From Rhodanobacteraceae bacterium (GTDB taxonomy: Bacteria > Pseudomonadota > Gammaproteobacteria > Xanthomonadales > Rhodanobacteraceae): a stretch of 64,000 bases of DNA. Location: contig JAEUPP010000069.1 in NCBI GenBank assembly GCA_016790075.1, forward strand, positions 124,001 through 188,000, read 5' to 3'. The first letter of the stretch is position 1, and every line of letters begins with the position of its first letter. This document shows positions 1 to 64,000 of the stretch, in pieces. The notes under the pieces were generated by a model that worked only from the letters and a program-made list of their open reading frames with translations, was not told where the DNA came from and did not search any database. The position numbers were made by a program, and so were the translations under genes.

Positions 1-658
1 CGCCATCGAGCAGCGCGCGCACGAACATGCGCTGCTCGCCCGGTTCGGCACCGTCGTGCATATACGCCTCGGCGGTAAACACGATGGCCACGTTGGTATT
101 GTCCGCGTCGGCTACGAAGGATGCGGACACGTTTGTCGTCGTGGTGTTTTCGGAGCTGCCACGCAGATAGACGCGCTTCTTGATCGTATGGAACTGCCTG
201 GCATCGGTGCTCAGCCATTCCCCGGGATTGCAGCGTGCCGCGGCCATGTCGGCCTTGGGACATTCCGGCGTACCCAGCGTCTGCTCGGAGCGCACGCCGA
301 ACACTTCAGGCGCAGCACCCAACGGCGACACCTCAGCGGCGAGAACATTGAGCTGGTCGACCACGCTGCGTGAGAGTGCAGCGGCCGCGGCACCGGTCAG
401 CGTCGACACACGCGCAAGATCGGCCCGCGCCTGAGCAAATCGGCGGGTGGATTCAGGCGTGGGACGGGACTGGAGCTGCATGCGGTCCAGTGCCGCGGAC
501 AACGCCGCGACGTCGGCGGCATCCAGTGTGCTGCTCGGCGAGGCGCCCGAAGCGGGGGCTATCGCAAACGGATCTGGATTCTGTACGGTCTGGGCCGCCA
601 CATTGACGACGGCGGTCAACAGCAAGACAAGAAAACCAAGGCAATAGCGGACAAACAT
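1..658 (-). CDS. Secreted protein of unknown function (partial, 3' end outside window)
   Basis: An open frame runs from an ATG at 658 to the left edge without a stop, giving about 219 residues. It begins with a Sec-type signal peptide: a short basic start (MFVRYC), a Leu/Val-rich core and a small-residue cleavage region near AAQ at residues 27-29. The mature part is Ala/Ser/Thr rich with few cysteines; one segment reads FVADADNTNVAIVFTAEAY, which looks like a beta-strand-rich extracellular domain. A GGAG Shine-Dalgarno sequence sits about 8 bases upstream of the ATG. I do not recognise the family. It is divergent from the secreted protein at 942. The frame is uninterrupted and has the codon usage of the neighbourhood, so I am fairly sure it is real, but the function is unknown. 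Confidence 0.7.
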   Translation of the reverse strand, partial: MFVRYCLGFLVLLLTAVVNVAAQTVQNPDPFAIAPASGASPSSTLDAADVAALSAALDRMQLQSRPTPESTRRFAQARADLARVSTLTGAAAAALSRSVVDQLNVLAAEVSPLGAAPEVFGVRSEQTLGTPECPKADMAAARCNPGEWLSTDARQFHTIKKRVYLRGSSENTTTTNVSASFVADADNTNVAIVFTAEAYMHDGAEPGEQRMFVRALLDG

Positions 659-941
659 GTCGTGTCTCCGGTGGTTTTCCTCCCATACGGGAAAACGACC
701 GGGCACGGATCGACTCGACGCTGTGACCAACCACTTCGCTCGCTGCATGTGATCGCCACAGCGTCAGCGCAGGGAAAGCTGAGCGCTGAAGTGCTTTTCC
801 ACCGCGACTGGCATCGCGCCAGCCAGTACCAGGGCCGTGACTTTTAGATGCGCGAGCGTGTGGCCCGATGAAAATCCAGCAATACTCGCGTCGCCCCGGC
901 ACGCCTGCCGATGTCCTGCCAAGACTGCCGAGACTCCGATC

Positions 942-1508
942 ATGCGCACCTATCTCGCCTTGGCAATGTCGATGTCGCTGATGCTTGCCGATCCGGTTTG
1001 GGCGGCCTGCGTGCAGACTGCCCGCAGCGTTTCTCTGCAGACTCTCGCGATCGAATCCTGCTTGTGGGCACCGAAGGCCAGCAGGGCAGAACATGAGGTG
1101 GTCACCGAATTGCGGGTCCAATTTCAGAATAAGGCTGACCAGGCTATCGTGCTGGAACTGCCAACCGAGCCATTGCTCGCCCACATCCTGGTGGCTTACC
1201 TGGGCCCGGAAGCCAAGACCAAATCCGAGCTGCCGGGCGCCGGAGTGCAGGAATCCGGCGCCAGGGATGTGCTGCAGAGTCACCGATTGGCTCCTGGCGA
1301 AACTCGGACGGAAGTCGTGCCGATCTCGGTGTTCTTCGACAGGAAGCCAAAGCGCAATTCGCTGTACCGTGTCTATTTGAACCATGGCTACTTCTGGCGG
1401 AGAGAAGCTGAGCCAGCGGGGCAAGCCGTCAGTCTGCGTATCATGGACGCCAACCGCACCCGCGAATTCCCGAAAGATTTCTGGTTTGACGAAGTTCGAT
1501 TCCGATAG
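942..1508 (+). CDS. Secreted hypothetical protein
   Basis: Encodes 188 residues starting MRTYLALAMS, with a Sec signal peptide ending around VWAA at residues 18-21. The mature protein has two early cysteines (AAC and ESC) that could pair after export. The rest is probably a beta-sandwich: a LRVQFQN strand, a FFDRKPKRNSLYRVYL segment and an aromatic C-terminus (FWFDEVRFR). No family is recognised. The frame stays open upstream to 837, but the ATG at 942 is chosen because it places the signal peptide at the true N-terminus. It has no close operon partner and is followed by about 470 bases without an intact gene. Confidence 0.6.
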   Translation: MRTYLALAMSMSLMLADPVWAACVQTARSVSLQTLAIESCLWAPKASRAEHEVVTELRVQFQNKADQAIVLELPTEPLLAHILVAYLGPEAKTKSELPGAGVQESGARDVLQSHRLAPGETRTEVVPISVFFDRKPKRNSLYRVYLNHGYFWRREAEPAGQAVSLRIMDANRTREFPKDFWFDEVRFR

Positions 1509-1705
1509 CGGATGTTTTCTCGCCTGTTTTGGACACATCGCCGCACAGCGCCGTAACCACCCGCAGGCGCTGTGTTTCCACCGGAATGGGCAGAATCTGA
1601 ACCAAGCTTCCGGTTCATTGCGGAAAAACTGCGCAGTTGCGCTTGAGACTCTCCGTTGTTCAGAGTCTTTATTCTTCGGTGGATGCAGTCTGTGGGCTTT
1701 TGACC

Positions 1706-1867
1706 GCACGACGCGAAGCGGTGAACAGCGCCCAGATCGAGGGCACCCAAGCCAATCTGCCGGAACTGCTGACTCATGAAGCCGCGCGCGGCGTCGGCAC
1801 GATGCCGCGCGACGTAACGGCTACCGAACGTCATGTGATGATGGTCGTGCTGGCGAGATTGCGCTAA
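1706..1867 (+). pseudogene. Relic of a Fic-family protein N-terminal domain
   Basis: A short open stretch encodes ARREAVNSAQIEGTQANLPEL and then about 30 more residues before a stop. The segment SAQIEGTQANLPELL matches the N-terminal helix of Fic/DOC adenylyltransferase family proteins, which typically read S-S-x-I-E-G-T-x-A-x-L-x-[ED]-L-L. The catalytic core (HPFxxGNGR) is absent, as is the upstream half of the Fic_N domain. This is therefore a fragment left by deletion. It is the only recognisable content in the interval 1509-1976; the remainder shows nothing. What is seen is the motif; the Fic assignment is inference from family knowledge. Confidence 0.55.
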
Positions 1868-1976
1868 CTGTCGACAATGCCGCATCGTTCACCAGGCCGC
1901 ATGGCCTGCCCGAGCACGCGGACAGGAATCCAGCGCGCGTCGCGTACCGTAACAACACCCTTACCAGGAGACGAGC

Positions 1977-2669
1977 ATGCCCCGCTATGAATTGAATCTT
2001 CAGATCGACTCGCAATCAGTGGCGATGCTGCGTGCCGCAGGTCAACGCATCACGATCGGGCGTTCGGTCAACGGCGGTTCGCCGAACCTGGCCTGGCTCG
2101 CGTTCAATCCGTTCATAAGCAACACCATTAGCTGGGAAGAGGCGTATGGGCTCTACGCGTCGACAGTGAACCTCGTGAACGGTGCATCGATCTATCCGCT
2201 GTCGGCCGTCGAGCCCCCTGCCCGCGAAGCCTCGATTTATCCGTTCCTCCCGTCGATGTACTTCGGTAATCCGATGCAGGGCGGGGTACCGGCCGGATCC
2301 TATGGCATCCAAAACACAGCGCCGCCCTCTTCGTTTCAAATGCTGACCTTCGGCCTCACACAGGCGGCCGTGGTCAACGGAGCCGGCACGCCGTTCCAGG
2401 CAACTTCGGCGATACAGTTGCTGCCCCAGATGTCCGCCGTGCTGACCCCCTCATCGACAATCTATGTCTGGCTGCAGTCGATGTTCGGCAGCGGTACCTT
2501 CATCGGTAACCTTTCCGGCCCGACGACGCGAGTAACCTTTGGCGGCTCGGTGACGAGCCAATCCCTCGTGTACGACCCGAATCGTGGCGTATTCGTCCCC
2601 GTCACGGCAGGCGCCAGCGAGAACGCGTCGACGGATCACGTCGAGGTATCGGAACCTTCGTTGTACTGA
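1977..2669 (+). CDS. Hypothetical protein, beta-rich, unknown family
   Basis: Encodes 230 residues from an ATG preceded by a strong AGGAGA Shine-Dalgarno at the right spacing, so translation is likely real. There is no signal peptide or membrane segment. The protein is rich in Gly, Ser, Pro, Asn and aromatic residues, with alternating hydrophobic stretches (ITIGRSVNGG, WLAFNPF, YGLYASTVNLVNGASIYPLS, TIYVWLQSMFGSGTFIG). This looks like an all-beta fold. I do not recognise the family. It stands alone, flanked upstream by a Fic relic and downstream by a dispersed repeat, so a horizontally moved accessory gene is plausible. Confidence 0.6.
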   Translation: MPRYELNLQIDSQSVAMLRAAGQRITIGRSVNGGSPNLAWLAFNPFISNTISWEEAYGLYASTVNLVNGASIYPLSAVEPPAREASIYPFLPSMYFGNPMQGGVPAGSYGIQNTAPPSSFQMLTFGLTQAAVVNGAGTPFQATSAIQLLPQMSAVLTPSSTIYVWLQSMFGSGTFIGNLSGPTTRVTFGGSVTSQSLVYDPNRGVFVPVTAGASENASTDHVEVSEPSLY

Positions 2670-2878
2670 AACACCCGCAGTTCGGATTCTGCCGAGGCCA
2701 GGTTCAGTCGCTGATGTGACCGGGCAGTGAGCCTGATCCCGCCAAGTCAGCACGGCGGAGTTCGAGCTGTTTCGCGAACAGCGCAAACAGATAGAGGCCA
2801 CCGGCGCATACAACCACGACGGCGAATAGCGGGGCTGAAGTCGGCATAGAGGCTGGGTCTTGGCTCGTCGTGGGAGCC

Positions 2879-3059
2879 AGCCCGCATTTCTCACATCCGT
2901 TCGTCGCGAGGCCGCTGAGACACCGCCCTGATGCGTGCCGCGGACTGAGTGACGGCGAACGCATAGCCGACACTACGTCGAGCCGACACGAGGGAGCAGC
3001 GCGCGTCAGGGCAGGCGTATCGGCGGCCGCAGTAGAAAGGAGTGTGTGAAATGCGGGCT
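2879..3059. repeat. Dispersed inverted-repeat element, copy 1, interrupted by ~110 bp
   Basis: The left arm (2879-2904) begins AGCCCGCATTTCTCACATCC and ends CGTTCGT. The right arm (3017-3059) runs from GTATCGGC through GTGTGTGAAATGCGGGCT. The arms are reverse complements at their outer ends. The compact copy at 53236-53301 has the same two arms directly joined, so here 112 bases (2905-3016) are inserted between CGTTCGT and GTATCGG. The insert has no recognisable coding content. Confidence 0.75.
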
Positions 3060-3060
3060 G

Positions 3061-3312
3061 GTGAGTGGGTCGCTTTCGTGGACGGCGAAAACTGCCATCG
3101 ACAACGCCGTACGTCGATATCTCCTGGCCGGGCCGAATTCCGTTCAACCCGGGTTGGATCTGGCCTGGGACATTTTCATCACGCTGGCTACGAAGCTGGT
3201 CGCGTTGCCGCTTCTAACTCACCCTGCGCCGGCAATACACCGCATTGCCGTGATCGGACTACTGATCGGTGCAGCTTGGTCGGGACATGGTTTGAAGGCA
3301 TTTGTGTCCTGA
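3061..3312 (+). CDS. Possible small membrane protein (doubtful)
   Basis: A frame of about 83 residues opens at a GTG immediately after the repeat right arm (an earlier GTG at 3046 lies inside the repeat). It would encode two hydrophobic stretches, LAWDIFITLATKLVALPLL and a segment around IAVIGLLIGAA, consistent with a two-helix membrane protein or the remnant of a longer one. There is no clear ribosome binding site and no recognised family. It converges on the S41 peptidase gene. It is listed only because the hydrophobic periodicity is more protein-like than other frames here; the rest of 2670-3433 holds only the repeat. Confidence 0.25.
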   Translation: MSGSLSWTAKTAIDNAVRRYLLAGPNSVQPGLDLAWDIFITLATKLVALPLLTHPAPAIHRIAVIGLLIGAAWSGHGLKAFVS

Positions 3313-3433
3313 TGGATTTGCACGCACGGCGCGAGTGACGCGTCTCGTCTGGACGCCTCCTATGCTATTTTTTCCACTTGTATAAGACAGCGAACAGCGC
3401 CTACTGGCCGCGGTTGGAAAGTGAGATCGCTCT

Positions 3434-4450
3434 TCACTGTCTCGCTATCGCCTCGACTGCCATCCGGGTGGCAGTGGCCAGGCGGTCCTCCGGCGCGGCG
3501 GGATTGTCCGGCTTGATGCCGACGCGTTCCCAGTCGGAACCGGTCACGGGATTGGTGTTCCGATACGTAGAGAAGCGCCCGGTGAAGTGCTCGTTGATGG
3601 CCTGCGCGCCCACCAGGTGCGCGATACCTGTCGTTCCCTGTCCGACTGTTTTCGCCTTTCCAGAGCTCTGCAGCGTGTAGGCGAACAGCTCAGCCGCGCT
3701 GGCAGTGTCCGGACCGGTAAGGACGAACAGCGGATAGTCGCGCTTGAATCGCCCGGAACCGATACCCTTCTTTGCAACAGCCGCGTGAACGACCTCGCCA
3801 TCGCGGTTGACGATGCTCCACAGCGATGTCCCGTCGGCGAAGAAATGACTCAGCAGGTGACGAACCAGCTCGGGCGAGCCGCCTTTGCACTCGGTCAGGT
3901 CGATGATCAGCGCAGCCGTGTCGCCCAGGAATGCAAGCGCATGGTCGGCGACCCGTTCTGCTTGCTCGTCCTGGTGAAACTTGTTGAGCTTCAGGTAGCC
4001 GATGTTGCCGTCAAGAACCTCCACCCGCTGGAACCCATAGTTCAGCCGGAAGCGGTCAACGGTTTCCTGCAGCACGTGGGTCGGTGGCGCCTTGCCTTCG
4101 GCAACCATCACACCCATGTGACCGTCCCCGGTCAGCTCGACGAGTTCCGCACTGATGCGATTGGCGAACTCCTGCTTGCTCGCGATGTGGTCGTATGCGC
4201 CGGCATCGAGGCGCCGAAGCATCTCGGTTCCGACCCTGCGCGCAGTTTCCGGATAAACATAGATCTTGTTCATGAGCTCGACCGTGCCGACCACCGACTC
4301 GCGCACCAACTGTGCAGAGATCGGGTCGTCGGGGCGAGAGTCCTTGCTGCCGGCGGCCCCGGCGAAGGCGCAGAAACCCAGAGCAATGCCAGCCACAAGG
4401 GTCAACGCCTGCAAACACAATCGCATCGGGAGTCTGGATATCGGTCTCAT
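3434..4450 (-). CDS. S41-family (C-terminal processing/tail-specific) peptidase, secreted
   Basis: About 338 residues from ATG 4450; an alternative ATG at 4426 gives a cleaner signal peptide (MRLCLQALTLVAGIALG). An N-terminal helical region containing MNKIYVYPETARRVGTEMLR resembles the IRBP-like N-terminal domain of bacterial S41 enzymes. The core follows: GYLKLNKFH, an ALIIDLTECKGGSPELVRHL segment, and FVLTGPDTASAAELFAYTLQ, where the Ser of TASAAE matches the S41 nucleophile position. No PDZ domain is visible, so it belongs to the short retinoid-binding-protein-like subgroup. Likely periplasmic or secreted. No operon partner is seen. Substrate unknown. Confidence 0.85.
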   Translation of the reverse strand: MRPISRLPMRLCLQALTLVAGIALGFCAFAGAAGSKDSRPDDPISAQLVRESVVGTVELMNKIYVYPETARRVGTEMLRRLDAGAYDHIASKQEFANRISAELVELTGDGHMGVMVAEGKAPPTHVLQETVDRFRLNYGFQRVEVLDGNIGYLKLNKFHQDEQAERVADHALAFLGDTAALIIDLTECKGGSPELVRHLLSHFFADGTSLWSIVNRDGEVVHAAVAKKGIGSGRFKRDYPLFVLTGPDTASAAELFAYTLQSSGKAKTVGQGTTGIAHLVGAQAINEHFTGRFSTYRNTNPVTGSDWERVGIKPDNPAAPEDRLATATRMAVEAIARQ

Positions 4451-5073
4451 CTCATGGGCGCCTACGAGTCGTGGATAGAAGGTCGCCGCCGCGTGAGCCG
4501 CGGCGTGCTGCGAGCGACATGGGTTCGACGGATTCCGCAATCAAGCTCGATCACCAGCGAATATCCGACCAGGTTCACGAGGGCGGCTTTCTCCACCGCG
4601 GGCACTTGCCCGCCGGAGGTATCAGCGGCAATTTGCATAACGCTTCGGTGCCATTCGCGCCTGCCGCCATCAGGCGACGAATCCCGTGGGATATCGCGGC
4701 TCCCGACCGAAACTCCGGCTTTTCGCGCACGATGCTCGGCTCGGGAAGACACGTCGGCGCAGGTCGTCGACCAGGTTCGCGAGTGGCTGCCCCAGGCATC
4801 CGCTGCCGACGCGATGAGTGCTCGGCGCGACGTTGCCGCCGCGCCCTGGACACAGGCCCGGACACAGGCCGCGCGTATCGCTGTCATTCGCTCTAGCCGG
4901 CCGGCGTGAAGGTGCGCCGGTGCTGCAGGGCGCCAAGATCGCCCCCGACTGGTGGACCGCAGCCGCTTGTGGAAATCACGCCGAATCAGATTTGCAGGTG
5001 ATGCAAGCCGGGTGCTCCGAACACGCCGCCGCGAGAGTATAGGAAACTCAAAAGCCGCATTTTGGACAGTGCA
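4451..5073. other. Gene-free stretch
   Basis: No convincing gene. A minus-strand frame (4462-4887) is open but Arg/Ser/Ala rich with no recognisable motif or ribosome binding site and is treated as noise. A short direct repeat of GGACACAGGCC occurs at about 4849-4871. The last 30 bases (5042-5070) carry a short motif seen twice more in this window (see findings). Confidence 0.5.
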
Positions 5074-5247
5074 ATGCCGGCATTGATGATGCGCGGCCCT
5101 ATGTCGCGCCCGGCTTCAGTCGCAGCAATGCGTTCGGCCAAGCACCGGCGGATTGTTGGCGAGGTCCCGCACGGTGGTGACGCCTACAGCAATGTCGAGC
5201 ACGCTGTCGGCCTGACCGAAGAAATGCGCGTGCATGTCCCAGAGACC
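5074..5247 (-). pseudogene. Truncated relic of the amidohydrolase gene found intact at 25804-27816
   Basis: On the minus strand this segment encodes GLWDMHAHFFGQADSVLDI and then VGVTTVRDLANNPPVL, almost identical to the metal-site region of the intact amidohydrolase. At DNA level 5074-5247 aligns with 26744-26915 at high identity. An extra base in the GGCCAAGCACCGG stretch (near 5139) shifts the frame. The fragment ends in three close copies of CAGAGACC. It stops abruptly on both sides, next to the IS66 remnant, so it is a duplicated and truncated piece. Confidence 0.8.
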
Positions 5248-5329
5248 CACCAGAGACCCCAGAGACCGCGGCCCCTCCTTCGCGATCACGGTGCGTAGCG
5301 GCCCCTGGTGCCTGCTCCGACGCCGCACT

Positions 5330-5813
5330 TCAACAAGGCGCGAGCGTGTACACCTGCGGCACGAGCGTGCACTCCGCGTCCTGCCTGCACCCAGCAGCGC
5401 GGACGGACATCGGTTCCGCATGAAAGACCTCATACGCTTCCGGCGCGAGCGCATCCATCCGCGGCGTGGTGACGACCACCGTATACATCGGTACAAGTGA
5501 TGCGTCGAAGAACGACACACTCTCGCTCTGCGCCGCATCGGTACCTGGTTTGCGCCGCACATGGGCGGACACGACCTGTGGCGATGCCGGCGATGGCGCA
5601 ATGGTTGCCGGATCGGCCAGCACGGCATCAAGCGCCATCTGTGCCGGATTGTCGATCAAACGGCGCTCACTCTTCTGGCCGAATATCTGGCGCTTGAGCC
5701 AGTCCAGTTCGTTCGCCAGTGTGTTGATCCGATTCGTCAGTGTGCCGGCAAATGCGCATATCCGTCGGATGACCATACAGCTGCACGCGGATCTGGCCTT
5801 CCGGATAGAACAT
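5330..5813 (-). pseudogene. IS66 tnpB start fused by deletion to tnpC N-terminus
   Basis: From ATG 5813 the frame reads MFYPEGQIRVQLYGHPTDMR, the characteristic N-terminus of IS66 TnpB. Immediately after, homology jumps to TnpC in another frame: NELDWLKRQIFGQKSERRL is the leucine-rich N-terminal helix of IS66 TnpC, and EAYEVFHAEPMSVRAAG resembles its following domain. The DDE catalytic domain is absent. The start overlaps the tnpA stop as TGATG, the usual IS66 translational coupling. The internal deletion removed nearly all of tnpB and the start of tnpC. Confidence 0.75.
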
Positions 5814-6133
5814 CAGCCGCGCACCACATGAATCACCAGGCCACCTCCCAGATCCAGCCGGATCTCCGTGTGCAGGCCCGCTCCCGAAATCGGCGCCAAT
5901 GCGGCGCTGGCTTCGACAACGCCAAAATCCACGAAGGGCGACTTACACGATGAAACCGCTGAGCGCTCCGAATCGGCCAGCAAGCCACGCCAACGATACA
6001 CACTCGCCGCACCGATCCCTTCGCGCTCGCAGAACGCCGCAACGGAAAGTCCGCTGCGTTCCCAGCGCGACAACACCTCTCGCCACTGCGATTGATTGCG
6101 CCGAATCCGAATTCCTGACGCCCTGCTCGCCAT
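5813..6133 (-). CDS. IS66-family TnpA accessory protein
   Basis: A 106-residue protein with a helix-turn-helix segment near its N-terminus: SQWREVLSRWERSGLSVAAF, then CEREGIGAASVYRWR. This matches the IS66 OrfA/TnpA family, small DNA-binding accessory proteins required for transposition. A Shine-Dalgarno-like AGAAGAGG lies just before the ATG. Because tnpB and tnpC are broken, the protein is probably non-functional. Length is near normal for the family. Confidence 0.75.
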   Translation of the reverse strand: MASRASGIRIRRNQSQWREVLSRWERSGLSVAAFCEREGIGAASVYRWRGLLADSERSAVSSCKSPFVDFGVVEASAALAPISGAGLHTEIRLDLGGGLVIHVVRG

Positions 6134-6240
6134 ACCTCTTCTCCGCTCGCCTCGACACCCGTCGTGCCGGTGCCCATTTTCGGGGCTTCGCGCGAGAGGG
6201 GAAGGACGCTGCGGATTTAACGCTTACTTTAGGTAGACTG

Positions 6241-6579
6241 CTAAATCACTGTGCGTGGGTTGAAAATTTCAAGTCCCGATAGGTTTCCGACTAGCAATTC
6301 TTGCAATTCCTTACCTACGTCTCGCTCTCTGTAAGCACGCAGATAGATTTGCTCTACTTCACCTGTTTTATCAAAAAAAACCGTCGCGTCAGCGTCTTTC
6401 CCTGAAAATCTCTCCATGTCAGATTCAACGGAAATTTTTTCCATCCTGAGACTTAACAATATCGAATCCACTAATTCTCTAGGGATCCTCTTTGTCGAAT
6501 GGAATTCCCATCCGTAGTCTTTCAGGACGCGACTAGCTTCGGTAGGAATAACAAAATAAGATTTATATTTACCGTGCAT
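6241..6579 (-). CDS. Putative immunity protein for the Rhs toxin
   Basis: A 112-residue, charged, soluble protein directly downstream of the Rhs gene. ATG 6579 is preceded by AGGTGA, which overlaps the Rhs stop codon; a GTG at 6588 overlapping that stop (GTGA) is an alternative start. The gene is visibly AT-rich (codons such as AAA, ATT, TTT) compared with its surroundings, as is typical of toxin-tip/immunity cassettes. No family is recognised by eye. The immunity role is inferred purely from position: small size, immediate 3' position to an Rhs gene with a variable tip, and shared odd base composition. The IS66 remnant begins 14 bases beyond its stop and may have removed further cassettes. 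Confidence 0.65.
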   Translation of the reverse strand: MHGKYKSYFVIPTEASRVLKDYGWEFHSTKRIPRELVDSILLSLRMEKISVESDMERFSGKDADATVFFDKTGEVEQIYLRAYRERDVGKELQELLVGNLSGLEIFNPRTVI

Positions 6580-6584
6580 GGAAA

Positions 6585-9500
6585 TCACCTATCCCATACG
6601 TTAACCGGAATTTCATCAATCCCTGCTTTCTTTGCCGCTTCGGTTCGATGATGGCCGTCTATGATTTCCAAGCGTCCTCTCTCGTTGCGAACAGCATCTA
6701 TCGGCTTTGATTGATCGAAACCATTCTTTTTCATGTCACTAGCCAGGCGCTTTACTAGTGACCCGGAAATTTCGTTCTTGGTTTGAGTGGGGATTAAATT
6801 TTTCGGGTTTGTTCTAATTAACTTTGGAACTGCCGCCCCTGCCGCTGGTAAATCAACCGTTGTCGGCCCCTGAACACCACTAACCGCCGCCGTTGCTTCT
6901 GCCCCAATGGTCCCAATAGTCACGATTTCCGGCGTATGCACAATGGCCGCCCCGGTCAGGCCAACACTGGAAGTGGTGGCTGCGAACGTGGCAACGAACG
7001 CGCCTCCCGATATTGAGGCAACGCCCAGTGTTGCGAGCCCCACTGCTGCACCCAATTTCTCCCCGAGCGTTCCACCGGAGTCGTTCCACGGGAGTCTGAG
7101 TGTCACGCTCGCCGTTTCTCGCCCATCAGGATCAACGTTCCTGTACGGATTGTTATTCGCATACCAATACCGATTGAACGAATCGGGACTGGCCCCGACC
7201 GGATCGGTGGCCATAAACCGACCCGCATACGGATCGTAGTAGCGGGCCTGCATATAAATCAGGCCGGTCTCCGCATCGGCGACATGGCCGGTAAACGAGG
7301 GCGTGGATTGCGGGGATGGACCCCAGCCATAGGGCTTGTAGTCGTTGCGCGCACTGACTGCGCCGGTGCTGTTGCTGGTGTTTATGGGGGAGCCCAGCGC
7401 ATCGGTATGGATGTACCGGCGGCCCGTGGTGCCGTCTTCGGCGATCAGATGGCGGCCTAGATAGACATAACGCTTGTTGCCGCCAGTGGACGCGGAATAT
7501 GGGGTGTCGCTGGTCTGGAAGCCGCTGCGGAAGATGCCGTTGCTGGCGGGGCTGCTCTGGTACATCAGCTGCCCGGCCTGGCTGTAGACCTGCACCGTGG
7601 TGATGCCGGATTTCGTGATGCGGGTGCGATGCCCATGGCCGTCGTAGCTGTAGCTCGCTGACTGCACCCCCGTTACCCCAGTGACGCGGTCGGCCTGATC
7701 GACGGTAAAGGTCTGCGCATCGCCGCTGGTGGAGCGTGCATTGGCGCGGCCGCGGGTGTCGTAGCCGTAGGTGATGATGGACGCGCCGCCGGGGCCGGTG
7801 AAGGCAATGCGGTCCAGCCGCTGCGTGACCGCGTTGTACTCGTGAGTCCAGTCGCCGTATTTCTGCGTCGTGCTGCGGCGCAGGTTGTCGAGCGGGTCAT
7901 AGACGAAGGTGTGCGCGCCGTCCCACCGCGCTGTGTTCGTTGCACTGGTGAGCCGGTCGCGGCCGTCATAGATCATCGTGCGCGTGAAATCACCGTTCAG
8001 GTGATCGGTGATGACCGCGACATTGGCGTTTTCGTCGTAGGTGTAGCCGTCATCAAGCACGCCCGCATCGGTGCTGCGGCTGGGCAGTCCGCGCGTGTTC
8101 TGCTGCGTGGTATGCGCGATGCCGTTGCCATAGCTCAGATTGGCCAGTGCGCCGTTGGCATGGCGTGTAATGCCGCTGGCGTAGTTGCCGACCTGGGTGG
8201 CTTCACCCAGCGCATTCGGCGCGTAGGCAACAGCCACGCCATCGGGATAACTCAGGCTGGCCACGTGGCCGTTCGGTGTATATGTGTAGCTTAGTGGATA
8301 GTCCGTCGTGCCCAGCCTCAGCGTCTCGCTGCGCATCAGGCGGCGGCGGTTGTAGACCGTCGTCCAGGTACTGTTGTCAGCACTGATCGTTTCCAGCAAA
8401 CCGTCCGGCGTATAGGTTCGGTCAATCGGCGGGCTGCCGTCGCCAAAGGTCGTGGTCTTCAGCCGGTTGAGCGTGTCGTAGCCGAATACCGTCTTCTGAC
8501 TGGCCGCCACACTGCCGCGATCACAGGCTGCCGTACTCGGCAGATTCTGTCCGCTGGCGCTCCACCAGCGGTTGTTCGCTGCATCGTAATCCTGCACGGT
8601 GGCGCCGCGCTCGGGTTCTATCGTCTTGCACAGACGCTGGTTGGCGTCATAGACGAAGGACCGCGTTGCACTGTTCATCACGCCGTTGTAGAGCCCGCTG
8701 CGGGTGATGGCGGTCGGCTTGCCGAAGACATCGCGGGCGATGGTCGTCGTGATACCCAGCGGTGCCTGGATCGTGACGGGGGCGGCCTCGCTGGGTTCGT
8801 CGAACACCTGGAACGTGGTCGTGGTCACGTACCGGCGCGGGTTGCTGACCTCAGTCTGGAAACCGTCCCGATAGCGGATGGACGTGGTCAGCGTGCCGAG
8901 TTCGGACGCGGCCCTTACGTCGGTGATGCGACCCAGTGCGTCGTACTGCGTGGTCGTGCCGTCCACCGGGTCGGTGATCGACCCGATGTTTGCCTTGGGA
9001 TAGGAGGCAAAGGTCTCACGCCCCTGGGCATCGAAGCGGCGCAGCACCATGCGCTGCGTGCCGGCCAGACTGGCCGTGTCATAGCTGCGCGACAGCACTG
9101 GCCGCCAGAGCGCGTCGTAATAGGTTTCCGTGCGTGCGTTGCCGGTGCTGACGGTCTGCTTCCAATGATTGGCCGCAATGCCGTATTCGGTGTTGGTGAT
9201 GGGCACGAAGGTGAGCGTGGTGTCGTTCCAGGCTGGCGTATCGCCGCTGGGGTGGATGATGCGCGCCAGTCGCCCGCCCAGATCGTAGCGGTACTGCGTG
9301 GTGTAGCCGGCCGCATTCGTGACCGATGTGATCTCGCCCTCGTCATTGACGATGGCGCTCTGCGCGTTGTTGTCCGGGAGTGCGATGTTCTGCGCGATAC
9401 CGCGCCGGTAATTGGTGAACGTCGTGGTCTGGTTGGCGCCGTCGGCCTGCGTCCATACGGTCCCATCGGGGTGATAGGTGAACGTGGTCGCCGGCTGGCC

Positions 9501-11417
9501 GAATTCGCGCGTGCTGCTCAATGTGGCCGTGACGGGGTCGTAGCTGTTGGATCGCATCACGGCGCCGCCGCCGGCTTCGGTCACGGTGCCTACCTGGCCG
9601 ATGACCCAGCGTGTGGTGTTGTGGTGGTACTGGGTGGTCTCGCTGCGCGAATGCCCCAGGCTGCTCGCCCGCGTGACGCTGGTGGGGTTGGTATAGCGGT
9701 CAAACGCGGTGACCGTGCGCGAGAACGTCACGTTGCGCTGTGTGATGACCCGGCTGCGCTGCGGAATCGGCACTTCACCGCTGCGGTCGCAGTAGTAGCA
9801 CGGCTTCTTGCCCCATTCGGCCGGATACGGCTGGCCCGCTGGATTGCGCTGGTAGTCGATGACGTCGCTTCTGAGGATTTCGGACTGTGGCGTGCTCACC
9901 TCGCTGGCCAGCAGCAGGCCTTCCTCGGCGTTGTAGCGGTTGCTGAATTGATAACGCGTCCAGGCGCCGTCCGGTTCGGTGACGGTCACGGTGCGGGTGG
10001 TGGGACACGGCGCACCGGTGCACTCCGACGTCCAGCTCGCATTCAGTGGGCCGTAGTCGAACGACCAGACCAGCGGTGCACTCAGGCCCGGCCCGGTGAT
10101 CTGCTTGCGCATCAGCGCTACCACATCGGCGAATTTCGATTCGTGCGGCGATGTGGCATCACCAACGGACATGCAGCTGAACGGCACATAGGAGCGGCCA
10201 TGGCGCACGGTGCGGAAGGTGAACTCGCCACGCGCCCCGGAAGGATGGGTAATCGTCTTGATCACCGAACCCGACGGCGGCGTATTGATATCGGCGCAGT
10301 TGCGCCAGCCCAGTGCGCCGCCACCGATGGTGGGGGCGAGGTCGAATTCCCAGAACGTGCTGTCGGGCAGAATCACGCGGCGCAGGCGATTGTCCGCGTC
10401 GTATTCGTAGGTCCAGGTGCGTGACGTGGTGCTGGCAGTGGCAATGCGTCCGGCCGGGTTATAGGTCAAATCGATGGAACGGCCGTCACTGGCGCGGATG
10501 GCCTGCAGACGCAGCGGGTTGGCCGGATCAAACGTGTAGGTCACCCAGTTGCCAAAGCGGTCTTCGATGCGCGTGGGGAAGATGTACTGTTCCTCGCGCT
10601 CCAGGTACGACACCCAGTTGTTGGGAAACACACCGCCGGCGGCACTGACCGGAGTGGCATAAACCTTGGCAAACCAGTCGAAGAAGTACTTCGTGCCCTC
10701 GGGCGACACTACGAGAAACCCTTCGCCGGGAACGCCATTGGCGGTTGACGGCAGACAGGCGGCCACCCAGTTATTGCCGGCTGCCCAGCGGTAGCTGCGT
10801 CCGTCCACCGGCCGGTTGGCATTGCCGGGTGCGATCACCATCAGGGTCTGGTCACCCTGGCCTGGGATATACAGGCTGTTGCCATGCCAGTACTCGTAAC
10901 TGGCGAACGACCAGTGGTTGCCGCTGCCCATCACGGACGGCGGCTGTCCCTGCGCCGGGTTGTTGGAATCCACCGAACAGCGCTGATTTGCCTGTCCCGG
11001 CGTGGATACCTGCCAGCCGGAGGCCGCATTGCCCTCGGTGCGGGCAAACGTGCCGTGCAGGTGCGGCAAGTCCAGTTCCCAGTCGATGAACAAGCCTGGC
11101 GAGCGGGCGCCCATGGGCGCGGTGCGGTAGTCCACGCGATAGCGGCGCGTGAGGTTAACCGGCAACGCCGAGTTGCCCGGCACACGGATGTCCGTAGTGA
11201 CGAACTCCGTCGCGCCCGTGCTCAACCCGGTGCTGTCGCCAAACAGCGACGGCCCCAATGCCGCCACGCCGTAGCGCTGGCGTATGAACTCATCGGAATA
11301 GTCTTGTGCCGGGGTGACGGCCCGCTCGGCCAGTTCCTCATCTGGCGTTGCGGCAATGGCAAAAAATGGCAGAACACTCAATGCCGTTGCGGCGAGCCAA
11401 CGCGATAGCTTGAACAC
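6585..11417 (-). CDS. Secreted Rhs/YD-repeat polymorphic toxin with ParB/Srx-like C-terminal tip
   Basis: About 1610 residues from GTG 11417; a TTG at 11438 in the same frame is the other candidate start. The N-terminus is a signal peptide (KLSRWLAATALSVLPFFAIA). Then come a beta-rich N-terminal domain and a long array of YD/RHS repeats (YDANQRL, YDTLNRLKT, YTPDGLL, YDPLDNLRR and others) forming a toxin-enclosing shell. The Rhs core ends with YMQARYYDPYAGRFMATDPV and NVDPDG at about residue 1430. A hydrophobic Gly/Ala stretch follows. The last ~80 residues read LVKRLASDMKKNGFD and IDGHHRTEAAKKAGIDEIPV, matching the ParB/sulfiredoxin-like fold (compare ParB GERRxRAA). The tip region is AT-rich relative to the core. 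Nuclease-type toxicity is inference. There are no VgrG or T6SS genes nearby; Sec export is indicated. Confidence 0.9.
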   Translation of the reverse strand: MFKLSRWLAATALSVLPFFAIAATPDEELAERAVTPAQDYSDEFIRQRYGVAALGPSLFGDSTGLSTGATEFVTTDIRVPGNSALPVNLTRRYRVDYRTAPMGARSPGLFIDWELDLPHLHGTFARTEGNAASGWQVSTPGQANQRCSVDSNNPAQGQPPSVMGSGNHWSFASYEYWHGNSLYIPGQGDQTLMVIAPGNANRPVDGRSYRWAAGNNWVAACLPSTANGVPGEGFLVVSPEGTKYFFDWFAKVYATPVSAAGGVFPNNWVSYLEREEQYIFPTRIEDRFGNWVTYTFDPANPLRLQAIRASDGRSIDLTYNPAGRIATASTTSRTWTYEYDADNRLRRVILPDSTFWEFDLAPTIGGGALGWRNCADINTPPSGSVIKTITHPSGARGEFTFRTVRHGRSYVPFSCMSVGDATSPHESKFADVVALMRKQITGPGLSAPLVWSFDYGPLNASWTSECTGAPCPTTRTVTVTEPDGAWTRYQFSNRYNAEEGLLLASEVSTPQSEILRSDVIDYQRNPAGQPYPAEWGKKPCYYCDRSGEVPIPQRSRVITQRNVTFSRTVTAFDRYTNPTSVTRASSLGHSRSETTQYHHNTTRWVIGQVGTVTEAGGGAVMRSNSYDPVTATLSSTREFGQPATTFTYHPDGTVWTQADGANQTTTFTNYRRGIAQNIALPDNNAQSAIVNDEGEITSVTNAAGYTTQYRYDLGGRLARIIHPSGDTPAWNDTTLTFVPITNTEYGIAANHWKQTVSTGNARTETYYDALWRPVLSRSYDTASLAGTQRMVLRRFDAQGRETFASYPKANIGSITDPVDGTTTQYDALGRITDVRAASELGTLTTSIRYRDGFQTEVSNPRRYVTTTTFQVFDEPSEAAPVTIQAPLGITTTIARDVFGKPTAITRSGLYNGVMNSATRSFVYDANQRLCKTIEPERGATVQDYDAANNRWWSASGQNLPSTAACDRGSVAASQKTVFGYDTLNRLKTTTFGDGSPPIDRTYTPDGLLETISADNSTWTTVYNRRRLMRSETLRLGTTDYPLSYTYTPNGHVASLSYPDGVAVAYAPNALGEATQVGNYASGITRHANGALANLSYGNGIAHTTQQNTRGLPSRSTDAGVLDDGYTYDENANVAVITDHLNGDFTRTMIYDGRDRLTSATNTARWDGAHTFVYDPLDNLRRSTTQKYGDWTHEYNAVTQRLDRIAFTGPGGASIITYGYDTRGRANARSTSGDAQTFTVDQADRVTGVTGVQSASYSYDGHGHRTRITKSGITTVQVYSQAGQLMYQSSPASNGIFRSGFQTSDTPYSASTGGNKRYVYLGRHLIAEDGTTGRRYIHTDALGSPINTSNSTGAVSARNDYKPYGWGPSPQSTPSFTGHVADAETGLIYMQARYYDPYAGRFMATDPVGASPDSFNRYWYANNNPYRNVDPDGRETASVTLRLPWNDSGGTLGEKLGAAVGLATLGVASISGGAFVATFAATTSSVGLTGAAIVHTPEIVTIGTIGAEATAAVSGVQGPTTVDLPAAGAAVPKLIRTNPKNLIPTQTKNEISGSLVKRLASDMKKNGFDQSKPIDAVRNERGRLEIIDGHHRTEAAKKAGIDEIPVNVWDR

Positions 11418-11976
11418 CGAATTCTCGTTAAGTGTCAATTACAAAGCCTGCATCGGTGGGTGACGATGGGGCATGTCCGACAAGTTTCCTGCCAACCGCC
11501 AGCCAAAGCGCTGCGCTTTGCTCCATACGCAGCCGTCAAATGCAACAGGCACACAAAAAACCGGCGCTGCGGGCAGAAGGATACTTCCACTTCCGCAAAG
11601 CTCGCCATGCGGACCGGCAGTACAGGCTTTTACACCCCGAACAACAATAGCCGCGGGCTCATCCCGGCGACGCGCACTGACTGTACTGGCACAGGATGTT
11701 CGGCATGGGCCTGGGCGAGGCTCAGTATCGGCAAATCCAACTCAGTTACGGCCTTGGCCGATGGTCAGGCATTGCCGCCAAGGATGATGCAACCCGCAGG
11801 CCGCCGCTATCCGTCGCGACGTGGTGCAGACTGCTCACCGGATACAGGTCTCAGCCAGATTGTTTTCCCGATCACACGATCGGCGTAGAGGCCACTGTCA
11901 ACCGATTCACATCCATTGCGTTGACTGCGCGCCGAGCTCGCACTACTGGAGTGCGGCCAATCATCAAGGAGTAGTT
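11418..11976. other. Gene-free stretch between the Rhs gene and the Notum-family gene
   Basis: No convincing coding frame on either strand. It should contain the divergent promoters of the two flanking secreted-protein genes, but no clear -35/-10 pair stands out. No repeat or RNA gene is recognised. Confidence 0.45.
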
Positions 11977-13224
11977 ATGCCGACACTCACGCAGGGGCTG
12001 GCTGGCTTAGGTCTGTCGCTGGCTGTGGCGCTTGGCAGCACCCTCGCCGCCCGGGCAGACGACAGGGAAGCCACCGCAACACAATTGGAACCATGTACGC
12101 CTGGCGAATTGGACTGTTGGCAAACGGTAAAACCGGCCTTGGTCGACACCCGCTGGGCAGACGCCCGCTGCAACGACGGCACACCCGGTGGCTACGATTT
12201 CCGGCCGTCGCCAACGAGATCCAACGAATGGGTGATTCTGTTTGAAGGCGGCGGCAGCTGCGACGACCTTACTTTGTCCTGCGCACAACGCAGCACGAAT
12301 CTGACAACAACCTCAATCGCTGGAAACGGCCAATGGACACGGGCTGCGCGCGAAGGCGTACTGAATCCGCGCGCCAACGTGAACCCGGACTTTCATTCGG
12401 CCAACATGGTGCAGCTGCACTATTGCTCCAGCGATCAATGGTCAGGCGCAACGTCGCAGCGGCGAATAACCTCGGCAACCCCGCAATGTACCAACGAGGC
12501 GGATTGCGGCTGGTTCTTCTCCGGACGTGCGAATGCACGGCGAGCCATCGAGTCGCTGCGCCGCGATCATGGTCTGCGCGATGACGGCAGCCAGCGCGTG
12601 CTGTTCGTCGGAACCTCGGCCGGCGGATTCGGGCTTGCGGCGAATGCCGAAGCAATGACTGCGCTGCTGCCAAACACCTACGCTGCGGATGGCCTGCGCT
12701 TCGTTCTCGACGGCGCATTTGTGCTGGACGGATGGAACGTACCCAGGCATTACATTGGTGACAGCAATGTCACGTCGGCTGACAAGGTAGCACTGCAGAA
12801 CTGGCGATTCTGGCGCGCCGCTTATGAAACGTTCTGTGAGGAAAAAATCAGCGCGGCAGGTCGCCACCCTTCGCTGTGCACGTTCCTCTCGATCGACTAC
12901 ACCTATCTGACGGCGCGGCCGCCGAACGGACTGGGTCTTGCCGTGCTAGTTCAGAACAGCACGCTGGACTATGCCGCCATCAAGCGCCTGCACCTGACGT
13001 TGACCAACGACCCCGCACGCCAGGTGTGGCGCTGTGAGATGACGGAGGCACTGAGCGCAGCACCCTGGTTATTCAGCAGTGGCGAGGTCTATCACACGCT
13101 GACCGCGAGCAACCGGTTTCTCGCGGGTTCGCCCGACAGCGGAACCTATCGCGATTTGCTCGGTGAATTTTGGCACGGCGCAGCACCACGCCGGATTGTT
13201 CTCAACAATCCACCTTGCCCGTAA
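11977..13224 (+). CDS. Secreted pectin acetylesterase/Notum-family serine hydrolase
   Basis: 415 residues from ATG 11977, which has AAGGAG six bases upstream; the longer open frame has no such site. A signal peptide ends near ARAD. The mature protein follows the PAE/Notum pattern: GGYDFRPSPTRSNEWVILFE then GGGSC (oxyanion region), NPDFHSANMVQLHYCSSDQW, FFSGRANARRAIESL, and the nucleophile elbow VLFVGTSAGGFG, where the Ser of GTSAGG is catalytic. There are many cysteines, consistent with export. The family removes acetyl or acyl esters from polysaccharides or proteins; the substrate here cannot be told. It stands alone. Confidence 0.85.
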   Translation: MPTLTQGLAGLGLSLAVALGSTLAARADDREATATQLEPCTPGELDCWQTVKPALVDTRWADARCNDGTPGGYDFRPSPTRSNEWVILFEGGGSCDDLTLSCAQRSTNLTTTSIAGNGQWTRAAREGVLNPRANVNPDFHSANMVQLHYCSSDQWSGATSQRRITSATPQCTNEADCGWFFSGRANARRAIESLRRDHGLRDDGSQRVLFVGTSAGGFGLAANAEAMTALLPNTYAADGLRFVLDGAFVLDGWNVPRHYIGDSNVTSADKVALQNWRFWRAAYETFCEEKISAAGRHPSLCTFLSIDYTYLTARPPNGLGLAVLVQNSTLDYAAIKRLHLTLTNDPARQVWRCEMTEALSAAPWLFSSGEVYHTLTASNRFLAGSPDSGTYRDLLGEFWHGAAPRRIVLNNPPCP

Positions 13225-13762
13225 ATTCCCATAGCAAGGCGCACTGGGACATTGCCAGTGCGTCGCTGCACCTTGCGGTGCGGCGATTCAAGACGCTGCC
13301 TTTTTGACCTGCATAGGCGACCGAAGCAGCCAGCCGGATGGGGCAGGAAAGCAACCGTCATCTGCCCGCGGACGGACACTCGGCCCCCGGCGAAACCGGG
13401 TCGCGAAACCGGGACATCCACTTTTCATTTCACGCCCAACCAACGCCCAACCAAGGGGTATTCACCCTACGGTCACTAGTCCTGCTGGACTGACCAGACA
13501 CCGGCACGTGGTCCGGGCCCGATGTCATCTTCGGCGCGGCGTTCGACGCCGCGATACCCGGAGCCCCCGGCGTCAGAACGGTTATTGCTCCGACAGGATA
13601 GACAACGGGTGTGAAAGGGTGGGTACAGGAAATTCAAAAGTCCATTTTTGGCAATCTGGCGGGCAGGCAGCGGTCGTGCAGGTGCCGGTTGGGGCTCGGG
13701 TCGGTCGCAGGCCGCTTGCCGCGCCCCGATGGCGTCAACTGCGTGCAGCGCGTCCCTGCAAG
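13225..13762. other. Gene-free stretch with a weak hairpin
   Basis: No gene. A hairpin CGCTGCACC-ttgc-GGTGCGGCG at about 13264-13285 is followed 11 bases later by a short T tract (CTTTTTG) and might end the upstream transcript. A short motif (13628-13655, GGAAATTCAAAAGTCCATTT) resembles sites near 5042 and 56297. Otherwise nothing is seen. Confidence 0.4.
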
Positions 13763-14860
13763 TTATCCGCCCGCCTTCCCGGCATGCACCACTACATTTT
13801 CCGGCGCACCTTCTATGCCTCGACGCAGTGTGGCCTCGATGTAGCGTGCTGATGTGACGACGATGGGCCAGGCGACGCGATGTATTGCATCGACATCGTC
13901 GCCATCGAAGGTCACGCTCGGACTGAGGCCAATGACCAGCGCCTGCGGTGGCCGATGGAGCAAGCCCTGATCACGAAGCCGTGGCGTGATGCTGTTGATC
14001 AGCGTTTTCCAGTCGTCGGGCGTGCTGCCATCGGGAGTCGGCGTGGCGAGGGTGTACCGCTGAGGGCAAATCGCCATGGCTGCGGGGTGATTGCGGTAAT
14101 ACAGCAGGTTCAGGGTCTGCGTCTCGTAGTGAAGCAATGAGCCCTGAAACCAGGGCGCAAAGAACAGGCTCTCGTACCACCGCCCCGGAAAGCTGCGTGG
14201 CGGTCGATAACAGGGATGGCGCGCTTTCAGCTCTGCAGCAAGCATGTCGAAATAGGGCTGAAGGCCGAGCGCAGCGATCGCGGCATCGTTCTGAGCAACG
14301 ATCTCCTGAAGGTGGTTCCAGAGCGCTTCTGGACTCAGCGCCCGTTGTTCCGCGTGCGGCAGCGGTACGCCGCGCGGCAGCTGGCTTGCGCGGCGCTCAT
14401 ACTCAGCGCGGCCGAGTTCCTGACTTGCGTCGCTTTGATCCGCGGCGCGACACCATTGCGCGAACTCCGCGTCGCTGCATTCAAAATGCTCGCGGTACTG
14501 CGCCATGAACTCGACGAAATCCGGGTAGTGATCGACCGTGCCGCGTGACAGCTGCGGGTCGTCCCCTTGGTAACCCTCGCCGGAAAATTGCGCCATCAGC
14601 CTATGGAGCTTGCCGTAGACCACGCGCGCACCGCTGCTCATGGACAGACTCAGGCGAATCTCCTCGGGTGTGATGTCGACATCGCCAAAATGCTCACTCA
14701 GCGCGGTAACGCCGTTCGAATGAGGCTCGATCTCGATATCTGGTTCGTGCTGGCGCAGTATCGCGACCGCCCTGGCAACGCGATCGATTGTTGCCTGTTT
14801 GCCTGTGTTACCCGAGTTCTCGGGGATCTTGGGAAGTGTCAGGAAAAAATCGTAGGACAT
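13763..14860 (-). CDS. Hypothetical protein, unknown family
   Basis: 365 residues starting MSYDFFLTLPKIPENSG. An upstream in-frame extension exists (to 14965) but is Arg/Ala rich and unlike the rest. The protein is soluble and acidic, with aromatic clusters (FPGRWYESLFFAPWFQGSLL, QTLNLLYYRN) and a conserved-looking C-terminal block VIGLSPSVTFDGDDVDAIHR. There is no signal peptide or membrane helix. I do not recognise the family. The ribosome binding site is weak (a GGAG 12 bases before the ATG). It lies between a secreted hydrolase and the TIR/STAND operon but in opposite orientation to both, so no functional link is claimed. Confidence 0.65.
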   Translation of the reverse strand: MSYDFFLTLPKIPENSGNTGKQATIDRVARAVAILRQHEPDIEIEPHSNGVTALSEHFGDVDITPEEIRLSLSMSSGARVVYGKLHRLMAQFSGEGYQGDDPQLSRGTVDHYPDFVEFMAQYREHFECSDAEFAQWCRAADQSDASQELGRAEYERRASQLPRGVPLPHAEQRALSPEALWNHLQEIVAQNDAAIAALGLQPYFDMLAAELKARHPCYRPPRSFPGRWYESLFFAPWFQGSLLHYETQTLNLLYYRNHPAAMAICPQRYTLATPTPDGSTPDDWKTLINSITPRLRDQGLLHRPPQALVIGLSPSVTFDGDDVDAIHRVAWPIVVTSARYIEATLRRGIEGAPENVVVHAGKAGG

Positions 14861-15395
14861 GTGATCAGTGGCTCCAGTCAGCATCCGACAGGGGGCGAGT
14901 TCAAGCGGCGCTGTGACGCGTAGCGGGCCCGCTCCTGCTCGCCTCTTTTCGCGGCGGAGTCGCATGACGTATCCGTCCCCGCCCGACCTGCACTAATTCT
15001 TGCTGGTCAATCTGCGCGATGTCCAACCGTTCAGCGCGCTCGGTGGCAATCACTCGCGACGGCGAATTTCCAACGGTCGAGTCAGCCCGTTTCGCAAACC
15101 GGGCCTGAGCGGCACGATTTCCGCTGACATCAAAAACTTGCTCTCCGAATCTGGTTTCTGGCGATCTGTCTGCTTACCCAGAACAAGAAGGGTATCTCGG
15201 CGCTGTCGCTGCGTCGGCAACGGGGTGTTTCCTGCAACACGGCCTCGCCGAGCAAGCGCAAGCGGATGCCGGTCATGGCTGGCGCTCGCAGGCCCTGATC
15301 GGTTCAGTTGTCCATAGCCGCGCCGTACCCGTGGGCTGCAAGCTCTGGCAGACTGGTCACTCGCCGCAATGACGGCCCTGCGAGAGGACGCGCCG
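14861..15395. other. Gene-free stretch upstream of the TIR/STAND operon
   Basis: No convincing gene. It separates the unknown minus-strand gene from the plus-strand TIR/STAND operon and must contain the operon promoter, but no clear promoter hexamers could be assigned. Confidence 0.4.
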
Positions 15396-16922
15396 ATGAC
15401 CTTCGAGCAGCACGCTTTCATCAGCTATGCGCACATCGACAATCAGCCGCTGACACCGGATCAGAAAGGCTGGGTGACGCAGTTCCACGCGACCCTTGCA
15501 ACCATGCTGAGCCAGCGCCTCGGCGAGAAGGCGCGTATCTGGCGTGACGACAAACTTGACGGCAACGACGCATTCAGCGACGAGATCCTCGACCAATTCG
15601 CGAAAACGGCGATGCTGGTGTCGGTGCTGAGTCCGCGCTACCTGAAGTCGGACTGGTGCACGCGCGAACTGCGCGCTTTTCTCGACGCCGCGGCTGCGAC
15701 CGGCGGTGTGACCGTCAACAACAAGAGCCGGTTGTTCAAAGTTGTAAAGACGCCTGTCGACTCTGCTGCGTTGACGCTGCCGGAGGAAGCGCAGCGCACA
15801 CTCGGCTACGAATTCTTCGAACGTGCGGGCGACGACGGCGAACTGAAGGAACTCGACCCGGCGTTCGGCGAGCAGGCACGCCAGCAGTTCCTCGGCAAGC
15901 TGAGCAGTCTTGCGTGGCAGATGGCGAAGAGCCTGAAGTTGCTGGCCGAAGCGGCCGATGTGACGGCAGCCGCGGGCAAGACTGGCGCGACCATCCGCGA
16001 CGATGCAGGCAAGGGCGCCGTGTACATCGCCAGTTGCGGGCGCGATCTGCATGCGGTTCGCGAGCAACTCGCCACGGACTTGCGCAGGCACGGCTACGAG
16101 GTGCTGCCAGTGCAACAGTTGCCGGTGACAGCCGACGGGCTATCGCGCGAAGTACGCACGCTGCTCGAACGCGCGTCGCTGTCTATCCACTTGATCGGGC
16201 AAAGCGCGGGGCCGATCCCGGATGGGCCGGATGAGCGCTCCGCGGTAATGCTCGAAAACGATCTGGCCGCCGCCTGCAGCCGGGAGCGCGGACTACGCCG
16301 CGTGATCTGGCTGCCGGACGGCGTGCGCGGCGAACGCGACGAGCAGCAAGCCTTCATCGACGCCCTGCAGTCCGACGCCAGGCTGCAGTTCGGCGCAGAT
16401 TTGCTGCGCGGCGACGTCGAGGCGCTGAAACATGCGGCGCACGCCGCGCTGCAGCGCGTGTGCCGGGACGCCGCGACCAAGGTGCAGCCTGCCGACGATG
16501 GTGTGCAGGTCGTGCATCTGCAAATGAGCGAAGCCGACCGCACCGCAGCGGTCCCGCTGATCAAGATGCTGCGGGCACGCGGTGTGCGAGTGACGATCCC
16601 GGTGTTCGTAGGCGATGCGGCAGCGCTGCGCCAGGCGAACGCGCAACTGACCGCGGACTGCGACGTGCTGCTGCTGTTCTACGGCGACGGCGACGAAATG
16701 TGGAAGTTTCACCAGCAAAACGACTTGCGCAAGCAGGCCGCCACGCTGCAACGCGTCAGGCCGCGGCGCGACGTTCTGTTGCTCGCACCGCCACAGACGC
16801 CAGACAAAGCGCTGATTCAGGCACTCGCAGAAGCGAACACCATCGATGCCAGCAGCGGCTTTGACGACGCCACACTCGCGCCGCTGTGGGCTGTGCTCGC
16901 GCCAGGTGGAGGACTGCCATGA
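15396..16922 (+). CDS. TIR-domain protein with three TIR-like modules
   Basis: 508 residues from ATG 15396, preceded by GAGAGGA; an earlier ATG at 15369 is in frame but lacks such a site. Residues ~5-110 form a TIR domain: HAFISYAHIDN, RIWRDDKLDGNDAFSDEI, AMLVSVLSPRYLKSDWCTRE. E91 of WCTREL is at the position of the NADase glutamate. Residues ~210-310 form a second TIR-like domain (VYIASCGRDLHAVREQLATD to SIHLIGQSAG). A third at ~370-470 (VQVVHLQMSEADRTAAVPLI to DVLLLFYGDGDEMW) looks degenerate. The stop overlaps the next start as ATGA, so it is translated with the STAND NTPase. TIR enzymes commonly cleave NAD+ in defence systems; that activity is inferred from the first domain only. Confidence 0.85.
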   Translation: MTFEQHAFISYAHIDNQPLTPDQKGWVTQFHATLATMLSQRLGEKARIWRDDKLDGNDAFSDEILDQFAKTAMLVSVLSPRYLKSDWCTRELRAFLDAAAATGGVTVNNKSRLFKVVKTPVDSAALTLPEEAQRTLGYEFFERAGDDGELKELDPAFGEQARQQFLGKLSSLAWQMAKSLKLLAEAADVTAAAGKTGATIRDDAGKGAVYIASCGRDLHAVREQLATDLRRHGYEVLPVQQLPVTADGLSREVRTLLERASLSIHLIGQSAGPIPDGPDERSAVMLENDLAAACSRERGLRRVIWLPDGVRGERDEQQAFIDALQSDARLQFGADLLRGDVEALKHAAHAALQRVCRDAATKVQPADDGVQVVHLQMSEADRTAAVPLIKMLRARGVRVTIPVFVGDAAALRQANAQLTADCDVLLLFYGDGDEMWKFHQQNDLRKQAATLQRVRPRRDVLLLAPPQTPDKALIQALAEANTIDASSGFDDATLAPLWAVLAPGGGLP

Positions 16923-19444
16923 GCACGCCCGCGGGCATGCCCGCCAATCCGTTTCCGGGCCTGCGTCCATTCCGCGAAGACGAGGAGCACCTGTTCTTCG
17001 GCCGCGAAGCGCAGGTCGACACCATGATCGACCGCTTCGCCGATACACGCTTGCTGGCCGTAGTCGGTAGTTCCGGGTCCGGCAAGTCGTCGCTGGTCAA
17101 TTGCGGGTTGATACCCGCGTTGTATCGCGGCCTGCTGGCGAGCGCTGGCAGCGCCTGGCGCGTGGCAGTGCTGCGGCCCGGCAACCGTCCGATCGCGGCG
17201 CTCGCAGCCACCCTCGCTGCAGCGTTGGCTGACCCGTCCATGCCGTCAGCTGCTCCGGCGGACGCCTTAGCAAACGACGTACCGGGTGCCGCGGCAACCG
17301 CCAATGGTGGTGACGAGTCGTTCTTCACCCCCGCCGAGCTGACCGAAGCGACGCTGCGCATGAGCAAGCTCGGTGTGCTCGACGCGTACGAGATGGCGCA
17401 AACGCGGCAGAACTTGCTGCTGGTCGTCGATCAGTTCGAGGAACTGTTCCGTTACCGCGCATTGACCGATACCGCCGATGACGCGGCGCGCACCGCGGTC
17501 GCAGCGCGCGCGGACAGCGACCGCACCGCGTTCGTGAATTTGCTGCTCGAAGCCGCCGCGCAGCGGGAATTGCCGGTGTACGTGGTGCTGACCATGCGCT
17601 CTGACTTCCTCGGCGAGTGCGCACAGTTCTTCGGCCTGCCGGAAGCAGTCAGCCGCGGCCAATACCTGGTGCCGCGCATGACGCGCGACGAGCGGCGGGA
17701 CGCCATCTCCGGGCCGGCTGGTGTGGCCGGCGCTGGGATCGAGCCGGTGCTGCTGACGCGCCTGATCAACGATGTCGGTGACGACCCGGACCAGCTGTCG
17801 ATCTTGCAGCACGCATTGAACCGCACCTGGGCCGAGTGGCAGCGCGACGGTGCCTCCGGCCCGGTGGCCATGCGCCACTACGATCGCGTTGGCACCATGG
17901 CGAACGCCCTCGACACGCACGCCGACGATGCGTTCGCCTCGCTGGCGGATGATGCGCAACGCAGGCTCTGCGAAACGCTGTTTCGTGCAATCACGGACAA
18001 GGGCACCGATGCACGCGGCACGCGGCGACCGACCCGCGTCGACACATTGCTTGCGATCAGCGGCGCCACGCTTGCCGAACTGACAGCGATAGTCGAGGTG
18101 TTTCGCGAACCGTCGCGTTCATTCCTGATGCCGCCCGCTGGCCGCGCACTCGGCCCGGACACGCCCATCGACATCTCGCACGAGAGCTTGATGCGCGTAT
18201 GGCAACGCCTGCGCATGTGGGTCGACCTCGAAGCGCAATCCGCGCAGACCTACCGGCGCCTCGCTGAAACGACAGAGCTGCACACCGCGGGCAAAGCCGG
18301 CTTGCTGCGCCCTCCGGACTTGCAGTTCACGGCCGCCTGGCGTGAGCGCGAAAAACCGAACGAGACCTGGGCGGTGCGCTATCGCAGCGGCTTTGCGGAT
18401 GCGCTGAGGTTTCTCGAGCGCAGCGAACGCGCCTACCGCGAGGAACTGAGCAGCGAAGCGCGCGAACGTGCCGAGCAGGCAAAACAGATGGAGCAGCAAC
18501 GCCGCACGCACCGGTTGCTGGTGTGGGGCGTACCACTGGTTGCATTCCTGTCCTTTGCGGTGGGCACCGTGCTGTGGATGTATCTCGAAGCGGAGCGGCA
18601 GTCGCAGCGGGCTGAAATTGAGGCGGGCAAAGCACGCGCCAGTCAGGAGCGCGCCGAGAACGCGCTTGCCGCGGAGCGCCGCGCCAAAGATGCCCAGGAG
18701 ACCTACGAACGCGCGTACGAAGACGCGACCAGGAACACGCCGCAAGTGCGCGCAGCAGTGGCCAATGCTGTGCAGGAAAAGTCGCTGATCTATCTGCAGG
18801 TCGCCGATGCCAACCAGCGCAGCGCAGCCGAACGCCTGCGCGCGCAGTTGCAGGCAGCGGGCTATTTCGCGCCCGGTGTTGAGCAGGTGAAAGCAGCGCC
18901 AGCGGCGGCGGAATTGCGCTACTTCCGCGAGTCCGACGCCGCGGAGGCCTTGACCATCGTTCGCCAACTCGAACGCTGGGGACTCGGCAAGGTGCGTGCG
19001 CGCTTGATCGCTGGCTACGCAGCGGAGACCAAACTCAAGCAGTTCGAGCTTTGGCTGCCAGTCGAAAATGCAAGCTCGATCAGGGCGCTGGTAGCGCAAC
19101 TGGACGACGGCTCCGTGGATACGCGCAAAGCCGCCGGGCAAGCTTTGCAAGACCGTTACACAGCTTCGCCGCGTGCCATTGAAGAGGTGCTCGAAATGCT
19201 GGAGTCGCAGCCTGGCCCGTCGGTTAGCGGCCGCATCAACGCGCTGTATTTCCTGTCGCGCACCGCGCCGCTCGCCTGGGACGACAAACTCGCCACGCGC
19301 GGGCGCTTCCTGATAGCGGGGGCGCGGAAAGGCGGCGATCTGGGCCCGCAGGCGAAGGCCGAATTGATGCGCCTGGAGAGCGTGCTGGACGCTGTGCACG
19401 CCAGGTCGGCAGAGCCCGTCGGCGAGTTCAGCAAACCCGAGTGA
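16919..19444 (+). CDS. Membrane-anchored STAND-type NTPase
   Basis: 841 residues; the start overlaps the upstream TIR gene (ATGA) with GGAGGA seven bases before it. Residues 10-30 carry NPFPGLRPFREDEEHLFFGR, the hallmark of the nSTAND1/NACHT-like family. Walker A is GSSGSGKSS at ~50-58 and Walker B is LLLVVDQFEELFRY with D171. A winged-helix-like region follows (ILQHALNRTWAEW, ISHESLMRVW). A single transmembrane helix lies at ~530-553 (LLVWGVPLVAFLSFAVGTVL), then a charged coiled coil, then an alpha/beta domain (SAAERLRAQLQAAGYF) and a C-terminal helical repeat region. STAND proteins are signal-sensing switches; here it would sense a trigger and license the TIR partner. That coupling is inference from the operon. 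Confidence 0.9.
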   Translation: MSTPAGMPANPFPGLRPFREDEEHLFFGREAQVDTMIDRFADTRLLAVVGSSGSGKSSLVNCGLIPALYRGLLASAGSAWRVAVLRPGNRPIAALAATLAAALADPSMPSAAPADALANDVPGAAATANGGDESFFTPAELTEATLRMSKLGVLDAYEMAQTRQNLLLVVDQFEELFRYRALTDTADDAARTAVAARADSDRTAFVNLLLEAAAQRELPVYVVLTMRSDFLGECAQFFGLPEAVSRGQYLVPRMTRDERRDAISGPAGVAGAGIEPVLLTRLINDVGDDPDQLSILQHALNRTWAEWQRDGASGPVAMRHYDRVGTMANALDTHADDAFASLADDAQRRLCETLFRAITDKGTDARGTRRPTRVDTLLAISGATLAELTAIVEVFREPSRSFLMPPAGRALGPDTPIDISHESLMRVWQRLRMWVDLEAQSAQTYRRLAETTELHTAGKAGLLRPPDLQFTAAWREREKPNETWAVRYRSGFADALRFLERSERAYREELSSEARERAEQAKQMEQQRRTHRLLVWGVPLVAFLSFAVGTVLWMYLEAERQSQRAEIEAGKARASQERAENALAAERRAKDAQETYERAYEDATRNTPQVRAAVANAVQEKSLIYLQVADANQRSAAERLRAQLQAAGYFAPGVEQVKAAPAAAELRYFRESDAAEALTIVRQLERWGLGKVRARLIAGYAAETKLKQFELWLPVENASSIRALVAQLDDGSVDTRKAAGQALQDRYTASPRAIEEVLEMLESQPGPSVSGRINALYFLSRTAPLAWDDKLATRGRFLIAGARKGGDLGPQAKAELMRLESVLDAVHARSAEPVGEFSKPE

Positions 19445-19724
19445 GTGCCCAAAGCTCCAGTTGGCGTAGCGCGGCAGTTACTCGGGCCAGTACTGGCGCT
19501 TAACTCCAGACGGACAGCCCTTGGGACTTGACCCACGGTTGAGGCGTGTTCGGATCAACCTGGGAGTTCCCCGGTAACCGCAGTGAGCGATCGGCATAGC
19601 TGGTTCGTGCAAAGAACTCGTGGAACGCCCGAAGTGTGCGCCCTGCGCATGATCTCGTTCCCGCGTCTATCACCACGCGCATAGTTGGACGTTGCACGAA
19701 CAGCGGACCAGCCCGTCCACCGCC

Positions 19725-21383
19725 TCAGCTGCGCAACCTGCGCCGGATAGCGCTCATCGACACCCCCTCGTTGGCTTCATAAGTTCCCTCGCCATTGAGC
19801 CGCGGCGCTTCTGCCAACCCCGCGTGATGCAGGGCCATGACTTCCCAATCCGCATTGAACACAGGACTGCCCGAACTGCCGGGATCCGTGGGTGTCCGGT
19901 AGTGCACAAGGCGCTCCTGGTCGTCAATGTCCAGCAGCAAGCTGTCGTGAAGGGCGATCTGCAGGCCCGCGCCGCGCGGATGTCCGGCGACGAACGCCCT
20001 GGCCTTAGGACCAAGAAGGGGAAGATCGCGTGTGGCTTGTAGCACCGGCGCATCGCCCGGTAGGTCTCGGAGGCGGACGATTGTGCAATCGAGCATCTTC
20101 AACTCGTCGTTGCGTGCGCCGACCGGGCCGGGTTCCGACGTGAACAGAACTTCGCTCACGGCGTAGCGCGTCAGGTTGCCGGCAACCGGCGTATCGAGCT
20201 CGAACGTCACGCGGGCTTTGCCTGTGGGGATGGCATTGGTGACCGTATCGCTGATCACGTGCGCGTTGGTGAGAAACACCGGACCAGCGCCATACACGGG
20301 CTTGAGCCAGGCGCCACTGAGCAAGAACCCGGTGCCCAGGCGTTCTCCGATGTCGTTCATGACGCAGCCCACCGACCTGAAGGCCGACAGCAGTGATCGG
20401 ATCGAGTCCACGCTGAAGCTCGACTCGCCTAGGAAGTTTTTCTCCAGGCCTCGTTCGTCGTTCGCGAGCGCCGCCTGGATCGCCGGTACTTGCGAAGGAA
20501 CCAACGTGATGCGCGCCTGCCGTTGGGCGCAGAAGTTGGCAATGATGCTCAGCAGGCGACCGGCGCAGACCACCGGCGACGTTGGATCCCCGCGCCAGAT
20601 CTCACGCAGCTGCCGCGAGTAGCTGTCCAACTGGAATCTCGTGGTGTCCTTCGACGACAACATCCGATACAGCCATAGCTCCGCGTCGTCGCAACGTCCC
20701 AAGGCCAGGCAGGCCTCGGAAGCAGTGGCGTAGGCCCAGGGGTCCGGTTTCGAGCGACAGCTTTCGACGACAGTCTCGAGGATCTTCCTGGCGAGATCAT
20801 TGAAGTCGGGCAACGCCGGTCGCGGGATTCCGCCGCTCTGATGGAGCTCGAGATTGAGGCAGGCCAGCGCATTGATGCCATGCCAGTAGCTTTCAGGGGC
20901 ACTGAGGTACTGGGCCAAATAGCGGTTGGTGGCGTCGACCAGGCTGTCAAGGTCATCGGTGTTATTTACGTAACGCTGTTTGGCGATCCGCCCCAACAGA
21001 CCACGGAACTCTAGCAACTCCCGACGGTAGACAATATCGCCTGGGTGTTTCTCGCACACAGCGATAGCCTCGGTCGCCATGCTCTGCGCTTCGTCCAGCA
21101 GCGTCGTGTTGATCAGCGCCTGTACACGCCGCTTCTGCAGCACAGGATCGAAGCCCTTGCGCCCGTACCACGCCTTGGCAATGGCACGGGTCAGCTCGAA
21201 GTAGCAATTGTCGTTAAGTCGGGCGGCGGCATTGCGAGCCTGTTGGACACCGAGCGCGACAGCGCCCTGCTGGATCTCATCGACGATGAGCTGCGCACCT
21301 TTGGCCAGCAGCCAGTCACTGACGACCGGAAACCGGCCAGCCTTCAGATCGTGCGCTACCGCCTGTGCCGTGGTGGGTGTCAT
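19725..21383 (-). CDS. TPR-like (TPR-S/DUF4071-type) plus trypsin-like serine protease
   Basis: 552 residues. The N-terminal ~250 residues are helical, TPR-like, with GRIAKQRYVNN, YWHGINALACLNLE and AYATASEACLALGRCDDAEL, resembling the domain linked to MAP3K TRAF-binding regions in bacterial conflict proteins. Residues ~340-550 are a trypsin-like protease: GTGFLL, LTNAHVIS (His ~375), KMLDCTIVRL (Asp ~432), TDPGSSGSPVF (Ser ~503) and EVMALHHAG. No signal peptide, so it is cytoplasmic. It starts three bases after the stop of the alpha/beta hydrolase gene (TGA-AGC-ATG), so the two are co-transcribed. Proteases of this type are proposed effectors activated by an upstream sensor; the target here is unknown. 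Confidence 0.85.
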   Translation of the reverse strand: MTPTTAQAVAHDLKAGRFPVVSDWLLAKGAQLIVDEIQQGAVALGVQQARNAAARLNDNCYFELTRAIAKAWYGRKGFDPVLQKRRVQALINTTLLDEAQSMATEAIAVCEKHPGDIVYRRELLEFRGLLGRIAKQRYVNNTDDLDSLVDATNRYLAQYLSAPESYWHGINALACLNLELHQSGGIPRPALPDFNDLARKILETVVESCRSKPDPWAYATASEACLALGRCDDAELWLYRMLSSKDTTRFQLDSYSRQLREIWRGDPTSPVVCAGRLLSIIANFCAQRQARITLVPSQVPAIQAALANDERGLEKNFLGESSFSVDSIRSLLSAFRSVGCVMNDIGERLGTGFLLSGAWLKPVYGAGPVFLTNAHVISDTVTNAIPTGKARVTFELDTPVAGNLTRYAVSEVLFTSEPGPVGARNDELKMLDCTIVRLRDLPGDAPVLQATRDLPLLGPKARAFVAGHPRGAGLQIALHDSLLLDIDDQERLVHYRTPTDPGSSGSPVFNADWEVMALHHAGLAEAPRLNGEGTYEANEGVSMSAIRRRLRS

Positions 21384-21386
21384 GCT

Positions 21387-22382
21387 TCAGAGGTCTAGCG
21401 CTTCCGTGAGCTTCGCCCGGAACTGGAGCCCCGCAAAGTAGTGCGTGATCGTGTGTCGCCACTTGCTCCAGTTCGACTCCTTAATGTCCTCGACGCTCTT
21501 GCCGTCGACCGGCTCAAAGTCGTTGGCGAATTTTGGGTCGGCGCCACAGATGGGATCCAGCGGGTCGTAGATGTTGATCCAGCGTGAAGTAGTGGCTGCC
21601 GGGAAGTCGTTCTTCTGCAGTCCTGGAGCGCGCAACTCGACCTGTACTTCCTTGATGCCTAGCGGCGAACCCAACGTGATCAGGGTTTCCACTTTTGGAC
21701 AATCCGCGCAATTGCGCAGCACATCATAGGCGACCATGGTGCCCATGCTGTGCGAGACCACCACGAGTTTCTCGCCTTTCTCCGCTGCGGCCTTGAGCTT
21801 GTCGACCAGGCGCCTGCGCAGTTCGGATCGCACCTGGAAGTTGACGCCATCCTTGCGCGTGTACTCTTTGTCGAAGAGGAAGTAGTACGCCTCCATGGCT
21901 GCTTTCTTGATGATGGCCTCGCGCCAGGCTGCGGGCAGCAGTCCGGCGATTTCCGCTCCCGCGAGCGCCGCCGGGTTGATCCCCGGGGCTACTGGCGGCT
22001 CGGTGATCAGCTGGGAACTGAGCTCCGCCTCGAACCTTGCCAGGAATGCCTGCTCCTCGGGGGTTACGGGAATGGGCGCTACTGGTGCCGGCTCATCGAG
22101 CTTGTCGGCCAGGATCTCGGCATCAGCACCGCGGCCCTCCGCTTCGAAGTACGAGGAGAAGTCGGTCTCGTAGTCGTCCGCGTAAAAGACGTCGGCGTAA
22201 TAGTTGAGCTCGTGTGGCACGCCCTTGGTATAGAGATTGATGCCCTTGTTGGGCGGGGCGAACACGTCAGGACGCGGGTTGTCACGGCTGATTCCCATGA
22301 GCCACAGCTCAAGCAGCTTGTCGGGAGGTGGCTTCTTCGCCAGGCCATGCACAAATACGACCGCGCTGCGTCTCTTTGGCAT
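21387..22382 (-). CDS. Alpha/beta hydrolase (lipase-like), first gene of the protease operon
   Basis: 331 residues from ATG 22382, which has GGAGG six bases upstream; a 10-residue longer in-frame start at 22412 lacks it. The fold is shown by SAVVFVHGLAKK near the N-terminus (oxyanion HG), the nucleophile elbow KLVVVSHSMGTMVAYD (Ser ~210), INIYDPLDPICG (likely acid) and WRHTITHYF (likely His). No signal peptide. A central insertion (~100-150) is Pro/Ala rich. Immediately followed by the TPR/trypsin gene and divergent from the TIR-like genes. In bacterial conflict loci such hydrolases are thought to act on lipids or other esters as effectors; the substrate is unknown. Confidence 0.85.
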   Translation of the reverse strand: MPKRRSAVVFVHGLAKKPPPDKLLELWLMGISRDNPRPDVFAPPNKGINLYTKGVPHELNYYADVFYADDYETDFSSYFEAEGRGADAEILADKLDEPAPVAPIPVTPEEQAFLARFEAELSSQLITEPPVAPGINPAALAGAEIAGLLPAAWREAIIKKAAMEAYYFLFDKEYTRKDGVNFQVRSELRRRLVDKLKAAAEKGEKLVVVSHSMGTMVAYDVLRNCADCPKVETLITLGSPLGIKEVQVELRAPGLQKNDFPAATTSRWINIYDPLDPICGADPKFANDFEPVDGKSVEDIKESNWSKWRHTITHYFAGLQFRAKLTEALDL

Positions 22383-22574
22383 GACAACCTCCAGTTTGTC
22401 AATTGTTTGCAATCAAGACATCGTTGAAACACGGATCGTTTTTTATCACAACAAGACCGGAGAGAAACTGCGGGCGGCGTCGAACCACCCCGGTCATTTG
22501 AGCAATGATGTACTTTTTGCATCGCAACATACATTGCGGCGCACCGGTGAGTGGCCTCGTGTATGCTCTGGCGA
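22383..22574. promoter_or_regulatory. Shared divergent promoter region of the conflict locus
   Basis: 192 bases, clearly more AT-rich than the surroundings, between the divergent hydrolase and TIR-like genes. It contains several poly-A/T runs (GTTTTTTATCAC near 22438, ACTTTTTGC near 22512) and a 5-bp inverted repeat CGCAA-cataca-TTGCG at 22523-22538. Individual -35/-10 elements could not be assigned with confidence. Common control of both arms is inferred from the geometry. Confidence 0.4.
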
Positions 22575-23939
22575 ATGGCCAGTCCGCTGTGTTTCGTGCT
22601 CATGCCTTTCGGTGACAAGCCCGACCCCCTGGGTGGCCCACCGATCAACTTTGATCGCGTCTACGAAACGGGAATTCGCCCCGCCATAGAGCAAGCAGGC
22701 CTCGACCCGATCCGCGCGGACGAGGAGCGGACCGGCGGGATTATCCACAAGGCCATGTTCGAGCGATTGCTGCTATGTGAATTCGCTGTCGCCGATCTGA
22801 CCTGCGCCAACGCAAACGTTTTCTACGAGCTTGGCGTGCGCCATGCCGTACGGCCTTCGACCACGGTGGTGATCTTCGGCAAGGGGCACATGCCGCCGTT
22901 CGATGTGAACTACGTGCGGGGCATGCCCTACGACCTGGGAGCGGGCAACGCCTTCACCAACGCGGTGGCGCAGGGCGTGCGTGATGCGCTGGCACAGCGA
23001 TTGACCGAAATGCGTGAGCTGGCCGTGGGTACCGCAGTCACCGACAGCCCGCTGTTCCAGTTGCTGAGCGACTACGCCCCCCCCGACATAGCAAGGCTCA
23101 AGACCGACACGTTCCGCGATCGCATCCAGTACGCGGCCAGCGCCAAAGTCGCGTTGGCCGCAGCCCGGGAGAAGCGGGATACAGACGAACTCGCACGCGT
23201 CGAACGGAGTCTCGGCGCGCTGGACGGCGTGGAGGCCGGCGTTCTTGTCGACCTCTATCTATCGTATCGGGCTGTCTCCGCCTGGCAGCGAATGGTCGAC
23301 CTGTATGCACGCATGCCCAAGTCTCTGCAATCCGTGGTGCTGGTGCGCGAGCAACTAGGCTTTGCTCTCAACCGCCTGGCACATCGCCCGGACGCGTTAC
23401 GCGTGCTCGGCGAGGTCGAGGCACAGCACGGCGCGAGCTCGGAGACCTGCGGCCTCATCGGCCGTGTATACAAAGACCTTTGGGGAGATGCGAAGAATGC
23501 AGGCGACGAGGCATTGGCACTGGACAACCTGAGCAAGGCCATCGAGGCGTACTCGCGTGGCTTCGAGGCGGATTCGCGTGACGCATTTCCGGGTATCAAT
23601 GCGGTAACGCTGCTCGACATCCGGGGAACAAGCGCCGCTCAGGAGAAGAAGGCGGAGCTGCTGCCAGTGGTGCGATTCGCGGTGCTGAAGCGAGTGCGTT
23701 CAGGCAAGTCGGACTACTGGGATCGCGCTACGCTGCTCGAACTTGCCGTACTTGAACGCGACGCAGACGCCGCCTGCGAACACCTGGCTGACGCCCGCGC
23801 CAACATGCGGGAGGCCTGGGAAGGCGAAACCACGGCCAATAACCTGATGCTGATCCGCGAGGCGCGCCAGACGCGTGGCGAGCACGAACCCTGGTTGGAT
23901 GACATCATCCGCGCGCTTGATCCCAAGCGGCTCATCTGA
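22575..23939 (+). CDS. TIR-like (nucleotide-fold) domain plus TPR-S/DUF4071-like domain protein
   Basis: 454 residues from ATG 22575; in-frame ATG 22563 and GTG 22551 are alternatives and no start has a strong ribosome site. Residues 1-130 read CFVLMPFGDKPD, FDRVYETGIRPAIEQAGLDP, IRADEERTGGIIHKAMFERL and FAVADLTCANANVFYELGVR, a widespread TIR-like/nucleoside-hydrolase-like domain. Residues ~230-440 match the DUF4071/TRAF-binding-associated TPR domain: CGLIGRVYKDLWGDAKN, YSRGFEADSRDAFPGINAVT and YWDRATLLELAVL. It is soluble. The stop lies seven bases before the next gene. In comparative studies of conflict systems this TPR type is a constant link between nucleotide-generating enzymes and effectors. 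The role here is inferred. Confidence 0.85.
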   Translation: MASPLCFVLMPFGDKPDPLGGPPINFDRVYETGIRPAIEQAGLDPIRADEERTGGIIHKAMFERLLLCEFAVADLTCANANVFYELGVRHAVRPSTTVVIFGKGHMPPFDVNYVRGMPYDLGAGNAFTNAVAQGVRDALAQRLTEMRELAVGTAVTDSPLFQLLSDYAPPDIARLKTDTFRDRIQYAASAKVALAAAREKRDTDELARVERSLGALDGVEAGVLVDLYLSYRAVSAWQRMVDLYARMPKSLQSVVLVREQLGFALNRLAHRPDALRVLGEVEAQHGASSETCGLIGRVYKDLWGDAKNAGDEALALDNLSKAIEAYSRGFEADSRDAFPGINAVTLLDIRGTSAAQEKKAELLPVVRFAVLKRVRSGKSDYWDRATLLELAVLERDADAACEHLADARANMREAWEGETTANNLMLIREARQTRGEHEPWLDDIIRALDPKRLI

Positions 23940-23946
23940 GGCACGC

Positions 23947-25398
23947 ATGACTTTGCCGACGTTCAAGGTCTTCCTGAGTCACCGCTACAGGTCGCCCGAC
24001 GTCAACCGCTTTTTCTTCGAGTTGTTCGCGCGACAGGCTCTGTTGCAGTTCGAGGTCGACGATGGCGTGACGTATCTGCCAAAGAGCGCCGGCGGCGCCG
24101 TGCAGGGCATTCCCACCAACGTGACACGGCTCGAACGCATTGTGCGCGCCGCGGATGCGTTCATCGGCATCTATCCGATCTCCGTGAACGCGACCGATTC
24201 GCCGAATCCGGATCAACTGAAACTGGAGTCGCGCTACTTCCGCCTCGAGCTCGATCTGGCGCTGCGCGCCCGCAAGCCAGCGCTTGTGTTCTTCGACCAA
24301 CGCTACAAGGCGCAACTGGCTTGCCCCTCTGGCGTGTTGTCGCACAGCTTCGACGCGCAGGAGGCCGTACCAGGCCAGCAGACGCCTAGTTCCGCGGCGT
24401 TCGACAAGGTATTCGCAGACTTCTGCACGCGCGTCAGCGCCTCGATGTCCTACCGTACGCTGAGCAGCGCGTCCGCTCGCAGCGGACGCGTCGGCGTCCT
24501 CTTGCCGCAAGCCGAGAGTCCCGGCGGATATACCGACGAACATATCCGCTCGATCGAGGAGGCGCTGAGCGACAGCGACTACATGCCGGTGCGGATGCGC
24601 TGGCCGCCCGTGCTGGGCCGTGAACTGCTGACGGAATGCGCGGAGCTCGATTTCCTCGTGGTGGACGTCGGTGATGATCCGATTTCCGCCGCCACGGTGT
24701 CGTTCCTGCATGGTCGCTTCATTCCGGCGCTGAGGCTGCGACGCCTGGACGCAGACGCGCCTCAAGTCTCGCAGCTCGAACACATCCTGTTTGGCTCGGT
24801 GACCGCCGGCTATCTCAAGGACGTGGTCCGCTGGTCGAGGAAGGAAGAACTCGACGCCGGCATCCGCGCTCGCATCCAGGTGATCGACCTGCCGCCCAGA
24901 CGCATCTCCACGGCCGCGCAGGCCAACGAGTACTTCGTACGCAGCAGCAAGCGACCGGTAAACATCTTCCTCAGCTACTGCGGCCGCGACAGCAACGTCG
25001 CCGCCCGCATCAGCGAGTCATTGGTAAAGCGGTTCCAGAAGGTATTCAACTACAAGGACGGCACGTCGATCGAGCCCGGCAGCCCATGGCTGGCGCAGAT
25101 TTTCGATCAACTGGCGACATCCTCGGTGGCGATCCCGCTGATATCGGATGACTACTTCAAGAGTGGCAATTGCGAGCACGAAGCGCGCGAAATTATCGCG
25201 CGACGCGACAACCAGAGCTTGCATGTCATTCCCGTAAAACTGAAACCCCAGGTGACCGTTCCCAACTGGTTCGCCGACATTCAAAGCGAGCGGCTGTTCG
25301 CCACCAACCAGGATGCCGAGGCACTGGCCGAGTCCATCGTTGCGCTGGTCGACAAGCGTCGCACGGAGGCCGCGCCCACCGCCGGCATTTCGACCTGA
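23947..25398 (+). CDS. TIR-domain protein with an N-terminal TIR-like/nucleotide-fold module
   Basis: 483 residues from ATG 23947 with GAGG five bases upstream. The N-terminal module (~1-130) reads FKVFLSHRYRSPDVNRFFFE, RLERIVRAADAFIGIYPI and RKPALVFFDQRYK. A middle alpha/beta domain (~180-290) reads GRVGVLLPQAE, HIRSIEEALSDSDYMPVRMR and LDFLVVDVGDD. A C-terminal TIR domain (~335-475) reads VNIFLSYCGRDSNVAARISE, VFNYKDGTSIEPGSPWLAQI and SDDYFKSGNCEHEAREII, where the Glu of CEHE sits at the NADase glutamate position. It forms an operon with the upstream TIR-like/TPR gene. NAD+ cleavage or cyclic-ADP-ribose-type signalling is the family expectation, not shown here. Confidence 0.85.
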   Translation: MTLPTFKVFLSHRYRSPDVNRFFFELFARQALLQFEVDDGVTYLPKSAGGAVQGIPTNVTRLERIVRAADAFIGIYPISVNATDSPNPDQLKLESRYFRLELDLALRARKPALVFFDQRYKAQLACPSGVLSHSFDAQEAVPGQQTPSSAAFDKVFADFCTRVSASMSYRTLSSASARSGRVGVLLPQAESPGGYTDEHIRSIEEALSDSDYMPVRMRWPPVLGRELLTECAELDFLVVDVGDDPISAATVSFLHGRFIPALRLRRLDADAPQVSQLEHILFGSVTAGYLKDVVRWSRKEELDAGIRARIQVIDLPPRRISTAAQANEYFVRSSKRPVNIFLSYCGRDSNVAARISESLVKRFQKVFNYKDGTSIEPGSPWLAQIFDQLATSSVAIPLISDDYFKSGNCEHEAREIIARRDNQSLHVIPVKLKPQVTVPNWFADIQSERLFATNQDAEALAESIVALVDKRRTEAAPTAGIST

Positions 25399-25803
25399 GT
25401 GCAGCCCACGGCACCTGGCGTCGGCGGCACGTAGTCATGGCTGGGTGAAATGGATCGGGCGAGGGGTGACTGCTGGTGATTTTTCCTGGCGGAGAACCGT
25501 TCGGATGGGGACGTAGACCCCGCCAGATCAGTCGCCTCACGTGTGCGCAGAGATCGGTTCGCCGCTCGCACCTGGTCCTGCGTCGATGGAGGAACGTTGC
25601 GCTCGCTCGCGCGATGACTCAAAAAAATCCACAGCTCCGGGCGCGCTTGTCGACGTCGGGTGGCGCTTGATCCTCGTCAGCGCCTGCGCCGCATCGGAAG
25701 CACCAGACGCCGACGAAAACGGCAATGTGGCAACTGTCACCGTATCGCCCGGAAAGCAACGGTGCGGCGCCTGCACGGCGCCGCACCAGCCTGATCCTTC
25801 GCG
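25399..25803. other. Gene-free stretch between convergent genes
   Basis: Convergent end of the conflict operon and of the amidohydrolase gene. No gene is seen. It holds an 11-bp hairpin at 25761-25787 listed separately. Confidence 0.4.
25761..25787 (-). terminator. Strong hairpin downstream of the amidohydrolase gene
   Basis: Perfect 11-bp arms GGTGCGGCGCC and GGCGCCGCACC around a 5-base loop, 17 bases beyond the stop of the minus-strand amidohydrolase. On the minus strand it is followed by GTTGCTTTCC, a poor T tract, so intrinsic termination is uncertain. Confidence 0.45.
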
Positions 25804-27816
25804 TTACGGTGCGGGCGTAATGCCGATGGCGCTGAACAGCTTGGCGCTGTCATAGCGGCGGTCGCCGCGGATCACTGTGCGCACCTTGCGGATGTCCGCC
25901 ATGTTCAGGGTCGGGTCGCCGTCGACCAGGATCAGGTCGGCGACGTAACCGGGCGCCAAGCGGCCGTATTCCTTGTCGCGCTTCATGACCAACGCCGAAT
26001 CGTAGGTCGCCGTGCGCAGCGCGTCCTTGGGCGAAATGCCGGCAGCGACATAGAGCTCAAGCTCGCGCGGAATCTGCAGACCGCCGGAACCGTCGGTGCC
26101 AGCAACGATGCGCACGCCGCTGCGATGCAGCAGGCCTACGAAATCGATCATGCGCTGATAGCCGTCGCGATAGGCCGCTTCCTGGCCAGGTTTGATCGGC
26201 AGGCCGCCGCCGCCGGAACGGATGCCACGCTGCCAGGTCAGCGGCAGGCGCGTCATGATCGCGGCAAAACCCGGGCCGGGCAGGCCGGGCCGGCCCAGGA
26301 ACATGTCCTCGAACGTGCTCAGGGTTGGATCGATCACGATGTTGCGCTGCTTGAGCAGGGTCACAAAGTCGCGTACCGCCGGCGTGCCCAGATCAATACC
26401 CGCGCCGTACTCGCCGATAGCGGTGAAGCGCGCCGGTGTGCGCGTGTCCTGCACCTTGTCGTAAAGGAAGTTCAGCATCAGCATGTTGGCATGCTGTATC
26501 TCTTCGGCGCCGTTCTCGACGAACTGGCGCGCGGTCATGTAGGCGGGCACATGACCGCTGACGCGCAAGCCCTTTGCATGCGCCATGCGCGCGATCACCG
26601 GCATCAGCTCGGGCTTTATGGAACTGTAAATTTTAATTTGTTCATGACCGCTCGCGGCGTATTCGTCGACGATGCGTTGGGCATCGGCTTCATTGTCGGC
26701 CAGCGCCTTGGTCGGCCCGGCAAACGGCCCCGGGCCATCGATGATGCCGGCCTTGATGATGCGCGGTCCTATATCGCGCCCGGCTTCAATCGCTGCAATG
26801 CGCTCGGCCAGCACCGGCGGATTGTTGGCGAGGTCGCGTACTGTCGTAACACCTCCGGCGATGTCGAGCACACCGTCGGCCTGGCCGAAGAAATGCGCGT
26901 GCATGTCCCAGAGACCGGGCATCAGGAACTTGCCACCACCATCGAGTATTTCTGCATCGGCCGGTGTAGCCACCTCCGCCGCTTTGCCGCTCGCCGCGAT
27001 ACGGCCCTTGTCGACCAGCACGGCGGCGTCCTCCAGCACGACGCCCGTAGCGGGATCGAAGGCACGTACATTGCGAATCAGCAGTGGACGCTTGAGTGTT
27101 TCGGTCAGCGCCTTGGCACGCTGCTGCGCCTGCTGTTGCTGCTGCGCGTCCTGGGTCTTGCCCAACAGCGGCAGCACATCGGCATAACCTTCGCGGATCA
27201 GCGACGACCAGCTCGAATAATCCGCAAAAAAGCGCTGCTGCTCATCAAGCCAAAGATAGCCTGGCGTCAGATCAAGACCGTGAATCGCATACAGCGCGAC
27301 CTTCTTCTTGCCGGGCTTGCCCTTGACCTGCAGCTCGGTGAGTTTCTCAATACGCGCTTCGCCGGCCGGCAATATGGCCAGCCTCTGCTGCGGCGATTTG
27401 AGCAGGGCGCGAGCCAGCAGCACGCTTTCTTCGGGTGTGCCGTTGAGGCTCAGGTAGAACGCCGGCTGCTCGACACTACGCGTTTCGCTTTCCGATGCGT
27501 TCTTCCAGCTGACGCTATTCCCTTCACGGGTCAGCGTCTCGTCGACCGGGCCCTTGAAGTAGTCATTGCCCTTGTTCGTGGCCGCGCTCACCAGACCGTC
27601 GGCGGCGACATGGTATTCGGAATCAAGCTTGGGGCCACGACCCCGGTCGTTGAATTCGTAGTGCACACGAATGCTGCCGTCGTCGGCATAGCGCGCCTCG
27701 TGAAAACCCGCCTTGGCACCCATGGTTATGACGTCACTGCGTTCGACCTGTTCGGCCGCCGCGACGGCTGCACCGATGCCAAACAGCAGTGCGCCCAGCA
27801 AGAATCTGAGTCTCAT
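25804..27816 (-). CDS. Secreted amidohydrolase-family protein
   Basis: 670 residues from ATG 27816, which is preceded by GGGAGGA four bases away; the longer open frame upstream is not needed. A signal peptide (RLRFLLGALLFGIGAAVAAA) is followed by an extra ~250-residue N-terminal domain. The amidohydrolase barrel starts with LIRNVRAFDPATGVVLEDAA. Metal-site motifs are visible: GLWDMHAHFFGQ (HxH), a central GHVPAYMTARQFVENGAEE, then AGTDGSGG (catalytic Asp) and LAPGYVADLILVDGDP at the end. This is the imidazolonepropionase/prolidase-like subgroup often exported in this lineage; the substrate is unknown. A truncated copy of its HxH region lies at 5074-5247. It is not obviously in an operon. Confidence 0.88.
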   Translation of the reverse strand: MRLRFLLGALLFGIGAAVAAAEQVERSDVITMGAKAGFHEARYADDGSIRVHYEFNDRGRGPKLDSEYHVAADGLVSAATNKGNDYFKGPVDETLTREGNSVSWKNASESETRSVEQPAFYLSLNGTPEESVLLARALLKSPQQRLAILPAGEARIEKLTELQVKGKPGKKKVALYAIHGLDLTPGYLWLDEQQRFFADYSSWSSLIREGYADVLPLLGKTQDAQQQQQAQQRAKALTETLKRPLLIRNVRAFDPATGVVLEDAAVLVDKGRIAASGKAAEVATPADAEILDGGGKFLMPGLWDMHAHFFGQADGVLDIAGGVTTVRDLANNPPVLAERIAAIEAGRDIGPRIIKAGIIDGPGPFAGPTKALADNEADAQRIVDEYAASGHEQIKIYSSIKPELMPVIARMAHAKGLRVSGHVPAYMTARQFVENGAEEIQHANMLMLNFLYDKVQDTRTPARFTAIGEYGAGIDLGTPAVRDFVTLLKQRNIVIDPTLSTFEDMFLGRPGLPGPGFAAIMTRLPLTWQRGIRSGGGGLPIKPGQEAAYRDGYQRMIDFVGLLHRSGVRIVAGTDGSGGLQIPRELELYVAAGISPKDALRTATYDSALVMKRDKEYGRLAPGYVADLILVDGDPTLNMADIRKVRTVIRGDRRYDSAKLFSAIGITPAP

Positions 27817-27944
27817 CGCATCCTCCCGGTCAATTCCTTCAGTCTGAACCGGACAATCCTGCGCCAGCGCGTGCCGTAAGCTGGGTGGCCATGCGCCAGA
27901 AGGGCCGCCAGTTGCGGCGAACTGCGGCAAGCGGGTGGCATGCC

Positions 27945-28997
27945 TCAGCGCTCCGAATGGCCGGCCTCGTCGTATTCGCCGCGGGCAAACAGGCCTGGCC
28001 GTATCAGGTCGACGAAGGCACGCGCCTGTGTCGACAGGTATTTCCCTTTGCGCATGACAACGCCGTAGCTGCGTTGTGGAAAATACTGGCGCAGATTGCG
28101 CACGTGCAGCCGGGTCTTGTCATGCTCGGTCAGGCAGATGCCGGTCACGATGGAGATACCCAGCCCCATGGCGACATATTCCTTGATGACTTCCCAGCCG
28201 CCAACCTCGATCGCAACCCGATACGGCACGCGACGCTGCTGGAACACGAGATCGACCAGGCGATACGTGGTCAGGCGCTGCGGCGGCAGGATCAGGCCAT
28301 AGGGAGACAGATCCTCGAGCCGGATATCGGGCTTGTCGGCCAGAACATGGTCACGGGGCAGGATCAGCATGGGGTCGAACCATTGCACCGGCTCATACGA
28401 CAGGTCGTGGGGCACATCGAGCATGGAACCAAAGGCGAAATCGACCTGATCCTGACGCAGCAAGGCAAGCCCGTCCTTGCCGGTGACGTTGTAGAGCTGC
28501 AGGCGCACGCCCGGATGTTCCTCGCGGAACGCGCGGACCAACGGCGGCAGCAGGTATTGAATCGTTGACGAACCCGCCGCGATAAGCACTTCCCCGGCAT
28601 CGAGGCCCTGGAGCTTGCTGCGGAACTGCTGATCCAGCCCTTCCAGCCCTTCCACCAGCGGCCGGGCGAGCTCGTAGAGCATTTGCCCCTCGCGGGTCAG
28701 TACAAAACGTGGCCGAGCCCGCTCCAGCAGGCGCACGCCGAGCTCGGTTTCCAGCGCCGACAGCTGCAAGCTGATGGAGGCCTGGGACAGAAACAGCGCT
28801 TCACCGGCGCGTGCCAGCGTGCCGAACTTGACGACATGGCAGAACGCACGCAACTGCTTGACTCGGTTGCCTTTGTAGTAGAACCGGGGGGTGCTTTCCG
28901 GCACGTCACGCGGCTTGTTCTTGCGCCGGCCGTCCGGCCTGGCTGCAGCATTGCCACGCGATCGTTTCGAGTTCAAACGTTCGTTTGATGTCGTCAT
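27945..28997 (-). CDS. LysR-family regulator divergent from the glyoxylate shunt genes
   Basis: 350 residues from ATG 28997; the open frame continues upstream but overlaps the operator region, so the longer start is unlikely. A basic N-terminal extension (NSKRSRGNAAARPDGRRKN) precedes the LysR helix-turn-helix: VKQLRAFCHVVKFGTLARAG then EALFLSQASISLQLSALETE. The effector domain follows with GEVLIAAGSSTIQYLLPPLV and MGLGISIVTGICL. The ~40-residue tail before the HTH is unusual for LysR proteins. Position opposite aceB and aceA, as in related genomes, suggests it controls acetate/fatty-acid use through the glyoxylate cycle. The palindrome at 29020-29034 is a plausible binding site. Confidence 0.85.
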   Translation of the reverse strand: MTTSNERLNSKRSRGNAAARPDGRRKNKPRDVPESTPRFYYKGNRVKQLRAFCHVVKFGTLARAGEALFLSQASISLQLSALETELGVRLLERARPRFVLTREGQMLYELARPLVEGLEGLDQQFRSKLQGLDAGEVLIAAGSSTIQYLLPPLVRAFREEHPGVRLQLYNVTGKDGLALLRQDQVDFAFGSMLDVPHDLSYEPVQWFDPMLILPRDHVLADKPDIRLEDLSPYGLILPPQRLTTYRLVDLVFQQRRVPYRVAIEVGGWEVIKEYVAMGLGISIVTGICLTEHDKTRLHVRNLRQYFPQRSYGVVMRKGKYLSTQARAFVDLIRPGLFARGEYDEAGHSER

Positions 28998-28998
28998 G

Positions 28999-29049
28999 AT
29001 TTCAATCACTTGGACGTTATTTAACAGTGTTAAAGAAATGAATTGAAAT
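28999..29049. promoter_or_regulatory. Nested palindromic operator in the LysR-aceB intergenic region
   Basis: A perfect 15-bp palindrome TTTAACAGTGTTAAA lies at 29020-29034 and contains the T-N11-A spacing typical of LysR sites. It is flanked by an almost concentric pair ATTTCAAT (28999-29006) and ATTGAAAT (29042-29049). The site is AT-rich in a GC-rich genome and sits between the two divergent starts. Binding by the adjacent LysR protein is inferred. Confidence 0.6.
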
Positions 29050-29120
29050 GTTTGGTTTGTCAAATGCTGCACTGCACGCATAGGCTCAGGGCCCATGTAA
29101 CGGGTCGGACGGAGAGGGCG

Positions 29121-30719
29121 ATGGCAGTGGCGGCAGATCAGTTCCATGCGGCGCCGGTCGAAATCCGGGCGGCGCTCAAACCCGGTTACGAGCAGATACT
29201 GACGCCGTCCGCATTGAGCTTTCTCGCTGCACTGCAGCGTCGTTTTAACGCGCGCCGTTGTGAGCTGCTGGGCGCGCGCCAGGCGCGCCAGGCGCGATTC
29301 GATTCGGGAGAACTGCCGGACTTCCTGCCGGAGACCCGCGGGATCCGCGAATCGGACTGGACCGTTGCCCCGATTCCCGCCGCGCTACGTGACCGCCGGG
29401 TCGAAATCACCGGGCCGGTCGAACGCAAGATGATCATCAATGCGCTCAACTCCGGCGCAAAAGTGTTCATGGCTGACTTCGAGGACTCTTCGGCCCCCAC
29501 CTGGGAGGCGATGCTCGATGGCCAGATCAATCTGCGCGACGCGGTCTCCGGGTCTATCGACTATCGCGCAGCGGATGGCCGGGAATATCGTCTCAAGCCT
29601 GAAACCGCCGTCCTCATCGTGCGTCCGCGCGGCTGGCATCTGCCTGAAAAACATGTGCGTGTCGACGGCGAAGACATGTCCGGCGCGTTGTTCGACTTCG
29701 GCCTCTACGCGTTCCACAACGCGCGCGCCCTGCAGGGCCGCGACCGTGGCCCCTATTTCTATCTGCCCAAGTTGGAAAGCCATCGCGAGGCTGCACTCTG
29801 GGACGAGGTCATGGCGTTCACGGAGGCCGAGCTGCACTTGCCGGCCGGCTGCATGAAAGCAACCGTGCTGATCGAAACGCTGCCAGCCGTGTTCGAGATG
29901 CATGAGATCCTGCACGCGCTCAGAAGCCGCGTTGTCGGCCTGAATTGCGGTCGCTGGGATTATATTTTTTCCTATATCAAGACCTTCCGTGCGCACCGCA
30001 GCCATATCCTGCCGGAACGCAGCCAGGTCAGCATGAGCGTGCCTTTTCTGAAGGCCTATTCGGAACTTCTGATTCAGACCTGCCATCGCCGTGGCGCTTT
30101 CGCGATGGGCGGCATGGCGGCGCAGATTCCGATTTCCGGCGATGCACAAGCCAACGAAAACGCGCTGGCGCGTGTTCGCGCCGACAAGCAACGCGAAGCG
30201 CGCGCTGGCCATGATGGCACCTGGGTAGCCCATCCGGGGCTGATTCCTGTCGCACTGGCAGAATTCGATGCGGCCATGCCGGCACCTAACCAGCTGGACC
30301 GGCTACGCGACGACGTCAGGGTGAGTCGGGACGACCTGATCCTTGCGCCACCAGGCACGATAAGCCGCGCTGGCTTCCTCAACAATATCGATGTCTGCGT
30401 GCGCTATCTCGCCGCCTGGCTGGACGGCCTGGGCTGCGTGCCCATCCACCATCTGATGGAAGACGCCGCGACAGCCGAGATTTCACGCGCACAGCTCTGG
30501 CATTGGCTACACCATGAAGGCCTGAAACTCGATGACGGCACGCCGCTGGACTTCGCGCTGTTTGATGGCGCTATCCAGACCATTGCCGAGCGCCTGCCGA
30601 AATCCGGCCTGCCAGGACAGGACCGCGTGCCACAGGCCGCCTGGATGCTGGCCGAACTGACTCACGCACGGCAGCTCGCCGACTTTCTGACGCTGCCAGC
30701 CTATGCGCTGCTGCCCTGA
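29121..30719 (+). CDS. aceB: Malate synthase A
   Basis: 532 residues from ATG 29121 with GGAGAGG just upstream, the usual length for malate synthase A. It condenses glyoxylate with acetyl-CoA to malate in the cytoplasm, the second step of the glyoxylate shunt. Family blocks are clear: KVFMADFEDSSAPTWEAML, RPRGWHLPEKHVRVDGE, GLNCGRWDYIFSYIKTF, AAQIPISGDAQANENALARV and DGTWVAHPGLIPVA. It is followed 48 bases later by aceA on the same strand, so the pair is probably one transcript, and it is divergent from the LysR gene with a palindrome between them. Confidence 0.97.
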   Translation: MAVAADQFHAAPVEIRAALKPGYEQILTPSALSFLAALQRRFNARRCELLGARQARQARFDSGELPDFLPETRGIRESDWTVAPIPAALRDRRVEITGPVERKMIINALNSGAKVFMADFEDSSAPTWEAMLDGQINLRDAVSGSIDYRAADGREYRLKPETAVLIVRPRGWHLPEKHVRVDGEDMSGALFDFGLYAFHNARALQGRDRGPYFYLPKLESHREAALWDEVMAFTEAELHLPAGCMKATVLIETLPAVFEMHEILHALRSRVVGLNCGRWDYIFSYIKTFRAHRSHILPERSQVSMSVPFLKAYSELLIQTCHRRGAFAMGGMAAQIPISGDAQANENALARVRADKQREARAGHDGTWVAHPGLIPVALAEFDAAMPAPNQLDRLRDDVRVSRDDLILAPPGTISRAGFLNNIDVCVRYLAAWLDGLGCVPIHHLMEDAATAEISRAQLWHWLHHEGLKLDDGTPLDFALFDGAIQTIAERLPKSGLPGQDRVPQAAWMLAELTHARQLADFLTLPAYALLP

Positions 30720-30767
30720 TCTCGAATTTGTACCTCCCTCGCAACACCAACAGCAAGGTTGATGACC

Positions 30768-32066
30768 ATGAAGAGCACTTTTGCGACCGCCGAGCAGCTG
30801 CAGCAGGACTGGCAGAACAATCCACGCTGGGCCGGCGTCACGCGCAACTATGGCGCTGCCGATGTGGTGCGCCTGCGCGGCTCGGTACCCATCGAGCATT
30901 CACTCGCTCGCCTCGGCGCGGAAAAGCTCTGGAGCCACCTGCACCGGGAGCCTTTCGTCAATGCGCTAGGTGCACTGACCGGCAACCAGGCCATGCAGCA
31001 GGTCAAGGCCGGACTCAAGGCGATTTATCTGTCCGGTTGGCAGGTGGCGGCAGACGCCAACCTCGCCGGTGAGATGTATCCGGATCAGTCGCTGTATCCC
31101 GCAAACTCCGTACCGCAGGTCGTCAAGCGCATCAACAGCACCTTGTTGCGCGCCGACCAGCTGCATCACGCCGAAGGCAAGAACGAGATCGACTGGCTGC
31201 AGCCTATCGTGGCTGACGCCGAAGCCGGCTTCGGCGGCGTGCTCAACGCCTTCGAGCTCATGAAGGCGATGATCGAAGCCGGGGCCGCCGGAGTGCACTT
31301 CGAAGACCAGCTGGCCAGCGTCAAAAAATGCGGCCACATGGGTGGCAAGGTACTCGTGCCGACACGCGAGGCGATCGAGAAACTCAGCGCAGCGCGCCTT
31401 GCGGCCGATGTCATGGGTGTGCCAACTATCCTCGTCGCTCGCACCGATGCAGAAGCCGCCGACCTTCTCACTTCCGACATCGACGACAACGACAAGCCAT
31501 TTTGCACCGGTGAGCGCACCGTGGAGGGCTTTTTCAAGACGCGCCCGGGCATCGATCAGGCCATCAGCCGCGGCTTGGCCTACGCACCCTATGCGGACCT
31601 GGTCTGGTGCGAAACCGGCAAGCCCGACCTGGCTTTCGCGAAGAAATTTGCGCAAGCCATCCATGCGAAATACCCGGGCAAACTGCTGGCCTACAACTGC
31701 AGCCCCAGCTTCAACTGGAAAAAGAATCTCGACGACGCGACGATTGCCAAGTTCCAAAAAGAAATTGCGAGCTATGGATACAAGTTCCAATTCATCACTT
31801 TGGCCGGTTTCCACTCACTGAACTACTCGATGTTCAATCTGGCCTACGGCTATGCACGCCACCAGATGAGTGCCTTCGTGGAACTGCAGGAAGCCGAGTT
31901 TGCCGCAGCCGATCGCGGCTTCACCGCGGTCAAGCACCAACGCGAAGTCGGCACCGGTTACTTCGATGCGGTCACGCAGACTATCCAGAATGGCCAGTCA
32001 TCGACCACGGCGCTCAAGGGCTCCACCGAGGAAGAGCAGTTTCACGGTAACCGCCACGCCGCCTGA
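30768..32066 (+). CDS. aceA: Isocitrate lyase
   Basis: 432 residues. ATG 30768 is preferred because AAGG lies nine bases upstream; ATG 30762 is only three bases from it. The enzyme splits isocitrate into succinate and glyoxylate, the first step of the glyoxylate shunt. The active-site loop [17 protein letters not shown] is at ~186-202. Other conserved blocks include [43 protein letters not shown] and [15 protein letters not shown]. The short Mg-binding core length fits the E. coli type. It is co-oriented with aceB and ends before a GC-rich hairpin. Confidence 0.97.
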
Positions 32067-32074
32067 ACGGGCGC

Positions 32075-32097
32075 AGGGCGCTGAACACTGGCGCCCT
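32075..32097 (+). terminator. Hairpin after aceA (possible terminator)
   Basis: Perfect 7-bp arms AGGGCGC and GCGCCCT with a 9-base loop, eight bases past the aceA stop. No T tract follows, so an intrinsic terminator is uncertain; it may be an mRNA 3' end stabiliser. Confidence 0.4.
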
Positions 32098-32306
32098 AGG
32101 CTGAAATCTGCACCGCAGTATGTAGACGCAGACCAGGCTCGCATTGCCCGCTCCCATGCGGATCTCCTGGGGAGGAGATAAGTGCGCCGGATCCGGCCGC
32201 TGCGCCGGGTCCGGCCGTACTTGGCGGTACGGTTTTTGGCAGTGGCATGACCCCAGATAACACGCCGTAAACCCGGCCCTGCACCGGGTCGGCTACAATC
32301 GGCCCC

Positions 32307-32921
32307 ATGACCAATATCGTGAAATTCAAGGTGCGTGGCCCGCGCGCCTACCTGCGGGAAGCCCAGGAGCAGCGTATCCCCGTACGGGTCAAGCGCGAAG
32401 GCATAGACCCAAGTTGGGTTCACGGCATGATCGTGGATGTTTCCGCCGAATTCGTGCTGATTGCGGAGATTTCCGATTCCATGCGCTACGACGGTTTTCT
32501 TGTCATTGCGCTGGGCGACGTCAGCCACGCCGAAGAAGACCCCTCGCGCGAATTCGTCGAAAAGGCGCTGGTGCTCAACCAGGAAACCCTGAATGCACCG
32601 GGCTGCTTTCCGCTGGACAACTGGGCCAGCATCGCTCGCGCCGCAGCCGGGCTCGCTCCGGTCATCTCCATCAACATGCTGGACGAAGAATCCGGCGAAG
32701 CCAGCTACATCGGCAAACTCGAAAGTGCAGGCCCTGAGGTGCTGACCCTGCGCGAGATCGACCCCAACGCGCGCTGGTATCCGGACGCGGGCGATTACGA
32801 GTACAGCGACATCGGTTCCATCGGGTTTGGCACGTCCTACATGCATACGCTGTATCGCGTAGCCGGCGAACCCAGCGGCCCGCCGCAGGAGCCGCGCCTG
32901 CACAGCACCGATCCACGCTGA
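32307..32921 (+). CDS. Conserved-looking hypothetical protein
   Basis: 204 residues starting MTNIVKFKVRGPRAYLREAQ. Soluble and acidic, with no signal peptide. Segments such as WVHGMIVDVSAEFVLIAEIS and YDGFLVIALGDVSHAE look like a small beta-barrel (Sm- or PilZ-like) fold, but this is only a guess. I do not recognise a family. There is no Shine-Dalgarno; TACAAT at 32294-32299 lies so close to the ATG that a leaderless transcript is possible. It is followed nine bases later by the DUF971 gene, so the two may form an operon. Confidence 0.75.
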   Translation: MTNIVKFKVRGPRAYLREAQEQRIPVRVKREGIDPSWVHGMIVDVSAEFVLIAEISDSMRYDGFLVIALGDVSHAEEDPSREFVEKALVLNQETLNAPGCFPLDNWASIARAAAGLAPVISINMLDEESGEASYIGKLESAGPEVLTLREIDPNARWYPDAGDYEYSDIGSIGFGTSYMHTLYRVAGEPSGPPQEPRLHSTDPR

Positions 32922-32930
32922 GGCAAGTAC

Positions 32931-33287
32931 ATGAGCGCCGCGCCGCGCCCTACCGGCATCACCTTGCATCGTGCCTCACATCTGCTTGAGGTCGGTTTCG
33001 ATTCGGGCGAGGTGTTCCGGCTGCCCTGCGAATACCTGCGTACGCATTCGCCCAGCGCCGAAGTGCAAGGCCATGGTCCGGGACAGCGCGTGCTGGTGCC
33101 GGGTAAACGCCATGTCAATATCGACGCGATTGAGCCCGTGGGCCACTACGCCGTACTGCTGCGCTTCGACGACGGCCACCAGACCGGCATTTTTTCCTGG
33201 AGCGTGCTGCATGAGCTGGGCCGCAACCAGGAAGCAAACTGGGCAGCTTATCTCGCTGCGCTGGAGCAGGCCGGCCTGCAGCGTTAG
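32931..33287 (+). CDS. DUF971 family protein
   Basis: 118 residues matching the DUF971 fold (gamma-butyrobetaine hydroxylase-like N-terminal domain): LEVGFDSGEVFRLPCEYLRT near the N-terminus, VNIDAIEPVGHYAVLLRFDD in the middle, and HQTGIFSWSVLHELG at the end. The conserved ring of DG-H-TGIFSW is present. The family is small, often near ubiE or heme/quinone and iron-sulfur genes, with a suggested iron-sulfur or metal link but no settled function. It lies between the unknown 32307 gene and ubiE, all on the plus strand. Confidence 0.9.
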   Translation: MSAAPRPTGITLHRASHLLEVGFDSGEVFRLPCEYLRTHSPSAEVQGHGPGQRVLVPGKRHVNIDAIEPVGHYAVLLRFDDGHQTGIFSWSVLHELGRNQEANWAAYLAALEQAGLQR

Positions 33288-33374
33288 CCCAGCCAGACCT
33301 ACAGAGGCGGTGACGCGCGACATCCCGCCGCATGCGTGATACTTGCGGTCCGCCTGCGCTAGCATCAGCGCCCT

Positions 33375-34124
33375 ATGAGCGATCAGCCCACCACGCATTT
33401 TGGCTACCGCGACGTGCCTGTCGCGGAGAAGCAGAAACTCGTCGGCCACGTGTTTACGTCCGTGGCCGAGAATTACGACCTCATGAACGACCTCATGTCG
33501 TTCGGCATCCACCGGCTCTGGAAACGGCATTTTGTCGCCAGCAGCGGACTGCGCCGCGGTGATCGCGTGCTCGATCTCGCCGGTGGCACCGGTGATATCG
33601 CCGCGCTGATGCGGCCGGAGGTCGGCGACGAAGGTGAAATCGTCATCGGCGACATCAACAACGCGATGTTGCGCGTGGGCCGCGACCGCCTGACCGATCG
33701 CGGCTTCGTGCAGGGCCTGCGGTATGCGCAGCTCAACGCCGAAGCACTGCCGTTCCCCGACCGCAGTTTCGACGCCGTCACCATAGCGTTCGGCTTGCGC
33801 AACGTCACCGACAAGCAGCGCGCGCTGGAGGAAATGCATCGCGTGCTCAGGATCGGCGGCCGCGCGCTGATCCTGGAGTTCTCAGTTGTGCGCCAGGACT
33901 GGTTAAAGCCGCTGTATGACTTTCACTCCTTCCAGGTCTTGCCAAGACTCGGCCGGCTGTTCGCGCAGGATTCCGACAGCTATCGCTATCTTGCTGAATC
34001 GATCCGCAAGCATCCCAACCAGGAAACACTGCGCGGCATGCTGCAACAAGCTGGTTTTGCCAACGTGACTGTACGAAATCTGAGTGCGGGCATCGTCGCC
34101 ATCCATCGCGGCTACCGGGTATAG
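33375..34124 (+). CDS. ubiE: Ubiquinone/menaquinone biosynthesis C-methyltransferase UbiE
   Basis: 249 residues, normal for UbiE. It methylates demethylmenaquinone and 2-methoxy-6-polyprenyl-benzoquinol with S-adenosylmethionine. Family signatures: [20 protein letters not shown] at ~25-44, the SAM-binding [51 protein letters not shown] and [17 protein letters not shown]. In gammaproteobacteria it serves aerobic respiration by making ubiquinone. It lies downstream of DUF971 and upstream of the aminopeptidase on the same strand. Confidence 0.97.
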
Positions 34125-34222
34125 CCGCGACGCACAACACGCCGCCACTGCCTGACTTCTGCAACTGGCAGTCCGCGCCGGCGATGGCATACTCGGGCTT
34201 TCTGCCTATCGCTTGGTCCGTC

Positions 34223-36088
34223 ATGCCTTCCATCCCTGCCCTGTTGCCCGCGCTCGCCCTGTTCGCCGTCACCGCACAGGCGGCGAACGACCCCAATTCC
34301 TACGCCGAAACCGACAAGGTCCGCGTTACGAATCTCGCGCTGGACCTCCATGTCGGCTTCAAGTCGCGCCAGATCCTCGGCAAGGCCGAACTCAGCCTCG
34401 ACTGGCGCGACAAGAATGCACGCGAACTCAAGCTCGATACCCGCAGCCTTTCGATTGCGACGGTGGAAATTCTCGACGCCTCCGGCAAAGCCTCGCCCGC
34501 TTCGTTCTCACTGGGCGCTGCCGACAAGATTCTCGGCGCGCCGCTGATCGTGAAGTTCGATGCACAGGCACCAAAAATACGCGTCTCCTATGCCACCCAT
34601 CCGGAAGCATCAGGGCTGCAGTGGCTCAGCGAAACGCAGACCGCTGGCAAGAAACACCCGTTCCTGTTTTCCCAGTCCCAGGCGATACATGCGCGCTCCT
34701 GGGTGCCGCTGCAGGACACACCCGCAGTGCGCTTCACCTACAGCGCCGACATCCATGTGCCCAAGCCGCTGCGGGCGGTCATGAGTGCCAACAATAGTCC
34801 GGACGCCTCGCTCGAAACGGGCCTATTCCGTTTTGAGATGGATAAACCCATTCCTTCCTATCTGCTCGCCATTGCAGTGGGCGATATCGCGGTGAAATCG
34901 ACCGGCCCGCGCACGGCGGTCTATGCCGAGCCAAGCATGGTCGAAAAAGCCGCCAAGGAGTTTGAAGACACGGAAAAGATGATCGTCGCGACCGAGAAAC
35001 TTTATGGCGACTATCGCTGGGGCCGCTATGACATCCTCGTATTACCGCCAAGTTTTCCGTTTGGCGGCATGGAAAATCCACGCATGACGTTCGCGACCCC
35101 GACGGTCATCGTCGGTGACAAGAGCCTGACCTCGCTCGTCGCGCACGAGCTGGCGCATTCCTGGTCGGGCAATCTGGTCACGAACTCAAGCTGGAAGGAC
35201 ATCTGGCTCAACGAGGGTTTCACCAGCTATGTCGAAACCCGCATCATCGAAGCCGTCTACGGCCGCGAACAGGCTGATATGGAAGACGTGATCAGCCAGT
35301 TCGGGCTGAGGCAGGAAATGGCGGAGCTGGCAGCAAACGATCAGCTGCTGATGCTTGCTCCGCTGACCGGCCGTGATCCGGATGAGGCACTGACCGACGT
35401 AGCCTATATCAAGGGCGCCTGGTTCCTGAGCTTCCTCGAAAAACGCTACGGTAGGGCGGTGTTCGACAAATTCCTGCGCGGCTGGTTTGACCAGCACGCC
35501 TTCCAGAGCGTCGACAGCGACACGTTCGTCGCCTATCTGCAGAAGAATCTGATCGACAAGCACCCTGGCAAGGTCAAGCCGGCCGAAATCGAAGCCTGGC
35601 TAAAGCAGCCTGGCCTGCCCGATACGGCCGAACCGGCCAAGTCCGCGCGGTTCGACAAGGTCGTAGCGGCCCGCTCGGACTGGCAAGCCGGCAAGCGCGA
35701 CGCGGCTTCGCTGGCCGCAGCCAAATGGGGCACGCAGGAAACGGTGCACTTCCTTGAGGGCCTGCCGGAAAAACTCGAAGCAAAGCAGCTGGACGAACTC
35801 GATGCTGCCTTCCACTTCAACGGAACCGCAAATGGGGAGATCGCCCAGCGCTGGTATCCGCTGACCGTGCGCAGCGCCTATACGAAGGCGCGCCCCGCGA
35901 TAGAAGCCTTCCTGATCGGTATAGGTCGGCGCAAACTCGTCATGCCGACCTGGGAAGCGCTGATGGCGACACCGGAAGGCCTGGCCTTTGCGGAAGGGGT
36001 GTTTGCAAAAGCGCGCCCAGGCTATCACCCGATCACGACGGCATCTGTCCAATCAAAATTGGACGGTGCAAAAAAGAAGAACCCGTAA
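34223..36088 (+). CDS. Secreted M1-family metallo-aminopeptidase
   Basis: 621 residues from ATG 34223, chosen because it opens a signal peptide (MPSIPALLPALALFAVTAQA). M1 hallmarks are intact: GGMENPRMTF (substrate N-terminus binding, GXMEN type) and HELAHSWSGN followed 18 residues later by NEGF (HExxH-x18-E zinc site). A C-terminal helical region includes KHPGKVKPAEIEAWLKQPGL, like leukotriene A4 hydrolase-type enzymes. The export signal and the LTA4H-type C-terminus suggest periplasmic peptide degradation. It ends before a hairpin at 36124-36148 and converges on gpsA. Confidence 0.93.
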   Translation: MPSIPALLPALALFAVTAQAANDPNSYAETDKVRVTNLALDLHVGFKSRQILGKAELSLDWRDKNARELKLDTRSLSIATVEILDASGKASPASFSLGAADKILGAPLIVKFDAQAPKIRVSYATHPEASGLQWLSETQTAGKKHPFLFSQSQAIHARSWVPLQDTPAVRFTYSADIHVPKPLRAVMSANNSPDASLETGLFRFEMDKPIPSYLLAIAVGDIAVKSTGPRTAVYAEPSMVEKAAKEFEDTEKMIVATEKLYGDYRWGRYDILVLPPSFPFGGMENPRMTFATPTVIVGDKSLTSLVAHELAHSWSGNLVTNSSWKDIWLNEGFTSYVETRIIEAVYGREQADMEDVISQFGLRQEMAELAANDQLLMLAPLTGRDPDEALTDVAYIKGAWFLSFLEKRYGRAVFDKFLRGWFDQHAFQSVDSDTFVAYLQKNLIDKHPGKVKPAEIEAWLKQPGLPDTAEPAKSARFDKVVAARSDWQAGKRDAASLAAAKWGTQETVHFLEGLPEKLEAKQLDELDAAFHFNGTANGEIAQRWYPLTVRSAYTKARPAIEAFLIGIGRRKLVMPTWEALMATPEGLAFAEGVFAKARPGYHPITTASVQSKLDGAKKKNP

Positions 36089-36123
36089 CAAACACTCGAC
36101 AGCAAGACTTCTGATGACGCAAT

Positions 36124-36148
36124 GCCTTGCTCCAGAAGGGAGCAAGGC
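36124..36148. terminator. Hairpin between the aminopeptidase and gpsA
   Basis: Perfect 10-bp arms GCCTTGCTCC and GGAGCAAGGC around a 5-base loop, 36 bases past the aminopeptidase stop, between convergent genes. No T tract follows on either strand, so it is a weak terminator call. Confidence 0.4.
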
Positions 36149-36252
36149 TGTCGTTCGGAATCGCCGATTCTGCCAGCCGTGACTACTCAACCGGCTGGAT
36201 CGGCCGGGTGCAATCGGCTTTTCTGTCGTACATCCAACGATGCCGGGCCGGA

Positions 36253-37269
36253 CTAGGCCAGCGGCCCAGGGTACTCTGGCTTCTGTTCACGCGACAGCAG
36301 CAGACGCAAGCCTTCGGCTGGCGTGATCTGTTCGTGCAACACCCGCTGCACGCAATGTGCAATCGGCAGCTCAATGCCGTGCCGCGCGGCGAGGCGGATC
36401 ACTTCGTCGGCCGTTTGCACGCTTTCGACAACCTGGCCGATCTCGGCCACGGCCTGACGCAGCGGCGTGCCGCGCCCCAGGGCGAGCCCCAGACGGCGAT
36501 TGCGCGAGAGATCGCCGGTGCAGGTCAGCACCAGATCGCCAAGGCCGGCAAGCCCCATCAGCGTCTCCGCACGCGCGCCCAGCGCAACGCCCAGGCGCAG
36601 CATCTCGTTGAGGCCACGCGTGATCAGGCCGGCACGTGCGTTGAGACCCAGCTGCATGCCGTCGGCGACACCAGTCGCAACGGCGAGAACATTCTTCATC
36701 GCGCCGCCAAGTTCAGCGCCAAGCATGTCGGTACCGGTGTACGCGCGAAACGTAGGACCGTGCAGCTGTGCGGCGACTGTTTGCGCGAATCCGGCGTCGT
36801 CCGAGTGCACGGTAACCGCGGTTGGCAGGCCATCGACGACTTCGCGCGCGAACGATGGGCCGGTCACTATGGCGGCCGGCTGCTGCGGCAGGACTTCCGC
36901 AACGAGTTCGTGCAGGAATCGCCCGGTTCCCGGCTCGAAACCCTTGGTCGCCCAGGCCAGTCCACGGAAACGCGATGGCTGCCGCGCCAGCGCTTCAATG
37001 AGTTCACGGAACGCATGGCTGGGCGTAACGACCAGCACCCAGTCCGCGTCGACCACGCTCGCGGCCAGGTCGGCACTGTAGTTCAGCGTCGGCGGCAACA
37101 CACTCTGCGGCAGGTAGCGTGTGTTGCGGCCGGTCGCGGCCATGTCACGCATGGCCGCAGCGTCACGCCCCCACAAGGTAGTGTGGACGCCATGCCGCGC
37201 CAGCAAGCTGGCCAGCGCCGTGCCCCAGGAGCCGGCACCCAGGACGGCAACCCGGGGTTGTGCACTCAT
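36253..37269 (-). CDS. gpsA: Glycerol-3-phosphate dehydrogenase [NAD(P)+]
   Basis: 338 residues starting [20 protein letters not shown], the Rossmann GxGxxG for NAD(P). It makes sn-glycerol-3-phosphate from dihydroxyacetone phosphate for phospholipid synthesis. Family blocks: [89 protein letters not shown] and [20 protein letters not shown]. It is four bases downstream of secB on the minus strand, a pairing typical of this lineage, so they are co-transcribed. Confidence 0.97.
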
Positions 37270-37273
37270 GCGA

Positions 37274-37756
37274 TCAGGCGTTCAGCGTGGGTGCCGCAGT
37301 GCCTTCCGCACGGCGTGCAACGGCTTCGGCATAAAGTGCGTCGAAATTGATCGGCTGCAGGAAGAACGGCGGGAAGCCGCCACCCTGGACCATGTCCGAC
37401 ACCGCCTGCCGGGCATACGGGAACAGCACGTTGGGGCAGTAGCTGCCGAGCACCGCGTCGCGGTTGGCATCGTCGAAGCCGGCAACGCCGAAGATACCTG
37501 CCTGCTGCACTTCACACAGATAAGCCGTCTTTTCGCCCAGCTTGCAGGTCACGGTGACGCTGAGCAGGACTTCAAATACATCCGGTGCCAGTGCATTGAC
37601 CTGCTGGCCAAGCTGCAGCTGGATCTGCGGCTGACCCTGCTCCTGGAAGATATGCGGAGCAGCCGGCGCTTCAAACGAGGAATCCTTGATGTAGATCTTC
37701 TGGACGGACAGCTGCGCCTGCGCGGCGGCCTGACCGTTGGCGGTGTTATCGGACAT
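37274..37756 (-). CDS. secB: Protein-export chaperone SecB
   Basis: 160 residues, normal for SecB. It holds preproteins unfolded and delivers them to SecA. The core reads [60 protein letters not shown] and [19 protein letters not shown], all typical. The N-terminus is a short Ala/Gln-rich tail as often seen. It is directly upstream of gpsA (4-base gap). Confidence 0.97.
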
Positions 37757-38065
37757 GTCGACTCCGGATGCGTAAGGTATGGATCAAAAGGAGCGGGAGT
37801 ATCCCATAACTCGCTATCGGCCGGTCAGCACCAGAGGCAGGCCGCTGCAGCCGCGGTCGCTTGCCGCAGGCAGCCCGCCCTGCTATAAAGCGCGGCTCGC
37901 TTTGCGGCGCCCGACCATAAGGGCCAGGAAATCCGGCACGCGTTCCGGATCTTTCGCGCAGTCTTCGCTGACGCAGGCGGCTTCCAGCTACGCGTGGCAC
38001 AGCAACGTGCCGCTGGCCGATACCGCCCTGGCCAAGGGCGGCACCAACATCATGATGAGGTACGT
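37757..38065. other. Region between secB and rpmB
   Basis: 309 bases separating divergent secB and rpmB. It holds a good sigma-70-type promoter for rpmB (37861-37889, listed separately). Open frames here are shadows, and no RNA gene is recognised. An attenuating leader for rpmB is possible since the predicted transcript starts ~170 bases before the ATG. Confidence 0.4.
37861..37889 (+). promoter_or_regulatory. Predicted promoter of rpmB-rpmG
   Basis: TTGCCG at 37861-37866, a 17-base spacer, and TATAAA at 37884-37889 preceded by TGC (extended -10-like). It points toward rpmB and lies in the only AT-rich spot of the interval. Transcription would begin near 37896, leaving a ~170-base leader. 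Confidence 0.5.
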
Positions 38066-38302
38066 ATGGCCCGTAAATGCCAAGTTACCGGCAAAGGTGC
38101 GCTGAGCGGCAACAACGTCTCGCACGCCAACAACAAGACCCGCCGCCGCTGGCTGCCCAACCTGCACGAGCGCCGCTTCTGGGTGCCGAGCGAGAACCGC
38201 TGGATCAAGCTGCGCCTTTCCAACCACGCCCTGCGTACCATCGACAAGAAAGGTATCGAGGTCGTCGTCGCCGAGCTCCGCGCTCGTGGCGAGAAGATCT
38301 GA
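38066..38302 (+). CDS. rpmB: 50S ribosomal protein L28
   Basis: 78 residues from ATG 38066 with GAGG five bases upstream, the standard length for L28. The sequence [20 protein letters not shown] and the following [20 protein letters not shown] are diagnostic. It is followed 13 bases later by rpmG, the conserved L28-L33 pair. Confidence 0.97.
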
Positions 38303-38315
38303 GGAGAACTAAACC

Positions 38316-38480
38316 ATGGCATCCAAGCGTGACAAGATCCGCCTGATCTCCACCGCCGGCACCGGCCACTTCTATACCACCGACAAGAACAAGAAGAACA
38401 CGCCCGACAAGATGGAGATCAAGAAATATGATCCCGTCGTGCGCAAGCACGTGGCGTACAAAGAAGCGAAGATCAAGTAA
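38316..38480 (+). CDS. rpmG: 50S ribosomal protein L33
   Basis: 54 residues: [20 protein letters not shown] then [20 protein letters not shown]. This is a zinc-free L33 form, since the CxxC pairs of the zinc-binding type are absent. AGGAGA precedes the ATG and partly overlaps the rpmB stop region. It is followed directly by a strong terminator. Confidence 0.97.
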
Positions 38481-38494
38481 TCCCGCCGCCTCTG

Positions 38495-38526
38495 AAGAAC
38501 CCGCCCTACGGCGGGTTCTTTTTTTT
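38495..38526 (+). terminator. Intrinsic terminator of rpmB-rpmG
   Basis: Perfect 11-bp stem AAGAACCCGCC / GGCGGGTTCTT with a 4-base loop (CTAC) followed by an unbroken run of T to 38526, 14 bases after the rpmG stop. A textbook rho-independent terminator. Confidence 0.92.
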
Positions 38527-38537
38527 CCAGCCTGCTT

Positions 38538-39890
38538 TCAGGGTTTAGCCGGAGCCAGATCCTGCTGATAGGGCGGTGAGAACCAGAACGGAATGCGGAA
38601 TTCGGCCGGCCGGCCACTTGCTGCGTTCCAGCGCACCTGCAATACGTGCTCACCCGGCGCCAGACCGGCCAGATTCAGATAACCCTGCAGGCCGCGCTGC
38701 TCCAGGTCACGCCGCTCGGCCTGCATGAAGGTGGCGAGGTCGGCTGGCCGCGCATCAAGGCTGACTTCCCACAGCCGCACCAGGCAGGCGCGGCGTTGCG
38801 CCGGTTCGCCAACCTGCGGACACAACCCGCGCAGGACCGCGTTGTCCCGCTCGGGCACATAGGGCAGAAACAGGCGCAAATGGCCGTCCGCAATCATATC
38901 GGCCGGAATCAGCGGGACGCGGGCCAGCACATCGCGCGTGCCACGCAGATTCTCGTAGTGCGCACTACGCAGCCCTCGATCCGCATCGGCATCACCGAAA
39001 TATGCATAGCTGGACACCAGCGCAAATTCCCGCACAGCGCGTTCCTGCAGATCGCCGAATACCACGGTGGACGTGATCAGCAGCAGGAACAGCATCGTGA
39101 AAGAGCGGCTCGGCAGATTACTTTCCAGCGAAAGCTGCACCGGCATGATGAGACGCTGCGGAAAGAGAATGCTCTGCACCCGCACGAGCTTCTCTACCAG
39201 CCGGCGCCGCCACTCGGACGTGGGCGATGGGGCGGGCTGCCAGCGGGCCAGCCAGGCACTGTCAAGCAGCAGCACGGGAAGCAATATGCCGAGCATCAAG
39301 CCGGCAAACAGCAGCATGCCTACACTGCCTCCTGGCTCCAGGTCGCGCCCCAGCAACAACCCGACCCCCATCACAAGCAGAATCAGTACGACCAGCAGAG
39401 CACCAATCCAGAGCACGGAAAGAGCGACGAGGCTAACCAGGGCAAAAACGATCGACGCCACTCGGTCAGCTGCATCAATGGCCGTATCGAGATCGACCAG
39501 GGTGCGCCTATGGTAATCACGTGTCAGCGGGCCAATGCTGCGAATGGCGTCCCAGCGGATCCCCGCCGGAAACGCAGCCTTAAGTCCGATCAGACCAACC
39601 CAGTAGGCGCGTACGGCAAGGTGCAGCAGAAAGGCGCCGGCAAGCGTCATGCTCAAGCCGCTGGCCAGCTGAAAAGCCAGCGTCAGCAATTGATGGCGCT
39701 GGCCTTCTGCATGCAGCTCGACCTGCACCCAGCGTTCAAACAACCAACCCGGCAGGGCGAGCAACGCGAGCAAGCTTATGCCGGAGATGATGAGCTCGAG
39801 TTCGTCAGTGCGCTCGCGCAGACTCTCGAACCCAACCCGCTGCTCTCTAGCTGCTTGTGCTTCGGCCGATTCGGCAGGCTCAGAGTTCAC
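38538..39890 (-). CDS. Multi-spanning membrane protein of unknown function
   Basis: 450 residues. The N-terminus is acidic (EPAESAEAQAARE). About six transmembrane helices follow: LIISGISLLALLALPGWLF, QLLTLAFQLASGLSMTLAGA, ASIVFALVSLVALSVLWIGA, LLVVLILLVMGVGLLL, MLLFAGLMLGILLPVLLL and SFTMLFLLLITSTVVF. A ~170-residue soluble C-terminal domain ends in a beta-strand pattern (EHVLQVRWNAAS, FRIPFWFSPPYQ). No family is recognised. It converges on rpmG with the terminator between and stands alone. Confidence 0.8.
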   Translation of the reverse strand: MNSEPAESAEAQAAREQRVGFESLRERTDELELIISGISLLALLALPGWLFERWVQVELHAEGQRHQLLTLAFQLASGLSMTLAGAFLLHLAVRAYWVGLIGLKAAFPAGIRWDAIRSIGPLTRDYHRRTLVDLDTAIDAADRVASIVFALVSLVALSVLWIGALLVVLILLVMGVGLLLGRDLEPGGSVGMLLFAGLMLGILLPVLLLDSAWLARWQPAPSPTSEWRRRLVEKLVRVQSILFPQRLIMPVQLSLESNLPSRSFTMLFLLLITSTVVFGDLQERAVREFALVSSYAYFGDADADRGLRSAHYENLRGTRDVLARVPLIPADMIADGHLRLFLPYVPERDNAVLRGLCPQVGEPAQRRACLVRLWEVSLDARPADLATFMQAERRDLEQRGLQGYLNLAGLAPGEHVLQVRWNAASGRPAEFRIPFWFSPPYQQDLAPAKP

Positions 39891-39989
39891 ACCACACCCT
39901 CACTGGCAAACGCCGGAGTGTAGCGGCGATAGCCCCGGCAGCCGTGACAGCAAGGTATCGGCACCGTTTCACAGTGCCGATACCTGGCC

Positions 39990-40358
39990 TCATTCGCCTT
40001 GGGTAAGAACCTGGCAACCGACAAGATCTTCGTTGTCGATGACCCAGGTGTTGTCGCTAGCGCAGATACCGACGTCCTCCACTATGCACTCATCGCCGTC
40101 TTCATCGACGAGGCGCACATCGTAGGCACGGCAAGGCACACCGGTCAGGGTGAAGCTGTCGCCGGTATTCACCGTGTGCTGGCCAAGCTGGTCCTCACCC
40201 CATTCACGCTCGTCGGTAGGTGACAGGAACAGCTGATGGATAGCCCAGGCAGACTTGTTCTTGATGACGATCTTGGAATCCGACGATTCCGCCGAAGCTA
40301 GGCCGGTTACGGCGAAGGCAGCAACAAACACCAGCAGCAAACTGGAAAGCTTGTTCAC
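39990..40358 (-). CDS. Small secreted beta-rich protein
   Basis: 122 residues with a clear signal peptide (MNKLSSLLLVFVAAFAVTGL, cleavage after ASA). The mature part begins KIVIKNKSAWAIHQLFLSPT, then EREWGEDQLGQHTVNTGDSF and AYDVRLVDEDGDECIVEDVG, with four cysteines that may form two disulphides. I have the impression of a conserved secreted family in this lineage (IHxLFLSPTDExxWGEDQLG) but no known function. It is adjacent to the membrane protein gene but not in an obvious operon. Confidence 0.75.
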   Translation of the reverse strand: MNKLSSLLLVFVAAFAVTGLASAESSDSKIVIKNKSAWAIHQLFLSPTDEREWGEDQLGQHTVNTGDSFTLTGVPCRAYDVRLVDEDGDECIVEDVGICASDNTWVIDNEDLVGCQVLTQGE

Positions 40359-40459
40359 GTGATTCCCCTTGTGGCGCGGTATGCGCCCGGCGATTGTCCA
40401 GCCGATTTCGCCGGCTGCGCAATGGGCTTACACCTCGAGGCAGCGGCCCTGGAACAACA

Positions 40460-40480
40460 AAGGCGCCACCGGGGCGCCTT
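40460..40480 (-). terminator. Hairpin downstream of the desaturase gene
   Basis: 8-bp arms AAGGCGCC and GGCGCCTT with a 5-base loop. On the minus strand it is followed by a T-rich stretch (TTTGTTGTT), about 30 bases past the desaturase stop, so it is a likely intrinsic terminator. Confidence 0.55.
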
Positions 40481-40511
40481 CGTCGCTAATTGAACAATGT
40501 CCGCCAGCTAT

Positions 40512-41708
40512 TCAATGTGCGTTCGCAAGTGAATAGCCTTTGAGCCTTGCGGCGAACTCCTGCAACGCGCGAATGCCACTGGCTTCGGCCTCACGGCACC
40601 ACTGCTTGAGGCCTTCCAGCATCGCCTCACCGTTGCGGTCTTCCATGAGCTCGTGCAGGCGGCTGCGATACTCCATCACCGTGGCAATGGCTGGACGCTG
40701 GCTGACCCATAGGCTGAGGCGCTCACGCGCTTCGCTATCGAGCCAGCGCCCGCCACTGGCCAGGGACTTGCGCAGGCGACGCGGCAATTCCTTGAGGTTG
40801 TTTCCGGCCTGCGCCGCCTCCTCGCGCAGGGTAGGCAGGATGACGCCGCCGAAGTAATCGGTCATGACCTGGAACTTGTGCGCGATCAGCGCCTTGATCG
40901 TATCGGTGTCGGGCAGGTTCATGTTCGGGCGCACGTCGAGCGTAGGCGCAACCCGGAGCACCTTGGCCAGGCGCACGAACTCAAACGCCTTGATCGCGAC
41001 CCAGCCGATATCAAGCTCCCATTTGCGCAGCGCGAACTTCGACGAGCTGGGGAACGCGTGGTGATTGTTGTGCAGTTCCTCGCCGCCGATGATCAGCCCC
41101 CAGGGACTCAGGTTCGTCGCGGTGTCGTTGCTCTCGAAGTTCCGATAGCCCCACCAGTGACCAAGGCCGTTGACGACGCCCGCAGCCCAGAACGGAATCC
41201 AGATCATCTGGCAAGCCCAGATCACGACGCCCCAGAGACCGAACAGGGCAAAGTTGAGGAACAGCATCAGGGTCGGGCCGACCTCGGGCATGGGCGTGTA
41301 GACGCGCCGCTCCAGCCAGTCGTTCGGCGTGCCCAGGCCGTACTTGTCCATGGTCTCGCGGTTGCGCCGCGCCTGACGGTACAGGTCAACACCGTCCCAA
41401 AGTACTTTGCGGATGCCGTAGATGACCGGACTGTGCGGATCTTCGTCGGTCTCGCATTTGGCGTGGTGCTTGCGATGAATCGCGACCCATTCCTTGGTAA
41501 CCATGGCGGTGGAGAACCAGGTCCAGAATCGGAAGAAGTGATTCAGCACCGGATGAAAGTCGACGCCGCGATGAGCCTGGCTGCGATGCAGATAGAGCGT
41601 CACGGAGAAGATTGTCAGTTGTGTGACAAGCACGAAGTAGGCGATTAGCCAAGGCCAGTTCGCCTGGGTCAATCCTCCGGTCAGAAATTCGATCGCAGCG
41701 TTAAACAT
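40512..41708 (-). CDS. Membrane fatty-acyl desaturase (delta-9 type)
   Basis: 398 residues with several transmembrane helices and the three His boxes of the acyl-CoA/acyl-lipid desaturase family: HRSQAHRG, HRKHHAKCETDEDPHSP and HNNHHAFP. These bind a di-iron centre that introduces a double bond into a saturated acyl chain. The C-terminal ~120 residues (from about LRVAPTLDVRP) are extra and helical. It probably adjusts membrane fluidity. Monocistronic, with a hairpin after it. Confidence 0.93.
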   Translation of the reverse strand: MFNAAIEFLTGGLTQANWPWLIAYFVLVTQLTIFSVTLYLHRSQAHRGVDFHPVLNHFFRFWTWFSTAMVTKEWVAIHRKHHAKCETDEDPHSPVIYGIRKVLWDGVDLYRQARRNRETMDKYGLGTPNDWLERRVYTPMPEVGPTLMLFLNFALFGLWGVVIWACQMIWIPFWAAGVVNGLGHWWGYRNFESNDTATNLSPWGLIIGGEELHNNHHAFPSSSKFALRKWELDIGWVAIKAFEFVRLAKVLRVAPTLDVRPNMNLPDTDTIKALIAHKFQVMTDYFGGVILPTLREEAAQAGNNLKELPRRLRKSLASGGRWLDSEARERLSLWVSQRPAIATVMEYRSRLHELMEDRNGEAMLEGLKQWCREAEASGIRALQEFAARLKGYSLANAH

Positions 41709-41891
41709 AGGTTAAGTGGCCGGCAAATTGTAAAGACAAGGCGGGGACTATACGCGACGCCGTTATTGGGGACTACGTGAAGCAATCCAAGTGCCACCTG
41801 CGCAAACGTTCGTTTTTCCACCGCTTCTGAACGCCGCCGCTTGTGGCGCCGCTTGTGGCATACGCAAGGACTTGGCCACAATCCCCGGTCT

Positions 41892-42638
41892 GTGACTTCC
41901 GCCGACACCATCCCCACGCTACGCATCGACCGCATCTCGCGCACGCTCGCGGGCCGCGCCGTGGTGAACGCGCTAAGCCTTGAGGTTGCGTGCGGTGAGG
42001 TGTTGGGCCTGCTTGGTGTCAACGGCGCCGGCAAGTCCACCACGCTGCGCATGATCGCCGGCGTGCTCTCGCCCGACAGCGGTCAGGTGCTGCTTGGCGG
42101 CGCCGACCTCTACGAAAACCCGGAACTGGCCCGACGCGGCATAGGTTATCTGCCGGAGCGCGCACCGCTACACGCGGAACTCGACGTTAGCGAATTCCTG
42201 CTGTTCTGCGCCCGCCTGCACGGCCTGTCGCGGGGCGAAGCACGCGTGGCGGTACGCCGTGAAATCGAACGCTGCGATCTCGGCGAGGTACAGCACCGCC
42301 TGATTGGCCATCTGTCCAAGGGGTTCCAGCAACGCGTCGGCATTGCCCAGGCATTGGTGCATAAGCCAACGCTGGTTGTACTGGACGAGCCGGCCTCGGG
42401 TCTCGACCCGGTGCAGTCGCTGCGCATGCGTGAACTCATCACCGAGCTGCGCGCCAATCACGCCGTGCTGCTGTCGACTCACCTGCTGGCCGAAGCGGAA
42501 GCCTGCTGTGACCATATAGCCATCCTGCATCGCGGCGTGTTGCGCCACAGCTGCCGCGTGAGTCAAGGGGAAACTGCGCGACTGGAACAGCAGTTCCTGC
42601 GCATTGCGGCAGATCTGGAACCCGGGACTGACCTATGA
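41892..42638 (+). CDS. ABC transporter ATP-binding protein (GldA-like)
   Basis: 248 residues from GTG 41892, judged best because the upstream part of the open frame is non-homologous (WRRLWHTQGLGHN). ABC motifs: Walker A GVNGAGKST, signature LSKGFQQR in place of LSGGQ, and Walker B LVVLDEPASGLDP. The LSKGxxQR signature is typical of GldA/NosF/YadG-type exporters. It overlaps the permease start (ATGA at 42635-42638). Confidence 0.92.
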   Translation: MTSADTIPTLRIDRISRTLAGRAVVNALSLEVACGEVLGLLGVNGAGKSTTLRMIAGVLSPDSGQVLLGGADLYENPELARRGIGYLPERAPLHAELDVSEFLLFCARLHGLSRGEARVAVRREIERCDLGEVQHRLIGHLSKGFQQRVGIAQALVHKPTLVVLDEPASGLDPVQSLRMRELITELRANHAVLLSTHLLAEAEACCDHIAILHRGVLRHSCRVSQGETARLEQQFLRIAADLEPGTDL

Positions 42639-43390
42639 AGACGAGTCTGGTCATCGCCGGCCACGAGTGGCGCCGCCTGCGCGTACAGGCCTGGCCCTGG
42701 CTGCTGCTCGCCGCTGTGCTTGCCCTGCTGGCCTGGTTGTTTCTCGATCGGCTCGACACCTACCTGCGCCTGCAGGAAAGCACGGGCAATGCAGCGCATG
42801 TGGGCGCGACGGCCCAAGTCGCGGCACCGGTACTGGGCTGGCTCGCGATCCTGCTGATCGTGCTGGTGCCGCTGCTGGGCTCTCGCGCGATCGCCGGCGA
42901 GCGCCGCGTGCATTCTCTGAACCTGCTGCTCGCGGCCGGCATCAGCGATGTGGCCATCGTCAGCGGGAAATGGCTGGGTCTGTGTCTATGGCTGTTGCTG
43001 CTGATTGCCTTGACTGCGCTGATGCCCCTGAGCCTGTTCGGTACCACCGAGCTCGATCTGGGCCGGCTCGCCGCCAATCTGCTCGCCCTGGTATTGCAGG
43101 CAGCAATGCTGGCCGCTATCGCGCTGTACGCCTCCAGCCTCACGGCGCAGCCCGTATTGGCTGCCGCTGTCGCGCTGCTCATCAACCTGCTGCTCTGTGT
43201 TGTGGATCTGGGCGCACGCGAAGCCGGCGTCAGCAACAGCCTTATCAACTGGCTCGCCTTGCCTTCGCATTTCGGCCCGCTCAGTGACGGGGTCGTCGCC
43301 AGCGTGGACCTGGTCTGGTTCGCGCTGATCAGCGGAATCTTCCTTGCACTCGCCACACGCCAGCTCGCCGCACTACGGGGTGCCGACTGA
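42635..43390 (+). CDS. ABC-2-type permease (GldF-like)
   Basis: 251 residues, six predicted transmembrane helices with Leu/Ala-rich segments (WPWLLLAAVLALLAWLFLD, GWLAILLIVLVPLLGSRAIA, WLGLCLWLLLLIALTALMPL). The ABC-2 motif GSRAIAGERRVHSLNLLLAA matches the family. Starts inside the ATPase stop (ATGA) and its stop overlaps the next gene's ATG region (TGATG), so it is translationally coupled on both sides. Confidence 0.9.
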   Translation: MKTSLVIAGHEWRRLRVQAWPWLLLAAVLALLAWLFLDRLDTYLRLQESTGNAAHVGATAQVAAPVLGWLAILLIVLVPLLGSRAIAGERRVHSLNLLLAAGISDVAIVSGKWLGLCLWLLLLIALTALMPLSLFGTTELDLGRLAANLLALVLQAAMLAAIALYASSLTAQPVLAAAVALLINLLLCVVDLGAREAGVSNSLINWLALPSHFGPLSDGVVASVDLVWFALISGIFLALATRQLAALRGAD

Positions 43391-44742
43391 TGCGCGGCAG
43401 CCTGGGCCGACTACTGCACACGCTGCTCGTCTTCGCCATCGCCGGGCTGCTCGGCTTTCTGAGCACACGCTTTGGTTTTCGCCACGACTGGAGCGAGGCG
43501 CAGCACACATCCCTCGCGCCGCAAAGTGTGGCATTGCTCGCCCGCCTGGACGCACCGGTCGAAGTCGTTTCCTATGCCAGCAGCAGCGGCAGCTTGCGTC
43601 GGGGCATCGCGGCGTTTGTCGCGCGCTACCAGGCATACAAGGCCGATATCGCGCTCACTTTCGTCGATCCGGCAGCGGATCCCGCCGCCATGCGCCGTCT
43701 GGGCGTTACCATCGACGGCGAAATCGAACTGCGCTATCGCGGCCGCAGCGAGCGCTTGCAGCGGCTCAACGAGCGCGAGCTGTCCACGGCGCTGCTGCGT
43801 CTTTCGCGCAGTCAGGAGCGCATGGTCGCGTTCCTGTCCGGCGACGGCGAACGCAAGCCCGACGGCGCAGCCAATGCCGATCTCGGCCAGTTCACGGCCT
43901 TGCTGCTCGCGCAGGGCGTGCGCTGTGTGCCGCTGGTGCTCGGCAGCGGTGCACGCATTCCGGACAACACTGACTTGCTGGTAATTGCCGATCCTCGCAC
44001 TCCAATCGCCGCGCCCGTAGCGGCGGAAATCGTCGACTGGGTCGAGCGTGGCGGTGCGCTGCTGTGGCTGCTCGAACCCGGTGAGAACGCAGATCTGGCC
44101 GGGCTCGCCAATGCCTTGTCCGTGCGTGTATTGCCCGGACTGCTGGTCGACGGCAGCGGAGCCAGCGTCGGTCTGGGTGACCCCAGTTTTGTCGTACTGA
44201 GCCAGTACCCCGATCACGCGATCGCTCGTGGTTTTGCCTTGACTACGTTGTTTCCACAAGCCGCCGCGCTGGCGCAGTTGACCACACCACGCTGGCAGGT
44301 CCAGCCGCTGCTGCGCAGCAGCGCACAGAGCTGGAGCGAAACTGGCGCCATACCCCGGGCGGGCGAGTCCGCCGCGACCATTCGCTTCGACCCGAACACC
44401 GAGGAGATGCGCGGCCCGCTGGACCTCGCCTTTGCGCTCTCGCGTCTGTCGCCACGCCCGGACCGGCGCGAGCAGCGCGCACTGGTCGTCGGTGACGCCG
44501 ACTTCCTGTCGAACCAGTTTCTCGGCAATGGTGGCAATCGCGAACTCGGCCAGCGCCTCTTCAACTGGCTGCTTGCCGACGACGCGCTGATCGAGATCGC
44601 CGAGCGTGGCGCACCGGACCGTCTGATCACGCTGACCCAGACCCGATTGAGCCTGACGGGTCTTGGTTTTCTTGTCGGTCTGCCGCTGGCGCTCGTGCTG
44701 TATGGCAGTCTGATGGCCTGGCGCCGCCGGCGGCGGCATTGA
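43390..44742 (+). CDS. GldG-like ABC-transport auxiliary protein
   Basis: 450 residues. One N-terminal transmembrane helix (LLVFAIAGLLGFLSTR), then a large periplasmic region: SLAPQSVALLARLDAPVEVV, SGDGERKPDGAANADLGQF, LLVIADPRTPIAAPVAAEIV and DWVERGGALLWLLEPGEN. It ends with a second helix (LTGLGFLVGLPLALVLYGSL). This is the GldG/ABC_transp_aux layout, two membrane anchors around a beta/alpha domain. Function in this family: accessory to the GldA-GldF exporter; substrate unknown. Confidence 0.88.
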   Translation: MRGSLGRLLHTLLVFAIAGLLGFLSTRFGFRHDWSEAQHTSLAPQSVALLARLDAPVEVVSYASSSGSLRRGIAAFVARYQAYKADIALTFVDPAADPAAMRRLGVTIDGEIELRYRGRSERLQRLNERELSTALLRLSRSQERMVAFLSGDGERKPDGAANADLGQFTALLLAQGVRCVPLVLGSGARIPDNTDLLVIADPRTPIAAPVAAEIVDWVERGGALLWLLEPGENADLAGLANALSVRVLPGLLVDGSGASVGLGDPSFVVLSQYPDHAIARGFALTTLFPQAAALAQLTTPRWQVQPLLRSSAQSWSETGAIPRAGESAATIRFDPNTEEMRGPLDLAFALSRLSPRPDRREQRALVVGDADFLSNQFLGNGGNRELGQRLFNWLLADDALIEIAERGAPDRLITLTQTRLSLTGLGFLVGLPLALVLYGSLMAWRRRRRH

Positions 44743-44744
44743 TC

Positions 44745-45551
44745 ATGCGCCGTCACCGGCGCCAGAACCTGCTGCTCGCCGCTGCACTGGGCGTGCTTGT
44801 GGTAATCACGTGGCTGGTAGTCGCCAGGGAGCAGGCGGGACTTGCCCGGCTGACCACGCTCGACCCTGCACAGATCACCTCACTGCGTGTCAGCGCCGGC
44901 GCCACGGCAGCACGCCGTTTCGAGCGCCGCGACGGACGCTGGTGGATGAGCGAGCCCTATTCCCTGCCGGCGCATGCGGACGCCGTAGCGCGCCTTGTCG
45001 CCATTGCATCCGCACCGACCCGCTCGCGCCACGCACGCGACCGGTTCGATCCGGCACGGATAGGCCTCTCGCCGCCCCAGGCCTTACTTGAACTTGATGC
45101 GCTGCGACTGGAATTCGGCACGACCGAAGCCATCCACGGCGACCGGTATGTACGCACAGCGGACGACATCGCGCTGATGCCGGACCGGTTCAGCAGTTGG
45201 CTGCTTGCTCCCGCCGAATCGGAAGTGGATCACCGCCTCGCCGAACCGCTGCAAAAGCTCGCGCAGGTTCTTGTCGCCGGGGTAGCGCGGCCTGAACTCG
45301 CCACCGCCTGGGAGCGCGTGACCACCAGCCAGGTGATCGCAGCGGAGGCAATCCAGGGGGCCGGCAGCGCGGCTATCGCCGTCGAACTGGTCGATGTCGC
45401 CGGCAAGCGTATCGGCTATACCATCCGCCGCCGTGACGACGGCCGCTACCTCGCAATCCGTTCGGAACCAGCGCTTGCCTATCCGCTGGAAGAGCACCAG
45501 ATGCAGTTGCTGCTGCCGGCCTCCACTGACACCGTGAACCCGCCCCGCTGA
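44745..45551 (+). CDS. DUF4340-domain protein, periplasm-facing
   Basis: 268 residues from ATG 44745 (a TTG at 44739 overlaps the previous stop). A single N-terminal transmembrane helix ([19 protein letters not shown]) is followed by a beta-repeat domain with [20 protein letters not shown], matching DUF4340, which typically sits next to GldG-type proteins. It completes a four-gene export operon. Its stop overlaps mutM (TGATG). Confidence 0.87.
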
Positions 45552-46363
45552 TGCCTGAGCTGCCTGAAGTAGAAACCACGCGCCGCGGCCTTGCACCACA
45601 TCTGCTCGGCCGGCGCGTGCAAAGACTGACCATACGCCAGCTCCAACTGCGCTGGCCGATCGCGGCCGGACTGCGCGAGCACCTTCCAGGCCAGCAGCTG
45701 GAACAGATAGAACGGCGCGCAAAATACCTGCTTGTGCATACCCGGGCGGGTAGCGCGCTGCTGCACTTGGGCATGTCCGGTTCATTGCGTGTACTGCCCG
45801 AAGCAACCCCGGCCGGCGCACACGATCATGTCGACTGGCATCTCGATTCTGGCCAGGTGCTGCGTTATACCGACCCGCGGCGCTTTGGTTGCCAGCTTTG
45901 GCAGAATCCGGGGCAAGTGCATGCGCTGCTGGCCGGGCTTGGACCCGAGCCGCTGTCGGACGCCTTCGACGGCGACTACCTCTGGCAGCGCTCGCGCGGA
46001 CGCCGTAGCGGCGTCAAGCTGTTCCTCATGGATCAGAAGATCGTTGTCGGCGTCGGCAATATCTATGCGGCCGAAGCCCTGTTCGCCGCCGGCATCCATC
46101 CCGCACGCGCGGCGGGCAAGGTGTCGCTGGCGCGCTATCGCGCACTCGCCGATGCCGTGCGTCAGATCCTGAACTATGCAATAGACCGCGGCGGCACGAC
46201 CTTGCGCGACTTCATCAGCCCCGATGGGCTGCCGGGCTATTTCGAGCAGGAGCTATTCGTCTACGGCAGGGCTGGCGAAGCGTGCAAACGTTGCGCGACA
46301 CCAGTCCGTTCCATAGCCCTGGGCCAGCGTAGTACTTTCTTCTGCCCGCGCTGCCAGCGCTGA
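45551..46363 (+). CDS. mutM: Formamidopyrimidine-DNA glycosylase
   Basis: 270 residues. The N-terminal [14 protein letters not shown] contains the Pro catalytic residue and Glu essential for activity. The C-terminus is a zinc finger, CKRC...CPRC, of the Fpg/Nei type. It removes 8-oxoguanine and ring-opened purines and nicks the [23 protein letters not shown] is the conserved helix-two-turn-helix. The ATG overlaps the DUF4340 stop, so it is the last gene of the Gld-type operon. Confidence 0.97.
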
Positions 46364-46450
46364 TGCGCGCGCATTTCAGGTTTTGACGCCGTATCGCGTG
46401 TTGATCCATCTAGAGGCCACGCCGGGTGGTCGCCACATTCGAGGTGCCAC

Positions 46451-47527
46451 ATGTTCCTGCATCGCGTTTTCGTAACCGCGCTGAGCCTGAGTACATCCAT
46501 TGCCTACGCAGATGCCACCGTGCCCAGCGCTGATATGAGCGGTTCGGCTGATCCCGCCGGCCTGGGCCGTTACGAAGGCGCGCTTATCGTCGAACAACAG
46601 GCCAAGGCCTACGACGAAATTACCTTGCCGCTGTCCGCACTGACCCCCGACCCCGACCCAGACAAGCATGACGGCATGAACAATCGCCTGATGCGCAGCG
46701 AGTCGTCACTCACCCTTGAAGGCAAGCTCACGCGCACGGTCTACCTCTTGCCGCAAGGACGCAGCCCGCTCGAAGTACTGCGCAACTATCAGCAACTGAT
46801 ACAGGAAAGAGGCGGCCAGTCGTTATACGAATGCAAGGGCGACACCTGCGGTGGCGATGTGACTTCCGGGGCAACCCACGGCGGCGGCCAGCAGGGCGTG
46901 ATGAACTATGTGTTCCCGAAAAGCGCCGTCAGCGAAAAGAGCTTCAGCAATGCAGCCTGCGCGGTGGACATGCGCCTGGCCGACCTTCGCTACGGCGTTG
47001 CGAAGTTCAGCACCAACCAAACCGACACCCATGTCGCCGTACTGGCCTATACCGCCAAGGACGATCTCTATTGCAAAGCGCTGAATGAGCGCACGATCGC
47101 GATCGTCGTCACGCTCGAAGCCAAGGCACGCGAACAGAAGATGGTCACGCTCAAGGCCGATGAGCTGGCGCGCACCATAGCCAACAGTGGAAAGATCGCG
47201 CTCTACGGCATTTTCTTTGATTTCGACAAGGCGGAACTGAAGCCAGAATCGAAAGCACAACTCGACGAAATCGGCGCACTGCTGCGTGCCGACGGAGGGC
47301 TGAAACTCATCGTCGCCGGACACACCGACAACCAGGGCGGAGCAGCCTACAATCTGGAATTGTCCAATAAGCGCGCAAACGCCGTCGTTGCGGCGCTGGT
47401 ATCCAACTACGGCATCGACGCGGAACGGCTAGTCGCACAGGGCATGGGTAGCGCCGCACCGATAGCGGGCAACGCCGATGAAGCAGGGCGCGCGAAGAAC
47501 CGGCGCGTCGAGCTCATCAAGCAGTAA
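46451..47527 (+). CDS. Exported OmpA-family protein with DUF4892-like N-terminus
   Basis: 358 residues with a signal peptide ending near AYAD. Residues ~20-215 are a DUF4892-like domain (LRNYQQLIQERGGQSLYEC, YCKALNERTIAIVVTLE). Residues ~235-358 are the OmpA peptidoglycan-binding domain: IALYGIFFDFDKAELKPESK, LIVAGHTDNQGGAAYN, LSNKRANAVVAALV and GNADEAGRAKNRRVELIKQ. It is probably an outer-membrane-associated protein linked to the cell wall. It converges on tdk. Confidence 0.92.
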   Translation: MFLHRVFVTALSLSTSIAYADATVPSADMSGSADPAGLGRYEGALIVEQQAKAYDEITLPLSALTPDPDPDKHDGMNNRLMRSESSLTLEGKLTRTVYLLPQGRSPLEVLRNYQQLIQERGGQSLYECKGDTCGGDVTSGATHGGGQQGVMNYVFPKSAVSEKSFSNAACAVDMRLADLRYGVAKFSTNQTDTHVAVLAYTAKDDLYCKALNERTIAIVVTLEAKAREQKMVTLKADELARTIANSGKIALYGIFFDFDKAELKPESKAQLDEIGALLRADGGLKLIVAGHTDNQGGAAYNLELSNKRANAVVAALVSNYGIDAERLVAQGMGSAAPIAGNADEAGRAKNRRVELIKQ

Positions 47528-47530
47528 CAC

Positions 47531-48151
47531 CTACAGCGGCAACTCCGCCTGCTTGAGTTCAATGCGGCCTTCGCCGTTGGTGATCTTCTTGAACTCGGCA
47601 CGGCTGACCGATACATAGCGGTCGTTGCCGCCGATCTCGACCTGCGGGCCTTGTGTCACCGCACGGCCGTGGTCGTCGACGCGCACGACCATGGTGGCCT
47701 TGCGGCCGGTGTGACAAATCGTCTTGATCTCGGAAAACGAATCCGCCCAGGCGAGCAGGTATTGGCTGCCTTCAAACAGTTCGCCGCGGAAATCGGTACG
47801 CAAGCCATAGGCAAGCACCGGAACATTGAGCGCGTCGACGATTTCCGTGAGCTGCCAGACCTGCGCCTTGGTCAGGAACTGCGCTTCGTCGACGAGCACA
47901 CAATGCAGCGCGCCCTGAGCCGCGGTGTCCGCACGTGTCATTGCAAGCAGATCGTCGTCGCGCTCGAAGATGCGGCCGTCGGCCTTCAGACCTATGCGCG
48001 AGGCCACCACACCTGCGCCGAAACGGTTATCGAGCCGCGGCGTATAGATCAGCGTACGCATGCCACGTTCGTGGTAGTTATGCGCGCTCTGCAACAGGGT
48101 CGTGGTCTTCCCGGCATTCATGGCCGAGTAGTAGAAGTAGAGCTTGGCCAT
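47531..48151 (-). CDS. tdk: Thymidine kinase
   Basis: 206 residues. N-terminal P-loop [20 protein letters not shown] and the Asp motif [18 protein letters not shown] are characteristic. It phosphorylates thymidine in the salvage pathway, class II type. The usual zinc pairs near the C-terminus are only partly seen (CHTGRKA then a later lasso), so zinc binding is not certain. Convergent with the OmpA-family gene. Confidence 0.95.
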
Positions 48152-48443
48152 GATCGGATGGGCGCGGGCGGGTGGGCATCATAGCCGCTGGCGCGGGACT
48201 GTGAATGCACACTCGGGGGCTTCCGCCATAGGCGCTGGCTCGCGCGCGACACCAGCCTTGCCACATAGGGCAATCCAGACAACCGGCAAAGACCGTGGTC
48301 ACCACGCCGACCACAGCCCGCAGCACACCTCCACCGGCGGCAACAAACGCTACATCTGACCGCGGCCACCATCTGATCGCCTAGGACTGCACCACAGGCC
48401 GCCAGTACCTGCACACCAGTGCATTAGCGGGTGACGCCTGGCC

Positions 48444-51400
48444 TCAGTTCATCGCCCGCCTATGCCGCAAAGCCTGCTGCCACAACGCGCTGACTTCTTC
48501 CTGCAATGCCTTGGCCTCGCGTGTGCTGACTATGCCGACTGGGCCGTAGTGTCCTGGCCGAATCTCGACACGGCTTACCTGGACACGCGCCAGCAGCAGC
48601 CGCATGAATTCGGTACCAAGGCCGAGTTTGCGCAGATGGTCCTGCACTCGCAGCGCCCGCAGCACGCCGCCTTCGACGAGGGCGATGCCCAGCGTGCTGT
48701 CGCTGATCCGTTCGGCCGTGCGTGACAGCACGGGTTTCCAGTTGAGCCGCAGTACGAACAGTTGTGGCGCTGCCGCCTCTGCGACGGCGCCCAGAGGGTC
48801 GGACAGCAATATGCCCTGTTCGACATGGTTGATCGTGCCGCTGCGTGCGAGTGCAGTTACATGTTCGCGCCAGTGCATTTCCGCTGGCGGCGGACATTCG
48901 TCGACCCGCACCGCATCGTTGATACGCGGCAGATCCAGACGCATCTCGCAGAATGTGACGAAGCGCGCGCCATAGGTCGGTGCACTCGCGGCCCAGGCAA
49001 TGCGGAACATCGGTGCCCAGCTCCAGTGGCGAAACGTGTTCATCCAGCCGCGGTTGTCGGGATGTTCCCAGGTCCGCTCCAGATCGAGGTCGTGATAGAC
49101 CGATTCCATCAGTTGCATGAGTTCCTGACAGAAATAGAAGCAGGCGCGGAAATCCCCACCGGTAGGCAAACGTGAGCGGCGCTGGTGTGGAGTGCTTGCT
49201 TCGGGAGCGACGCCCGTATCGGCGGCGACCAGATCAGTCCACACGGGGTAGATCTGTGCATCCAGCACCGCCAGGGCGGGCGTGCAGCGCAAGGTGTCAA
49301 ACAGCGCAGCCATGGCTTTGCCGTGCTCGGCAAAGCGCTGCGGCAGTCCGCTGATGGGCGCTACCCACTGGTGCCGCAGCTCGACCAGGATGCGTTCCTT
49401 GAGCCCGGAATCGCGCACGCTGAGCCCATCCGCCGAAGCGCCAGCGAGGTCTGCGCCGGCGCGTTCGAGTGCAGGGGCGATTGCCGAGCTTGCGACGAAA
49501 TCACCGAGACGGCGGTAACTTTCAAACTGCGCTTCGTCGAAGAACTGATCCGCCGTGGATTCGTGCGGGAAGCTCGGGTGTGCCGTTGCGTAGTGCGCAA
49601 CGTCGGTGGGTTCGGTGCCCGTCAACGTCGGTTTCAGATACAACAGTGTGCCGGTGCTGCCATCGGCGTAGACAATGCTGCCTACCGCACAGCTGCGCGC
49701 ACTGTAGCCGTCGTTGCCACGGCGCAGCGCACTGACATCGATGCGGATATCAGCGCCGAAGTCGACCCGGCACTTGTGCACCGCATTGCCGAGGTCGGCA
49801 AAGGTGTGTTGTGGATCAGCGCCGGCATCGACGCAAAGCACGAAACGGCAGCGGCGACGCACCAGTTCGTAGAGCGCGAGATTCTCGAAATGGCCGCCGT
49901 CGGACAGATAGACGTAACGGCCGCCACCACGGGTGAGGCCCAACATCTCCGCGAGCAGCCAACCCGCCGAGTACGGCGCGCTGTCGGCACGCGGCCTGGT
50001 CGAATGACTGGGATTGGCTATCCACCAGCCCAGCCTTGCATCGAACAAGGTCAGCAGAAAAGTCACCACCGGCGAGCTGTGATAGCCCATGTTGGGGCTG
50101 ACCGCCGCACCGGAGATCGAAACCGCGCTTCCCAGCGTCAGCGCTGCGGCGAGTGGATCAGGAGCCGACCCTGGCAGCGCGGTAGCCCCTGCGTGCACGT
50201 TCGGATCGCCAATGGCGGCTGCACCTGACCGCGACGGCGGTGGTATGTAGCCGCAGTAGCCCGGGGTCAGACAGAACGAGGCGGCTTTGCGGTCTTGCCA
50301 GTCGAGCTGCTTGGCTGCGACCAGGTTCAGTGCCGTGCCTATGATGGGATAAAGCGGCCGGCAACCCGCATCGCGCTCGACTTCGACCACATCGGCCAGC
50401 ACGAGATCGTCATACGGATCAAAATTTGTAATCGGCTCGGGCTGGCGCTGCGTGTTGCTGGCCCCGAGATAACAGCGTACGAGCCGGTTGCGATAGAACG
50501 CGTTCATGCTGAACTCGTTCACATTGACGGTAAGGCCGAACAGCAGCCAGATACCGAGCGCGGCCGCAGCGACAACGGTTACCGTGAGGACATGGGCGTC
50601 GGCGCCCTTGGCCAGATAGTCGAGATACGCGTCCAGGCTGATCAATGCTTCGACGGGCCGCGATTCCCAGCCGCCCAGTACCAGCAAGGCCTGCGCTCCG
50701 AGGCTGATGCCTACCAGCAGCCCCAGCACGAAGACTATCGGCGCCAGACGCACCAGGTGTTCAACCAGGTTCGAGCGCTGCTTGTGGCCACCGCTATGCT
50801 GGCTGTACGCCAGCATGACGCCGGATCCCGAGGTGAACAGCCAGGCGCTGATACCGGCCCAGCCCGACATGGCGCGCCATTCGTCGCCGATGAGATAGGA
50901 GAGCCTCAGCAGCAGCCAGGGGCCGTAGATGGCGAGCGAGAGCGCCAGCACCAGGCCGACCAGTACCAGTCCCGCCGTCTTGCCGCCGACCCGCGCCCAG
51001 ACTTCGCGCTGCAGGTCGCTGAGCGCCGTGCCGGCGAGCCCGACATGGACCACACCGGTCAGCGTCACGGCCGCCAGAGTGACCGCGGGGCCGAGAATCA
51101 TGCGGTGCCACAGGGCGGCTTCACTCACACTCCAGGGGGCGAGCACGCGCAATGCAACGAAGATTGCCAAGCCGCTGAACGCCGCGGCACCTAGGCTGGC
51201 GGCGAGGAAACGCAACCGGTGCCGCTGCAGCGGCGAGCGCCACTCATCATTGCGGCGTAATGCCGACAGCAGCGAATCGAAGCCCACCCAGACCAGCCAG
51301 ATCACCAGGTACAGCGCTGCCGTCATCACCGCAAGCCGGGCCGGAAGCGCAGCGCTTGGCAGCAGCGCGAGTGAAACGGCCTCCCAGGGTTCCGGCAGCT

Positions 51401-52205
51401 GCGCGAGCTTGCCCAGACCTATTGCGCCAAGAAACGAGCCTGTCGTGAGTGACACGACCACGGCCAGCGCGGCCAGCGTGACGCCGGTACGCGGGCGCTC
51501 ATCCGCGCCGTCCTGCAGAGGCCGATGGGTCTGCGTACCGATCCAGCCCAGCAGCGCTGCCGCCGACACGCAGAGCAGGCCGGCTATCGACAGCGATACG
51601 CCAGGCACGGCGCCGGCCCAGCGGTTCACGATGTGGAACAACAGCAAAGGCAGCAGGCTTAGCGCGAGCAGCAACGCACACAGTTGCACCTGCACGAGCA
51701 GCACGTTGCGGACAAAGGTGCCGATCATGCCCAGCGTGTCGCCGGACAATGCGGACTTTCGCGGACTCAGGTAGTTGCTGTATTCGCGCAGATGCTGGAT
51801 CGGCTGTTGCGGGTCGTCTGCTGCGGCCGGGTCCGGCCTGCACGCCCGCGCGCGCAAGGTCGAACGCAGGGCCGCGAAGGTGGCATCGAAACCGCGGCGG
51901 CGGATCAGACCTTGCAGAAAGCCGCCGATATAACCGCCGCCCGAAATGGTGGACTGGTAATGAAAACAGCGCAGCAGGTTGTGCCGGGCAAGTGCCTGCA
52001 GCACGCCCAGCGCAAACGTTGCGCTGCGGATGCCGCCGCCGGACAAGGCCAGGCCCCAGGGTGCCGGCTCATCGTCGCGGGTTTCACCAGCGCGCCGTCC
52101 AAGGATGAAGTCGAGTTCGGCACGGCGCAGCGATTCGCCGTCGACCCGCTGTTCGGGCGCGGTTCCGCGCGCTGAGTGAGCCGCCTGCGCTCCGGTAGAG
52201 ACCAT
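48444..52205 (-). CDS. Large patatin-like phospholipase fused to a polytopic membrane region
   Basis: 1253 residues from ATG 52205; upstream codons in the open frame are unlike the rest. The N-terminus carries patatin motifs: GLALSGGGIRSATFALGVLQ (oxyanion GGGxR at ~56-60) and QSTISGGGYIGGF with Ser ~88 as nucleophile. About ten hydrophobic helices follow over ~200-590 (for example LCALLLALSLLPLLLFHI, TGSFLGAIGLGKLA, LVLVGLVLALSLAIYGP). The catalytic Asp returns as YLSDGGHFENLALYELV near residue 770, so the patatin fold is split by the membrane region. The C-terminal ~450 residues are soluble with no recognised fold. It is divergent from the SGNH gene. Lipid hydrolysis at the membrane is inferred. 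Confidence 0.88.
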   Translation of the reverse strand: MVSTGAQAAHSARGTAPEQRVDGESLRRAELDFILGRRAGETRDDEPAPWGLALSGGGIRSATFALGVLQALARHNLLRCFHYQSTISGGGYIGGFLQGLIRRRGFDATFAALRSTLRARACRPDPAAADDPQQPIQHLREYSNYLSPRKSALSGDTLGMIGTFVRNVLLVQVQLCALLLALSLLPLLLFHIVNRWAGAVPGVSLSIAGLLCVSAAALLGWIGTQTHRPLQDGADERPRTGVTLAALAVVVSLTTGSFLGAIGLGKLAQLPEPWEAVSLALLPSAALPARLAVMTAALYLVIWLVWVGFDSLLSALRRNDEWRSPLQRHRLRFLAASLGAAAFSGLAIFVALRVLAPWSVSEAALWHRMILGPAVTLAAVTLTGVVHVGLAGTALSDLQREVWARVGGKTAGLVLVGLVLALSLAIYGPWLLLRLSYLIGDEWRAMSGWAGISAWLFTSGSGVMLAYSQHSGGHKQRSNLVEHLVRLAPIVFVLGLLVGISLGAQALLVLGGWESRPVEALISLDAYLDYLAKGADAHVLTVTVVAAAALGIWLLFGLTVNVNEFSMNAFYRNRLVRCYLGASNTQRQPEPITNFDPYDDLVLADVVEVERDAGCRPLYPIIGTALNLVAAKQLDWQDRKAASFCLTPGYCGYIPPPSRSGAAAIGDPNVHAGATALPGSAPDPLAAALTLGSAVSISGAAVSPNMGYHSSPVVTFLLTLFDARLGWWIANPSHSTRPRADSAPYSAGWLLAEMLGLTRGGGRYVYLSDGGHFENLALYELVRRRCRFVLCVDAGADPQHTFADLGNAVHKCRVDFGADIRIDVSALRRGNDGYSARSCAVGSIVYADGSTGTLLYLKPTLTGTEPTDVAHYATAHPSFPHESTADQFFDEAQFESYRRLGDFVASSAIAPALERAGADLAGASADGLSVRDSGLKERILVELRHQWVAPISGLPQRFAEHGKAMAALFDTLRCTPALAVLDAQIYPVWTDLVAADTGVAPEASTPHQRRSRLPTGGDFRACFYFCQELMQLMESVYHDLDLERTWEHPDNRGWMNTFRHWSWAPMFRIAWAASAPTYGARFVTFCEMRLDLPRINDAVRVDECPPPAEMHWREHVTALARSGTINHVEQGILLSDPLGAVAEAAAPQLFVLRLNWKPVLSRTAERISDSTLGIALVEGGVLRALRVQDHLRKLGLGTEFMRLLLARVQVSRVEIRPGHYGPVGIVSTREAKALQEEVSALWQQALRHRRAMN

Positions 52206-52418
52206 GGTCCATTCCCTCGCCTGCACCGCCGCCGGCAGCCTACACCGGAAATGGCGAATTTGCAGCGAACGGATCAATGTGAACGAGCGTGCGCGGCGCG
52301 GAACGCGCACACTGCAAGGCGACACTGCTGAGAGAAAACGCGCCCACACACCACAAGGAAACCATGTGAACACGTGGTTGGCGCAAATTTTCCTGTTTAC
52401 ATCATTACGGAGGTCAGC

Positions 52419-53237
52419 ATGGCAATTTCCGGCTCTAATAATTTCGATCAGCTGCCACGCTTTGACAAAGCCGTCAACGCCAACCCGGGTGCCCCCCGGG
52501 CGTTATGCTTTGGCGACTCGTGGTTCCAGTATCCGTTCCAGGCGGTAGATCTCAACAAACAACTCGCACGTCATTTCAAGCGCACGCTGTTTCTTAACCA
52601 GAGCGTCGCCGGTCGCGACAGCGCGAGCTGGAAGATTGGCCTGCCTCAGGTACAACGTGCGATTGCAGACTATCGGTTTGACGCGATTCTTCTGTCCGGT
52701 GGCGGCAACGACGTCGTCGGCGACGAACTCACGGAATTCCTGAAGACACCGGACCAGCCCCAGTCGCTCGGATCCACCGACTGGGGCTGGCTGCCTCCAG
52801 TGGTGCGCGACTACGTCCGGCTCGAAACATTCGAGCACGCGCTGCGCTACGCGATGAAGGATCTGGGTCAGGTGGTGCAATGCCGCGACCTGTTTTCCGC
52901 GCAGAGCATCGTCTATGTGCACACCTACGACTACATCTACCCCGATGGACGCGGCTTCAAAGGCAAACTGAAAGGACCTTGGGTGCGACCCGCGCTGCTT
53001 GCAGTCGGGCTGACCGACGCGGCCGAACAGCGCAATCTGACCAACTGGCTGCTGCAGCAATTCCGGCGTGTGTTGAGAGAGTTCGTCTCACAGCATCGCA
53101 ATCTGCGTCTGGTTGATTCGCTGGACGTGCTCAAGAGCAAGGCCCAGTGGGACAACGAAATCCACCCGACACCAGCCGGATTCCGTGCGCTAGCCGAGCA
53201 AGCCTGGGTACCGGCGTTGACCGGCGTGTTGCGCTAG
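52419..53237 (+). CDS. SGNH/GDSL-type hydrolase
   Basis: 272 residues from ATG 52419 with GGAGG just upstream; a longer open frame exists but starts with a non-homologous segment. SGNH blocks: LCFGDSWFQYPF (nucleophile Ser), DAILLSGGGNDVVGDEL (oxyanion GGGND) and DNEIHPTPAGFRALAEQ (Asp/His). No signal peptide. Its stop is embedded in the left arm of the dispersed repeat copy 2. It is divergent from the patatin-like gene, so both may serve one lipid or ester pathway; that is inference. Confidence 0.88.
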   Translation: MAISGSNNFDQLPRFDKAVNANPGAPRALCFGDSWFQYPFQAVDLNKQLARHFKRTLFLNQSVAGRDSASWKIGLPQVQRAIADYRFDAILLSGGGNDVVGDELTEFLKTPDQPQSLGSTDWGWLPPVVRDYVRLETFEHALRYAMKDLGQVVQCRDLFSAQSIVYVHTYDYIYPDGRGFKGKLKGPWVRPALLAVGLTDAAEQRNLTNWLLQQFRRVLREFVSQHRNLRLVDSLDVLKSKAQWDNEIHPTPAGFRALAEQAWVPALTGVLR

Positions 53238-53301
53238 CCTGCATTTCTCACACCCGTTCGTATCGGCCGCCGCAGTAGAAGGGGTGTGAGAAAGGCGGGC
53301 T
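53236..53301. repeat. Dispersed inverted-repeat element, copy 2 (compact)
   Basis: 66 bases: AGCCTGCATTTCTCACACCC, then CGTTCGTATCGGCCGCCGCA, then GTAGAAGGGGTGTGAGAAA and GCGGGCT. The outer ~20-base arms are reverse complements and can fold into a long hairpin. It overlaps the SGNH stop codon and could act as its 3' end. The same sequence split in two occurs at 2879-3059. Confidence 0.8.
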
Positions 53302-53388
53302 AGGCAAGGCCTCGTCGTCAGCGCCGGCGTACCCGCACGGTCCTCGCCGACTACACTGTGCCGTCGAATCGTTAGCTGACGGCCAGTC

Positions 53389-54126
53389 ATGAGTGCATCG
53401 CGTGTTGTTCGCCTGCTGCAGACGCTGCGTCCGCTTGAGCTCGGACTCGCACGCGAACACTGCGCAGCCTGTGGCTTTGGCTGGTTACTGCGCCTTGCGC
53501 GCAACGAACTCGGCGTGCGCTGTCTGCGCTGCGGGGCGAGTGCAGTGACGCAATCACTGGCTGCGGTCATTCACGCGGAAATGCCGGCACTGGCAGCGGC
53601 CAGTGTCTACGAGATGTCAGCGCAGGGTCCGCTGGTTGCCTTTCTGCGCCGACAGGGCACTGCGCTGACGACCAGCGAGCTGCTCGACGGTGTTGATCCA
53701 GGCGCTTTTCACAACGGCGTGTTGTGCCAGAACGTGGAGCAGCTCACCTTTGCGGACGCGAGCTTCGATCTGTGCACCTCAAGCGAAGTGTTCGAGCATG
53801 TGGAGGACGATGCCGCCGGGTTTCGCGAACTGCATCGTGTGCTGCGGCCGGGCGGACGCCTGATTTTCACCGTGCCCCTGCACGACAGTGCGTATACCCA
53901 GGAACGCTTCGCGCTACGTGACGGAGTCCGTGTCGCGGTGTTGCCGCCGGCATATCACGCCGACCGCTATCGCGGCGCGACCGTACTCGTGCAGCGCGAC
54001 TATGGTCGCGATATCGTGGACCGGCTGCGCGCCGCAGGCTTTACCCAAGCATGCATCGTTGCCCCGCCGCGGGCGTCGCTGTTTGGTCATGCGCGACCCG
54101 TAGTCGTCGCCAGGCGCACCGGCTAG
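53389..54126 (+). CDS. SAM-dependent methyltransferase with N-terminal zinc-ribbon-like Cys pairs
   Basis: 245 residues. The N-terminus carries two CxxC pairs (HCAACGF and VRCLRCGAS) that may bind zinc. The class I methyltransferase domain then shows SVYEMSAQGPLVAFLRRQG, LCQNVEQLTFADASFDLCTS and SEVFEHVEDDAAGFRELHRV with the LRPGGRLIFTVP turn. It has the UbiE/COQ5-like or cell-wall methyltransferase layout (methyltransf_11). Substrate unknown. It stands alone downstream of the repeat. Confidence 0.82.
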   Translation: MSASRVVRLLQTLRPLELGLAREHCAACGFGWLLRLARNELGVRCLRCGASAVTQSLAAVIHAEMPALAAASVYEMSAQGPLVAFLRRQGTALTTSELLDGVDPGAFHNGVLCQNVEQLTFADASFDLCTSSEVFEHVEDDAAGFRELHRVLRPGGRLIFTVPLHDSAYTQERFALRDGVRVAVLPPAYHADRYRGATVLVQRDYGRDIVDRLRAAGFTQACIVAPPRASLFGHARPVVVARRTG

Positions 54127-54221
54127 CTGCTGCGCCGTAGTGACCTGACGACCCGCCGAACCGCGCGCCGCGACGGTCGCGGCTACGTAGAATGGCAGCC
54201 GCTCTGCAACAGTTCACGACC

Positions 54222-55178
54222 ATGCCCGACAGTTCTGTTCTTATCGGTGATGAAGGTGGTCTTCGCGCCATCCTGGGCGCATTGCGAGCACCACTGGCAA
54301 CTGGATGCACACTCGCCGTCGTCGTCGCCACGGCCGGCTCGACCTATCGCAAGACCGGCGCGTTGATATTGCTGCCACAGCAAGGTGCGCGCATTGGCTG
54401 GCTCTCGGGGGGATGCCTGGAAGCCGAACTCGAACAGGCTGCGGCCGACGTCGCGGCCGAGGGCAGGGCGCGCCATCTGCGGTTTGATACACGCGGCGAC
54501 GATGACCTGATTTTTGGCTCGGCCTCGGGCTGCCGTGGCGTTGCCGAATTGCTGCTGCTGCCGCTGGCGGAAGCGGCGCCATTGCTCGCCGCGCTGCGCA
54601 GCCTCGACCAGGGCGGGGGATTGCAACTCAGTATGCGCGCCGACGGTAGCGGAGAAGCAACCAATGGCGCACTGCAGTGGCGCTGGGCTGCAACTGCGCC
54701 GCCATCTGCGACGAGCTGGTCGCTATACCTGGCCGCACCGCGCCGGCTGCTGCTGCTCGGTGCGGGTCCGGAAACGCGGCCATTGCTGCAGCTGACGCGT
54801 TTGCTGGGCTGGCGCACCGATGTTGTGGAAACTCGCGCACGCTGGTTCGCCACACTCGTCGCAGCCGACACCCACCATACGGACCTCGATGCGCTAACCC
54901 GGCAACCGCGGTTCGATGCCGCTGTCGTCATGAGCCACCACTATTCGCGCGATCGCGACTTCCTTGGCTACTGCGCTGCCAGCACGATCCCCTGGATAGG
55001 CCTGCTCGGCCCTATCGCGCGGCGAGATGCATTGCTGGCCGAGCTCGACGCATCGGCGCGCGAGCGCTTGCTGCCGCGCCTGCAGGCACCGGTTGGCCTG
55101 CGCCTTGGCGGCGATGGGCCCGAGGCGATTGCGCTGGCTATCATCGCCGCGCTGCAAAGCCAGGGCCTGAGCGCGTGA
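54222..55178 (+). CDS. XdhC/CoxI-family protein
   Basis: 318 residues from ATG 54222; the frame could start ten codons earlier (54192), but TAGAAT at 54188-54193 looks like a promoter -10 overlapping it. XdhC family signs: VVVATAGSTYRKTGALILLP, RIGWLSGGCLEAELEQAAAD, DLIFGSASGCRGVAELLLLP, and a Rossmann half LLLLGAGPETRPLLQLTRLL. XdhC-like proteins insert or sulfurate molybdenum cofactor for xanthine dehydrogenase-type enzymes. It overlaps the next gene by GTGA. No xdhA/xdhB is in the window. Confidence 0.88.
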   Translation: MPDSSVLIGDEGGLRAILGALRAPLATGCTLAVVVATAGSTYRKTGALILLPQQGARIGWLSGGCLEAELEQAAADVAAEGRARHLRFDTRGDDDLIFGSASGCRGVAELLLLPLAEAAPLLAALRSLDQGGGLQLSMRADGSGEATNGALQWRWAATAPPSATSWSLYLAAPRRLLLLGAGPETRPLLQLTRLLGWRTDVVETRARWFATLVAADTHHTDLDALTRQPRFDAAVVMSHHYSRDRDFLGYCAASTIPWIGLLGPIARRDALLAELDASARERLLPRLQAPVGLRLGGDGPEAIALAIIAALQSQGLSA

Positions 55179-55765
55179 TCGCGCGGCACGGGGTCATCGT
55201 CCTTGCGGCGGGCGCCTCGCGGCGCCTCGGCCAACCCAAACAGCTGCTACAGATCGAGGGTGAAACCCTGTTGCATCGCACAGTGCGCCTCGCAATGGCG
55301 ACGCAACCGCTGGACCTCGTTGCTGTACTCGGTCATGCCGCAACAGGCTCTGTCTCCGCCATTGCCGATCTCGCCACGCGCTGTGTTGAAGCGCCGGCGA
55401 CGGGCGGCGGCATGGGAGCTTCACTGGCTTGCGGCCTCAAGGCCCTGAGTGCGTCCTGCGAAGGCGTCCTGGTGCTGGTTTGTGACCAGCCGGCGCTGGA
55501 TGCGACGCATCTGCGAGCCATGCTCACACGCTGGCAGAAGCAACCAGGTAGTGCGGTCGCAAGCGGTTACGCGGATACCTGGGGGGTGCCGGCGCTGTTG
55601 CCGCGTCCATGGCTGAGCACGCTGACATTGGACGGCGATCACGGCGCGCGCGATCTACTGCGCAGACGCAAGAGCGAGGTCCAGATCGTCGTCAATGAAG
55701 CGCTGGCGCAGGATGTCGACCACCCCTCCGACTTGGTGCTTCACCTCAAGGAACGGCCGCACTGA
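55175..55765 (+). CDS. MocA-like molybdenum cofactor nucleotidyltransferase
   Basis: 196 residues from GTG 55175, overlapping the XdhC-like stop (GTGA). The nucleotidyltransferase signature is VIVLAAGASRRLGQPKQLL with the G-x-G-x-S/R loop, then EAPATGGGMGASLACGLKAL and LVLVCDQPALDATHL. The family (MocA/MobA/IspD-like) links CTP or GTP to molybdopterin. Pairing with XdhC supports CTP:molybdenum cofactor cytidylyltransferase for a dehydrogenase made elsewhere in the genome. CTP vs GTP choice is inferred from the pairing only. Confidence 0.85.
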   Translation: MIARHGVIVLAAGASRRLGQPKQLLQIEGETLLHRTVRLAMATQPLDLVAVLGHAATGSVSAIADLATRCVEAPATGGGMGASLACGLKALSASCEGVLVLVCDQPALDATHLRAMLTRWQKQPGSAVASGYADTWGVPALLPRPWLSTLTLDGDHGARDLLRRRKSEVQIVVNEALAQDVDHPSDLVLHLKERPH

Positions 55766-56207
55766 ATTCCGACTGCCTGCTGCGGCGTATGTTCCTCGTA
55801 GCCAGCGCAGGGAGCGATTTCAGCCTTCGCAAAATTTGTCACTTCCGGCGGAACAAGCAGGTGTTCCGCACAAAATGAGGCGACTATGTCCAAAGTACTA
55901 CGACTATCGTCCTATTCTTTGGTCGCATCGCGACCACAATAATCACAGTTCATCGGTCAATCCAGGTACGGCGGCAATGGCTTGACTTGCTGCAGTACAG
56001 CATAAAAGTGTGCAACTGGCGGTTGACCGGCAATGCGGCAAGGGATGGCCGCTGTAGAATCCCCTGGCCCGGCTGTCCGTGCTCCTCCCTGCCCTCCGTT
56101 GCCTGGTGGACGGGTCAGGGAAACTCGCAACAGGCATTGTTGGTGCCCTGACTTTGACTTGAAGTCGTGCAGTATGCACCCTATGTCCCGCACTGCCCGG
56201 GTTCCTT

Positions 56208-56268
56208 GCCTGCCCGGTACCGGCCGACTCCCTCCTCCCCCCCCCCGATCGCCGGTACCGGGCCAGGC
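56208..56268. repeat. KpnI-palindrome hairpin repeat, copy A, with poly-C loop
   Basis: Arms GCCTGCCCGGTACCGG (56208-56223) and CCGGTACCGGGCCAGGC (56252-56268), pairing over 16 bases with one bulge. The loop contains ten consecutive C (56237-56246). Nearly the same structure is at 57115-57169. Confidence 0.75.
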
Positions 56269-57114
56269 ATCTTGCCCTGACGGCCAGACTGAACACAGAA
56301 AGTCAAAAGTACACTTCTGACAACGGCGCTATCCGTCGCCCGCCTCGCCGAAGCGATGGCAGTTGCTCAGAGTAGGCCGCAACGCCACAGAATCCTTCGC
56401 CACCCTCCCTGTTGCCGCTATTGCCGGATCAGGTCGGCAGCGTCTGTCCGTACGCCAGCGGCTGCGTATGGAAAGTATCCCTGGGCATCCGGTGTTTTCC
56501 TGCCAGGCCTGGCCGTAGTGGCATAAAGCGGGAACCGGATGATCCTGGCGGAGTCTTTCGTTGCTTCGGGTAATACTTGATGCGCTAGATGATCAGGCTT
56601 GTAGTCGAAACCGTCCCAAACATCCGTACGTTGGGGTTCGGGGGCGCTGAGTATCTGCTGTCACCCGGTGTCCGGCGTAGTTGAGCAACTCGAGAACCCT
56701 GTAAACGGGCCTGCCATATTGACGAAATGATTGCTCATTTCATTGAATTCTCTCGTTCCTTGTCGGGTTTCGGCTTTGCTGGAACAGGAAATACGGTCAC
56801 AGACAACTTTCTTTACAGCTAGCCACTGTTTGCTGTGGTACTAAATACGCCGAAGCAATAGCTTGTCGCGAAAAATCAGCACACCAATTCAACAGCAGAG
56901 GTGTCAAGCCAAATATCCTTCGACACCTACTGCGCAAGAGCGGGCTGATACCGCAGGGCGTTTTCGTACGAGCCTAGCGATTCGCCCACTTTCGTGATTT
57001 CGTCTGACCGATAAACAAACTTGCAGCAGACAAGGACGTATCAAATATCGGATGTATCTGGGTTATGGGGCATACGGCACGTGCCTCTTGTCCAGCGGCA
57101 TCCAGTTTCCCCCA

Positions 57115-57169
57115 GCCTGCCCGGTACCGGTCCCTCCCCCCCCCCCCGAGCACCGGTACCGGGTCAGGC
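57115..57169. repeat. KpnI-palindrome hairpin repeat, copy B, with poly-C loop
   Basis: Arms GCCTGCCCGGTACCGG (57115-57130) and CCGGTACCGGGTCAGGC (57153-57169), with twelve C in the loop (57136-57147). Arms are almost identical to copy A but flanking DNA differs, so this is a dispersed structural repeat, not a recent tandem duplication. Confidence 0.75.
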
Positions 57170-57278
57170 ACCTCTGCAGACAGCAAGAACGCGCTCCGCG
57201 CTTCTTGCGCGGGATTGATCAAACAGCGCAAAGCCGGCACGCCGGGATTGCGCGAGCGATCCGATCGTCAATTGAAAG

Positions 57279-57743
57279 TCAGAGTGATCCTTCAAAACCA
57301 AACTGACGCCAGGCCTCGTAGACCACCACGGCCACCGCGTTGGACAGATTGAGGCTGCGATTACCCGGCCGCATCGGCAGGCGCAAGCACTGCGGCGGCG
57401 GCAGTGCATCGAGAAACGCCTGTGGCAAACCACGCGTTTCGGAACCGAAAACAACGGCGTCACCCCGCACGAAGCCCACGTCATGCGGCCGCACGGTTCC
57501 GCGCGTCGACAAGGCGAACACGCGCGCCGGCTTGACCCGCGCAAGAAACGAGGGGAAATCGTCGTATACGTTCAGATCGGCGTATTCGTGATAGTCCAGG
57601 CCGGCGCGACGCAGTCGTGCGTCGTCGATGTCAAAACCCAGCGGCCGGATCAGATGCAGGCGCGCACCGCTGTTGGCGCAAAGCCTGATCACGTTACCGG
57701 TATTCGGCGGGATTTCTGGCTGATAGAGGACGACATGGAGCAT
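57279..57743 (-). CDS. trmL: tRNA (cytidine/uridine-2'-O-)-methyltransferase TrmL
   Basis: 154 residues from ATG 57743, chosen over a longer frame because the SPOUT core starts there. SPOUT family marks: [55 protein letters not shown] and [20 protein letters not shown] (the knotted SAM-binding end). It 2'-O-methylates the wobble base (position 34) of leucine tRNAs. It lies about 97 bases downstream of the SDR gene on the same strand. Confidence 0.93.
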
Positions 57744-57840
57744 CGGGGAATTATCACCATCCGTTGGCCCGATGGCATCAGGCTGCTGCGCTTTGTTTTT
57801 TCGGGCACCGTTCAGCGCTGCCGTTGCACCGGGAGTCGCC

Positions 57841-58539
57841 TCACCAGGGCAGCAGGGCTCCTTCGTCGCTCGCAATAAAGCGGCCGCTGTCGTCCAGCCC
57901 CAGTGTGACGGCACGATCCAGCAGCGCCGTGGCGGCTGCTTCCACGCTCAGCGGCGCGGCGGTTCCGCCCATGTCGGTCTGCACCCAGCCTGGGTGGACG
58001 CTCGCCACGCAGATACCCTGCGGCCCGAGTTCGGCCGCAAGCAAGCGCGTCGCCATGTTGAGCGCGGCTTTGCTCATGGCGTAGCTCGGTGTGCGGAAGG
58101 TCTCGGTTCTGGCCATGGAGGCCATGACCGTGGATACGTTCACGACGCGCGCGGCCTGAGCCTGCCGCAGCAAACCCGTGCAAGCCTGAGTCAACAGCAA
58201 AGCACCGGCCGCATTGACAGTGAAGCTCTCGACCAGCGTTTTTGCCACGAGCTGGCCGTAGCGCTCGCCGGAATGAAGTACGCCTGCGTTGTTGATCAGC
58301 AGATCGACATGATCAGTCACGATGCTGGCTTCGCCGGCGAAGGCGGCAATCGAGCGCTCGCTGGCTACGTCCAACGGCATCACGTGCAAGCGCCCGGGGC
58401 GGGCTCCGGCAAGCTCGGTCAGGCGTAGCACTTGGGTCTTGCGGCAACCGGCAATCACACGCCAGCGGCGTGCAAGTAACTGGGCGACCAGTTCCAGTCC
58501 CAGGCCGCGGCTGGCGCCGCTGACGATCGCGATGGACAT
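57841..58539 (-). CDS. Short-chain dehydrogenase/reductase
   Basis: 232 residues. SDR motifs: [19 protein letters not shown] (TGxxxGxG cofactor loop), [31 protein letters not shown] (NNAG), [12 protein letters not shown] and [16 protein letters not shown] with the YxxxK catalytic pair. The C-terminal [12 protein letters not shown] is typical of this subgroup. NAD(P)-dependent; substrate unknown. It is divergent from the M16 peptidase gene and upstream of trmL on the same strand. Confidence 0.9.
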
Positions 58540-58714
58540 GCGGGCTCCCGGCTCAAGCGGTTCGTCGGCGCATGCTGCTTCAGCCTTGCCGTGCAGCGCA
58601 ACTCAATGCTGCACGATGACTTCACGCACGTGCTGTGGCTGGCGTGCCGTTGCACGCTGCAGCGGCCGTCCGCTAACGTGGCTGGATCGACGCCCTATTC
58701 TGCTGGAACACTCC

Positions 58715-61453
58715 ATGCGCAAAATGCTCGCCCTGACTGTCGGTCTGCTGCTGGTCGCCGGCCGCGCCCTAGCCGGAGCCGCCGACACCATCGATATTCC
58801 GTTCGAGAAGTTCCAGCTGGCCAACGGCCTTACCGTAGTCGTGCACGAAGACCGCAAGGCGCCAGTCGTCGCCGTCGGCATCTGGTATCACGTCGGTTCC
58901 AAGGATGAACGTCCCGGCAAGACGGGCTTCGCGCACCTGTTTGAGCACCTGATGTTCCAGGGTTCGGAGAACTTTCACGGCGAGTTCTTCCTGCCGCTGG
59001 AGCAGATCGGCGCAACGGACACCAACGGCACGACAAACGCCGACCGCACGAACTATTTCGAGACCGTACCAACCACGGCGCTGGACATGACGCTGTGGCT
59101 GGAGTCCGACCGCATGGGGCATCTGCTGGGCGCGATCGACCAGAAGCGGCTCGACGAACAACGCGGCGTCGTGCAGAACGAAAAACGCCAGGGCGACAAC
59201 GAACCCTATGGACTGGCTTACGAACGCATTCTGCGGGCGAGTTTTCCCGAAGGGCATCCGTACCGCTGGGACACCATAGGCTCGATGGATGACCTCAACG
59301 CGGCGAGCCTTGATGACGTCAAGCAGTGGTTCCGCGACTACTACGGAGCGGCCAACACCACCATCGTGCTCGCCGGCGATATCGATGTGGCGACAGCCAA
59401 GGAAAAAGTACAAAAGTACTTCGGCGCGATCGGCGCCGGCCCGCCGCTCGCACGGCGTGAAGTCTGGATTGCACCGCGTACCGAGTCGACGCGCGACGTG
59501 GCGCAGGACCGTGTTGCGCAAGTACGTATTTACCGTAGCTGGAACGTACCGCCGCGCCAGAGTACGGAACTCACGCGGCTGCAGCTCGCCGCTGCGGTGC
59601 TTGGCGGCGGCAAGACTTCGCGCCTGTACGAGCGGTTGATCTATCGCGAACAGCTTGCAGACTCGGTCAGCGTGAGCGTCGACGCCATGGAGCTCGCAAG
59701 CCTGTTCACGCTTGAGATCGACGTGAAGTCAGGCGTCGATCCGGCACGCGTCGAGCAGATCGTCGCCGAGGAGTGGCAGCGCTTTCTCCAGCATGGGCCG
59801 ACGGCGGAAGAGCTGGCACGCGTAAAGACCTCGATCCTGGCCGGACTGGTGCGCAGCATCGAGAAAGTCGGCGGCTCCGGCAAGGCGCGCACGCTCGCCG
59901 AAGGCCAGGTTTTCGCGGGTGATCCGGGCGCCTACAAGAAGGCGCTGGCACGCATGGACGCCGCTACAGTCGCCGACATCAAGCAGGCGGCAGTGGACTG
60001 GATCGGACGTGGTGATTTCACCCTGGTCGTTGAACCATTCCCGGACTACGCCGCAACCGCGGAGGTGGTCGACCGCAGCAAGGGATTACCTGGTGTCGAG
60101 AGTTTTCCCGACTTGAGTTTTCCGGCTATCGAACGCGGCAAGCTGCGCAACGGCATCGAAGTCGTACTGGCACGGCGCAGTTCCCTGCCTGTCGTGCAGT
60201 TAAGCCTGCTGTTCGCAGGTGGCTATGCCTCCGACCAGGGGCGCAAGCTCGGCACGGCTTCGTTCACCATGGCCCTGCTCGACGAAGGCACTCGGTCGCT
60301 GGATGCGCTGGCGATTGCCAAACGGCAGGAGGAACTTGGCGTAGGCATCAGTTCAGGTGCTGATCTGGACGCCAATCATGTGTCAATGAATGCGCTCAAG
60401 GCACAGCTCAAGCCCTCGCTGGCACTGTTCGCCGATATCGTGCGCAATCCGGCTTTCGCCTCGGCCGATATCGAGCGCGTACGCGGCCTTTGGCTCTCCA
60501 GCATTGCCCAGGAGCGCACGCAGCCGGTGTCGATCGCATTGCGCCTGCTGCCTCCGCTGGTCTATGGCGAAGGACACCCTTATGCGATTCCGTTCACAGG
60601 CACCGGTACCGTTGCGTCGATTGGCACGCTGACGCCGCAGGATCTGCGCGAATATCACCGCAGCTATTTCCGCCCTGACAACGTGCGCATCATGGTTGCA
60701 GGCGATACCACACTCGAAGAAATCACGCGCGAACTCGATGCAGTATTCGGCGACTGGAAGGCTCCGTCCATCGAACTGAAGAAACCCGTGGTCGGCAGTG
60801 TTGCGCAACCGCTCAAGCCTCGCGTATTCCTGATGGACAGACCCGGCGCGCAGCAGTCGCTGATTCTCGCCGGTGAAACTGCGCCGTCGTCGCGGGCGAA
60901 GAACTATCTCGAAATTGGCACGATGAATTCCGTGCTTGGCGGCAACTTTACGTCGCGGCTCAATATGAACCTGCGCGAGGACAAGCACTGGTCCTACGGT
61001 GTGTACAGCCTGCTGCAACGTGCCGAAGGACCAGGGTTATTCCTGCTCTACGCTCCGGTACAGACGGACAGGACCGCCGAGTCCGTCAAGGAGTTGCTGA
61101 AGGAAACGCAGGCGATCAACGCTGAGCGCCCGATCACGCTTGAAGAGATTGCCAAGGTGCGCAACAACGACGTGCGCGAGCTGCCGGGCCGCTTTGAAAC
61201 CACCGGTGCCGTGCTGGCCGCGGTTATCGACATCGTGCGCAACGATCGCCCTGACGACTATGTGCAGACCTTCAAGCAGCGTGTGGAGGGGCAGCAGGAA
61301 AGTGCGATCCACGCCGCCGCGAAGGAAGTCGTGCGCCCCGACGCCCTGACCTGGCTCGTAGTTGGGGACTTGTCCAAGATCGAGGCCGGCCTGCGGGCGC
61401 TGAATATCGGCGAGGTCAAGATCCTCGACGCGGACGGAAAGACTGTGCGCTAG
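58715..61453 (+). CDS. Exported double-domain M16 zinc peptidase
   Basis: 912 residues from ATG 58715, which opens a signal peptide (MRKMLALTVGLLLVAGRALA). The first M16 half has the inverted zinc motif: GFAHLFEHLMFQGSENFHG (HxxEH). The downstream Glu comes from DEQRGVVQNEKRQGDN. The second half (ERGKLRNGIEVVLARRSSL onward) keeps the fold (FTMALLDEGTRSLDALAI, RSYFRPDNVRIMVAGDTTLE) but lacks HxxEH, so it is the inactive partner domain. Such proteins are periplasmic pitrilysin-like peptidases that degrade small peptides. It stands alone. Confidence 0.93.
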   Translation: MRKMLALTVGLLLVAGRALAGAADTIDIPFEKFQLANGLTVVVHEDRKAPVVAVGIWYHVGSKDERPGKTGFAHLFEHLMFQGSENFHGEFFLPLEQIGATDTNGTTNADRTNYFETVPTTALDMTLWLESDRMGHLLGAIDQKRLDEQRGVVQNEKRQGDNEPYGLAYERILRASFPEGHPYRWDTIGSMDDLNAASLDDVKQWFRDYYGAANTTIVLAGDIDVATAKEKVQKYFGAIGAGPPLARREVWIAPRTESTRDVAQDRVAQVRIYRSWNVPPRQSTELTRLQLAAAVLGGGKTSRLYERLIYREQLADSVSVSVDAMELASLFTLEIDVKSGVDPARVEQIVAEEWQRFLQHGPTAEELARVKTSILAGLVRSIEKVGGSGKARTLAEGQVFAGDPGAYKKALARMDAATVADIKQAAVDWIGRGDFTLVVEPFPDYAATAEVVDRSKGLPGVESFPDLSFPAIERGKLRNGIEVVLARRSSLPVVQLSLLFAGGYASDQGRKLGTASFTMALLDEGTRSLDALAIAKRQEELGVGISSGADLDANHVSMNALKAQLKPSLALFADIVRNPAFASADIERVRGLWLSSIAQERTQPVSIALRLLPPLVYGEGHPYAIPFTGTGTVASIGTLTPQDLREYHRSYFRPDNVRIMVAGDTTLEEITRELDAVFGDWKAPSIELKKPVVGSVAQPLKPRVFLMDRPGAQQSLILAGETAPSSRAKNYLEIGTMNSVLGGNFTSRLNMNLREDKHWSYGVYSLLQRAEGPGLFLLYAPVQTDRTAESVKELLKETQAINAERPITLEEIAKVRNNDVRELPGRFETTGAVLAAVIDIVRNDRPDDYVQTFKQRVEGQQESAIHAAAKEVVRPDALTWLVVGDLSKIEAGLRALNIGEVKILDADGKTVR

Positions 61454-61524
61454 CGCCACGGCTGGGCCGGGATCCAGGAATTGTCCGGCGTTAACCCAGG
61501 CGCGCCGATTTTTTGCCTGCAGTC

Positions 61525-61562
61525 AAAAGCCGTCGCCCAGTACTACAGGACAGGGCGACGGC
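61525..61562 (-). terminator. Hairpin ending the lipoprotein gene
   Basis: 10-bp arms GCCGTCGCCC and GGGCGACGGC around a 14-base loop. On the minus strand it is followed by TTTTGAC, seven bases after the lipoprotein stop. This is consistent with a rho-independent terminator and is also placed to shield the convergent M16 gene. Confidence 0.55.
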
Positions 61563-61568
61563 GTTGGG

Positions 61569-61970
61569 TTAGCGCACTGGAAATGTTTGCGCTTCTGCCT
61601 TGTTGTTGCGTGCATCGTTGCGGGCAGGCGCCGCGTCGCGTGTTGCCGCAGCGCGACGGCCGCAGCGATAAGCATCGAAAACCTGTTCGCCGTTGTGAGG
61701 AGCTGCGCGGGCGACAAGGGTGTCGGCGGGCAGGCTGACGGCTTGATTGCGCGCCAGCGTTTCAAGTTCGTCCTTGACCTTGAGGTCGTTGCGTTCGTAA
61801 AAACCGACACGATCCTTGACCGATACGCTGATTTCGCCGGCCTTGTCGCAGCCGTCGGCGCGGCCGTCATAGGCGACGCGCACGTCAGCGCCGGCAGCGT
61901 CAAGCTTGACCCAAGTGCAACCATTCAGCAGGACGAGTGCGGCGGTGATCGCAAGTGTTACGGTTCTCAT
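61569..61970 (-). CDS. DUF4156 lipoprotein
   Basis: 133 residues with a lipobox: AALVLLNGCTWVKLD, where the Cys at ~18 would be lipidated. The mature part matches DUF4156: GADVRVAYDGRADGCDKAGE, VGFYERNDLKVKDELETLAR and FDAYRCGRRAA. The C-terminus is a short Ala/Asn/Arg-rich tail beyond the family core. Function unknown; the family is common as small periplasmic lipoproteins. It is followed by a hairpin terminator. Confidence 0.85.
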   Translation of the reverse strand: MRTVTLAITAALVLLNGCTWVKLDAAGADVRVAYDGRADGCDKAGEISVSVKDRVGFYERNDLKVKDELETLARNQAVSLPADTLVARAAPHNGEQVFDAYRCGRRAAATRDAAPARNDARNNKAEAQTFPVR

Positions 61971-62028
61971 GGCTGATTGACCGACCTCAAATTATTGGGC
62001 TGTGGAGACAGGCAAAGGCCGACTGCAA

Positions 62029-64000
62029 TCAGTTGGACTTGCAGGCAGCAATGCCATTGGGAATGGTGAGGCGCTGTAAATTCAGCGCAACGGGTGTGCC
62101 ACCGGCTTGAGTCAGGGTAGCCGTGCCGCTGACGCAGCCTAGCCGGATCTGCAGACTCAGCGCGCCCGGATGATTGACCACGGCGGCCGGATCGAATGCG
62201 TCACCGAAAACCGGCCCGGTTACCGTCGCCAGATCGAGGTTGACGCCCGCTGCAAGATCGCCAGTCGCAACGCCGCTGGCCCAGCCAACGAAATCGCTGC
62301 TGCCGGGTGCGCCGTAGTACATGACGAGAAAACGATTGCCGTCGAGTTGCTCGACGTGGAAACCCGAGCCGCCACGGCCAGGGTCGAACCAGGAGCCGCT
62401 GGCTTGGGCAGGTGCGCTGCCGTTGCCGTCGCAGCCCAGGCCCTTGAGTGCGGTCAGCCGTGTGATCGGCACGGTCTTGCGGCCCCAGCCCGGTGCGCCT
62501 TCCCAGCGCAGCTCGCCGCGGTTGCAGTCGGAAAAGCCGATAAACAGACGGCCCCAGTCAGTTGGATTGGGCGATACCGCGCCACCACCAGGCAAGCTAG
62601 GGCGGTGATAGACCGTGTCGAATGCGATACCACCGGGGACGACCTTGCCGTCACCGAGCAGCCAGGCCTGCGGTGTTGCACCGCCAGCCGGAGAGTAAGT
62701 GAAAAAGTAGACAATGGCGCGTCCGCCGTTCAGCACTTCCAGCGCTATGCCTTCGCCGCTGCGCGCTGGATCGAACCAGCTGCCGTTGAAACGTCCGTCG
62801 ACCTGCAACGGCGGCGTGCGTGGCGGCACGATCGAGTCAAACGTCGCTGGTACATAGCTGTCGTCGAAACGGCAGTCGGCAGCTGCTGCGACGCCCAGAC
62901 AGTTCTGCTGCAGTTGCGCCACTGTCGGTTTTGCGCCGCCGTTTTTCCAGCGCCGCAGCGCCTCCCAGGCGGCGAGCCCCTCGGCCTCGGAAAAGCCACA
63001 GTGGCTGGGAGCCGTCTCGCGTACCACGGCGCTGACAAGCTGCGTCGCCGGTGTTTTCTGCCTCAGCACGTACTGATGCTGGGGAATCACGAGCTCGTCG
63101 CCACTGGTATGCAGCGACAGTATCTTTGCCGCGCCGATATCGCCGCGGTAGTCCGAATGCCAATTGAATTCGACGCCGGCCGCAGGTTGCCCGGCGGCGC
63201 GGCGGATCCGGCTGTCGAGATCCGAGTCGGCATAGCGGGCGCCCAGATTGCCGAAGGGATTGCGCCCGCCCATCTTGTCCGGCGCACGCAGCACATCGCT
63301 GAGCACGAACGTGGAATAGGCGATATTGGTCAGCAGGAAGCGTTCGTCCTGGATACCGGTGATACGTTGCAGGCGGGCAAGCCGTTCCCGCATGCCGTTG
63401 GTGCGAATGTTCTGCGGCAAGGTAATGCCGGTACAGACCGTTACGCTGAGCAGGGCACTGCGCACGTCGGGATCGAATTGCAGATCGTCCAGATCGGCGG
63501 GAATGTCGTCGAGGTTGTAGGCCCAGGGGTAGGGTTCGGCACCGGTCTTGAGCTGGCCGCGGTTGATATCGGCACAGACCACATCATAGGCGAGGCGCAC
63601 ATCCAGGCCGCGGTCCCAGGCGCGCGAAGCCGCGACCGGCGGACACAGGGCCAGTGCACTTTTCACAAGGGGATTCAGTTCCCGGTCTTCGGCGATCTTG
63701 AGGGCGATCAGGCCCCCCATGGAACCGCCGAACGGCACCAGTTCCCCCGGGTTGCCGACGTCGCGGCGGAAGATATCGAGCAGTTCCTTGTTCTCGTCGA
63801 CCGCACGCAGCAGCGCCCAACCGCGTGAGCTGAAACCGGAGGCGGCGATTGCATAGCCCTGCTCAAGCGCGATGTCGCGCAGCGGACCGAGGCCCGGATC
63901 GGAATCGGGCGAGAAATTAAGACCATGTTGATACAGCACCAGGCTGCCGCCCGGCGTCCAGCCATCGGGAACGGCAATGCGGTAGTACGCCCCCGAAGGC
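62029..64000 (-). CDS. Secreted serine hydrolase with C-terminal repeats (partial, 5' end outside window)
   Basis: About 657 residues are visible; the frame runs off the right edge, where in-frame codons read SGAYYRIAVPDGWTPGGSLV without a start. An alpha/beta hydrolase core is seen: VLYQHGLNF, LVPFGGSMGGLIALKIAEDR (Ser of GGSMGG) and a later HTSGDELVIPQHQY and APSHCGFSEAEGL (Asp/His region). The last ~250 residues contain two repeats, NGSWFDPARSGEGIALEVLN and SGSWFDPGRGGSGFHVEQLD, each followed by a YFFTYSP- or VMYYGAPG-type strand. This C-terminal repeat resembles a domain I associate with many secreted proteins of this lineage. Substrate unknown. Confidence 0.85.
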   Translation of the reverse strand, partial: PSGAYYRIAVPDGWTPGGSLVLYQHGLNFSPDSDPGLGPLRDIALEQGYAIAASGFSSRGWALLRAVDENKELLDIFRRDVGNPGELVPFGGSMGGLIALKIAEDRELNPLVKSALALCPPVAASRAWDRGLDVRLAYDVVCADINRGQLKTGAEPYPWAYNLDDIPADLDDLQFDPDVRSALLSVTVCTGITLPQNIRTNGMRERLARLQRITGIQDERFLLTNIAYSTFVLSDVLRAPDKMGGRNPFGNLGARYADSDLDSRIRRAAGQPAAGVEFNWHSDYRGDIGAAKILSLHTSGDELVIPQHQYVLRQKTPATQLVSAVVRETAPSHCGFSEAEGLAAWEALRRWKNGGAKPTVAQLQQNCLGVAAAADCRFDDSYVPATFDSIVPPRTPPLQVDGRFNGSWFDPARSGEGIALEVLNGGRAIVYFFTYSPAGGATPQAWLLGDGKVVPGGIAFDTVYHRPSLPGGGAVSPNPTDWGRLFIGFSDCNRGELRWEGAPGWGRKTVPITRLTALKGLGCDGNGSAPAQASGSWFDPGRGGSGFHVEQLDGNRFLVMYYGAPGSSDFVGWASGVATGDLAAGVNLDLATVTGPVFGDAFDPAAVVNHPGALSLQIRLGCVSGTATLTQAGGTPVALNLQRLTIPNGIAACKSN

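What the first reader, a model, noticed from the sequence alone, without database searches (positions are those of the whole stretch)
15396..25398. Possible uncharacterised conflict (defence) island of TIR, STAND NTPase, TPR-like, protease and hydrolase genes
Six genes in 10 kb have the architecture of nucleotide-linked bacterial conflict systems. There is a triple TIR-like protein with a membrane STAND NTPase (overlapping ATGA), and a divergent block with an alpha/beta hydrolase, a TPR-like/trypsin protease, a TIR-like/TPR-like protein and a further TIR protein. A related TPR-like domain is visible in both arms of the divergent block, and three genes carry TIR or TIR-like modules. Whether the two sets are one system or neighbours is unknown. 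Domains are seen in sequence; co-function is inference.
Basis: partly seen in the sequence, partly recalled or inferred. Interest (0 to 1): 0.85.

Follow-up and report, generated by a model that had tools for sequence, protein, structure and literature searches.

The report
ASK1-like bacterial defence gene cluster
Next to each other in a bacterial genome lie two predicted anti-virus gene modules, one of which joins a bacterial cousin of the human stress sensor ASK1 to a protease and a lipase-like enzyme that may be switched on in a chain; the parts are of known kinds, the protease-lipase pairing may be new.

Summary
The six genes and their domains are real. They are best read as two modules side by side. 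Module 1 (15396-19444) is a TIR/DRHyd-like/TIR protein plus an nSTAND1 NTPase; the pair occurs without TPR-S genes in view elsewhere. Module 2 (19725-25398) is a TPR-S conflict locus: E is DRHyd-TPR-S, the bacterial counterpart of the N-terminal half of human ASK1; C is TPR-S-trypsin; D is a lipase-fold hydrolase; F is a TIR protein. A second strong TPR-S gene lies within 12 kb of E's homologue in 19 of 50 genomes (about 0.2 copies expected). D followed directly by C is a conserved, portable pair, although C's TPR-S falls below the Pfam cut-off on three plasmids. TPR-S systems were described before (Burroughs and Aravind 2020, recalled, not held). Possibly new: D-C looks like a lipase counterpart of the proven protease-activated proenzyme nucleases; D has its triad and a longer segment before the nucleophile than unpaired relatives. 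That step is inference. The six genes were found together in no other locus examined; F is not conserved; links between the modules recur but are not obligate.

The parts
15396..16922 (+). Gene A: TIR (15396-15956), DRHyd-like (about 16005-16481), TIR-like (about 16503-16907); TIR W-C-x-x-E motif invariant in 10 aligned sequences
16919..19444 (+). Gene B: nSTAND1 NTPase with one hydrophobic segment near residue 534 (mean hydropathy 2.14, candidate membrane span) and a SPOR-like match below cut-off
19725..21383 (-). Gene C: TPR-S (20856-21149) and trypsin-like protease (19830-20336); H375, D432, S504 (triad assigned by motif) invariant in 8 aligned sequences
21387..22382 (-). Gene D: alpha/beta hydrolase, lipase fold; S212, D276, H310 (triad assigned by motif) invariant in 8 aligned sequences; long segment around residues 76-148 (about 21939-22157)
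22413..22574 (.). Divergent stretch between D and E; no sigma-70-like promoter or terminator match found
22575..23939 (+). Gene E: DRHyd-like domain with the ELG glutamate (22575 to about 22949) and ASK1-type TPR-S region (Pfam TPR-S at 23283-23615)
23947..25398 (+). Gene F: C-terminal TIR domain (about 24964-25326, with C-E-H-E); N-terminal 330 residues without homologues in the searches made

Best explanation
Two predicted anti-phage (suicide-type) modules sit next to each other in a strain-specific region. In the TPR-S module, E (DRHyd-TPR-S) and F (TIR) act on NAD+ or a related nucleotide when infection is sensed. The product, or contact through E's own TPR-S, is read by the TPR-S domain of C and frees C's trypsin domain. 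C then cuts the long segment next to the active site of its partner D, turning a silent lipase into an active one that damages the cell's own membrane and stops the infection. A-B is a separate TIR-STAND module in which B senses the invader, probably at the membrane, oligomerises and switches on the TIR of A; it may feed the same messenger to C. Shown: domains, conserved catalytic-type residues, gene pairings, recurrence of TPR-S pairs, the longer segment in D. Inferred: defence role, messenger, cleavage of D, lipid target.
For: Domains. E relates to human ASK1 over part of the DRHyd domain plus TPR-S and keeps the ELG glutamate in 46 of 46 aligned sequences, where ASK1 has HLG. A second strong TPR-S copy lies within 12 kb of E's homologue in 19 of 50 genomes, 19 of 37 second copies, 0.21 expected from genome size. 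Of 67 immediate neighbours of E homologues scanned (of 94 listed), 12 carry TPR-S, 6 patatin, 6 TIR_2. Individual neighbours are alpha/beta-hydrolase-TPR-S, patatin-TPR-S and trypsin-TPR-S over cut-off, and CHAT with a TPR-S match just under cut-off. D then C in that order: L019, L058 and six of seven plasmid records with D. Triad residues invariant in 8 of 8. D's model is nearest to lysosomal phospholipase A2, DDHD, LCAT and, by Foldseek, bacterial lipases. From the HG loop to the nucleophile are 184-200 residues in the 7 aligned D with C beside them, 146-173 in 13 relatives without such a neighbour. Precedent: a trypsin-like protease activates an upstream proenzyme nuclease by cutting active-site insertions (PMC12799240, passages).
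Against: No experiment. No held defence-system model names these proteins: PADLOC gives only part matches (best 3.1e-7, TIR effector on E), NCBIfam none over cut-off. F is not conserved. On three Rhizobium/Agrobacterium plasmids the protease beside D has no TPR-S over the Pfam cut-off (none listed for L128 and L129, 27.1 of 27.6 bits for L132), so the sensor part of the pair is variable or diverged, and on two of these (Agrobacterium) no E homologue is annotated in the stretch. D's low-confidence segments come from a 5-row alignment and may only reflect that. One D homologue (L130) has no such protease directly beside it and a segment of 165, within the unpaired range. Clustering with other conflict genes is also expected of any defence island.
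Confidence: 0.48

Rival explanations
1. All six genes form one cascade: the STAND protein B and TIR protein A sense infection and make the messenger that C reads, with E and F as amplifiers.
For: In Chlorobiaceae L101, A and B homologues, an alpha/beta-hydrolase-TPR-S gene and E follow each other on one strand, the last two gaps being 86 and 64 bases. In Sinorhizobium L131, D and C are followed after 239 bases by a TIR-nSTAND1 fusion. In Hymenobacter L161 a distant A match (28%, 9.1e-11) with nSTAND1 lies near E. 2 of 9 counted A copies and 6 of 71 nSTAND1 genes in 50 E-bearing genomes lie within 12 kb of E, against 0.03 and 0.30 expected.
Against: 8 of 9 visible A-B pairs have no TPR-S in view, although some contigs are short. 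In the window A-B points towards C-D and shares no operon with it. Defence islands cluster unrelated systems, which the expected numbers ignore.
Confidence: 0.22
2. C and D are independent effectors rather than protease and proenzyme: C cuts host or phage proteins, D cuts lipids, both merely co-regulated.
For: Alpha/beta-hydrolase is found fused to TPR-S without trypsin (L036, L078, L101), and TPR-S-trypsin without D (L042), so each can stand alone.
Against: D itself carries no TPR-S match, directly precedes the protease in 9 of 10 cases examined or checked by coordinates (window, L019, L058, six of seven plasmid records), and has a longer segment beside the active site than unpaired relatives.
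Confidence: 0.3
3. TPR-S is a homotypic docking domain, not a nucleotide sensor: E recruits C through TPR-S to TPR-S contact.
For: Paired TPR-S genes in one locus would also fit the adaptor logic of effector-associated domains described in PMC8195603 (passages).
Against: TPR-S-trypsin with D on the Sinorhizobium plasmid L131 without an E homologue in the stretch; the family was proposed as a sensor of NAD+-derived signals (Burroughs and Aravind 2020, recalled).
Confidence: 0.25
4. A stress-response or regulated-death locus not aimed at phages, like ASK1 in animals.
For: E is the bacterial match of ASK1's sensor half.
Against: Patchy, partly plasmid-borne, strain-specific distribution with other conflict genes.
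Confidence: 0.15

Closest known systems
TPR-S (PF20308) nucleotide-linked immune systems (Burroughs and Aravind 2020, J Bacteriol; recalled, paper not held)
   Same: DRHyd-TPR-S protein beside a TPR-S-linked effector
   Different: Here the TPR-S protease is paired with a separate lipase-fold gene in front of it; I could not check whether that paper shows this pair
Gated nuclease-protease pairs of Hachiman, AVAST, Lamassu and DRT systems (PMC12799240; passages read)
   Same: Enzyme gene directly upstream of a trypsin fused to another defence domain; extra segment near the active site
   Different: D is an alpha/beta-hydrolase (lipase fold), not a metallo-beta-lactamase nuclease; the fused part is TPR-S
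Caspase with alpha/beta-hydrolase in VMAP ternary systems (PMC7159879; passages read)
   Same: Protease and alpha/beta-hydrolase genes kept together
   Different: Trypsin in place of caspase; no MoxR or vWA among the six genes
Human ASK1 (MAP3K5; 5ulm, 8qgy)
   Same: DRHyd-like plus TPR region, 1.7e-19 by profile
   Different: No kinase in E; E keeps ELG where ASK1 has HLG
TIR-nSTAND1 proteins (nSTAND1 named in PMC8195603; passage read)
   Same: TIR effector with nSTAND1
   Different: Split into two genes, with a TIR/DRHyd-like/TIR protein

Membership tests
TPR-S conflict system | TPR-S domain over curated cut-off | tested here: met
   C 37.9 and E 83.3 bits against 27.6
TPR-S conflict system | Signal-generating DRHyd/TIR gene beside a TPR-S effector gene | tested here: met
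TPR-S conflict system | TPR-S binds an NAD+-derived messenger | not testable with these tools
   needs biochemistry
ASK1 (MAP3K5) family | DRHyd-like plus TPR sensor half | tested here: met
ASK1 (MAP3K5) family | Protein kinase domain | tested here: not met
   no kinase match in E
Gated nuclease-protease pair | Enzyme gene directly upstream of a trypsin fused to a defence protein | tested here: met
Gated nuclease-protease pair | Metallo-beta-lactamase nuclease | tested here: not met
   D is an alpha/beta-hydrolase
Gated nuclease-protease pair | Disordered insertions that block the active site | tested here: inconclusive
   longer segment than unpaired relatives; pLDDT under 50 at 76-93 and 127-148 with a 5-row alignment; blocking not examined
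Thoeris | SIR2 or SLOG partner (ThsA) | tested here: not met
   no such domain in the six proteins; F matches a ThsB model only in its TIR
AVAST (Avs) | Avs model match with STAND and C-terminal TPR | tested here: not met
   no Avs match for B; nSTAND1, no TPR
CBASS | CD-NTase | tested here: not met
   no CD-NTase among the six proteins; E and F have part matches to TIR effector models
MoxR-vWA ternary systems | MoxR and vWA genes | tested here: not met
   none among the six proteins

The most novel reading that the evidence does not exclude
D-C is a portable protease-lipase proenzyme pair: a lipid-cutting counterpart of the gated nuclease-protease pairs, here put under an ASK1-type TPR-S sensor, with E as a catalytically competent bacterial form of the ASK1 sensor half, which in humans has lost its glutamate.
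Probability: 0.3. Interest if true: 0.75.

Novelty: new variant of a known kind. Interest (0 to 1): 0.5.

Why it matters
[quoted passage not shown] D-C shows protease linkage clearly and the insertion in part, with a lipase-fold enzyme. E also gives a small bacterial system in which the nucleotide-sensing idea for the ASK1 sensor half can be tested directly.

Tried and rejected
One six-gene system: not found as six in the loci examined; kept only as a rival. A known named defence system: only part or weak matches. F as a conserved part: and no hit for its N-terminal part among the ORFs. D homologues in viral contigs: none by the close-relative search. E in phages: 15 records, the listed ones covering at most 34% of E at its N-terminal end. 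Papers: 10 full-text searches listed no paper whose title or shown abstract describes a TPR-S-trypsin/lipase pair; the library lacks most subscription journals and Burroughs and Aravind 2020 is not held, so this proves little. Of the papers I saw passages only (PMC7159879, PMC8195603, PMC9503650, PMC12799240). Promoters between D and E: none by consensus. F's fold was not predicted (two jobs only, used for A and D). D profile against PDB sequences: no match. In one search most rows cover A's first domain; the other two domains rest on fewer rows, the third on one.

Dropped before counts: 27 of the 94 neighbours (mostly short) were not put into, chosen by eye; duplicate loci L059, L026 and L100 were left out; neighbours were limited to 150-1100 residues. 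50 of the 80 loci were handles, chosen by me; the 30 left out were chiefly on short contigs. The 87 strong TPR-S rows are those down to E 1.4e-10. Five short A matches (and second pieces of two others) were not counted among the 9 copies. One search scored at most 30 candidates per genome, so nSTAND1 counts are lower bounds. Of the D matches, L124 and L125 gave no recognised D reading frame in my ORF list and are not among the 13 unpaired. L130 and L112 are in the 9-row set although the protease is absent beside the first and beyond the contig end for the second; the range 184-200 is for the other 7, three of which have a protease without TPR-S over cut-off. Unpaired D were checked only about 1.5 kb to each side; L115 lies near a DegP-like frame on the other strand. 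Clustering probabilities assume genes placed at random and genomes independent, so they overstate.

Full report
Observation. A (15396-16922) has a TIR domain; B (16919-19444) is nSTAND1; C (19725-21383, minus) is TPR-S plus trypsin; D (21387-22382, minus) is an alpha/beta hydrolase; E (22575-23939) is a MAP3K_TRAF_bd/TPR-S protein; F (23947-25398) ends in a TIR domain. C and E hold the only two TPR-S matches in the held 5.6 Mb genome. The A-B overlap and the 3-base gap between D and C were read directly.

E and ASK1. E alone matches human ASK1 (5ulm, 3.3e-6). A profile of 46 sequences reaches 1.7e-19 against 8qgy and extends into the DRHyd-like domain (profile positions 68-398). In that alignment the profile's FYELGVRHA region reads FYHLGVRES in ASK1. 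E85 is invariant in the 46 sequences. PMC8195603 states that components of the ASK signalosome come from bacterial conflict systems (passage), so the link as such is known.

TPR-S pairs. E homologues are widespread: 232 relatives among 291 candidate stretches in genome contigs, the best 80 kept, in records named after many phyla. In 50 of their genomes, TPR-S matches of E 1.4e-10 or better number 87; of 37 second copies 19 lie within 12 kb of the best one, in 19 genomes, against 0.21 expected, and 18 lie elsewhere. Partners seen near E homologues are TPR-S fused to alpha/beta hydrolase (L036, L078, L101), to patatin (L022, L081) and to trypsin (L019, L042, L058), and a CHAT protein with a TPR-S match of 24.5 bits, under the cut-off of 27.6 (L078). 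12 of 67 scanned immediate neighbours carry TPR-S and 6 carry TIR_2 at E 0.001.

The D-C pair. In L019 (the same contig as L059) and L058 D is followed directly by C, with E in the same 20 kb; L042 has C and E without D and with further proteases beside C. Among plasmids, 7 records hold D; in four of the five that I opened the protease follows directly, and in two more the coordinates show the same. In the fifth, a Sinorhizobium meliloti plasmid, D lies among genes annotated as endonuclease, PAS, CHAT, S8 peptidase and trypsin. Against a strict TPR-S rule: Pfam finds TPR-S over cut-off in the C of L019, L058, L042 and L131, none in L128 and L129, and 27.1 of 27.6 bits in L132. So enzyme plus trypsin is the constant core and the part in front of the trypsin varies or has diverged. 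On the two Agrobacterium plasmids D-C stands with no E homologue annotated in the stretch. Triad residues are invariant in 8 of 8 aligned C and 8 of 8 aligned D sequences.

One system or two. Of 10 loci with a strong A homologue, 9 show B next to it (in two the B reading frame is short or split) and in the tenth the contig ends; 9 of the 10 have no TPR-S gene in view (contigs of 8 to 9.5 kb in three cases). Against independence: L101 carries A, B, an alpha/beta-hydrolase-TPR-S and E in a row on one strand; L131 carries D, C and a TIR-nSTAND1 fusion in a row; L161 has a distant A match with nSTAND1 near E. In 50 E-bearing genomes 2 of 9 counted A copies and 6 of 71 nSTAND1 genes lie within 12 kb of E. 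I read this as two modules that often travel together; probability of one obligate system about 0.2.

Setting. From 25.8 kb rightwards, to between 32 and 39 kb, the window is syntenic in pieces of 71-89% identity with five congeners; apart from a 175-base fragment that belongs to the same amidohydrolase gene, no piece over 150 bases to the left matched in the stretches fetched there. E had no match in any of the 7 congeners searched. The block is therefore in a variable, strain-specific region.

Verdict. The domains and pairings are shown; defence, messenger, cleavage and lipid target are inference. The kind of system is known; the D-C arrangement is, as far as I could search, an undescribed variant. 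On checking, the TPR-S result led me to lower the best explanation from 0.50 to 0.48 and the novel case from 0.33 to 0.30.

Noticed in passing
window 5074-5248 and 26744-26916: A 175-base fragment about 90% identical to part of the amidohydrolase gene at 25804-27930, in the same orientation and about 21.7 kb away, so the variable region lies between a gene fragment and the intact gene.
   Followed up: partly
window 6585-11438: 1617-aa protein with RHS repeats in the same variable region, possibly a polymorphic toxin-type gene.
   Followed up: no
window 48444-52373: 1309-aa open reading frame with no Pfam match at E 0.001.
   Followed up: no
L134 (E. coli IncP plasmid pKMi029_2): An E homologue followed by two TIR genes and a DUF4231 gene on a conjugative plasmid.
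   Followed up: no
L130 (Sinorhizobium meliloti plasmid): D homologue in a row with genes annotated as DNA/RNA non-specific endonuclease, PAS, CHAT, S8 peptidase and trypsin-like.
   Followed up: partly
phage records H60-H74: DRHyd-like domains related to E's N-terminus in 15 phage records, 13 named as Streptococcus phages.
   Followed up: no
L042 505-8113: Two trypsin-like genes (one TPR-S-linked) and a TPR-CHAT gene near an E homologue in Solibacteraceae.
   Followed up: no
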